DNA of 64,000 bases. Origin: Trileptium ribeirensis. Lineage: Eukaryota > Nematoda > Enoplea > Enoplida > Thoracostomopsidae. The notes under the pieces are model-generated. The model worked only from the letters and a program-made list of their open reading frames with translations. It was not told where the DNA came from and ran no database searches. The DNA is taken from contig JASANE010018504.1 in assembly GCA_030248225.1 (NCBI GenBank), positions 1 to 64,000 on the forward strand. The letters run 5' to 3'. This document shows, piece by piece, positions 1-64,000 of the stretch; position 1 is the first letter of the stretch; each line of letters opens with the position of its first letter. A program made the translations under genes and the position numbers.

Positions 1-505
1 TTTTTTGACACCTTTTTGCTCTCTTTTTCAACACGTCCGCATTTTAACGAGTACATTTTGGTTTCAATCCGCAAAACTCCTCAATAGGAATCCCAGCAGT
101 CTCATCTTTCATTTTACCCAAAACCTTTTTGTTTTTGGCAGAGTATAGGAAGTGATCGGGTGAATAGTCACTGGTGTCAAAGTATTCTATATCTTCCTTT
201 CATGTCACCGTAGACATCCTCCGCGTATATGTCATGCACAAGACTGTCGGTATCGGTAAACAGCAGATGACAATCATACTTGCTTTGATATATTCGTAGT
301 GGAAATCGTACATTAACATTTCGAGAGCTCAGAACTGTAAAACCCACGTAAATTGGTTTGCATAAACAAACACTTGGTTTCTTCATTGAAACCACCAGTA
401 AATTTTCCGTCAAAGATTGTACTGCCACTGTAACGAGGGTTCGATACCAACTTCTGAAACTTTTTAGGAACAATTATAAGCTTAATATCTTTATAAGCCC
501 TCCGA
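1..505 (-). pseudogene. Polinton/Maverick-type DNA polymerase B, C-terminal fragment, decayed
   Basis: Reading the minus strand gives family-B, protein-primed polymerase motifs in the correct order. They are a KTIEKMRRR-like element (near 500), KLVSNPRYSGSTIFDGKF (about 400-450), KPIYVGFTVL (about 330-360), the catalytic motif C TDTDSL (about 235-255), then [21 protein letters not shown] and GLKPKMYSLK towards position 1. Polymerases of Polinton/Maverick elements and related viruses share this layout. The reading frame changes at about 350, 197 and 63, so the copy is inactive. It runs off the left edge of the window. The N-terminal half of the gene is absent, because from position 500 the sequence is the 3.26-kb repeat of the neighbouring retroelement. 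Identification rests on recognised motifs and was not checked by a database search. Confidence 0.8.
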
Positions 506-2257
506 CGCATTTTCTCTATTGTTTTCACTATCAGTTCGATGCTTTCCAGTGTTTTCCTTTTTTCGTTTACGATTGGATTTGACACTCGAATGAGCCCGCT
601 CGGACCACTTTGGCCTTGCGGAAGGGGACTAGCATTTGCTGCCCCGGATCAACTATTGTAAGTCAGGAAAGCCGAGCGTATGAGGTTTAGTTTCCCAGCA
701 TGTAACAGTGACAGGACATTCGCTGAGTGAAGTTTGCATGATAGTAGCACGTATCTTCTCCCTGTAGAGTGATTTGACGGTGAGCATCGAGCACCCCTCC
801 TGCCCATTGATGGGCTACGCTGTCTAAATTACTTGACTAACCTTCTTGCGTCGAGTCCCGTTTTGGGCGGTCTGGGGATTGCACGGAATTGCTGCAGAGC
901 GTAGGACAAACAGTCGAAGTCATTATGATTCCCCGTGGTCTTAGGTAGGGCACACTAAAACGGACGTTTCTCGTCCAGATTTTACATGACTTGCTGTTCC
1001 TGAGTTAGGGTTGTCGAACATTCCTGAGCTGACCACGGTAAAATTTTCTTGAACGTACGCGCCACAGAAATAGGGACTTGTTCAATGGTTTGCTGTTATG
1101 GTTTACAGATTTATAGCGTAATCGGTCGTTCAACGCCCATGCCGTGTTTGGGCTTGGACAGAAGCGCAGATTAGGGATGGAGGACTAGCCTCCGTCGGGT
1201 TTTAGGAAACCTTCAAAATTTTGTTTGTTCTTTTGAGTTAGGAAAATTTGGCAACACAAAAGACGGATCAAATTCTAGGTATTGTCACTTGAGGTTAAGG
1301 TGTTTGCCGCTTACGCAGAATGCTGCTTAAGGATTGTCTCGGTTTGATTGTTTGACACCGATTCTAGGGCGTTTCAACAAATTTAGTAGACATCTCACCA
1401 GAACACAAATTTCACTGTGACGACTGACCGGAGTAACTTTAGGTGTCCCTCGTGACCCCGTGTGATCAAAAATGCGCTGGAGGAGCAAGCCCACAGCTGA
1501 GCAAAATTTCGCCGACCTCGACCTGGGACGATGACGCTTCGTTTTGTGGTGGTACACCAGTTTCGGACCCAAATAACTACGTGGTTAAAACAACTAAGTT
1601 TACCAGTGTTCACCATTGCACTACGCAATGGTCTTCTCTCGAGACCATTGTCTAAAAGAAATAGCCTTGAAGCTTACCCCTGCGTCATCATCAGGTACCG
1701 CCTTTGCGGGAGAAACACTTCGTGTCCCCGCCGTCAAACAAAATTTTAGGACTTCCTGAAAATAAAGAAAACTTACCTCCTCGCCCAGGCCATTTCGGCC
1801 TCAAACCGGGCGAGTGCAAAACCCCTTTTTCTTTTTGGAGCGAGGCGATCGCTGAGTTTAGCCAGATTTCACTATTTATCCTGAGTGCCCGTTAGGCTAT
1901 GTACTACGTATACCCAGTTGGTTCTTTTGGTATTCTCGCGCTGAGATTTGATTCTACACGGGTAAATTACGCCCGCTGCAGCGTCGTTGGTCTTGACCAC
2001 TCGGCTGCAGAGACGTATGAAAACACTGACTACGAGGTCAGTAATATGTCGACTGCACTGCAGTACAGTTAGGACACTGCAATAATGCAGTGTAATAACA
2101 AAAGCATCGAATAGAGAGAGGCAAAGAAACAACAAAAGAACGAGGAAAACCGAAGACGCAAAGGCGTCCGGGGCTGGTCGCCCTTGGCCCAACTGTTCAA
2201 AACGACCCCAAGAATAGGAGATAAGGCCGTTTCGCCCTCGGCTAGGTACCTCCAATC

Positions 2258-2264
2258 TATAAAA
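2258..2264 (+). promoter_or_regulatory. TATA box of the left LTR
   Basis: TATAAAA preceded by CCAATC, conserved exactly in the right copy at 27217-27223. It lies about 170 bases into the candidate LTR, where a U3 promoter is expected. Transcription would start about 30 bases downstream. Confidence 0.5.
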
Positions 2265-2979
2265 CCTCCCGTCCCACCGAAATTCCGGCGGACGCGATCG
2301 CATCGAACCCAGACAAATGAGTCCGCCCCTGGAGGCGGCCTCATAAGTTGCCTAGGAGGACGCATCAGGCCTCTTAGCCCCACGACCACATTCCTTCAGC
2401 CTAAATCCAAGGAATTATTCCATTTCCCCCTTCTTTTTGGCTTCTTTAGCTTGTTGTTCGGTCAGTCGTACTGTTAGGTAGGTAAGGACGTCAAACACAA
2501 TAGAACGAATTTATGCATAGGCACCAATGCGAGCTTATCTTGAGGATAAATTTTCAGGCGCCCCTTGTTAACCGTTAGAGTCGACGTCGCCCTACGTAGC
2601 GCTCCAGCGATGCTGTCGAGCTCCTGTAGTCAGTTCTGACCACCGTTTTGCCCTCCGCGCCGCCTAAGTATTCGTCGCCCAGAGCGATCTACATTAAGGA
2701 CCGATTTCCGAAGCACACTAGGGCCCCTGCTTATCGCGCCGCATAGCTGATTAGTTCGCCAACATTGAGTCGAAGCAGGGATAACCGCCCCTAGTCCGCA
2801 ACTCGTCGGATATCTGGTCGCTCCTCCCCTGTTTTCCTTTTAACGTCCCGTGTCCCCCTATTGTGTTGAACTGCAGCGACCACAGCAAGGTACTACTAGG
2901 CTTCCCCGATCCGTTTTACTCGTCCCGCCCCGTTTTTGTTTAGGAACACTCGTCCACTTGATAAATTTTGATCTTTGTA

Positions 2980-2985
2980 AATAAA
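2980..2985 (+). terminator. AATAAA polyadenylation signal candidate in the left LTR
   Basis: AATAAA in a TTTGTAAATAAA context, kept in the right copy at 27937-27942. Its position downstream of the TATA box fits an LTR polyadenylation signal. A second AATAAA-like site lies near 3130. Confidence 0.35.
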
Positions 2986-3781
2986 CTTTGTATCTTGAAA
3001 CACCGCGTACCGCCTTACTTCTTACCGAGATGATAGGGACTTTTCTGGTTTGTCCACACGGACGTGCAGGCACTGCCCGCCATGGCTTGTGTGCGAGAAT
3101 GTCGCATGCCCTGACGAGCATGGTCTTCTAATAAATTTACCTCATTTATTACTGGAACCAAGGAATCCAATCATGGAAAGAACCGGCAAAATTAATTCGT
3201 CCCTGGCGATTATCCGAAAAGTTCACTAGGGATTTTTGGATATTTCTGTCGAGATAGAATTTACTGAGAAAGCAGGCCACGCCATTGAGAATCCGACATT
3301 AAACTCTCAGGGCTCGCCGGAATCCTGTGGGGGCCACATAGGTCAATGCTCTAACACGGAGCACCTCGTGATCCTAACTAGGTAAATTTACTTGAGCTAC
3401 AAATTTCTAAGGACATTTTCCTATTTTATTCCAACATCTATCACAATCAAAGGGAACTAAACAACTTCCAATGAGTCTAAGATAGGGAATAGCGGCTAGG
3501 CTCCATGACCTGTGAGCAGGTGTCGGTGCTAGCCTCCCTGGGGGACCTCAGAAATCATACCCAATACTAGACACGTGCGCAACCCTTCGGGCGGGGTCCG
3601 AACACACCCCGTGAAGCGCGCCTGCGGCCTGCTAAGCTGCGTAGCTTCTTGGGTCTGACCAAGAATAGGATTAAAATTTCAACACCTATGGTCCACCATT
3701 GAGGTTACGATAGCCGGGGTCGTATGGGCATGGTGTTAGGAAGTTGCGCCATGCAGCTGCGTCACCGGTTATTACATCGTA

Positions 3782-3799
3782 TGGGGGCTACGCCGTGAG
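3782..3799 (+). promoter_or_regulatory. Candidate primer binding site (tRNA-Pro-like)
   Basis: Five bases after the LTR end, the sequence TGGGGGCT begins. It is identical to the first eight bases of the tRNA-Pro primer binding site of many retroviruses, which pairs with the CCA end and acceptor stem. The match weakens after eight bases. The position just inside the 5' LTR is where a PBS must lie, and it supports 3776 as the LTR boundary. Confidence 0.5.
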
Positions 3800-4006
3800 G
3801 CGTAAATTTTCATTTAAACCCCACGTAGTGAGTTTAAAATTGTGTTCAAACCCTACTCCGCGGAGGCGTCAAATTTTCATTCACTCCCCACGTCGTAAGT
3901 TAAAATTTTCTCGTTCAACCTATGCGCCGTGAGGCGTCTGTTTTGTTCAACCTCCACGTCGGGAGTTTAATTTTTCGTCCATCCCACACACCGCGAGCCG
4001 TCTTAA
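3786..4006 (+). repeat. Four degenerate tandem leader repeats with GCC-GTGA-GGC type hairpins
   Basis: Three to four units of about 65-80 bp each combine an ACGCCGTGAGGCGT-like palindrome (ACGCC...GGCGT) with TTTAAACCCCACGTCGTGAGTTTAAAATT-type sequence. Units are visible near 3789, 3860, 3928 and 3990. They lie directly downstream of the primer binding site, in the untranslated leader of the element. A role in genome packaging or dimerisation, as in retroviral leaders, would be inference only. Confidence 0.6.
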
Positions 4007-5287
4007 CAGATTCTGGGTCCCGTGAACGGTGGATGCTCGTAAAACTTTCTAGGAAAATTTCCAAATGACTTTGTATGAATTTAATTGTAGTCTCCTTCGA
4101 GACCTCTCGCATGAAGAATCTATTGCTATTTACGCGACTATGTTCGTGTTTTACTAATTGTGCTTACATACATACGCTCTCTGCTTCATTTTACCTTGTA
4201 TCCTTGCATGTAATTGTACATTTGCCCGCCAACCAAATCTGGTACGCCTTTGCCTTTCCGCACTGTTCATTGTATTGCGCGATGCTGTAGTTCGTGATCC
4301 CACGGAGCACGCCGTCATTTCGCTATATTGGACCGACGGGCACTATTTCAGGTTTACTTGTTTGTACTGTGCTCAACTAACTAATTATCTTATTAACTGA
4401 TATCAATATATACACATATTACGGACTTATCAGTTGTACTGTGGAACTTACTCTGGTTATACTTGAATTTCGACATTCCGTTCGACCTGACTCGATTTTG
4501 TTCGTGGTACCGCCTGCCTACCGGATTCGTGTGACTGTTGGATCATAACGGAATTGACGACCTTCCAGGATTTCTGTACGGTACGGACTATTCGTCTAAC
4601 AAATTCGCCTGCTTGCGACTCGAGCTATCGATTAATTATTGACAGTCGCATAAACGCGGTTTCAACGTCGCCGTTACACTCGACTAATTGAACAGTCGCC
4701 CAGTATTTGTAGTGCCTACCCGTTGCATCAGTATTCCTTTGGACGCTCGGTGGGACAACACGGATTATTGCGTTGCGAATACCTTGGAACCGAACATTTA
4801 GCTGTCACGTTGCGAGATTGGCTCTCGTTGAAGACACGTCTGAAGAAACATTGGACAGATCGCGTTGGACATTGTAAATTTATTACCATTTTAACTTTGT
4901 TTTATAATCTCTGCTTGCAATAGTTTTTGCTTAAATTCTTAGTCTGTTAACTTGACCTTTGGTGTTCTGTTTTATCGCTACTATTCGTTATCTTTGCGAC
5001 GCTCAGTTTGTATGTTCATTGATTTGTTCTTGGAAATAATAGTTTTGCTTATTGGGATCGTTGTGTTTCCTCCTAGTAACGGGCTTGCGTGATTAGTTTT
5101 TGTGTACACATCTTTTGTGACGGGAGTATAGGATATCCTAGAGCTGACCGCCGACATAATTGATAATACTAGTTGTTCTAGCTTCTTTTGTGGTACCTGG
5201 ACACGCCGTTAGTAATTTGCCGGATAAACTCCTTAACCGAGACTAAATCATTGTTGACCTACATCTTGCGGAACGGTAACTGCGTAA
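4007..5287 (+). other. Untranslated leader of the retroelement
   Basis: Sequence between the leader repeats and the first Gag ATG at 5288. Only short open frames occur, such as 4158-4400 and 4723-4923. None has recognisable protein features, so I treat the stretch as non-coding leader. Confidence 0.5.
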
Positions 5288-7505
5288 ATGGATTCTAACG
5301 TTAATCACAAAGGGGACTTGGAGAATAGTGACTTCTTCGGCGCCACTGACGGTCCGCTGGAGGACCCTGGACGCTTTAGGTCTCGACCGACCGCCGGCTC
5401 TGGTGAGCGACCGCTCACGTTTACTCCACATCGACCCACCGGACACTTGCGTCGTGGAGAGGCCGCCGAATTGCTCGGCTCGGACCTGAATGCTACGAAT
5501 GCTATCTTACATCACTTATCTACCCAACCCACCGGCCCTCCAATGATACCGTTGAGGGACATGCCAACCTTTGACGGGAAACCTGGAGGTCAGGATTTTG
5601 AGGATTGGGTTCGTATGTAAAATCATCTCGCTAACGCCAATGGTTGGGACGAAAGCTGATCGTCGAAAGCTGATTTGTGTACCAGCTCTCTTGCGTGGGC
5701 CGGCAAGGAAGGCTTTTGAGGGCCTTCCATCGGCAAAGCGCCAAAGTTTCCTAGGACTAGTTGCTGATTTACGCTTTCTGTTCTCGTCCTCTCGTAAACC
5801 TGAGAAATCACTATCAGGACTTTGCACTAGGCAACAAGGAGCAAATGAACCAGTCGCGATGTACGGTTTAGAACTGCAGAAGGTGTGTGATCGTGCCTTC
5901 CCCGATATGGAGGATGAGCAACGGGATACCATGCTTCGTATGTTTTTCCAGAGGGGTTTGCGACCTGAGGTGCGCAGGCAAGTCCTTAACCAGATTCATG
6001 AGTGCGAGACGTTTCGCGATACGGCAGCTGTTGCTAAGCGGTATGAGGATGCCAACGCTGCCTGCCCTGACCCAGACGCTGCGGTCCCTAGTAAACCTCG
6101 CACTAAAACAGTGAACTCGCTCCTTGAGGAGGGAGGTGAAGGTCTGATCACACAACTGCAGACCATGATAGAGGAACATCGCAAGGCAAACACTAGTAAC
6201 AGTGATACGATTTATCGATTGTTAGACGTAATTGATAAGAGAGCTGAGAACACGCACCAGCTAAACGCACTCGCGCAGCCGTTTGTACCCGCTGTGGCCG
6301 CAGCGCTACCGCCACGCTCGTTGCCGCCGCCAATTACCTGCTACCGTTGTGTAGAACCAGGACATGTTATGCGCGATTGCCCGCATCCCGCACGGTATCC
6401 GCCAGCCGCTAACAACGCGCCGCGTAATGCCGAGCCTGTATCAGTTTATGTTTCTAGCGCTGTACGCCGAGAGCCAACGCAGTACCAACCGAGGAACTAC
6501 GGAGGAACTTACCCGCGAAACGATAACTATACTATGGGCCGTGGAGGCCCTCAACCCCCTCCGCCTCGTCGCTTCGAGACCGGGGCTGGGTACCGAAATA
6601 ATCCAGGATGGAATAATGGAGAAAATAGTCAGAGTTTGAACCAACCTGGATATCAGTCTAACCATCCACCCCCAGGTTTTGCTAATAATATTCGCGGAAA
6701 TGGAGACTACGCAATTAACCGACAACCCGCTATGTATAACACTAACGGATACCTGAGAGTCTCTAATGAACGTTCTCAGTTCGAGCGCGGTATAGGCTCT
6801 CAGCAGCAGTCTAATTGTCCCTATGCAGGAAATGGAGGAAATAGGAACGGAGGTGCAGTAGAGCGCCGCCGATACCAGCTAAACTGTAGTGCTTCGCAAA
6901 CGAAATGTAATCGTGATCCTATCCCAGCCACCACCCATAGTTTAGATGTGCTCAGTCGCGAACTCGGCATGATCCAGGGTAAGTTAGGGTATAGCGCCCC
7001 GACTGGACGCGTGAATGCTATTGCAATTGCAGACGAACCACAGTATGACGACGATGGATACGAGGTGAACCGGAACGACGATGACATGGACTTTTCTGAG
7101 ATGACGGAGGGACTTGTTGAGAGGCATCTGAATGTGATTACGACCGCTCCTTGGGCTGACGCCGCGCGTCTTCCTCGGAGTGGTGGTCCGTTCCAGCCGA
7201 TCGACAATCCTGAAGATAGGACGTTGAGCTTAAGGGACGCTGACTATGAACAGCACTTGGACGAAAGCACTAGCACTGTATATAGCACCGAAAATATAAA
7301 ATACCAAAAAGAGGGTTATTTGGGAGAGGGATGGTATATGTCATGTGTGGATGTGCCTAGCGCAGGTTTCGATCCACTTGTATATATGTCCGCGAGCGAC
7401 TTAGAGAGCGAACCGCGAGGCGAGCGACCGATCGATCAATCGAACTGTCCGGCCATGCGCAGGCCTGGAACGAACAAACGAAACTTTAACTATATTGGAC
7501 GGTAG
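5288..7505 (+). pseudogene. gag: Gag (capsid and nucleocapsid with one CCHC zinc knuckle), broken
   Basis: The ATG at 5288 opens a frame that carries the MPTFDGKPGGQDFEDWV capsid-like start, then hits TAA at 5618. The frame stays readable for about 12 codons and then shifts near 5655, beside a roughly 14-bp local duplication of CGAAAGCTGAT. It continues to TAG at 7503. The middle resembles the retrotransposon Gag capsid fold region (LLRGPARKAFEGLP, then helix-rich sequence to about 6150). One zinc knuckle, CYRCVEPGHVMRDC (CX2CX4HX4C), lies at 6339-6380. A long Gly/Asn/Arg-rich tail follows. The product would form the particle core and bind genomic RNA. This copy cannot make a full protein. 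Confidence 0.85.
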
Positions 7506-9427
7506 TAATGGTAGTATCGAGAGTTGTGAAGAAACGGAAGACGGTTATGTCGAAAATTATAGGTTAGCGAATTTAGGAGAAGTGATGGTTTTATTGCCGG
7601 TAGTCCCCAGGGAATCACCTCAAGGGGGAATTCCGGAACCCCCAGCTCTTTGGAGATGACTGGAAGGAAAGTGGATGATGATGTTGATGTATTTGAGCCA
7701 TTTTTATTATTTTCCTCCTCTGTGGCTGGCCATCTGAGAAAGAGTGTGGATGATGTTGTTGACACTGATATGGCTCAGGAAGATATGTATCGATTCGGGT
7801 CGTCGTGTGAGACACCCATGGAGCTTTTGGAGACCAATGGACGGTCAGGAACGATGGAGGTTAGGTCAGACGATGTAGAGGCCTCATCAGAGTCGCCTAG
7901 CTTTAGTTCCGTTCTAAATTATAGGTCGCATGATGTAGTATGTGGGTCGGACCGCCGCAGCGGGTCGTCCCTTGTGTGAGCGTGAGAATGGTGTGTCGTA
8001 TGAACTTGCTGATTTGCCTAGGTTAGGTCGCGCTTCCAGTCTTAGTGAAATTATGGCGGATAATGATGGAAGTGAACTTGATGTAATTGAGTGCTATTTT
8101 GAACCGGCCAATTATAGCACCGATGGACTTGAGGTGACTTTTCCGACCTCATTGGCAAGGGGTACCACGGTCATTGGGTCCTACCTTGATGCTGACCGGG
8201 GCCGCATTTGTCACCCGCATCCAAGCAGAGGTAGCAACAGGTTCGCGACCATTTGCACCAATGAAGCGGGTATGATCGTTGGGGCTGAAAGTATTGCCCG
8301 GAGTGTGCCCAGATACGGGGATGTAGATGGCGGGGTGGCAAAGAAAGACCGCCCATCGCATTGTGAGGCTTCCGTGGCGCCAACCGTTGCTGAAGCGCGC
8401 AGTAACGTTCCCCATGCTGAGCTAAGTTTTTTCAATGACTTGCGTGATGAACTTGATGTAAGTGATGATATTGTTGGTCATAAGTGTAGTGAATCGAAGG
8501 AGTCGGTTGAACTCCTATTTGAACAACGTGGATCCACAGCGAGCGACGCGAATCATTTAAGCGAAGCGAGAGTGTCTAATCTAAGTCAGAATACTACCCG
8601 TATACCTAGCGATTCTGAGGATGAAGGGGATGGTAAGCCTGAGTATGAAGTAACCTACGCTCCTGATGACTCTGATAACAGGTATGATGAAGCCAGCGAT
8701 AGCAAAATCGATGAGGAACGCCTGTTGAGCGACGAAGAGTTTTGGGCGAATTGGGAAGATCCGAACGCTGATTGGTACCGACGTGAACCCACCCCCGATG
8801 TACGAGAGAGGCACCGTGAAGGAGTGTGGTAAACGCGTCGAAGACGTGAGTCACTTCGAACCCCATCGGACGACGGTATTGCTTTGAGCCTGCGAACAAG
8901 TCGCCTGTCAATCCGCTCTGAGGACACCGATGATACCACCAGCGAGGATGAGACGGATGAGGCCACCGAAGAAGATAGCGATGAGAATGAGTCGATGGAC
9001 GCGAGCGAGGTGAGATTGGTCCAATTGGATGATAGTGCAGGGGAGGATCCTATCGAAGGGTCGCCGTGCATGCGCCCAGGTAATTTAGGCGAGTCCGCTG
9101 ACACTTTGTCCAGTATTTCTAGCGATATTTTGGGATCCGTCGAAGAGGTGCCTTGTATGCCCTCGGGTAATTTGGATAGCCCACTTAAGAAACCTAAGAC
9201 AGCGGAGGATGAATCCGTCGAAGGGAGACCAAGTAGTAAATTCGGAGGAATCCGTAAGCATAGTCAGTGAGCATTCAGACGCATGTATGGGACGAAGACA
9301 GTTACTTAATTTTGTGCAGGACGCTAACGACGAACGATCACGCCGACTGGATGAGCACTTGCGTAGCATGTATGGACTTTATCTTACTAACGACTCCCAA
9401 TTGAACGAGGACACATTCGCCCGTTGA
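7506..9427 (+). pseudogene. Acidic Ser/Asp/Glu-rich linker region of the retroelement
   Basis: After Gag, open frames continue on the same strand (7650-7979, 7942-8832, 8884-9270, 9209-9427). They are separated by stops at 7503-7535 and 8830 and by frame shifts near 7950 and 9240. The product is low in structure and very acidic, with runs such as SEDTDDTTSEDETDE, and ends in a short helical piece (LLNFVQDANDERSRRLDEHL). I do not recognise a domain. The continuous coding character and the lack of any strong start suggest it was once part of a large Gag-Env-Pol polyprotein, or a separate accessory ORF. It sits between the nucleocapsid tail and the unknown domain before Env. Confidence 0.55.
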
Positions 9428-10682
9428 CGGCGAATGAACGAAATCGTATTGTGGGACCAGACGCATTGTTTGCCATTTCTACTGATCATGCCGAGACCTC
9501 GAACTATCAATACCCGCGCATCGAAATAACTCGACCCCTTATATAGCGGAGTGTCTTATTCCGATTAACTTTAGAGCAGGTGAGATAAATGTTGAGTTCG
9601 GACAGTCTGCGGCACTACAACCTCTGGCCCTTTTCTACAGGCGAGTTGTGCTAGCCATGGAGCAATTGAACAACCTGAGTAGGCTTTTCGACGTCCGCTT
9701 CGAATGTAGCTACGACGCAGCTCTTCAACGAGATTCTGCCATGTTGAGCAGTATTCTAGGTATGGCCTGCCCTATCGATCATCGCGTAACTGGATTGTAC
9801 CTCGATCCAGTGGCTCTTGCTTCGTTGGAACTCCTCATGGAATTGTTGGGACCATGCGTGAATGGCCATACGCTCCAGCAAGTCATGGAGAAGGAATTTG
9901 AGGCAGAGTTGAGTATGCACCCAATGTGCTAAGAGTGTAAGAGGAGTCATGCCCGACCGACATTGAGCGTTGATCCCTGCTGTTATTTTGTCGGACACCA
10001 TGGAAAGTGGAACTACCACAGTACTTTAAGCACTGCTTGCGCTTCTATCCGCATTGACGAGTATATAATACCTAACTGGCGTTACTGTCTTGGTATTCGA
10101 ACGCCCCGAATGCAGCGGCTCTCCCGTGCTGCCAACATCAACTTGCATGAGATGCTGAGCGAAGCGCGTCAGCTGCTGGAATTCATTTATAGCATCCAGG
10201 GCAGCGAAGAAGTCCCAATCACTACTTTTGTTCAGTACGCAATGAATAACATGAAGTTTCTCGACGAATCCCATAGACGGGATCGCCTAGTGCTCTTGTG
10301 TGCGCGTTTGAGACTCCTGAGACGTCCTGCTAGCGTCAATCTGCTCCAAATTGAGTGCGATATGACAATCGGTGAACATGTAGAAGTGGACTACCTAATT
10401 TCGGAACCGTGTGCGCTCCGGCGTGACACTGTAAGTAGTTCTACTCAAGACTTGGACGAAAAGTTGGCCCTAGCGATGGCCGATTGTTTGAACCCCTCCG
10501 AGAAATCCTCTGAAGCTGACTCTCAGGAGGATCCCACTGAACGAAACGAATTGACCGGAGAAGATCCCGAGCAATTATTGGGCAGGGAGGTAGTGGATAA
10601 CGAAGACGAATCGGAGCCTCCCCGAAAGATGGCCCGACCCTATTCACCTGGCCTGAATCGTGGATTAGGTCAAAATACAGGT
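9428..10682 (+). pseudogene. Unrecognised folded domain between Gag linker and Env
   Basis: From about 9540 one frame reads IPINFRAGEINVEFG, then FECSYDAALQRDSAMLSS and LYLDPVALASLELLMELL. It crosses a single TAA at 9930 and continues through WRYCLGIRTPRMQRL and LHEMLSEARQLLEFIYSI to an acidic patch and PPRKMARP just before the Env signal peptide. The upstream end (9428-9540) is in another frame. Helix-rich, Cys-containing and not low-complexity, it looks like a real globular domain of about 300-400 residues, but I cannot assign it to a family. In sequence order it would be N-terminal to Env in the same open frame (9963-11585). Confidence 0.5.
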
Positions 10683-12830
10683 ATGCGGAAAGTATGTATC
10701 ATCCTACTGTTACTTTGGCTTTCGGCGCTAAGCTCTACGCACGCCACGCTCTCGCCTTTCAGTGATGCAATCTCGCGACTAGGTGCGTTTGTAAACCGTC
10801 AAGTAGGTGTTGTCGTCGAACCGCAGGGTTTGGTAATCACCTCTGATCAGACTACGTACTTGCCAGTGGTCCTACAGCTATCACTGAGAGATTGGGAACG
10901 CAAGTCAGACCCCTACGTAAGCAATGTTTGTTCACGGTATGAAGTCAACGGATCCTGCCGAGCTGATTGCTGCAGGAAGGCGAATTGTACTGAGTACCCG
11001 CAGCTGCACACGACCTTGAGCACACTAGAACGCGAGCTGGACGATGCATATCATGGCATATTAAATACAAATTATTACTCGCTGGTGGTGCATTCCTTCT
11101 GCGTGGAGAACGAGCACTTACGTGACCTCACCAGCCGCCGTGAAAAACGCTTCGCAAGCCTAATCGCCGCCGCTGCAGGTGCCGTTTCTGGTTTTCTAGG
11201 CCTGGGAATGGCTTTTGCCAACGGAGTTCATATTAATAACGTACGTCAGCAAGTGACCGTTCTCAAAAAGTTTATGCGCGAGACGAATGATGTCTCTTTT
11301 CGGAACACTAAAGCAATAAAGCAATTAACCCGAGCTAATGAGGACATTTATGCATTTTTACACCACAGCATGCAGGAGGTAGTGTCCATGATTGAACAAA
11401 TCCGATGTGCTGACCAGAAAGAGGTCACACACGTGCACCATCAATTGATCGACCACATACTTCGAGCGAATATGCGCTCGTCGATACAAGCCATAATGGA
11501 GTCTATGTTAAACGGCGAACTATCCCCTGCTGTCATCGATGTCTATGCTACGACGATTATTCGCCATGGACCCCCGCATCTCTAAGACCATTCTAATGCG
11601 AGAACCCAGCCTAGCATACCAGTTTGGACAAGTGATGCCCGTGAGCGTTGATTTGACTAGATTTCGCTTTGGCTTTATTTTGCAGTTACCTTTGCCCAAA
11701 CACAGTGATGTTCGGCCTTATTTTCGGATTTATAACACAGGTTGGAACGTTCCTGACACACTAACGCAGTTGAGACTACCGCTGCCGCAATATGCAACCC
11801 GATTGGGACACGCGCGTTTCGAGTCACTGAATCCAGGAGCATGGAAGCACAGACCCGGAATTGATTTTTGTGCACCCCACGCGCTGCTAACCGACCACAG
11901 TACAAATTGCCTAGAATGGATTATCGCAGATGAGCTTGTGCCAGAATCCACCAAGCACGCATGTAGCAACCGCACGCTTATCGGTCCTCTCGCCAATGAC
12001 ACCGCCGTGCACACCACCATTCAAGGTGTTCTGATTAGGACCAGTGAACCGGAAGTTATGCTGACTAACCATAGGCAGCTTGCGCATGTCACCTTAGGTA
12101 AGGCTATAAAGGTTCCGCCTAACGGAGTTTTATGGTTTCCCCACGGAAATTATACACAGTTGGTCATAAGATCGATCGTGCTAACGAGCATGTTAAAGCC
12201 TGAGAAAATTACAGTCAAAATTGGACCGAATATCACTATTGACCAGCTCTCCGGCCTTAAATTACGACCCTTAACCTGGAGCTCACTCGACGATGCTAAG
12301 GCGACAAACTTACAAGTAGCTCAGATAGCTAAGGAACAAGTTCAAAAGATAGTTAACCTTCCTGCTTTGGAGTATACTGGACTTTCGCCTTACTTTATAG
12401 TCACCATCATCGTCAGCGTAATTAGTCTGGTCTACTGCATGACTAAGTGTAAGGTCTCGCCTAAGTACGCGTACTATCTGCCTCGATGGCTACCATGCCG
12501 CAGGAGGCTGATCAAAACTGATGGCAAACCCCGAAAAGCAATCAGATGGATTAGAGCTGATAAAAGAGGCCCGAGTGCACCACCTGAGAAGGACACTACA
12601 CCCCGAGTTTCGCCGACCGAGGTTTCGATTGTACCTTCGGGGACGCCGCGCGTGTCCGTTGTGTCCAATCGTGCCCCGTGTCGCTCCAACAGACTATTGA
12701 CAACCCGTACTTCGTCCGAAGAAGAACTCGTTTTCATAGAGGACGACGAATTATTCACTGCTCCTACCCGTGACTTACGCCGTGGACCCCGACAAGGTAT
12801 GTTCACCAGACAATTAAACACCATGAATGC
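10683..12830 (+). pseudogene. env: Envelope glycoprotein, class-I-like fusion protein, frameshifted
   Basis: The ATG at 10683 is followed by a signal peptide (MRKVCIILLLLWLSALSS). A Cys-rich surface part comes next, then a furin-type site RREKR at 11136-11150. Directly after it is an Ala/Gly-rich hydrophobic stretch (FASLIAAAAGAVSGFLGLG) of the kind used as a fusion peptide. A heptad-rich helix follows. The frame shifts near 11560. The next frame carries further ectodomain with N-glycosylation motifs (NRT, NDT, NYT, NIT), a membrane anchor at about 12391-12446 (YFIVTIIVSVISLVYC), and a basic, Ser/Thr-rich cytoplasmic tail. Such proteins mediate membrane fusion in infectious Ty3/gypsy-type viruses. 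Unusually, the tail runs without a stop into the protease. Confidence 0.8.
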
Positions 12831-13200
12831 AGGTAATACTCCACTTCTCATCAACGCAACTATACTTGGCACCCCAGTCACGACACTTGTAGACACCGGA
12901 GCTGATGTCTCAATCATGTCTCAAGCCCTAGCTGCCCGTTAAGGCCTAGTACCCCGAGACACAAACACTATCAGGATAGTCTCGGCTACACAACAGGAAC
13001 TGACCATTAGCGGAGTGGTGAAGGCACCAATTACTATAGGCTCGCTAAGCACCCCATGCGACTTCCAAGTAACTACCGACACGACGTATGAATGCATCTT
13101 AGGCACAGACTTCATGGCCCTCCTACCATACGTAGCTATTAATTTCAAGGACCGTTGTTTAGACCTGTCAAACGGAAGGAGAACTGTTCCGCACCCTTCG
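12831..13200 (+). pseudogene. pol: Retroviral-type aspartic protease (PR), interrupted
   Basis: The catalytic DTGAD lies at 12892-12906, preceded by PLLINATILGTPVTTLV. A TAA at 12940 interrupts the same frame. The frame then continues through ISGVVKAPITIG and the second conserved element (ILGTDFMALL, about 13100-13130), as in retropepsins. The protease would cleave the polyprotein during maturation. It begins in the same open frame as the Env tail (11539-12942) and switches frame near 13190 into the reverse transcriptase region. No clear slippery heptamer was seen at the switch, so decay is more likely than programmed shifting. Confidence 0.85.
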
Positions 13201-14640
13201 CCGACCAAGGAGACTACCGGCCACCAGTCATTAACGTAGTATCCAGGAAATATACTCAGGTACCGCAGAACACAGAACTATTCATCAACGCTATCCCCGA
13301 GATCACACAACCGCCTACTGGCCAAGCATTGTTTGTACCAGACCCCTTCATTAGGGACATCGCCATAGCTCACGCTTTGGTGCTCACCGGTCAACGCATG
13401 ATTCCAGTAGCAATGATGAACTTTGGCAACATACCCGTTGCAATACACGCAGGACAGACCATAGGACACATCGAGATGCTTGACGACAATGAGGTCGAGC
13501 TCTTATACGATAGCAACAAGCGTCTACTCGAGCTCGGACCTCCTCAGCACACCAAACAATGCAACCGCATAGGAGTCACACGCGATAATGTAGTACAAGT
13601 CATAAACGACCAAAAGAAAACGATCGATACTCAACGATCCATACAGGTACTAAGCAAAATTGACTTCGGGCAAACCACACTTAACCCTTATGAACTAAAA
13701 CAATTGAAAACCACTATTTCCGAAAATGCCGACCTATTCAGTGTACACCCTTTCGACTTAGGCAGATGCGGTGTGCACCAGCATAGGATAATTACGGGGG
13801 ACGCGAAACCCATAAAACAAGTGCCCTACCGCCTCGCACATTCTCTACGCGAACCCTTGAGGGAAGAACTGAATAATATGGTAGAAGCAGGCCTCATAAC
13901 ACCATCAGATTCACTTTGGGGTTCTCCCATCGTGTATGTCACCAAAAGTGATGGCACCCTACATTTGTGCGTAGACTTTCGCAAACTTAACGTAGTCGCT
14001 GAACGCGACCTATACCCGTTACCCCGCATAGATGACATATTGGGTTGCCTAAGGAACACTAAATTCATGTCTAGCTTGGATCTCAACAAAGGATTCTGGC
14101 AATTAGAATTAGATCCCGAGACCAAGGAGAAGACTTCCTTTGTCACCGTTCACGGACAATATGAATACAATGTTCTACCTTTCGGGTTAAATTCCTCTCC
14201 AGGCGCCTTCCAAAGGTGCATGTCAATCATTTTAAAAGGCTTAGAATGGGAGAGATGCCTCATTTACATAGACGACATATTATTTTTTTCACCCACATTT
14301 GAACAACACTTAGCAGACCTCATCACAGTGTTCGATAGGTTTCGTAAGGCTAATCATAAACTGAAACCTTCCAAATGCCAATTTGGACAGAAACAATTAA
14401 AATACCTTGGCCATATTATTAGCTATGAAGGAGTTAAACCTGACCCCGCTAAAACAGCCGCAATCGATAACTACAAAAGACCTGAAACTCTCAAACAATT
14501 ACAGAGCTTCCTAGGACTTGTAGGCTACTACCACAAATTCATACCACACTATTCCGAAATCTGTGAACCACTCAACGCCCTCCGACGTAAGGGCAACGAA
14601 TTTAAATGGACACCGCAATGCGAGGAAGCATTTGGAAAGC
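13201..14640 (+). pseudogene. pol: Reverse transcriptase, Ty3/gypsy type
   Basis: An open frame (13155-14816) of 553 codons contains the full RT core in order. It runs LREELNNMVEAGLI, SPIVYVTKSDG (fingers), the LDL of motif A with its catalytic Asp (SSLDLNKGFWQL, about 14076-14110), LPFGLNSSPGAFQ, catalytic YIDD (14265-14276), and the thumb and connection (KYLGHIIS, LGLVGYYHKFI). Sequence style and the YIDD box fit Ty3/gypsy elements. The enzyme copies element RNA into DNA. The RT core itself shows no stop, in contrast to its surroundings. About 180 residues before it (13200-13780) form the PR-RT connector. Confidence 0.95.
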
Positions 14641-15070
14641 TACGCAAAGCATTGGTACAAGAACCACTACTCATCTACCCGGACTTTTCCAAACCCTTCA
14701 TACTACAGACGGACGCTTCCGGATACGCATTAGGAGCCGTGCTCTCGCAGAAGACTGACAAGGGGACTTTGCCAATAGCTTACGCTAGCAAATCACTAGT
14801 GGACTACCAACGCTGATATCCCGCGATTAAAACTGAAGCCCTTGCTATTAGATGGGCCGCTCTACATTTTAGGCATTACTTGCTTGGACATGAATTTCAC
14901 GTCGAGATCGATCATAAGCCGCTCAAGGCACTATTTGAGAGACCACCGCGAAATTCACGCCTAGCCCAATGGCGTAATGAGTTATTCATGGAATTTGGTG
15001 GACTAAATATTGAATATCGCCCTGGTAAGGCCAATGCCAACGCCGACGGACTTTCACGCGATCCCCGACA
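14641..15070 (+). pseudogene. pol: RNase H domain with in-frame TGA
   Basis: All four carboxylates of retroviral RNase H can be placed: Asp in LQTDASGYALG (14712), Glu in KTEALAIRW (14835), Asp in EIDHKPL (14909) and Asp in NADGLSR (15045). A TGA at 14814 splits the domain, while the frame on both sides is the same. This looks like a point nonsense mutation, possibly CGA to TGA. The domain degrades the RNA strand during reverse transcription. It follows RT directly, as in other Ty3/gypsy elements. Confidence 0.9.
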
Positions 15071-15799
15071 TGACGTGGACTTCTCCGATTCTGCTGACGA
15101 AGCCGAATACGACGGGCAGGACCATCCTCGAATGGTTGCTGTGGCCGTGAAAGGACAGGATCGTGGCAAGGGTAAAGCTCCTGCCAAACCACCGCGGACA
15201 CTTCCTATTGAGGAAGCTTGGAAACGACTAACGCGACAGCTAATGGGACTTCTCCCAGACGCTCCCGTTAACCTCCCACCCGAGTACGTTAGAGAACACT
15301 TCTACCGTATGTTCGGAGGACCAGGATATGATCCCCTACCTGACCCAACGCGTTTCATTTTCTGTGGAGACATTGACGACCCATGGCCTGAAGGAGTCGA
15401 GATGCCCTGGAGGCGCTCGACCGCTCCCGGACCGCCGACTGAACTAGCCCCAACCCGAGAACCTGTGACTGACTCAACCCCTGGACCTTCATCGGCCCCT
15501 GATCCATTCGTTAGGCCTACGTTGCCACAAGAACCCCCGACTGCTCCGACACATCTCGCCCCTGGCGCTGCAAGCGAAAGCTCAACCCGTGCCACTGCTG
15601 GTACACCTGATCCCACTAGACCCTGGACACTACCGACGACTGCTAGGAAAAGATATGGTGGTTTACCAGAAGTCGAGGAGTTCGATACTTTAATTCGGGT
15701 CGCCTATGCATGCGGACCGCGAGTACGACTACAACGCCCTGAACAGGTGTACGACACTGGTGAACACATATACTTACCACACTTTCAACAATATGAGGG
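15071..15799 (+). pseudogene. Pro/Thr-rich spacer between RNase H and integrase
   Basis: The RNase H frame stays open to 15803 and encodes an Asp-rich start, then a long Pro-Thr-Ser-Ala-rich stretch without recognised motifs. It ends in a short ordered piece (VRLQRPEQVYDTGEHIYL). Such a long disordered insert (about 230 residues) between RNase H and integrase is not standard for Ty3/gypsy Pol. It may carry a protease site. The frame slips at about 15800 into the integrase frame. Confidence 0.55.
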
Positions 15800-17110
15800 G
15801 TGAAATCTCCTCAACTACATACCTACATTCAACGTAAAGTCAAACAATTTGGACCTATATGGTGGTACTTGCATACTCGACAGTCACCAGCTGACCAAAA
15901 GGCCGCGACTGCCCTTAAATTAGAAGCCCATCATTATCACCTCTGCCCCGACACCGCCATTCTTTACCTACATCCCATCATGCCCAACAATCACAGACCT
16001 AAATTGTGCGTGCCCAGACTACTCATTCGACAAATACTCAAACACGAACACAACACTCGATTCGGTGGACACCCAGGTAGGGATCGTCTACTTATTAAGC
16101 TCAAGCAGTTCTACTATTGGAAGACCATGGGTAAGGACGTAGACGAATATGCCAATCGATGCGTACTTTGCCAACGATCACGGAATTTACCACAAAATGT
16201 CCGAGCTGCGCTTGGAGCCAACCCACTAGCTAGTGCCCTTATGCATCGCATGTTCGTCGACATTTTGGACAATAGGGTCTTGTCCCGTAAAGGAAACAGG
16301 TACGTCATCGCATTCATTGATCAGTTCACAAAATTGGTCATAGCCGCTGTATTGCCCGACCAAACAGCTAAGAGCGTAGCTCGAGTGCTCGTCGAAGACG
16401 TGGTGTGCCGTTATGGCGCACCAGCCAGAGGAATTAGTCTCCGACCGAGGAGGATGCTTCGTTTCAGAAGTCATGGAAGCCCTATGCGCTAGGCTAAACA
16501 CATTCAAGAGGGAAACCTTAAGTTACAATCCGAAAGCCAACGGAGAGATGGAACGTTTCAACCGCACACTACTATTCCTCTTAAGGGTAGCTCTACCTGA
16601 GAACGACCATACCACGTGGTACGACGTCCTACCCTACTGCATAATGTCCTACAATTCCGCAGTACACGCTTCCACACATTATCCACCTTTCATGCTCATG
16701 CACGGATTCCAATCTCGTGTACCGGGTCGAATTGAAACACAAACTGATTGGGGACGCTACCCCGGAGCAGAAGCTTACCGCGCTAACGTACCATGATGGT
16801 TAGCCACGATCAGAGACCGAGCCTATCGCTCCATGGAGTCTGCTAAAGAATATCGGAAACGTTATTACAATCGCAAAATTAAGGTCCCCGATTATCGAGT
16901 TAATGACCATGTATGGGTCTACCGATATTACGCAACACCTGGACTATCACGCAAACTGGAACGCAGATGGTGTGGACCGTACCAAATCACTAAGATAATG
17001 CTGCCCTGCATCTGTGTCAAACTCCCTGGACAACTCTCTGACCATGTGATTCACATGAACCGCACCAAACCCTGCTACAGACCACTGAGTAGTTTTCCGG
17101 ACATGGCCGA
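15800..17110 (+). pseudogene. pol: Integrase (HHCC, D-D-35-E and GPY/F module), broken
   Basis: The N-terminal zinc site is visible as RFGGHPGRDRLL...YW...CVLCQRS (16060-16180). Catalytic residues are Asp in FVDIL (16259), Asp in VSDRGG (16443) and Glu in GEMERFNRTL (16551), with exactly 35 residues between the last two. The frame shifts near 16415, and an in-frame TGA lies at 16794. After it comes the C-terminal domain with RRWCGPYQI (GPY/F module, about 16960-16990), typical of Ty3/gypsy integrases. The enzyme inserts element DNA into the host genome. With two breaks this copy is inactive. Confidence 0.92.
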
Positions 17111-19500
17111 TTTGCTGAAGGCTGTGCCTCCCGCTTACATAGAGGCTGCACTACAAGAACCAGGAGAAACTATCCTTGCCGATAAATATTTCGCTAGGGA
17201 ATTACAGGCTGCAGATCCGGAGGCAGTCGACCGACTACGCCAAGACATCGAGGTGCATCCGATACAACTAGTGTGGAGATCGGCGATCCTAATCTAGTAT
17301 ACACGCAAGCTCAGGCTGACATACACCGCGCCGTAGTAGAACAATTAGCCATTCAGGCCCCAGCTCAAGGTTCATCCGGAGTTCCGCAACAAAACAGGTT
17401 ACCTATTCGTGATCCCGATAGAACCCCCGACACCGAATGGCCCGCTATCTCGCAGGAACTCGCTACACAAGACCCTGCTAAGTTGCCTTATACGCTTGAT
17501 AAACCCCCAGGCTCATTCTCTCCAGAATACGAACTACATACTGCCCCAGTTACACTTCAGGAACAAGAGCGATCTGTCAGAACTGAGGAACCAACTAGAC
17601 CTTTAGCTCTGCCACGTTCAGGTAATGGCCGTTCGCTACGACCATTTAACGCCAACGACTTAGGTCTCGTCGAACTACTCGCTTCACAAGAGCCGGATGA
17701 GTCCTCACCTCACACGCCCGAACAAGCTATATCTCCGACTTCAGCAGTAGAACACGCTGTGCAGACCTCTCCGCTTACGCATGCCCAACGCCGCGCCGCA
17801 GCCGCTACACAAACTTACCGCAGTCCCCGTTCACAACGCTTAATCACCGACTCGGATAACCCACCGGTACCGTACCGCCTCCATCATGAACCTCCTGAGT
17901 TGCATAAACAACGATACCCCAAACCTCGCCACGCATATTCCGCTCCACCTACCCCGCTCCCACACACGCCACTAATGCCATTAGAATTCGAAGCCACGTT
18001 AGAGGAGTATATCCCAACGAATGGAATACACCGTACTCGACACCCCCTAGACCGCCACCTACGCAATCCGACCCAGTTTCTAGCCAGCCTCCTGTAGAAC
18101 CCGCCGCGACCCGAAAACCCGTGCCTAAGCCACGGCTGAAACCCACCACCCCACCGGCCAGTGGACCAGTATCATCCGTAAGCTCTGAGAACACATCACC
18201 CGAAACTGTGGACTCCCCAACACCACCGCATCGGTGGGCAATCCCTCCCTTACTCTCGCCCCTAGCGGAATGTAAAGCTAGGACCCCACCTCACCATTGG
18301 ATAACCCCAGTTGCGTTATCCCCCCTCACCGGAACAAGAGACCGGTACCCCACACGTTTCTTCCTTCGGTCGCTGGATCACTAGGCGACAAAACCAACAA
18401 GCAGAATGGGAATGGGCATTAGAAGAAAGGAAAAGAATCAAAGATGAAGAGGCCCGTGCTCGAGGAGAACTTCAGGATGCAAATGATTTAGTGGAATATT
18501 TAGCAGGACCTATCATACAGCACCCACCCTCGGAGGCCCAAACGGCCGCCGACGACATTGTGGCAGAATTTGTTGAAAGCTTGACTGTGAGACGTGAGGA
18601 AAGGGAAAGCAGCAAGAAAGAGTCACGCCGACCCACCGAATCTTCGTAGGGCGGCAAAGCCAAACGAACTCGAACACGAGCCGTCCCCACGGTTAGCGAG
18701 ACAACTTCGACCATAGGCGAGTCAACCGAGGGTTCTTCTATTCGGGGGAAGAAGAAGGCGCCGCCGCGCAGCGCATCCTCATCCTCCGCCTTAAACGAAA
18801 CTCTAGCTCGACCCGTCCGCGCTAAAGCTCGACCGCATGTTAGTTGGGAAGACTGGGAGGACGAAATACCCTTAAGTCAACTCTTACCGGGACCTAGTCG
18901 AAAACCCCGCTTCGAACTTGACCCTTCTACTGAGGAAAGTGAGGGTTCCCCTGAATTGGGACCTTCTGGTGCGAAGAACGGAGCAAGGACAGAGCCTCCC
19001 CAACCCATGCGACGTCAACCACATCGTCAGGCTAGGGATCGTCGTCGAGTATACGAGGACTATATACCACACGGAGCTGAAGCTCGAGTTGTAATCCCGC
19101 GCCTGATTCCTCGAGAACCTGCACCCAAACCACCAGCCCCAACTCGACAAACCGTGCCTTTTGCTGCACCTACTCGACATCGTGACCCTGTCATGCCTAT
19201 GGACCCTCCATCTAGGAGCGCTCGTGCTCAGCACGACATGTTCGAACCTTTTAGGGACATATTCGACGACCAGGACATTGAAGACATGTTAGCCGCACAT
19301 CCTGATTTGGAACCGGACGAGGATAACGGACTACGACAGTTACGACCTGACGACATTGCACTGGAGGTGGTTCGACCTCCAAGACAACCACCTCGGGGAA
19401 GACGATTGTAGTGCAGACGCCAGCCCAAAACATCACTTCCTGGAATTAGAGCTCCCGCACCAAACGTCCTTCAAGAACCGCCATTAACGGCGATGAATAT
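17111..19500 (+). pseudogene. Long Pro-rich and coiled-coil C-terminal extension of Pol
   Basis: Downstream of the integrase, open frames on the same strand (to 17297, 17273-18097, 18121-18384, 18311-18649, 18956-19411) encode Pro/Thr/Ser/Gln-rich, probably disordered protein. One charged helical segment (WEWALEERKRIKDEEARARG, 18405-18464) could form a coiled coil. The last piece is Arg/Asp-rich (MFEPFRDIFDDQDIEDML). Frame changes near 17290, 18100 and 18320 and stops show decay. I recognise no enzyme fold. The extension links integrase to the NADAR domain and would be a very unusual tail for a Ty3/gypsy Pol. Confidence 0.5.
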
Positions 19501-19534
19501 TATTGCAGGAATCATCGATCGATAAATCCAAGAA

Positions 19535-20211
19535 ATGGACCGAATCTCTGAACCACGCGTGCCGTTCTACACTATCAATTACGCCGCACCCATCGAAACA
19601 TTTCTCTCGAAAGCCACACGTTGGCCAGAACTATCAAATATGGCTCCGTTGGGCCAAACAATCACGCAATACCCATCGAATATGCTTCAACGGAGCAAGG
19701 ATATCAACTCCTTGTCACTTATCTATTCGACGAGGAGCAAGCAAAACGAGACATATCCGACCTCAAGATGGGAGCTCGAGACATCAAAGCCATCTCCCGG
19801 AGGAACAAACAAAAATTCCTCGATCCCGAAACAACGGAGCGCCTTCGTCCTGCCCTACCGCACCTCATTCGAACGGTGCTCATCGAAAAGTTCAAAATCC
19901 CGAAATTCTGGAACGCCCTTCTCGCCACTGAGAACACTCAACTGCTCGAAGCAAACCGCACCGACTCATTCTGGGGAATCGGCCTCGGGCCAGAGGACAT
20001 TGCCTTTGGCCGACGTCCACGGCCATGCCATAACGTCATGGGCCGCCTCCTGGAGGAGATACGGACCTTTGTTCGCCACGAGGTCGCCAGCTGGCCGACG
20101 GTGCTAATTCTCGGCGATAATATGAGTAGTAGGAGAGAAAAATTAGTAGTAGTAGAGAAAAATGAGAAAGAGAGTAGTAGTAGAGAAAAATGGGCGTTCT
20201 GGGCCACTTGA
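19535..20211 (+). pseudogene. NADAR (YbiA-like) domain at the C-terminus of the retroelement polyprotein
   Basis: The frame starting at 19535 gives VPFYTINYA and TRWPELSNMAP, the N-terminal strand of NADAR proteins. After a frame slip near 19650, the next frame gives IEYASTEQGYQ (19675-19707), KFLDPETTERLRPALPHLIR, VLIEKFKIPKFWNALLAT, LLEANRTDSFWGIG (19945-19983) and MGRLLEEIRTFV. These are the family's conserved Y-S-x-E-x-x-x-Q, K-F, L-L-x-T and W-G-x-G signatures in the right order and spacing (about 190 residues). Known NADAR proteins act on NAD/ADP-ribose derivatives, and some remove ADP-ribose from guanine in nucleic acid. A counter-defence role here is inference. The Ser/Glu/Lys-rich tail ends at 20211. 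Confidence 0.8.
20120..20192 (+). repeat. Purine-rich direct repeats (AGTAGTAGTAGAGAAAAAT), polypurine-tract candidate
   Basis: Three imperfect units of about 20-29 bp built from AGTAGTAG and GAGAAAAAT. They form an almost pure purine strand at the very end of the coding region. A polypurine tract is expected just upstream of a 3' LTR, but no LTR copy follows here; the nearest lies 5-7 kb downstream. The tract may therefore mark an element end that was later displaced. Confidence 0.4.
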
Positions 20212-20290
20212 TTAATGACCTGTCAGGGGAAATAATGATTAATGACCTGTCAAAAATGATTAATTACCTGTCAAATATGATTAATGATCC
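20211..20290 (+). repeat. Tandem GATTAATGACCTGTCA repeats
   Basis: Four units of about 21-30 bp share ATGATTAATGACCTGTCA with small variants. Immediately downstream (20290-20405), a second imperfect duplication repeats an ACGTAATAC...GCTCCCCCTnCGCC pattern. Composition switches here from the GC-rich element to AT-rich DNA. Confidence 0.6.
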
Positions 20291-20632
20291 TAAATACATA
20301 TACACGTAATACATGCTCCCCCTACGCCCATGCATTATATAATATATACATACACATATATACGTAATACGTACAATAAAGCTCCCCCTCCGCCTAGGCA
20401 TTTATTCAATTAATGACTCATCACTTTGGAATGTTCTAGAATATTCCATTGGCACAATTCCAAAAATTCAACCAATCAGCGTTAGCAGAGAATACATGAA
20501 AAGGGTAGTCCTTATGCAATTTCAACAGCGTTAAACACCCCTAAATGCAGTCACCTTTTAGGAGATAAGTAGTATCATAATGTTTGGTTTCAGTTGGACG
20601 TGGAAAAACATGAAAAGGATTGTTTTCTTTGA

Positions 20633-20986
20633 TTTTATATATCTAATATAGAATTGTTTATTGTTAAACACCTGAAGGATCTGTTAATTAACCTTCCTGT
20701 ACCCATTGAAGTGAACAATGTCACGGTACTCAGTTCAAGGTTGTTTGGACCCGTTGCCAAAGATAAAATGCCGTACATAGTGCGTGCTAACTTCGTAAAA
20801 CTGAAGTTCTTTAATGATGGATATTCCAATGTGCTGTGTGTTTTGGACGGACGCAAAAATGAAACTACTAGTGAACTGAAGTCCAGATCTACCCAAGAAT
20901 TTAAAATAGAAGTCCGAGATAATGCGGGTGAGATAGTGACTGATCCAGATTTGATAATTTTTCTACACCTCCAATTCAAGAAATAA
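20633..20986 (+). CDS. Small unrecognised protein or exon
   Basis: An open frame of about 117 codons runs from after TGA at 20630 to TAA at 20984. It has no early ATG, so it is either an exon (an AG acceptor at the TAATATAG before 20651 is possible) or a 5'-truncated gene. The sequence looks like real protein: LINLPVPIEVNNVTVLSS, DKMPYIVRANFVKLKFF, then FKIEVRDNAGEIVTDPD and a LIIFLHLQFKK end. It suggests a beta-rich fold. I suspect a small structural protein of a Polinton-like element, because a polymerase fragment of that class lies at 1-500, but I cannot prove this. It lies in the AT-rich segment, away from the retroelement frames. Confidence 0.45.
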   Translation, partial: FYISNIELFIVKHLKDLLINLPVPIEVNNVTVLSSRLFGPVAKDKMPYIVRANFVKLKFFNDGYSNVLCVLDGRKNETTSELKSRSTQEFKIEVRDNAGEIVTDPDLIIFLHLQFKK

Positions 20987-21584
20987 AGATATTCCAGAAT
21001 GTTTGTTCAGTGATAAAAGAGTAGATTAAAACATTACGTGATGCGTGTTGAACAACTTTGGAAAGTACACCCACAATATTACTCAAATGGTGCGTGAGAG
21101 AGTTACATGTCGCTTTCGATGGTTCATAGAGTTACTTTTTAAATATTTAACATTGATTTTCATATTGTGTTATAACAACCTGCACTATTGCAATGATTCG
21201 GTTTCTTGAGATCATATTTATTTTGTATAAAATACAATTCTGCAATCAGTGTAGTTTTAAAAATCAATTAAATATGTATCGTGCGTAAAATAAATGTAAT
21301 TCATATTAAATTTGCGCAGGTCTTGTCTTTACATGTCTCAAGTTGATTATTTTTATGAATTGCTGAACCCAGTTTTTGCGCAGGTGTTGTAGATCATATT
21401 TGCTAGATACTTGGCTTAGTCTTTGCGCAGGTGGTTTCTTTATATCTTTACTACCACAAAACGTATAATTAAATTGAAAATAGTGAAAATCTTACAATTT
21501 GGAGGATTTCCTCGACGGGGAAATATGCATTAGCATTAGATGATATGGCTGACATAATAAACCTATAATAAGAACAATGACATA

Positions 21585-21925
21585 CTACTGAGGATCTGGA
21601 GGAGGCTCATCGGGTTCTTCCTCCGTACAAGGCATAACGCAGCGTGGTCTTATTGTCACCCGTTGATATGGATGAGGATCCCGCGGCACGAAATACAAAT
21701 TGACAATGTCCCAAAACTCTGGCAAACTGCATACATATGTATGGTGGCTACACATATGAACCCCGTACTGGCGAAAGTGTCTGAACATGTTCATCACAAT
21801 CAGAAGGTGAACCGTAGGTGATTGGTCGGAACGCCGTTCAAATTCTGAATGTGCCGCTCGATCGTATGATCTATGCAAGCCTCGTTGCTTTGGAAATACT
21901 GGTTGCAATAAATACAGTGTGGCAT
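21585..21925 (-). pseudogene. Small C2H2-zinc-finger-like gene, probably frameshifted
   Basis: On the minus strand an ATG at 21925 starts MPHCIYCNQYFQSNEACIDH, a CX2C...H-X4-H finger-like pattern, and ends at TGA 21800. An overlapping minus frame (to 21585) continues with MFRHFRQYGVHMCSHHTYVC, LPEFWDIVNLYFVPRDPHPY and an acidic Pro-rich end (EEEPDEPPPDPQ). The two parts look like one small protein broken by a frame shift near 21815, or joined by an unseen small intron. Function is unknown. It neighbours the ORF at 20633-20986 on the opposite strand, and both may belong to one DNA element. Confidence 0.35.
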
Positions 21926-21969
21926 TTTAATTTTTATAAAAATATGACAAAAAATACTAAAATCATGGC

Positions 21970-22110
21970 CAGATTTACCCAGTTAGTCAAACACTTATAG
22001 AACCATCCGAATGACGAATAATGTTTGGTATTATCCGTCAAGCACTCTTATTTACCCAGTTGGTCAAACACTCATAGAATGCCGAATAATGCTTGGCATT
22101 ACCTAGGCTA
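21970..22110 (+). repeat. Two-unit tandem repeat, about 78 bp
   Basis: TTTACCCAGTTAGTCAAACACTTATAGAA...GACGAATAATGTTTGGTATTA is repeated as TTTACCCAGTTGGTCAAACACTCATAGAA...GCCGAATAATGCTTGGCATTA. Confidence 0.65.
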
Positions 22111-25100
22111 AACCCAGCGGTGATAATGGTAATCTACGAGCTCAAATTTCATAAAGTTTATTGTTGGATAACAATAGGATAACCCAGTCTGCACCCAGGG
22201 CTTTATACAAACCTACATATATATATATATTATAACTTATACTTATAACTATACTTATAACCTACTTTATATTTATACATACATACACGTTGGACTCCCC
22301 ATTTACCTGCAGCTGTGTTTGCAGCAGATTTGAAAGCTCGCTAAAGTTTCTTAGATGAAAATTTGTTGATTTAAAGTTTGCTTAGACTAGCTATGTGTTC
22401 TATGCTTCTTGATGTCTATAATACAACATCGTTGTACGAACTGGCTTTCCATTTAGTTTAATTGCTACCTTAGTTATACTTTAGCAGAAATCTGATGCGT
22501 GGTTAAGTTGCTTGTTTGGGAGCCAACTGACAGTTGCATCTTAGATGGCAGGTTACCGGCTCGAAGTGTCTACCGTAACACGTTGCCAACAGAGCAGGCA
22601 ATCGCATCAGTTGGATTGGTACAAGCAACAAAAAAGGGTGGTCATCCTAGCCCTAATCCAGCATACCTAATGCCAGACTCAGAAAAATGCGTTCCGCTAT
22701 TTTACATCCCAGGTGGGACGTGAGGATAATGCCGTATGTTTTGAGAATGACATATCATCTGGGCACATGGTGCAAAGAAACGACAACTCATCTTTGCATT
22801 CTCCATTTGGTAGCATCACCTCTACAATGTGGTGTGTCTATTTACAATGCAATTTTTTTGTTTTTTAGACATCATATGGTATAGTGTTGCGTTACAGGAT
22901 TAGCTCACTTTTACAAAAAGCCTCTTATAAGTACACCCTGCATTCGCCGATCAACCAGGTCTGAACAGAAGCACGGGTGCCCTGTATGTCAGTCAGATCC
23001 AGTCAACGCAGAGGTACATGTGTCCTACATTGTCAGCCAACATATGTCAGCGCAGTGACACTCTAAGAAACAATCTACAAAAGATTGCAAGTCCAGTAAG
23101 GCAAGACTCTGCCATAAAATGTCTTTTAGGCCAGACTCAGCCTCTTCAACGTCGTCTTCGTCGTGTGGATCGAAACAAACTTTGATAAAAATTGAGACTG
23201 ACAGTCTGCTTATATAGTGCTAAAAACGCTCGGGGTGAATTTTTGAAAGAAGTATTAATTTTAGCAAACTTCTGACCTATTTGCAAAATTTTGTAAACTT
23301 TGAAACGAAAGTTCCGTTACAACTTTAATTTCACACTTGGTTGCAACTTTGATGCCAACGGCAAAGTTAAAAAGTGATTAAAAATTCATTAGCTACGCTT
23401 GAGAGCGAAAAGCTCGCTAATGACCATCTCAAAAATCGATTAAAATGATGGATTCTAACTACCTAAATTTTTGATTGACAAAATGGTCCTAATGACCAAA
23501 TCAAAAACCCATTAAAACTCATTAGTACGATTAGCTGCATTTCTTTGCAGTAAATTTTAGACAGACTTTAAAATCTTGCGTTTACAATAATCTAAGAAAT
23601 ATCGGGCGTAACACAATTTTTAAACATAATTAGATACAATGTTATAGCTTACGTGTTTTTCGCTACTAAATGGGATATTACAGTAACTTATTTTATATAT
23701 AAATTACTGGATGCCTAGGCGCAAATCCCAGGGGTGGGGCATGGGCCCGGGCCTCAGGTATTTTCACAAAAAACTTATTTCATACCCTATATAGACGTAT
23801 CAAAAGCGATATTGGGCCACATAATCGATGCTAAGGATGGATTTCCGCTAATGACTGTATGGCCCGGTGTTCGCGTGCCCCACTGCCCCTTCTTTCCGAA
23901 TACAAAAGACTTAGCGTAAACCTGAAAAGCTAAATTGCAACAATATATATTATTTTTTCTAGATTAATGACTAATCTCTTTATTTAATATAGCATAATCG
24001 TCAAGTTTTCTTGTGACATATTAGATGATTATTTTTTGGCGTATGTAATGTTATATAACGCTGTCGTTTTTTCCCGACTATGTGCGCTTTAGCACATATT
24101 TAACACGGAGCTATCAGCAAGAATTTATTTTTATATATATAGTTTTACATTACAAACGTATATGCGTTTATTTGTTATACATTGTAAGTTTTAGATTAGA
24201 TATATAATTTTTTATGTATTTGTAGGCTGTAGCAAAAACGTACTATAAAAACCTATGCTATATATATAACCAAGTCCATATCTTAGCTGGGGGTAAAAAT
24301 AAATTATAACGACTTTAATAAAATTTTGAACCCATTAACGAAATTTCGCATAAAATATTTAACAAAACGTGTCTTATTAAAAACTATCAAAACTTAATTC
24401 CTAAATATACACATACATAAGTGATCCAAATTCAATACTTTTTGCGCTATTTAAACAAAGTCTGGTTTAATCAAATATAAATCTTAATATTTATAACTCA
24501 ACAGCAGTATTAGCAACGAATTTTTTAGTCATTTTACTGAAAATTAAATACATACTACATAAATACTAGCACATATTATATATGAGTACTTAAAGTTATA
24601 TTGCAACGTTCCCTGAGTTTTCGCTAATCCCATCCTTCGCGGTATCATGTAGCTGTCTTTTTGGAATCCTTAAATACATAACACCATACAATACATCGTG
24701 TAATACAACGATAAATATATTTGTTCCCCCGCATTTGTTTAAAGTTTTATTAATCATTCTTCTTCTACACCACGCATTGACTAGCATTTAATAACGAACA
24801 AGCAACTATTAAAATAAAGTATGTATTTTTACAATTTCTTGTTTAAAAAGTTTCTGTTGCGTCGTTAACTACTTTTCGATTTTCACGTCTTTCTGTCACA
24901 AACGCATGGCTGCGACATTATTTTCGCGTTTTGATTCTGTGAATTTCACCTGTTGATTGTTGGTTATCAGATCAATTGCTTGCGATAACACTGGAGCTAC
25001 CACTTTTACCTGCGTATTTTATGCCAACTGTTCAATCCATGACAAAACCCTTGGATTTTGATTAATTTTTTGCGATTGTTGCCGTCGTAGTGGTAACTTT

Positions 25101-25377
25101 TATTAAGCTAGCCCCACATCTGACAGAGAGTGGTTTGTATGAAACGTCTAATTTTTTATATTCATAATTACTCACCTGTCACTATCCTACGATGTGAGAC
25201 AACAGGTGAATTCTATCGCACCGTTCAACGCTATGCAATAACGCACCTTTTAAAGTTGTTTGTAATCCATTTGTTAACAAGCTTCAATTGCGAAAAGTGA
25301 ATTTTTACCATGAAATTCATAAAATAAATCAGGGCCTGAAAACAAATGGCTATCTGACAAAATCGCTATCCTAAACT
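22111..25377. other. AT-rich stretch without recognised gene
   Basis: AT-rich sequence with low-complexity TATA/CTTATAA runs near 22215-22290. It also carries related ATTAAAA...CATTAG motifs near 23370-23530. Short open frames here (for example 22499-22723 and 23734-23919) show no protein signature. It lies between the retroelement coding region and the second 3.26-kb repeat. Confidence 0.5.
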
Positions 25378-27048
25378 ATGGGTAGAAAATTCGAGGCGAT
25401 GACCAACGGGTCGACTCGTGGAATCAGTTCGACTTCGGCAGCACGGAGTTCGGTCGACTTTACTGACCGGCTCCGACGCATTTTCTCTATTGTTTTCACT
25501 ATCAGTTCGATGCTTTCCAGTGTTTTCCCTTTTTCGTTTACGATTGATTCGACAGTCGAAGGACCCGCTCGGACCATTTTGGCCTTGCGGAAGGGGACTA
25601 GCATTTGCTGTCCCGGATCAACTATTGTAAGTCAGGAAAGCCGAGCGTATGGGGTTTAGTTTCCCAGCATGTAACAGTGACAGGCCATTCGCCGAGTGAA
25701 ATTTGCATGATAGTAGCACGTACCTTCTCCCTGTAGAGTGATTTGACGGTGAGCATCGAGCACCCCTCCTGCCCATTGATGGGCTACGCTGTCTAAATTA
25801 CTTGAATAACCTGCTTGCGTCGAGTCCCGTTTTGGGCGGTCTGCGGATTGCACGGAATTGCTGCAGAGCGTAGGACAAACAGTCGAAGTCATTCTGATTC
25901 CCCGTGGTCTTAGGTAGGGCACACTAAAACGGACGTTTCTCGTCCAGATTTTACATGACTTGCTGTTCCTGAGTTAGGGTTGTCGAATATTCCTGAGCTG
26001 ACCACGGTAAAATTTTCTTGAACGTACGCGCCACAGAAATAGGGACTTGTTCAATGGTTTGCTGTTATGGTTTACAAATTTATAGCGTAATCGATCGTTC
26101 AACGCCCATGCCGTGTTTGGGCTTGGACAGAAGCGCAGATTAGGGATGGAGGACTAGCCTCCGTCGGGTTTTAGGAAACCCTCAAAATTTCGATTGTTCT
26201 TTTGAGTTAGGAAAATTTGGCAACACAAAAGACGGATCAAATTCTAGGTATTGTCACTTGAGGTTAAGGTGTTTGCCGCTTACGCAAAATGCTGCTTAAG
26301 GATTGTCTCGGTTTGATTGTTTGACACCGATTCTAGGGCGTTTCAACAAATTTAGTAGACATCTCACCAGAACACAAATTTCACGGTGACGACTGACCGG
26401 AGTAACTTTAGGTGTCCCTCGTGACCCCGTGTGATCAAAAATGCGCTAGAGGAGCAAGCCCCCAGCTGAGCAAAAATTCGCCGACCTCGACCTGGGACGA
26501 TGACGCTTCGTTTTGTGGTGGTACACCAGTTTCGGACCCAAATAACTACGTGGTTAAAACAACTAAGTTTACCAGTGTTCACCATTGCACTACGCAATGG
26601 TGTTCTCTCGAAACCATTGTCTAAAAGAAATAGCCTTGAAGCTTACCCCTGCATCATCATCAGGTACCGCCTTTGCGGGAGAAACACTTCGTGTCCCCGC
26701 CGTCAAGCAAAATTTTAGGACTTCCTGAAAATAAAGAAAACTTACCTCTTCGCCCAGGCCATTTCGGCCTCAAACCGGCGAGTGCAAAACCACTTTTTCT
26801 TTTTGGAGCGAGAGTTTAGCCAGATTTCACTATTTATCCTGAGTGCCCGTTAGGCTATGTACTATGTATGCTGTATTGGTTCTTTTGGTATTCTCGCGCT
26901 GAGGTTTGATCCTACACGGGTAAATTACGCCCGCTGCAGCGTCGTTGGTTTTGACCACTCGGCTGCAGAAACGTATGAAAACACTGACTACGAGGTCAGT
27001 AAAATGTCGACTGCACTGCAGTATAGTTAGGACACTGCAATAATGCAG

Positions 27049-28732
27049 TGTAATAACAAAAAAGATCGGTTAGAGAGAGGCAAAGAAACAACAACAGAAC
27101 GAGGAAAACCGAAGACGCCAAGGCGTCCGGGGCTGGTCGCCCTTGGTCCAATTGCTCCAAACGACCCCAAGAATAGGAGATAAGGCCGTTTCGCCCTCGG
27201 CTAGGTGCCCCCAATCTATAAAACCTCCCGTCCCACCGAAATTCCGGCGGACGCGATCGCATCGAACCCAGACAAACGAGTTCGCCCCTGGAGGCGGCCT
27301 CATAAGTTGCCTAGGAGGACGCATCAGGCCCCTTAGCCCCACGACCGCATTCCGTCAGCCGAAATCCAAGGAATTATTCCGTTTCCCCTTCTTTTGGCTT
27401 CTTTAGTTTGTTGTTCGGTCGGTCGTACTGTTAGGTAGGTAAGGAAGTCAAACACAATAGAACGAGTTTAGGCATAGGCACCAATGCGAGCTGACCGTGA
27501 GGATAAATTTTCATGTGCCCCTTGTTACCCGTTAGCGTCGACATCGCCCTACGTAGCACTCCACCGATGCTGTCGAGCTCGCGGAGTCAGTTCTGACCAC
27601 CGTTTTTCCCTCCGCCCCGCCTAAGTATTCGTCGCCCAGAGCGACCTGCATTAAGGAGCGATTTCCGAAGCACTCTAGGGCCCCTGCTTATCGCGCCGCA
27701 TAGCTGATTAATTCGCGACCATTGCGTCGGAGCAGGGATAACCGCCCCTAGTCCGCAATTCGGCGTATATCTGCTCGCTCCTCCCCTGTTCTCCTTTTAA
27801 CGTCTCGTAACCCCTTATTGTGCTGAACCGCAGCGACCACAGCAAGATACTACTAGGCTTCTCCGATCCGTTTTACTCGTCCCGCCCCGTTTTTGGTTAG
27901 AAACACTCGTCCCGACAATAAATCTTGATCTTTGTAAATAAAATTTGTATCTTGAAACACCGCGTACCGCCTTACTTCTTGCCGAGATGATAGGAACTTT
28001 TCTGGTTTGTCCACACGGACGAGCAGGCACTGCCCGCCATGGCTTGTGTGCGAGAATGTCGCAAGCCCAGACGAGCATGGCCTTCTAACAAATTTACCTT
28101 ATTTATTACTGGAACCAAGGAATCCAATCATGGAAAGAACCGACAAAATTTAATTCGTCCCTGGCGATTATCCGAAAAGTTCACTAGGGATTTTTGAATG
28201 TTTCCGTCGAGATAGAATTTACTGAGGAAGCAGGCCACGCCATTGAGAAGCCGACATTAAACTCTCAGGTTCGTCGGAACCCTGTGGGGCCACATTGGTC
28301 AATGCTCTAACACGGAGCACCTCGTGATCCTAACTAGATAAATTAACTTGAGCTACAAATTTCTAAAGACATTTTCCTATTTTATTCCAACATCTATCAC
28401 AATCAAAGGGAACTAAACAACTTCCAATGAGTCTAAGATAGGGAATAGCGGCTAGGCTCCATGACCTGTGAGCAGGTGGCGGTGCTAGCCTCCCTGGGGG
28501 ACCTCAGAAATCATACCCGATACTAGACACGTGCGCAACCCTTCGGGCGGGGTCCGAACACACCCCGTGAAGCGCGTCTAAGGCCTGCTAAGCTGCGTAG
28601 CTCCTTGGGTCTGACCAAGAATAGGATTAAAATTTCAACACCTATGGTCCGCACTTGAGGTTACGATAGCCGGGGTCGTATGGGCATGGTGTTAAGAAGT
28701 TGCGCCATGCAGCTGCGTCACCGGTTATTACA
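27049..28732 (+). repeat. Candidate 3' long terminal repeat
   Basis: Same TGTAATAAC...GTTATTACA ends as 2091-3776, with the TATA box at 27217 and AATAAA at 27937. Flanking bases (GCAG before, TATAT after) do not form a target-site duplication with the left LTR flanks. Confidence 0.55.
27217..27223 (+). promoter_or_regulatory. TATA box of the right LTR
   Basis: CCAATC-TATAAAA, identical to the motif at 2258. If active, it could drive transcription into the AT-rich flank beyond 28733. Confidence 0.4.
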
Positions 28733-28733
28733 T

Positions 28734-29908
28734 ATATAAATAGCCAGAACGTCAGTTTTACTGTCTACATATTAAATATGATATATAAGTGCATATACTA
28801 ACATTACATGTACACATTTCAAAATTCTCACTAACGTTTTTATCACAAATCTCACATACACGAGGTCATATACGTGGATACGGAGGTCCAATCTCTTTAC
28901 AACACACAAAAATCAATGAAAATGGCTCGTGTAACATTTAGGTCGTACGCTATATGGTCACAAAAAGAACACAGTGTGAGTGCGAAAGGTCCTTGGCTTA
29001 GTTTTTAGTCTACTCCTTATAAGGTTAAAGGCTAAGGCTTTGTCATAATATATCGAAGACGCCGTAGCAAGCATTTGATTTACACCCCTAAACATTATAT
29101 TGGCTATGATAATTATATGCTAAATATTTTTTCCAAAACTTTCTGAACATTTTATCACTTTTTCGTGCGAAGAATTATTGCGTAGCAGATAATGTAAACA
29201 GTATACACTTCGTTGCAAATCTCTTGGAAGTCACAAGAAAAGCTCTCTTCTTATAGCCGGCTAGGCAAAGCTAAAATTAATAACAACACAGTAAAGCATG
29301 TAAAATCTAATAAAGCTACACCACAGCTGCACACATATATTATCACTTAGAAACTTGATGTTAAAATATAAACTTCATTTCAGCAACACAGGAAGATTGG
29401 AGTTTTAGTTTTTAAGTCGTAACTTGCATTTCGGCATGCGTTGAACAAATTGTTGCAGGCGCGATGACTGAAACCGGGGTCAATTGACTTTAGAGGCGCG
29501 CTCGCCAGTCACTGAGCCATGACGACACTGTTACTAGGATCATAAGACCCCTCACAGCACGATCGAATAACTACTACCCATGCTGCAACGTACTGAGTCT
29601 CATACACTACGTTGATGCGCCGCCGCGGAGCCACACATGTTAAAAGATTAGTGAAAAGCCAATTTTCCCAACTGTGAGTTTATGAAGTTATGGAAATATC
29701 ATTCCAATTCCTAAATAACTTACTGCTTTGTGTATAGCCAGAGTTCAATTCCTGGCTCTGGAAAGAATTAGGGCACGAAAGCGTTACAAGCAATAGTATC
29801 AATTTACTGATTAATAAGAACTGTTGACATGCAGTACAAATCAACTTGATATTACTATCACTTGGTTGTAATAACACTTTAGTGTATTTAGCGGCATGTG
29901 TTCCCACT
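28734..29908. other. AT-rich flank, nothing recognised
   Basis: Host-like AT-rich DNA after the 3.26-kb repeat. A somewhat GC-richer patch lies near 29460-29640. No coding or RNA signature was seen. Confidence 0.5.
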
Positions 29909-31987
29909 CAACGGTAAACATAGAATGTGAAACGTAACCTTATGGTAATAAAGGGAATATATCAATAGTGTTTTGACCACAGTCACTGGTAAACATGGAA
30001 TGTGAAACGTAACCTTATGGTAATAAAGGGAATAATCCAATAGTGTTTTGACCAAAGTCAGCGGTAAACATAGAATGTGAAACATCCTTACGGTGATAAA
30101 GGGAATAAGCCAATAGTGTTTTGACCAAAGTCAGCGGTAAACATAGAATGTGAAACGTAACCTTATGGTGATAAAGGAATAAGCCAATAGTGTTTTGATC
30201 AAAGTCAGCGGTAAACATAGAATGTGAAACGTAACCTTATGGTGATAAGGGAATAAGCCAATAGTGTTTTGATCAAAGTCAGCGGTAAACATAGAATGTG
30301 AAACGTAACCTTATGGTGATAAAGGGAATAATCCAATAGTGTTTTGACCAGAGTCAGCGGTAAACATAGAATGTGAAACGTAACCTTATGGTGATAAAGG
30401 AATAAGCCAATAGAGTTTTGACCAAAGTCCGCGGTAAACATAGAATGTGAAACGTAACCTTATGGTGATAAAGGGAATAATCCAATAGTGTTTTGATCAA
30501 AGTCAGCGGTAAACATAGAATGTGAAATGCAACCTTATGGTGATAAAGGAATAAGCCAATAGTGTTTTGATCAAAGTCAGCGGTAAACATAGAATGTGAA
30601 AAGTAACCTTATGGTGATAAAGGGAATAATCCAATAGTGTTTTGACCAAAGTCAGCGGTAAACATAGAATGTGAAACCTAACCTTATCGTGATAAAGGAA
30701 TAAGCCAATAGTGTTTTGACCAAAGTCCGCGGTAAACATAGAATGTGAAATGCAACCTTATGGTGATAAAGGAATAAGCCAATAGTGTTTTGATCAAAGT
30801 CAGCGGTAAACATAGAATGTGAAACGTAACCTTATGGTGATAAAGGGAATAATCCAATAGTGTTTTGACCAAAGTCAGCGGTAAACATAGAATGTGAAAC
30901 GTAACCTTATGGTGATAAAGGAATAAGCCAATAGTGTTTTGACCAAAGTCCGCGGTAAACATAGAATGTGAAACGTAACGTTATGGTGATAAAGGGAATA
31001 ATCCAATAGTGTTTTGACCAAAGTCAGCGGTAAACATAGAATGTGAAACGTAACCTTATGGTGATAAAGGGAATAATCCAATAGTGTTTTGACCAAAGTC
31101 AGCGGTAAACATAGAATGTGAAACGTAACCTTATGGTGATAAAGGAATAAGCCAATAGTGTTTTGACCAAAGTCCGCGGTAAACGTAGAATGTGAAACGT
31201 AACCTTATGGTGATAAAGGGAATAATCCAATAGTGTTTTGACCAAAGTCAGTGGTAAACATAGAATGTGAAACGTAACCTTATGGTGATAAAGGAATAAG
31301 CCAATAGTGTTTTGACCAAAGTCAGCGGTAAACATAGAATGTGAAACGTAACCTTATGGTGATAAAGGAATAAGCCAATAGTGTTTTGACCAAAGTCCGC
31401 GGTAAACGTAGAATGTGAAACGTAACCTTATGGTGATAAAGGGAATAATCCAATAGTGTTTTGACCAAAGTCAGCGGTAAACATAGAATGTGAAACGTAA
31501 CCTTATGGTGATAAAGGGAATAAGCCAATAGTGTTTTGACCAAAGTCAGTGGTAAACATAGAATGTGAAACGTAACCTTATGGTGATAAAGGGAATAAGC
31601 CAATAGTGTTTTGACCAAAGTCCGCGGTAAACATAGAATGTGAAACGTAACCTTACGGTGATAAAGGGAATAAGCCAATAGTGTTTTGACCAAAGTCAGC
31701 GGTAAACATAGAATGTGAAACGTAACCTTATGGTGATAAAGGGAATAAGCCAATAGTGTTTTGACCAAAGTCAGTGGTAAACATAGAATGTGAAACGTAA
31801 CCTTATGGTGATAAAGGGAATAAGCCAATAGTGTTTTGATCAAAGTCAGCGGTAAACATAGAATGTGAAACGTAACGTTATGGTGATAAAGGAATAGGCT
31901 AATAGTGTTTTGATCAAAGTCAGCGGTAAACAGAATGTGAAACGTAACCTTATGGTGATAAAGGGAATAAGCCAATAGTGTTTTGAC
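29909..31987 (+). repeat. Minisatellite of about 27-28 units of 74/75 bp
   Basis: The unit contains AGTGTTTTGACCAAAGTC, GCGGTAAACATAGAATGTG and AAACGTAACCTTATGGTG. Units with AAAGGGAATA are 75 bp and those with AAAGGAATA are 74 bp. Over about 30000-31400 the two often alternate, giving a 149-bp higher-order repeat. From about 31440 to 31860 nearly all units are 75 bp. Because 75 is a multiple of three, this part yields a spurious long minus-strand open frame (31322-31975). The left edge (29909-30060) and the right edge (31870-31987) contain the most diverged units. Confidence 0.97.
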
Positions 31988-34544
31988 TTGTGTTTTCCAC
32001 TTTCAAAACAAAAATCCCAAAAACAATTGCATTGCAGCTATAATTACGTTTTAATATATAAAAAACACATTCTGGCATCAATAAAACAGAACTTCTCGCA
32101 AACAAAATAATATAATATACATTTAAGCGACGGTATCGGATAAAAAAGTTTTAAAAGACCCGACGCTTCTATGCATCGATCTGGCCCAACATGTTCTCAT
32201 TGAGCTGATTGTTACCAACAGTGCGTTGGCTCCTTGGCAATGTCAACTTTTTGTCTGGTTCCACACAGTATTACTTAGAACCAGACTTATTAATTCCAGA
32301 ACAAATTGAACTATTGACAAACAGCCCGTCATTCAGGTACTATCCATACTCCAGAAGCGTAGGGCCCACCAGAGATGTTTAACATTGCAAAATTAGATTA
32401 GAAAATTATGCTATTTGGGAACTCATAAGTTAAACGCGGAAATCTTGGGTAAAATTTCTTTCAGGATCCAATTTCTTTTTAATTTAATAACGTTGCGAAG
32501 CAGAATAATGATACACTACAGATTTAGGTATTAGACAGTTAAAGGACTGTGTTTGAGTAGAATTGTGCTCAAATGCGGCACTCGATCTAATACACTTGAT
32601 ATAATTAAACATTCAAAATACTGGGCTCTTAGGATTTTTCTAAGAATAATACGTACCGTATATATATTCATAGGTTTATCCATGATGAGTATAAATTCGT
32701 GTTAAACCTTCGGCCTTTATGTTATTCGGCTATTAATTTAAAATATTGAAAAATTGTGCAAGCTACGCTAACCTGTCACCTTAACGCAACTAAACTCTGT
32801 CACAAAAATATACCCGACAATGTCAAAGTAAAATTTGGTGAAGAAATTTGAAAATGACCTGTTGAGGTGAGAACAGGCTGAAATTTTTCGGGCCGCCCCC
32901 TTGGAAATCGAGTTCGGCCCGGAGTTGCAAATATTCGCCTAGTCCGGTCCGTTCGTAATCGGATGTAGGCAAGCTCAATCTAAAGGAAACAGGCGATATA
33001 AGGATAAAAACGCATATATGAAGCCGCGGACCGAAATCCTCACCACTAATGACCTGCGCTTTCGGAGCAGTAAAATGATACCAATTCTGATAAAAGTAAT
33101 TTCGATACAAGCAAACTAAGATGTGACCAGCTGGCAATACACTCCGCAATGACAAATTATATTTCGTGGCTGCGAAATTGTTGGATCAGAACATAAAGGA
33201 TAACATATCATGGCTATCGAAGAGCAATTTTTAGTGTTCTGAACAGAAATGAAACGCTTTTTCAGCAACATTTCTTCCGACTAAAAGTTCAGCTGAAAGA
33301 AATTTATCTACATTTCGCTATTCCAATTATGAGAACGATGAACAGCAAACTAAAGTTTTAAGCAGGATAAACGATCCTGGTTTTGTGTGATCACTAGTAT
33401 TTTCTCTACAACCGGTATATATTCGGTTGGTAATTTTGATGGTAAATCACATATATTTTACAACATACATTAATAAAGTAAACTAATTTACAAACAAGTG
33501 TATAGGTATATATACACCTGATTAACAATGATTATTATTATTATAATCGCCACAAAGTTTGTAAAATTAGCAAGGGCGCTGCAAGCTTTTCAAAAGTGGA
33601 GATTTGCAATAACCCTTTTTATACCCAACATTAAAGTCTTTTTTGTCTGTCAATAAAACTTCCGTCTTGCGACGCCCCTGAACTTTAACGAAAGAAAACT
33701 AGAATAGCATAATGATAGCGAGAACGTAATATATATACCTAAACATTGAATAAAGCTGTATTCCCATAACCACAGTTGTAAATGAGTATTATTTAATATC
33801 ACCAACGTTAAGCACAAATGACAATAAAAAATAAATCCATAAGCGGATGCAATCCAGTACGGCTATGCTACAACGTACATCTGGCCATTCTGCCTAAATG
33901 GATAAAATATCACAAAAATGAAGTGGGAAAGTATCAGGGAACGGTAGTGCGATATATTATGTGTTCTGTCTCAAGTCGGACTACAAATGTACCTGTGGAA
34001 TCATTTTACTCATGACAAGTTTGGTCTACAACAAAATTCATAGTTCGCTAAAACATTTAGTTCCAAAGTCAACAGCGATGATATACTAACGAAGCCATTT
34101 CACACGCTGAAACTAAAGGCGGATATACCATGTACCAAGCGCTGTAAAATATAATCGTCCTTTATTAAAGACGGAAAGACGTCACAAACATATTTCGGCA
34201 AGCAGTCTGTAGCATTTTGAACAACTTTAACATCTGGTTCCGCGTTTTATTTTAAATAAGCCTAGCATTTAGAAAGTATGAGCGCAATATTTGCTAGTCA
34301 TCAATGCAAGCGACAGAATGCTACGAAGATAGATCAGTATCCTATCACCTCTAAATACAGATCAAGTATAAAGTAAAAAATTTGGGTACTGAATCAGCAC
34401 TCTGATCAGATTTTAAGAGTTTCGTACGGGGATACGAGTACTGCACATACGTAATGACGTGTCAAACCCACTGACAGTTTAATAAATGGAAAATGTAACT
34501 TTAATAAAATACTGTTTCGGCAATAATACGCAATTTAAGCAGAT
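31988..34544. other. Intergenic AT-rich DNA; one unassigned minus-strand ORF
   Basis: No recognised gene. A GC-richer patch at 32840-33150 holds a 110-codon minus-strand frame (LSLRSVLPAGHILVCLYR...FTAPKAQVISGEDFGP) that could be a fragment of real coding sequence. I cannot assign it, and no splice structure is evident. Confidence 0.4.
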
Positions 34545-35812
34545 ATATATTGAACACCAGTAGGACACCGAAAGTTATTTCATTCACTAAAATATCGAAA
34601 ACAGGTATAGAACATCGAACCACTGTGGAAAGATTTTTACAATATTTTCTCACGTCCTTTGATAGTTATTTCATTTGAAACATCGACAACAAGCAAAACA
34701 CTGCACCCCTTACGACAAACCTAAATTTTATCCAGTCGCTAAAATAAAAAGTGTTTGTTGGAGTAATTAGTAATTTAGTGCTATTTTTAGCTAAGTACAT
34801 CTGTAAAATCAAGAATAAGTGCGAACCTGCAAATGTAATGTTATTTATAAATGTTGATAAGACAGTTAACAAAAGGAGTTTGCCAAACCCAACGGTACAA
34901 AGCTCGAGCTAAACATGGAAAATAGTATGCCATATTGATCCTTTTGCTTTGTGTGTGCGGTGATAGTGATTCAAAATACAGTTTGCTTTGCAGGATTAAT
35001 ATAAAGTGAACTTATTCCATTGTTACTGCAACCAGAATACCACGGGTCACTTCAACCAGTTGGTGCTAACAAAATAATGTTAGCCATTGGCATACATATA
35101 AAAAAGCCACGTTCCAAAAAAACTTCTCAGCAAAGCTTTTAGTTTACATTTGGCAACTCTGAGTTTATCCATTTGCATAGAATATTAGATGACCAAAATA
35201 TTGAATCTCCAGTTTTTCAGACACCATTTTGAGCGGGAAACTTTGAAAAAACTGTTTCTTTTACTGAAATACATACGTAAAAATTTTTGTTTTAAATCCG
35301 TGAGGGTAAACTATGCTATTCACTCCTAAGGCTACGATTCGATTTCGAACTTTGCTCCATGAATTTAGTTTACCTTCTAAAAACTTTGCTGAATGATGCT
35401 TTCATATTGATCTCTACCTTAGTTTCTCTATCTCTACCTTACATTATGTTGGGGTTGATGAACATCTTTTTAATTGCCTTTTCAGCATTTAAAAATAAAG
35501 TTTCATTTACAGTTCAAAGATACTTGAGCTGTACTTAGCCAAAAAAGGCACTCACCTGCTGTTTCTAAGCTACTGAATGAAAATCTGGATTTGACGTATT
35601 AGTTTCAGTGTTTTGATTGTTTTTGTTGCTTTACTGAGTGAAATAACTATCAAAACACGTGAGAGAATATGGTAAAATTCTTCTTTCCACAGGGTTAGAT
35701 GTTCTATAAATGTTTGCGATATTTTACTGAATGAAATAACAACTTTTTAAGTGGGTTCGGTATCCTACTTGTTTTTAATATTTCAGTGAGTGAAATACTA
35801 AGGGCACTGTTA
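34545..35812. mobile_element. Foldback element with arms of about 270 bp
   Basis: The left arm (about 34545-34815) is the reverse complement of the right arm (about 35535-35812). Matching blocks include TGAAATAACTATCAAA, GATGTTCTATA, CGATATTTTA(G/C)TGAATGAAATAAC, GCAGTGTTTTG-type and GTACTTAGC(T/C)AAAAA sequence. By eye the arms are about 75-80% identical, separated by about 0.7 kb of unrelated AT-rich DNA. No transposase frame is seen inside, so this is a non-autonomous inverted-repeat element or an old inverted duplication. Confidence 0.65.
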
Positions 35813-38100
35813 GGACTGAAAAAGCATTTTTCCTTTTACAACAAACGCAAAAAATTGGGCAGACAATTTTTCGAATATGATTGACAAAAGAAACTAAATA
35901 TAGTTTTTAAAGGTGGGGTTATTTTTTTCCAATTCTCGTTAAGGCAATTTTTCGAAATTACAAACCTAAACATCTAAATATTTACGATGCCTGATTGCGC
36001 GCAGAACACAGGGATATTAAATCGAAACAAAAATAAAGCAAATAGCGCAACAATCCCAAAGCTTGAATTACTATTGTACAACAAAACATTACACAGTTAA
36101 CGATGACCCAATACCTACATTTTAATGTCTCAATATACAAATGTGGCATAATTAAAAAATTGCTTTGTCCGCTAATTTTTAGAATAGAGGTCAGTCTTGA
36201 CGGTCTAGGTTCGGCTCTAGAGCAGCGACGAGCACGTTGTGATGTATGAGCGACACTTATTTTCACAAAGTTTGCAGTTTAAAAAAGCGTTTTTATGGCC
36301 GCGTCTTATACAAATACACTACGTTCTGCTCCGCTATCAAAGGCAGATATTAAGCTCGCTCAGCTCCTCACATGTCATGGCAGCTCGGCTCGGCTGTAGA
36401 AGGCTATGGCCTAAACTCTCAGTTTCTGCTGCACATCGACCAAAATTGAAAATGCGACAATGCATAATACAAATATATACATGTGAATAGAAAAAAACTA
36501 TATCAATAACAGTTACACATTTTAACAGTACGCCACCAAAAAATAATAAATATAAAACATTACAGAAATCTACACAACCGATAAAAAGGAAAGAAAACAC
36601 TGCGTTCGTTACCCTATAACACTCGTTGGGCCTCGCCTTACATACCATTCGGGACCCACAGTAGTTTAGCTTTAAACACTGCTTGACAACACACATATAT
36701 TATCAAAATGAAGTAGCATCTACAATTTTGGATAACGGTTAACCATATTATGCAAGCATTATATCGTTCGCAGCGAACTGACAACCGGTTATAAATAACA
36801 TTGAAGTTCTCATTCACCACTACGCAAAAGATTTTAGTGTCTGCAACAGCTGTGTTTAACAACTATATGCGAGTACTGATCGCTGAGTAGCGTGCAATAT
36901 TTGTTGCATTGGCAGCTGTGCGCTTAAATATCTGCAGGTACGGTTGGGCCGAGTTCAGACGAGTCCGGCAGCACGAATGTGAATGAGTTGCCGTACGTAG
37001 AAATGTTTGAAACCACAGCTGTCTGTGTTTTACAACTGACTTTTAACGTAGTCTGACGTGCGTTCAAAGATATGTAAATATAACTGGCTTCGAGTACATA
37101 ATCTGTTAGGAATAATTGCTGAATAATTGCGAAGGTTGCTTGACAACTGCCAAATTGATAAAATAAAATACGTATTGTGGAATTTCTCATTTTTTAAAAA
37201 CAATATCTATTCAATTCACACAGACAATTGAATTTGAGCAAACTGTTTTCATAAACTGTAAAACCGCTTAGTCACCTTTTGACTTGAAAAGTGAAACGTT
37301 CACCGTAAGTATTCAAGAAGCCAAGGATTGAGATGGAATTGAAGATGCAAAAGCGATTGCAATAGATTTTAAAACTCTTGTTTGAAGCCCAACGATTCGT
37401 GTAAGAACAGCAAAATATAAGGTACACACGTGAAGCGGTCGATGTCAACCAAAACATCGTGCTAATGCTAACGTTTATTCTGTTACCTCAATACTATTAT
37501 AAATGTTTATGTTTCGAAGGAATGTAGTTTCTAAGCAAATACAAGCGGTATCCATGATGTGGCATCCTGAAAAAAAAGAAAAGAATTTGATACAGTTATT
37601 TTATGTTAACATTGTGATCGAAACGTCATACGTATACGATTTAAAATACTGCAGGTAAAGCCACGGTCGGCTGCAGAAAATACAGCAGCTTTAAACATCG
37701 TGAAAAGAATCATTGCGACTGGTGAAAAGAATCGGGATATTTCAAAAAATTAAAATAATTTATTATAACATGATAAAATGGATCCTACAAAAACCAGCTC
37801 TTAACAAAAATTATCGGTGTAGATATACCACTGTCAATCCATTGTAACAATGAAATATCGGAATAGCAATTCATTTTTCAGGTTTCACGGAACTATTAAA
37901 ACTTGTATATGAAAGCGGTTTCCATTATATATATTATATACGTACATATAGTTGCTTGTTTCATCAGCTCTCTAGCCCTGAAAACAGAGAAATGTATGTA
38001 TTACAATATCAACAATGAATTTTTGGCAATCATAAAAACCACGAGCAGAATCTTGGAGTGCAGAATGTTAGAAAAACCAATATTATAGTTACACAGTACA
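35813..38100. other. Intergenic AT-rich DNA
   Basis: Only short frames without protein signature (for example 36337-36696 and 36924-37190 on the minus strand). Nothing assigned. Confidence 0.4.
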
Positions 38101-38107
38101 AAAAAAA

Positions 38108-38622
38108 CTTGACTTTCTTCGACCTAGTATCTGTCAACCAAACACCAACTTGTCCAACTAAAATTAGTTTGACTTCAAACACGAGCTGACAGCGAACTTT
38201 TGCCATTTAGGGGTAAATTAAGGTATTTAGGGTTGAGGGTGCCCAAAACACCCAAAATCATAGCTAGGTAGTCCAAAAATAAACTTGCTCTTCCCCGGCT
38301 TAGTATCTGTCACCCAAACACCAATTTGCCTAGCCAACATTAATTTAAGGGCTTCCAACAAGTGCTGACAGCGATATTTGGCCATTTGGGGGTAAAATTT
38401 TGGGACGCTAGAACAGCCAAAATTATACTTACGCTTTCCAAAAATAAATTTGATCTTCCCTGACCTAGCATCAGACATTCAAACATATGCACAGCCAAAA
38501 TTAATTTAAGGGCTTCAAACAGCTGCTGACACCCAAATTTGGCCATTTTGTAGGCAGATTAGGATATTTGGGGGCTATAAGAGCCAAAATTATAGTTATG
38601 CTCGTACAAATGAAATGCCGAA
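38108..38622 (+). repeat. Three-unit tandem repeat, period about 165-176 bp
   Basis: Units start at 38108, 38284 and 38449. Each carries GACCTAGTATCTGTCA-like, AATTAATTTAAGGGCTTC, GCTGACAGCGA and TTTGGCCATTT motifs, then AGCCAAAATTATA. Identity between units is about 70-80% by eye. Confidence 0.8.
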
Positions 38623-39923
38623 GACGTTTTTATGATATCTCACCGTGTTATCGAGCTACGCCTCGAAATGAAAAAAAATTGTTGTGACCACCCCTCCTAT
38701 ACTTTGTACATGAAAAAACATAGGATTTTGACCCAATCTTGTTGTAGCGAAAGAGAACTAACCACTCGGTCAATATCACCATTTTTTAATCTTCGGTGTG
38801 AAAATATCTAAGCACTAGGCTTGGTGAAGCCCTGTCTCGACCACTCAGTTTGCAGGGAAATCAAAAACTAAAATCGCAAAATCTTCAAATGGTGTATACA
38901 TCGCACCTGTAAAGATATCGAAAAAATAAAAACGCCCCGAACGAGCGACCAAAAACTTATTAAATCCAAAAACACCCACTGGAAACGTATCATTAAACCG
39001 CTAGGAAAAACTGGAAAAAAACATGAAAAAGATAGAATTCCGCTTAATCTGTAGAAAAAACATCACTGTTATGTTAATTAGGTTTCTCTGTGTGTCACTC
39101 ATAAAATAACTTGCCAGGAGTTTGTGGTTTCTCTAGAAGAAACGACAATTAAGTAGTGAGATGTATGCAGTAGTAACCTGTACCACGTTATAACCTGTAA
39201 AATGATTGGAGTTAGTGGCATTGCTACATATTCAAATGATACAATCCTAGCTAGTCTGACGATGCCAAAATCAACGCTGTATCGTCAAAACTGAAGAAGC
39301 GGGCACGAAAAGTTTACAGCCAAGCATGCATGTGCTTTAGATTTATTGAAAGACAAAGGTCAGCGGGTACAGGTTTACATATTTTGGTAACATTAAGTAC
39401 TATAGTCGAAATCCGTCAAACCTATACAATGTCTATGAACTTGTCATAAGGTCATCCACATTGAAGCGGTAAAATATTGCTATTACATTGTGGAATTATG
39501 CTTGCTAGCTATTGCAACCACCATAAAAATTTACTAGTTTTCTTCAGATTATAATGATTAAGCGTTTAGAATCCATAATTCCTTTTACAATGATTGCCGT
39601 TTAATCACTTTCTAGCAAACCTAACGCGACTGTCATCTTTAATAAATATGTAAGAAGTTGAGAAATAGACGCTAAATTGTCTACTCACAAACGCTGTAAA
39701 ACTAAAAACATTTTTGATTCCACCTGTAGCAGATCATATTTATGCATGTAACAATCTTAGAAGCACGATGAGTTAGAAGAATAGACAAAAGGATTTGTGC
39801 GTGGAATTGTACACGACAAAAGAACTGTTGGGCATATTTTTTTCGAAACCTCAAAATCTTATAATTTCATTCATCTCATCAAAAGTACTCATACAAACAA
39901 AAAACTGGGGTTCTACAGTTTGG
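38623..39923. other. Intergenic AT-rich DNA
   Basis: No gene or repeat recognised. Confidence 0.4.
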
Positions 39924-40252
39924 CGTTTTTTAGCTAAACAGCGTCGAACATATATATATTTGCCAGAAACATTCATTTTATGGCTTGGACTTTGGGTTGC
40001 CATCGTAAACAATACTTCAAACCGAGACAGTTACACAAATCTGTGTTTTTCCTATCATGATAGAGATGGAGGCGGCCTTTATAATCCGTTTTTTAGCTAA
40101 ACAGCTGTCGAACATATACATATTTTTCGGAAACTTTCATTTTACGGCTTGGTCTCTGGGTTACCATCGTAAACAATTTTTCAAACCGAGACAGTTATAC
40201 AAATCTGTGTTTTTCCTATCATGGTAGAGATGGAGGTGGCCTTTATAACTTT
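39924..40252 (+). repeat. Two-unit tandem repeat, period about 163 bp
   Basis: Units begin GTTTTTTAGCTAAACAGC at 39925 and 40088. They share TTCATTTTA(T/C)GGCTTGG, AAACCGAGACAGTTA and TTTTTCCTATCATG(A/G)TAGAG. The copies are well preserved, about 90% by eye. Confidence 0.85.
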
Positions 40253-41013
40253 GTATTATTTAAGTTTAAATTTTGCAACAAGTAAAGTTTTAGACAATAG
40301 AAACCTTGGCTGCATATATTTTTGTTCTTCAACATTTAATATGTGATACAACAGCTAAAATATCAAGCGTATATTTTACATTCGACAATGACTTGAAGTT
40401 TTAATAAATATAACAGATTCAACGCATTTTCGTAACACAATGATAATTTTTTATAGTATCAAAGTGTAGTATCAATTTTATAGTATCAATTTATAGTATC
40501 AAAATATCAAGTGTGTAAAAATGTGAAACAGTAGATTTTTGCGTCTGATAAATTTAATTTCACAACATGACCAGTTATCACGATATAGCCTTGCGTAAAA
40601 GAAAGATATAGTAAGTCAATGGCGTTAAAGACAATAATATGCAAAATATATGTATGTACATAAACTATACACTTCTACATAATACATTTGCTATTGTTGC
40701 GAAATTTAAACCAAACAAACCGCCCTACATTATTTTTGAGGTCCATACAAAATCTGCTTACCAATATGGCAAGTAGCTACATAAACTTAAAATAAATGAA
40801 CATGAATCAGACCACCAACATAGATTTCACACGCCTCAAATTAAAAGACCGAAACATCAACTAGCCACGTAACAAAATCTCGATCATTTAGCACTAATAA
40901 ATTTACGCCAGTGGATTCATGGAAATTCCCGCAACCGCCAGATACTCCCATAAAGCATTTCTTACGAATTCGCCGATAGTACTGCGGCGCAATATTTACT
41001 GATTTGCTTGAGG

Positions 41014-41172
41014 CTATTTCGATCGAGTGCTCAGTTGCGCCTGGTGCTGTGCTGCACGGTACAACGGTGTACCCCCTGATACATTCGACTGTTGAAACTG
41101 CGACGATGCCTGATCTCCAACGAGGATCCCTTCAGCGTTAATAGTCAAGCACAAGCTGCCGGTTGTCGCCAA
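41014..41172 (-). CDS. Possible exon or pseudogene, weakly LAMTOR5/roadblock-like
   Basis: A GC-richer island amid AT-rich DNA. The minus strand is open for 52 codons: LATTGSLCLTINAEGILVG, then SSQFQQSNVSGGTPLYRAAQ and a TAG at 41014. The pattern G-x-L-C-L-T-x-x-E-G-I-L-V-G followed by an AAQHQAQL helix is reminiscent of LAMTOR5-type roadblock proteins (a GVLC-T-D-x-x-G-L segment followed by A-x-Q-A-x-K-L). No flanking exons were found, and the stop comes too early for that family. It may be a pseudogene piece or an unrelated short gene. No ATG start is seen. Confidence 0.2.
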   Translation of the reverse strand: MATTGSLCLTINAEGILVGDQASSQFQQSNVSGGTPLYRAAQHQAQLSTRSK

Positions 41173-42237
41173 CTATGCATATGCATATATAATCTATTAT
41201 TATATGAGTTTTGCAAAAATTACAGCTAATATCAATATCGATTATGCAAAATCGAATTGGTGAGCAATATGCTCAAATATAAACACAAATAGGCCCAAGT
41301 TAAGCTGAAAGGCATAAAGGTAAATGTTTTAAAAATAATTTTGTTCCAATAAAGGTGCCCCTGAGCTTAGCGTTAGGTTTTATTTAGCTACATTAGCTCA
41401 AGCTATGGCTCAGGATTAGTATATTGACTAGGGAACATACAGCATTATAACTTGCACCCACCAGGTTGACCTTGACTAGCACATATGTGACATAGATGTG
41501 GTGTCAAAAAGTTATTTTCGAGAATCAAGATTATACCCATAAATATCAGTTATTTCATAGAATTGTCGATATAAACCCACTACGGCTATTAAACAGGTTA
41601 ATTTTTGCAAAGTGACAGGTTGGCATATGCATCCCATTTGTAACATTAATATTCTAGGATTGCGCAAACCTGGCTGTTAGGGATTAGAATACTTCAGATT
41701 CACTGGTATTATCTGTGTCAACTAACTACAGTGCTTTCAATCATTACACATGTGCATTAATGTAAAAAAATACACACTGTATATTAAAAGTAATAACATT
41801 GCACCTTTAAGCTTACAGCTGGATGTTAGCTACTAATCCGAACAAGCTTTCAATGACTCAATTTTGATTAGGATACATTATTAAAAGTTTGCATTTATAA
41901 TTTAAATATAAAAACACATCTATCTGTGATGGCAAAAGAAGGACCTCTACAGTGCCTAAAACTCACGTTGGAATTTTGCGGACATTCCTGTATAAAAAAG
42001 TTCCGGGACCATAATACCTGAGTAATGGTATCTAGCTGCCAATTGAAAATGTTGGGCACCAAATAATATTGGCTTTATAAGACAACTTTACTCTTTACAG
42101 CTCACCACAGGAATCATATCTATAAATAATATTTAGCATACCACTAGTATACTACTTAATGACCATGTATAGTTGGAGAGAACACTAGGGTGCTACAATT
42201 AGTATACATTGCTATACGCACGATACCAGACAAACAG

Positions 42238-42457
42238 TTACGGACAAAATGAATACGCCGTAAAAACGAACGTAAACGCAAACTAACAGCAGAACGTTGC
42301 TTTACAAACGAACGCGAACGCAAACGAAATTTGTCGTTTTTGTACGATTAAGTTTTGCGTTCGTTTATGAACGAACGTAAACCTAAACGAACTTTGTAAC
42401 ATTCGTTTATAAACGGCCTTTGTTACGTTCGTTTATTATGCACTTCTTGTCCGTGAC
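42238..42457. mobile_element. MITE-like palindromic element, family A, copy 1
   Basis: Inverted termini: GTTACGGACAAAATGAATAC at the left, and GTCACGGACAAGAAGTGCAT on the reverse complement of the right. The body is built from palindromic ACGAACGTAAACG / CGTTCGTTTATGAACGAACG units. It is about 220 bp long, non-coding, and shares its ends with 56856-57050. Confidence 0.75.
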
Positions 42458-44778
42458 TATATATATATACTGTGTCAAAATTGCCTTTAACCGGTATATA
42501 TACGTTTTATCATGTTATAGTTATACAGAAGATAGCCAACTCAGTATGAGTGTGGTCGGAAAAAATATGACTACATATTCCAGCCTGTTCATCAGTACGT
42601 GGAATACAACTACGGATAGAAATAAAAGCAAATTTTTCCGCGAGCTGTTCTCAAAAAAATTAGCGAGCAGTTCAACTGTTAATTTTTCGTAAATGATTTG
42701 GTTTTATTCATGTCAGTCGCTGATGTACAAATGAGTGCACGTTAACATGAGCACTTCATTGTATCAAGTTGAACTGACAACCTGTTCCGGAAACAGGTCA
42801 AGCAGACTAATGTACATGCAGGGAAAAACTAAATGCGATTACACTAAGGCAAATTACATTAAATTTTGCTTACTATAATTCCACAGAACTACTACCAAAA
42901 GTAAACATTTATAGGGCTGAACAAGCTCTAACGTCGCTTGCAGTTACATGTACCCACATCCATGTCAGTGTTTTTTTAATTTTTGCATTGTTTGCAAAGC
43001 CGTAGTTTTATGACCCAATGGTGATCAATATATTAGTCCCAAATCAAACAATAACTGCATTTCGTGTATTAACAAGCGTAAACTGCTTCTAATATGAATA
43101 ACTTGCACTTACAGCATAAACACCTCAGGCCAAAATTATTTTGATATCTCTTTCATAATAAAGCAAAAGTTTAAAATAGCTTATTACTCCTCCAAAATGC
43201 TTAGTATAAACTAAACATGCTACATGCCTAAGTAATTTAACGATAACTCAAACAGCCGTACCGATTGAAGAAGTTAGAAGACACTTAGATCTCAACAGCA
43301 CGGATATCCGATCTACAGCTAAAAATCTTGTACATAAGGTCAAGCCGAAATAAAGCCAAGTGTAGACATCTATATCATAAATTTATAATAGTAAGTGTTC
43401 ATATAAATTAAGCACTATATGATGCAATTAACCAGATAAGGACAGATGAAATTTACCACCGTAATAGCACCAAGCTTTCGTATTATGTTCCTCTAGCGTT
43501 GTAGGCAACTGACAAGACACCCTTACCGTGGTTCTATAAAATTTTAACAATACTATCACATTGAATGAGACCAACAAAAAAGTTCTGTTTCCAATATAAT
43601 GTAGCCCAAAGAAGCTAGCCAGTTTGTAGCAATACCACCTTCCGCCGTTTAAAAGTGGTACTGTGAAAGTGAGAAAGTCACAACGTTAAAAAGGATCAAA
43701 CTAAGTTGATTTCAGTGTTGTGTGGTGTTACCAGTTCAATAAAGGGCGACAATATGCCAAAAGTAAGATCTTAAGAAAAGTTCACATGCACATATGATGT
43801 TTATGACACGTGAAAAGCGACTTCCGATACATTTTTACCAGCCGTGTTATTTTTAAATGCTTAGATCGCTCTTTAGCACATTGATATGAAGTAAACCGAT
43901 TCAGATATTGATGGTCATATTAGTGTAATATACCTATTTATGTTCTAACTGAGCATTACACTACCTTATGACTTTGTCATAAGCTTAAACAATTTTCATT
44001 TTGGAAATCAAATTGGTAAAGTGGACAGTAGCGATGTGACCCGAAGAAATTTTTCAGTCTGAACCGGTCCATGGTTCGGAATGACTAGGCTAAAAATATT
44101 TTTCAGCTTAGAAAAATACTTTTTCTAACAGTGTACCAAATATTTCAGAGGACGTTTTGAACCAAATCTTGTTTATAGAAATGTTAACATAACACGTGTT
44201 AAAAGAAATATACACATAATTCTAAGTGCTAAACCTATAATGTGGCAAAAATTTTGGTGAATTTACAGTTCTGATTAGAACAATTTCAACTGTCTGGACC
44301 GGTACAGTAAATCTTACAGATGCACCGGGCCTAGTTTGGACTGGTCCACGAACCTCACACGTGAATACGCATATTTGCCTGCTTCAACAATTGAGCAATA
44401 ACAAATTTGTGCGACAATAACGAAGACTATTGACTAACGCGGACACCATCAAATTTAGCAACAAAAACTACTTTCACCCCACGTGTGCACCGCCTTTGGT
44501 TTAGCCATTTCCGTACAGCGCTACTGTTTTGGGGTTTTCCGTAAACTTATCTCCACGTCACCATAAATATGAAAATAATAATTTAGCAAGAAAAATAGTT
44601 TCATTCAAAAAACACCGAAATAAAACAAATCTCTTTTATTCAGGAATGAGCATGCGTTCCGTTCAATGCGCACTGCGAATAATTTACATACATTCGGCCA
44701 AGTGTACGTATACATACATGTAAATACACATGAAAAATGCGTTAAAATAAAAACGAAAACAAAAAATTCGCAAGCAAG
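42458..44778. other. Intergenic AT-rich DNA
   Basis: No gene recognised. A short frame at 42420-42692 overlaps the MITE and is not convincing. Confidence 0.4.
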
Positions 44779-45310
44779 GGTGAAACGGAGCGAGCGTGGT
44801 TTCATTTAGTTATTTTTTAATCACCTGTAACAGGCTGTGTTTGATGAATATAGCATCCTAAAACCTCTTGAACCTAAACCCATTGAAAACCGTAACCTAG
44901 TCCACCCTAAAGCCACCCAAAATAACTGACAACTCATCAAGCATTTTGTGCTGGTCTCTAGATAACCAAGCCATCGTATTCAGAATACCGGATAACCTAT
45001 ATGGACAATTATTCTTAATGCCTGTACGCAATGCGTAACCAAACAACTGTAGACAAGCTATATTCCTGAAATCGATTTCATTGACCTAAGCTCGTTGAAA
45101 AGCTGTGAGAAGGCATGAAATATGCACCGTGGACACTACATAACCCAATCATTGCATTCAGCCTTAAGAAATAGCTATATATGAACAATAATTGGTTCCC
45201 TGCACGCAAAACATAATCAGACAAATACTTAAAACGCTCTACAGTTTGGAAATCGAATTCGTCGACCAAAAAGCCTTGAAACCCCAAGAAAAGGTATAAT
45301 ATAGTCAAGT
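44779..45310 (+). repeat. Dispersed repeat family B, plus-oriented copy
   Basis: Matches the reverse complement of about 54381-55120. Shared blocks include AATCACCTGTAACAGG, GAACC...AACCCATTGAAAAC, AAAATAACTGACAAC, TTTTGTG(C/T)TGGTCTCTA, GTACGCAATGCGTAA and CTGTAGACAAGCTATATT. Identity is about 80% by eye. It holds roughly two and a half of the internal units of about 170 bp. Confidence 0.8.
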
Positions 45311-46347
45311 TGTACTACATATCGCAAAACCTTTGTATCGCTTGCTTGACGACCTAACATGCACAACTGGCCCCACAAAAAGTCGTCGTCAGCAAAGTTA
45401 TAGTTGTCGATGAGCTAATTCTGCTTTTCGATGGGAAGTCTGTATCCCGAGATATCGACTGCGAAAGACTGGTTCCCGTGATGCCAGATCTGGCAAAGAA
45501 CCCTTAAAAACCTGTTTTTTGCCATTTTGTCCCAGAGCTGTTCGTGTTCAACTAAATGGCACATCGTCGTAACTTTTGCTATCGAACAAAAATTTGTCGA
45601 GATACATCCATCTTATGAATGACAGCGACGGATAAAAAGCAATTCTCACGATTTTTCCCGTAGCGCCATCAGTGGAAACCCTGCTAGCTACGTTTCAACT
45701 ACAGTAGTTAAGATAACTCACGATCAAAACTGTAAAATAATCACAGAGAAACATTAAAAAGGTTTTATTATGCACTTATGTTATCTTGCTATCCCCAAGA
45801 TTTCAATGACGAACCGGTTATTCATTCACGAAGAAATTTCGCTTCAAGTTATTGTCTGGCTCGTCCAAAGAGGGGAGTCCTTAGCCTTTTCGGTGGCCCG
45901 GCAAAAACACGTTTTCCCTTCCCCCGGTAAAATACCACCTGGCACAATTTTTGGCTTCCTTCAGTAAAAGCGCCCCCAGTTGACATATAAAATGACAAAT
46001 TTTTCTAAATACCCATCTAAAGTAAATAATCTGATTAATTTCAGCAAGGCATTATTGAAAAATTAGTTTTTCATTTGTTTTGCACCGCTTTTGGGGTGAT
46101 TTATTAACAATTTTGACTGCATTAGCTGAAAAGTAATATAATTTGAAAATTTTTAGATTTCGACCCCTTCCCCACTTAGCCCCCTGGCGAAACCCGGCGT
46201 ACTCCGTTCAGAAACAGGAACCTAGTTCATGCCCCTGCCAAAATTTGCAACGAATGAAGAAGCCAGTTTGTCATGCTGGATGAATTGAGTAGCTTGAGGT
46301 AATAAGCATTCGGATACAGTATTTTTCTAAATCATTTATATAATATT
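45311..46347. other. Intergenic DNA, nothing recognised
   Basis: Slightly GC-richer patches occur at 45400-45700 and 45840-46260 without gene structure. Confidence 0.35.
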
Positions 46348-46469
46348 CACGCTCAGAAATAAACCATCTTTCGTGAGCATTCGAACCGAACCGCGAATAC
46401 TTACATATAACGTTGCTTAAGTAAGTAACGCAGTCGTTTGTGAAATATTTGCTTTTATTTCTGAGCGTT
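46348..46469. mobile_element. MITE-like element, family C, copy 1
   Basis: A perfect 15-bp inverted terminus, ACGCTCAGAAATAAA (46349-46363), with its complement TTTATTTCTGAGCGT at 46454-46468. The total is about 120 bp, with no coding capacity. Confidence 0.75.
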
Positions 46470-47741
46470 ACATATTATGTATAGATCACCCATAAACAAG
46501 ACAAAAGGCGTAGATTGAAAAGACAAGATGCTGTATACAGTACCCGCAAGAAATGAATGTCGCCTGTCGAAAGAACGACAGCTACAGCTGCATACCTAAG
46601 GTGTATAAGTTCACTTACTTATATGTACGAGCTTGTTGCAACAGGATAATGTAGTTTAATCAGACTTATTCGTTTGTTTCTTTTTTCGTAAAATGTATTA
46701 CTCTTCCGAACAATAGTTGCTACAACCTACATGCAGATAGGTTAACGCCATTTTTGGAAAAGCATGATATTAATTTTGACGTAGATTTTGTGTTTATAGC
46801 TACTGACTGACTAGTTTCGAAGAAATGTCAGTGCCTATTCATACGTGGGTCCGACTTAAGGTTTTTGGTAATCACCTCTGCATAGGAAAGTCTAAAAATT
46901 ATTCCGCATAATAGGCTTCGATGCGTACACCAGCTGACACGACCGGCGCGTTCAAACAGAAAGACGTCGGCCTGAACATTGGTGTCTGGCATTCGTCTTT
47001 ACCAGCTACATGTATGTCGTTACGTTACCGATGATCCGTCTTGAATTTGGGTGCGCCAACAGCGTTGAATATACTACCAGAAATTCCGCATATGGGAATT
47101 ACAATGTGAATTCTAAGTAATCACCTTAACAAGGTTATTATATTTTCTCTTTAACGCATAAAACACATCAATAAAAGTGTTTGCTGAGCATACGGTGATA
47201 CCATACAATGACATGAATAAATAATTGATGACTTAACAACGCTCTACTCAAAGTGTCAATTTTAACACTTTAGGTAGATAGCTACAAGACGCAATGGATA
47301 GCAAAACGTGACAATGTACCTACACTGGCTATGACCAGAAAACCCGTGATCGAACCGCGAAACATGGCGGATCCCGGAACCAAAAAAACGTTAATCTTGA
47401 ATGTAACCCATAAAAAAGATAGAAAGTAAAAAATGCATGCGTATTGCTTGCGTAACGCATTTTGTCGATTACAGTAAGGTTCACTGCAAACAAAGAATAC
47501 ATTACACGAACAACATTTATTTTCCGTTAATTTTGCACAACACCCAGTCGCTCAGCCGTTACAATCTTTTCCGCAAAACGCAGGTTTCCGCTTAGCACAA
47601 TTTAATCATTACTCGATAAACGACGTTCATTTCCTCACGCAGTTATTTAATCTAAAATAATAAACCGCCCACCTTATAAAACCGCAATCAAGAAATCCAC
47701 GTGAATGAGATTTAATTTTGAAATTGGTAACATATTATATT

Positions 47742-62362
<14,621 letters not shown>

Positions 62363-63560
62363 CTTAAACAAAGACAATGACCCGATGTGAGATATCGATA
62401 AATATAAAGAGAGAGCAAACTAGATGTTTATTACCGTCCGAAAACCATCTACCTATACTGAAACGCCAGCAAGCAATTAAATTCAAACTACAAATGCAAT
62501 AATTAAATACATCACACACTGCTGTACCTAATGCAGTGAGGATGGCGTTTCCACAATCCTTGTCAATGTATAACTGCTATGACTTTGGCACATTAGAAAT
62601 TTTAATAAAATAAGTTACCTACTAAGGTTATTAATCTACAGCATGAAGTGCTCGGAGAATTACGTGTTTATTGTAAATCACTAATCGATTTTACAGCTTT
62701 ATCAGATTCACACATCATAACCATGTTCAGAGCAGAATTATTTCACTCGTTGGCTTTTAATAACAATTAAACCGAAATTCACCTCAATTTTAGGAATATA
62801 GTTCCATTAAGAAGCTGGTTACGGACCAGAGATAGCGATACTACAATTATAAAATTCGAGAAACCTGTCCAAAATTTTTGACCGTCTAACATTGATTACA
62901 AATGCTGAATAATTAGTTTCCAACCAAACAAATAATAGTTACTGATACCTGCAGTCGTCTAATGAAGCCACGGATTTCACGAAGCAAATTTTCCGTAAAT
63001 TAAATTTCACAATAACGTATTTAACGGGTTTAAGTGAAAAACAATATGCGCAAAACCGCCTAAAAACTGAAACACAAACAAATACCACGACCTATATTAA
63101 ATCATGCACCAATATTAAGAATGGATCTGTAAAATAGGCTCCTAATTTGGGAACAGCCAATTTATGAAGATTTTACGAAAATTACGTTCTAGATTTAAAC
63201 AATATTCCTGACTACATGGTCGAAACGTATAAAAATTAATAGCAGTTAATATTAACCGGTAGGTGTACCCTCGAGTTTTGCTGCTAACAAAGCTATTTGA
63301 GGAAACTGCGATCTTTTACGCGCTGCGTTTCAATAAACCTATGTGACACACACTGCTTTCCTGAAATTGCAAAGGTTTTGAGGGCTTTAGATACGAAATT
63401 CGGGGTGTTAAATTGCTGTGTTTTCAATCTTTACCTGTTGATACGACTTGTGGTTGTTAGTTAAGTTCAGTACGCTTGAATTTATTAACTTTAGGATAAG
63501 TACAGCGTTCCAAAACTCTTGACGAATGGGGCAACGTGGCTACAACGAATCGCAATGTAA
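62363..63560. other. Probable Klc intron, nothing recognised
   Basis: AT-rich DNA upstream of the first recognised Klc exon. No heptad-rich coding segment matching the N-terminus was found on the minus strand. Confidence 0.4.
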
Positions 63561-63563
63561 TGC

Positions 63564-63637
63564 AGGGCACCCTGGTCTAGTGGTCTAGAGCGCAGTGGTA
63601 GGAACCAATACAGATATTTGGAGGTAAAGCCCCTGGG
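63564..63637 (+). tRNA. Degenerate tRNA-like sequence or SINE head
   Basis: GGGCACCCTGGTCTAGTGG resembles the 5' arm and A-box of a tRNA. GGAGGTAAAGCCCCTGG about 50 bases on resembles a damaged B-box region (expected GGTTCGAATCC). The acceptor stem does not pair, so this is not a working tRNA. A tRNA-derived SINE or pseudogene is likely. Confidence 0.35.
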
Positions 63638-64000
63638 TATATGTCTTTTTCCCTTTTAGTAGTCTGTGTTTCAGTAGACGTAAAAATTAACATACTAAAA
63701 CAGCAATAATCTAAAAATTTTATGAATCTTGAACCAGGAAATAATTTGCACAAAATCATGGTATCCGAATTTTGCCAGGTAAGCACGAAATAGGAGTGTC
63801 GCCAGATTTACCGCGAGATATATCGCTTAAATTTGTCAAACTTCAGTTCAGTTTATTCAATGCCAAATCGATGTTACATCAAATACCAATAGTTACTAGA
63901 TCGCCTCACAATCTTGTCAAATAATAGCATTTAAACAGATGTTAGTGGTTTACCGACGGACGCAAAAATGAAGCATAGAAAAGTACAAATTTTGGCAACA

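What the first reader, a model, noticed from the sequence alone, without database searches (positions are those of the whole stretch)
19535..20211. NADAR domain as the C-terminal module of a retroelement polyprotein
Seen: NADAR signatures (TRWPELSNM, EYASTEQGYQ, VLIEKF, FWGIG) on the coding strand, directly after the Pol tail and with the same decay pattern. Known: NADAR proteins act on NAD/ADP-ribose derivatives, and some reverse ADP-ribosylation of guanine. Inference: the element may have carried an ADP-ribosyl hydrolase to undo host ADP-ribosylation of its nucleic acid or proteins, much as some RNA viruses use macrodomains.
Basis: partly seen in the sequence, partly recalled or inferred. 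Interest (0 to 1): 0.88.

Follow-up and report, generated by a model that had tools for sequence, protein, structure and literature searches.

The report
NADAR accessory gene in giant retroelement
A very large virus-like retroelement in what is probably an animal genome carries a separate, strongly conserved gene for an ADP-ribose-handling (NADAR) protein that lacks a lysine thought to be needed for catalysis, so it may bind its target rather than cut it.

Summary
The NADAR domain is real (PF08719, E=5e-14, above cut-off) and belongs to the retroelement, but is not the C-terminal module of the polyprotein. In other copies in this genome Pol ends at a stop; a spacer follows (121-123 nt in 23 of 30, all three frame relations), then the ATG of a separate ORF, 372 codons in 15 of 33 copies, with NADAR plus a second domain of unknown family. 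All 12 copies listed with an open gag-env-pol frame of 4,705-4,749 aa have NADAR directly downstream. A 3' splice-site-like motif precedes the ATG in 31 of 33, so a spliced message is likely but unseen. NADAR dN/dS is about 0.06. The lysine essential for efficient guanine-ADP-ribose hydrolysis is absent in 41 of 41 copies (39 Val), against Lys 119, Arg 1 in 120 database NADARs; both glutamates, Asp and Trp are nearly always kept. Best reading: accessory gene of a Burro-like giant Ty3/gypsy element, an ADP-ribose binder or altered glycosidase, not a standard hydrolase. NADAR in Ty3/gypsy is already reported from Ectocarpus. The window copy is broken.

The parts
500..3777 (+). 5' LTR; lacks about the first 92 bp of the 3' copy
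   Evidence: 95% identical to 25471-28733 over 3.28 kb
25379..28733 (+). 3' LTR; start near 25379
   Evidence: copies L052, L053, L054 and L056 match from positions 3-8 of this start; pairing with the 5' LTR
5288..7505 (+). gag region with one CCHC zinc knuckle; start of ORF1
   Evidence: PF00098 9e-6, above cut-off; gag start to tail stop is about 4,707 codons by window spacing
10683..12500 (+). env-like region: signal-peptide-like start, basic furin-type site, hydrophobic segment, TM-like stretch near 12,380, in frame with PR
   Evidence: read from translations of two separate pieces; no Pfam hit above cut-off; motif names recalled
12800..12942 (+). aspartic protease fragment, in frame with the env-like C-terminus
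   Evidence: PF13975 8e-5, below its cut-off in this cut piece
13143..15060 (+). reverse transcriptase and RNase H
   Evidence: PF00078 3e-30, PF17919 1e-22, PF17917 3e-13
15797..17294 (+). integrase (H2C2, rve core, SH3-like C-terminus)
   Evidence: PF17921 3e-18; rve 7e-5 and SH3_Tf2-1 0.003, both below cut-off here; rve 1e-11 above cut-off in copy L056
17295..19411 (+). long Pro/Arg-rich Pol tail, ends at a stop that recurs at this place in other copies
   Evidence: 150 copies scored of 969 candidates (query 18650-19408); stop mapped
19412..19534 (+). 123-nt spacer with splice-acceptor-like motif shortly before the ATG
   Evidence: motif ATTRCAG in 31 of 33 copies
19535..20125 (+). NADAR accessory ORF, broken here: N-terminal part and the rest lie in different frames; C-terminal domain missing
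   Evidence: loss of the C-terminal domain
20126..25340 (.). other DNA in place of the ORF's C-terminus and the long 3' untranslated region
   Evidence: 20300 to about 23560 is a multi-copy repeat; element sequence resumes at 25341

Best explanation
The window holds a decayed copy of a giant Ty3/gypsy-type element resembling planarian Burro: long LTRs, one ~4,710-aa gag-env-pol ORF with the env-like part between gag and protease, and a second, separate ~372-codon ORF. That ORF joins a NADAR domain to a conserved C-terminal domain of unknown family. Shown by sequence: the domain, its linkage to the element, the separate ORF, strong purifying selection, and loss of the catalytic lysine with the other key residues kept. 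Inferred: the ORF is translated from a spliced RNA, as ORF3 genes of LTR elements typically are; and the protein acts on ADP-ribose-type ligands as a binder (shielding ADP-ribosylated element RNA, cDNA or proteins, or sequestering signals) or as a glycosidase with an altered active site, against a host ADP-ribosylation response.
For: Pfam hit. 150 scored of 2683 first-look candidates match the window's NADAR in this genome. Of 31 copies with a tail end upstream, 29 have the ATG. 12 of 12 listed copies with an ORF1 frame of at least 4,700 aa have NADAR directly downstream (6 by matching the capped lists by direct fetch of 0.8 kb; in one of the latter the middle of NADAR is aberrant). Acceptor motif in 31 of 33; dN/dS 0.057 for NADAR and 0.106 for the C-terminal part over 105 pairs of 15 intact ORFs. 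Over 41 copies, the window's included: E54 39, E139 39, D144 41, W147 40, catalytic Lys 0. Control: Lys 119, Arg 1 of 120 database NADARs.
Against: No activity, binding or expression data. No structure model: the queue was full at each of the 9 attempts. The copies studied are those most similar to the window's NADAR, so a more distant subfamily with Lys could exist. dN/dS used intact ORFs only, which favours constrained copies. No splice junction was observed and simple scans of two 5' regions gave no convincing donor. In PMC11543638 one of the kept residues (E88) had only a minor effect when changed to Ala. A role against ADP-ribosylation was not shown for any retroelement in the papers seen. 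Sequence comparison with Burro itself was not done.
Confidence: 0.68

Rival explanations
1. One reading: NADAR is the C-terminal module of the polyprotein and an ordinary ADP-ribosyl hydrolase.
For: One natural copy (L051) has a 1130-aa frame running from the integrase C-terminus through the tail into NADAR. In the window copy tail and NADAR start share a frame. Both active-site glutamates are kept.
Against: Stop after the tail, variable frame relation and own ATG; L051 lacks the tail end and spacer; catalytic Lys absent in 41 of 41.
Confidence: 0.07
2. An active glycosidase with altered chemistry: a separate accessory enzyme that cleaves an ADP-ribose-like or other N-glycoside without the usual lysine. 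(This is one of the two functional branches of the best explanation, so its odds overlap with it.)
For: dN/dS 0.057 and near-invariant Glu, Glu, Asp, Trp are more than bare folding would seem to need.
Against: Mutagenesis showed this Lys (K95) essential for efficient hydrolysis in E. coli C7 NADAR, replaceable by Arg in vitro (PMC11543638); Val should not coordinate phosphate (inference).
Confidence: 0.3
3. A host gene or another mobile element's NADAR that merely lies next to this copy.
For: The genome has other NADARs; in several of the loci looked at they lie next to A32-type ATPase or TBP-like ORFs. Foreign DNA does follow at 20,126.
Against: Same tail-NADAR order in many copies, 12 of 12 open ORF1 copies, element-like composition, only about 22-28% identity to five of those other NADARs.
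Confidence: 0.02

Closest known systems
NADAR-carrying Gypsy families of Ectocarpus, and Tx1 LINE ORF1 of Crassostrea gigas (PMC12477816, passages seen)
   Same: NADAR carried by a Ty3/gypsy element, conserved across the families of one lineage
   Different: [quoted passage not shown] here it is a separate ORF after Pol with a second domain, and lacks the catalytic Lys. Whether theirs keeps it was not tested.
Burro giant gypsy-like elements of planarians (PMC6431247, passages seen)
   Same: Very long internal region, env in frame between gag and pol, one giant ORF (4,873 and 5,140 aa there; about 4.7 thousand here), accessory domains or ORFs
   Different: The passages list MATH, BIR, ankyrin, BCL2-like, SUMO-like and dUTPase-like domains, not NADAR. 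No MATH, BIR, ankyrin or BCL2 hit in the window ORFs scanned.
Bdelloid Vesta/Juno LTR elements with ORF3 (PMC5408684, passages seen)
   Same: A non-envelope enzyme-like ORF downstream of pol, described as typically expressed from spliced messages; one type is a GDSL esterase
   Different: No NADAR in that paper's main text (0 occurrences); here the C-terminal domain has only a GDSL-like motif, often with Asn for Ser
NADARs of animal RNA viruses (PMC9503650, passages seen)
   Same: ADP-ribose-handling domain carried by a replicator, proposed to counter host ADP-ribosylation
   Different: Those are described as embedded in polyproteins with the RNA-dependent RNA polymerase; this one is in a reverse-transcribing element and a separate ORF

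Membership tests
NADAR superfamily (PF08719) | Profile match above the curated cut-off | tested here: met
   53.2 vs 35.1 bits; 50.9 to 61.4 bits in five other copies
NADAR superfamily (PF08719) | Distal-ribose glutamate (E43 of P. nicotianae NADAR) | tested here: met
   Glu in 39 of 41 copies; 120 of 120 database NADARs
NADAR superfamily (PF08719) | Phosphate-coordinating catalytic Lys (K50 there, K95 of E. coli C7) | tested here: not met
   Val 39, Leu 1, Pro 1 of 41; control Lys 119, Arg 1 of 120
NADAR, YbiA subfamily | Glu in the last strand (E125) | tested here: met
   39 of 41; subfamily rule from PMC11543638
Riboflavin-intermediate N-glycosidase (TIGR02464) | Score above the equivalog cut-off | tested here: not met
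   42.8 vs 73.7 bits
NADAR superfamily (PF08719) | YbiA-like fold | not tested
   structure queue full at each of 9 attempts
NADAR superfamily (PF08719) | Guanine-ADP-ribose hydrolysis | not testable with these tools
   needs a biochemical assay
Ty3/gypsy LTR element | LTRs, gag, PR, RT, RNase H and integrase in that order | tested here: met
   the protease match is below its cut-off in the cut piece
Burro-like giant element | env in frame between gag and pol in one giant ORF | tested here: met
   env-like C-terminus and PR in one frame; 12 of 150 scored tail copies have frames of 4,705-4,749 aa. The env identity rests on motifs only.
Burro-like giant element | MATH, BIR, ankyrin or BCL2-like accessory domains | tested here: not met
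   no Pfam hit for these in the window ORFs scanned
Burro-like giant element | Sequence relatedness to Burro | not tested
   no Burro sequence was compared; the Schmidtea genome paper is not held
[quoted passage not shown]
   NADAR lies after the Pol stop
SGNH/GDSL hydrolase (C-terminal domain of the ORF) | Profile match to a known SGNH family | tested here: not met
   12 members scanned, only a weak OAS1_C match below cut-off; no credible PDB relative
SGNH/GDSL hydrolase (C-terminal domain of the ORF) | Catalytic Ser in a GDS motif | tested here: inconclusive
   Ser 11, Asn 28, Thr 1, Ala 1 of 41; motif recalled, and described in PMC5408684

The most novel reading that the evidence does not exclude
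A giant endogenous-retrovirus-like element has turned a captured NADAR domain into a lysine-less ADP-ribose reader or decoy, kept in 12 of 12 elements tested with an open main ORF, that shields its nucleic acid or proteins from, or soaks up, a host ADP-ribosylation defence. That would imply a nucleic-acid or protein ADP-ribosylation defence against retroelements in this host.
Probability: 0.35. Interest if true: 0.82.

Novelty: new variant of a known kind. Interest (0 to 1): 0.62.

Why it matters
NADARs are proposed tools of virus-host conflict over ADP-ribosylation, but what they do outside bacterial toxin-antitoxin pairs is poorly known (PMC11125620, passages). A retroelement family with many copies in one genome, strong selection on the NADAR protein and a natural loss of the catalytic lysine gives a concrete, testable case of NADAR used against or alongside a host ADP-ribose system, and a second NADAR-Ty3/gypsy association beside Ectocarpus.

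Tried and rejected
Fusion to Pol: rejected on stop, spacer and frame data. Host gene or neighbouring element: rejected on recurrence. Capture from the genome's other NADARs: not supported; identity to five of them is about 22-28% and the retroelement lineage sits on a very long branch at the midpoint root, so the tree says nothing firm about origin. C-terminal domain as an SGNH hydrolase: no profile support. Further ADP-ribose contacts (R79, Y84, D86 of P. nicotianae) depend on the alignment: the family positions facing them in the pairwise alignment are conserved (R90 41, F95 40, D97 40 of 41), but the multiple alignment puts F95 and D97 opposite gaps in all 120 database NADARs and finds mixed residues at R90, so I do not rely on them. 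Splice donor: simple scans of two 5' regions gave weak candidates only. The stricter branch-point-plus-acceptor pattern was met in 25 of 33, the acceptor alone in 31 of 33. The strict pattern for the tail's last residues fitted 19 of 31; the others vary, and seven of 30 spacers are not 121-123 nt (126, 115, 83, 47, 178, 205 nt and one overlap). Protein database searches with the window NADAR and with nine intact ORFs found no relative at E 1e-3; only the profile with the other NADARs did. Scans of viral contigs and genome contigs found none. No Rfam match and no tRNA in the window. Host: one decayed mitochondrial COX1 fragment reads better with AGR=Ser and TGA=Trp, and AAA at two sites that I recall as conserved Lys hints against the flatworm code; host not identified, 'animal' is likely, not shown.

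Drops before counts: L053 is the same place as L022 and was left out. Of 35 NADAR copies, 4 had no alignable tail end and 1 (L051) no separate start, hence 31 and 30. dN/dS used the 15 of 33 copies with exactly 372 codons. The lists are capped at 150 scored.

Literature: NADAR with retrotransposon (20 of 104 listed, as far as I can tell mostly author names), the phrase NADAR domain (10 of 10), DUF1768 with retrotransposon (none), NADAR with Polinton (none), with planarian (6 of 7 listed), with retroelement. In these listings the Ectocarpus paper is the only retroelement report I saw; most subscription papers are not held, and the Schmidtea genome paper was not available.

Full report
Observation. 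The piece 19552-20208 matches PF08719 at E=5.3e-14, above the curated cut-off, and PHROG and NCBIfam NADAR-type models, the latter below their cut-offs. The pieces in the other two frames have no NADAR hit. The copy is broken: the N-terminal part, from ATG 19535, is in one frame and the rest in another. Base composition and strand skew are close to the element's up to about 20,110 and then change abruptly.

The element. Two 3.3-kb LTRs, 95% identical, bound a 28-kb unit. The 5' LTR lacks about 92 bp at its start; other copies place the LTR start near 25379. Between them lie gag with a zinc knuckle, an env-like region, protease, RT, RNase H and integrase. The env-like region (signal-peptide-like start, basic cleavage-like site, hydrophobic stretch, TM-like segment) is in frame with the protease. 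It has no Pfam hit above cut-off. Env in frame between gag and pol was described as a first for planarian Burro elements (PMC6431247, passages). In this genome 12 of the 150 scored tail copies (969 candidates) have frames of 4,705-4,749 aa, which fits one ORF from gag to the tail stop (about 4,707 codons by window spacing).

NADAR belongs to the element. The window's NADAR has 150 scored matches among 2683 first-look candidates in the same genome, itself included; the other 149 are 68-85% identical. A tail end was found upstream in 31 of the 35 NADAR loci examined. All 12 copies listed with an open ORF1 of at least 4,700 aa have NADAR immediately downstream: 6 by comparing the lists by fetching 0.8 kb each. 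In one of the last six the middle of NADAR is aberrant.

But it is a separate ORF. In most of these copies the Pol tail ends in an Arg-rich motif and a stop (strict pattern 19 of 31). The spacer is 121-123 nt in 23 of 30, with frame relation 0 in 5, 1 in 5 and 2 in 13 of those; over all 30 it is 7, 8 and 15. An ATG starts the ORF in 29 of 31. Of 33 copies with an alignable start, 17 have an uninterrupted ORF of 372-377 codons, 15 of them exactly 372. The spacer keeps a short block with ATTRCAG in 31 of 33 copies, preceded by a CTAAY branch-point-like motif in 25 of 33. This looks like a 3' splice site, but no junction was seen and no convincing donor was found. ORF3s of LTR elements are described as typically expressed from spliced messages (PMC5408684, passages). 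One natural copy (L051) shows a 1130-aa fusion of integrase C-terminus, tail and NADAR. It lacks the tail end, stop and spacer, so I read it as a deletion. In the window copy the tail and the NADAR start share a frame, with two stops between them.

Selection and active site. Over 15 intact ORFs (105 pairs) dN/dS is 0.057 for the NADAR half and 0.106 for the C-terminal half; variable sites in the NADAR half are 27, 15 and 122 at codon positions 1, 2 and 3 of 185 codons. Choosing intact ORFs favours constrained copies. In PMC11543638 (section 12 read in full; other passages) the residues discussed include E43, K50 and E125 of P. nicotianae NADAR, with D130 and W133 among the pyrophosphate contacts. 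The Lys is described as essential for efficient hydrolysis in the E. coli C7 protein, where Arg can replace it in vitro; changing the first Glu to Ala had only a minor effect in vitro. Numbering was matched through PDB 8bau, whose chain numbering is offset by 2 from the paper's (my matching). In 41 copies, the window's included, the two Glu are kept in 39 each, Asp in 41, Trp in 40, but the Lys is Val in 39, Leu in 1 and Pro in 1. All 17 intact copies use GTC there, which differs from a Lys codon at all three bases, so this is a property of the lineage sampled and not decay of the window copy. Among 120 database NADARs found by profile, 119 have Lys and 1 Arg; five of five other NADARs of the same genome have Lys. 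A caveat: the copies were chosen by similarity to the window, and the database set by a profile rich in Lys-bearing sequences.

C-terminal domain. About 185 aa follow NADAR. They contain an LGDS/LGDN motif (Ser 11, Asn 28, Thr 1, Ala 1 of 41) that recalls GDSL esterases, which occur as ORF3 in bdelloid LTR elements (PMC5408684, passages). No Pfam or PDB profile supports it. I leave it unassigned. The window copy has lost this domain and nearly all of its 3' untranslated region. Other DNA fills 20,126 to about 25,340, including a multi-copy repeat at 20300 to about 23560.

Mechanism. Most likely the element makes a NADAR protein from its own message to deal with ADP-ribose. With several binding residues kept and the lysine gone, binding (shielding, sequestering) or altered cleavage are both open; I favour binding slightly. 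Host ADP-ribosylation as the target is inference, in line with proposals for viral NADARs (PMC9503650, passages).

Known versus new. [quoted passage not shown] New here, within the searches named under Tried and rejected: a separate accessory ORF downstream of a Burro-like ORF1, the added domain, the quantified selection and the loss of the lysine throughout the copies sampled. Hence a new variant of a known kind.

Noticed in passing
window 10683-12500: Env-like region between gag and protease, in frame with the protease, as described for Burro; no Pfam hit above cut-off, assigned by motifs only.
   Followed up: partly
L001-L020: A second, large set of NADARs in this genome (150 scored of 2317 candidates): beside an A32-type ATPase ORF in L001, L003 and L008 and a TBP-like ORF in L008 and L015, so probably in DNA-virus-like mobile elements; L001 and L003 lack the last-strand Glu.
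   Followed up: partly
L054: A natural copy with LTR, gag, tail end, NADAR ORF and start of the next LTR but no match to env, RT or integrase pieces: an internally deleted, presumably non-autonomous derivative that keeps the accessory ORF.
   Followed up: no
window 29908-31987: About 28 copies of a 75-bp tandem repeat, 1.2 kb beyond the 3' LTR.
   Followed up: no
window 20300-23560: Multi-copy repeat, present in both orientations elsewhere, lying where the accessory ORF's end and 3' region should be.
   Followed up: partly
window 20633-20983 and 21585-21926: Two ORFs of 113-117 aa inside that repeat, no Pfam hit.
   Followed up: no
database protein P0051: PF00075 (RNase H) with NADAR in one 299-aa protein; others pair NADAR with PF01588 (P0012) or PF01661 (P0125), which I recall as tRNA-binding and macro domains.
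   Followed up: no
window 19552-20208: Weak match to the NCBIfam model of a NADAR-family anti-phage protein (1.5e-6, 27 of 240 bits needed).
   Followed up: no
L063 (G000:C17193): Decayed mitochondrial COX1 fragment; suggests an invertebrate-type mitochondrial code, host not identified.
   Followed up: partly
C-terminal half of the accessory ORF, L034, L052 and others: Two main versions, LGDN-M (26 of 41) and LGDS-L (7 of 41), at a GDSL-like motif.
   Followed up: partly
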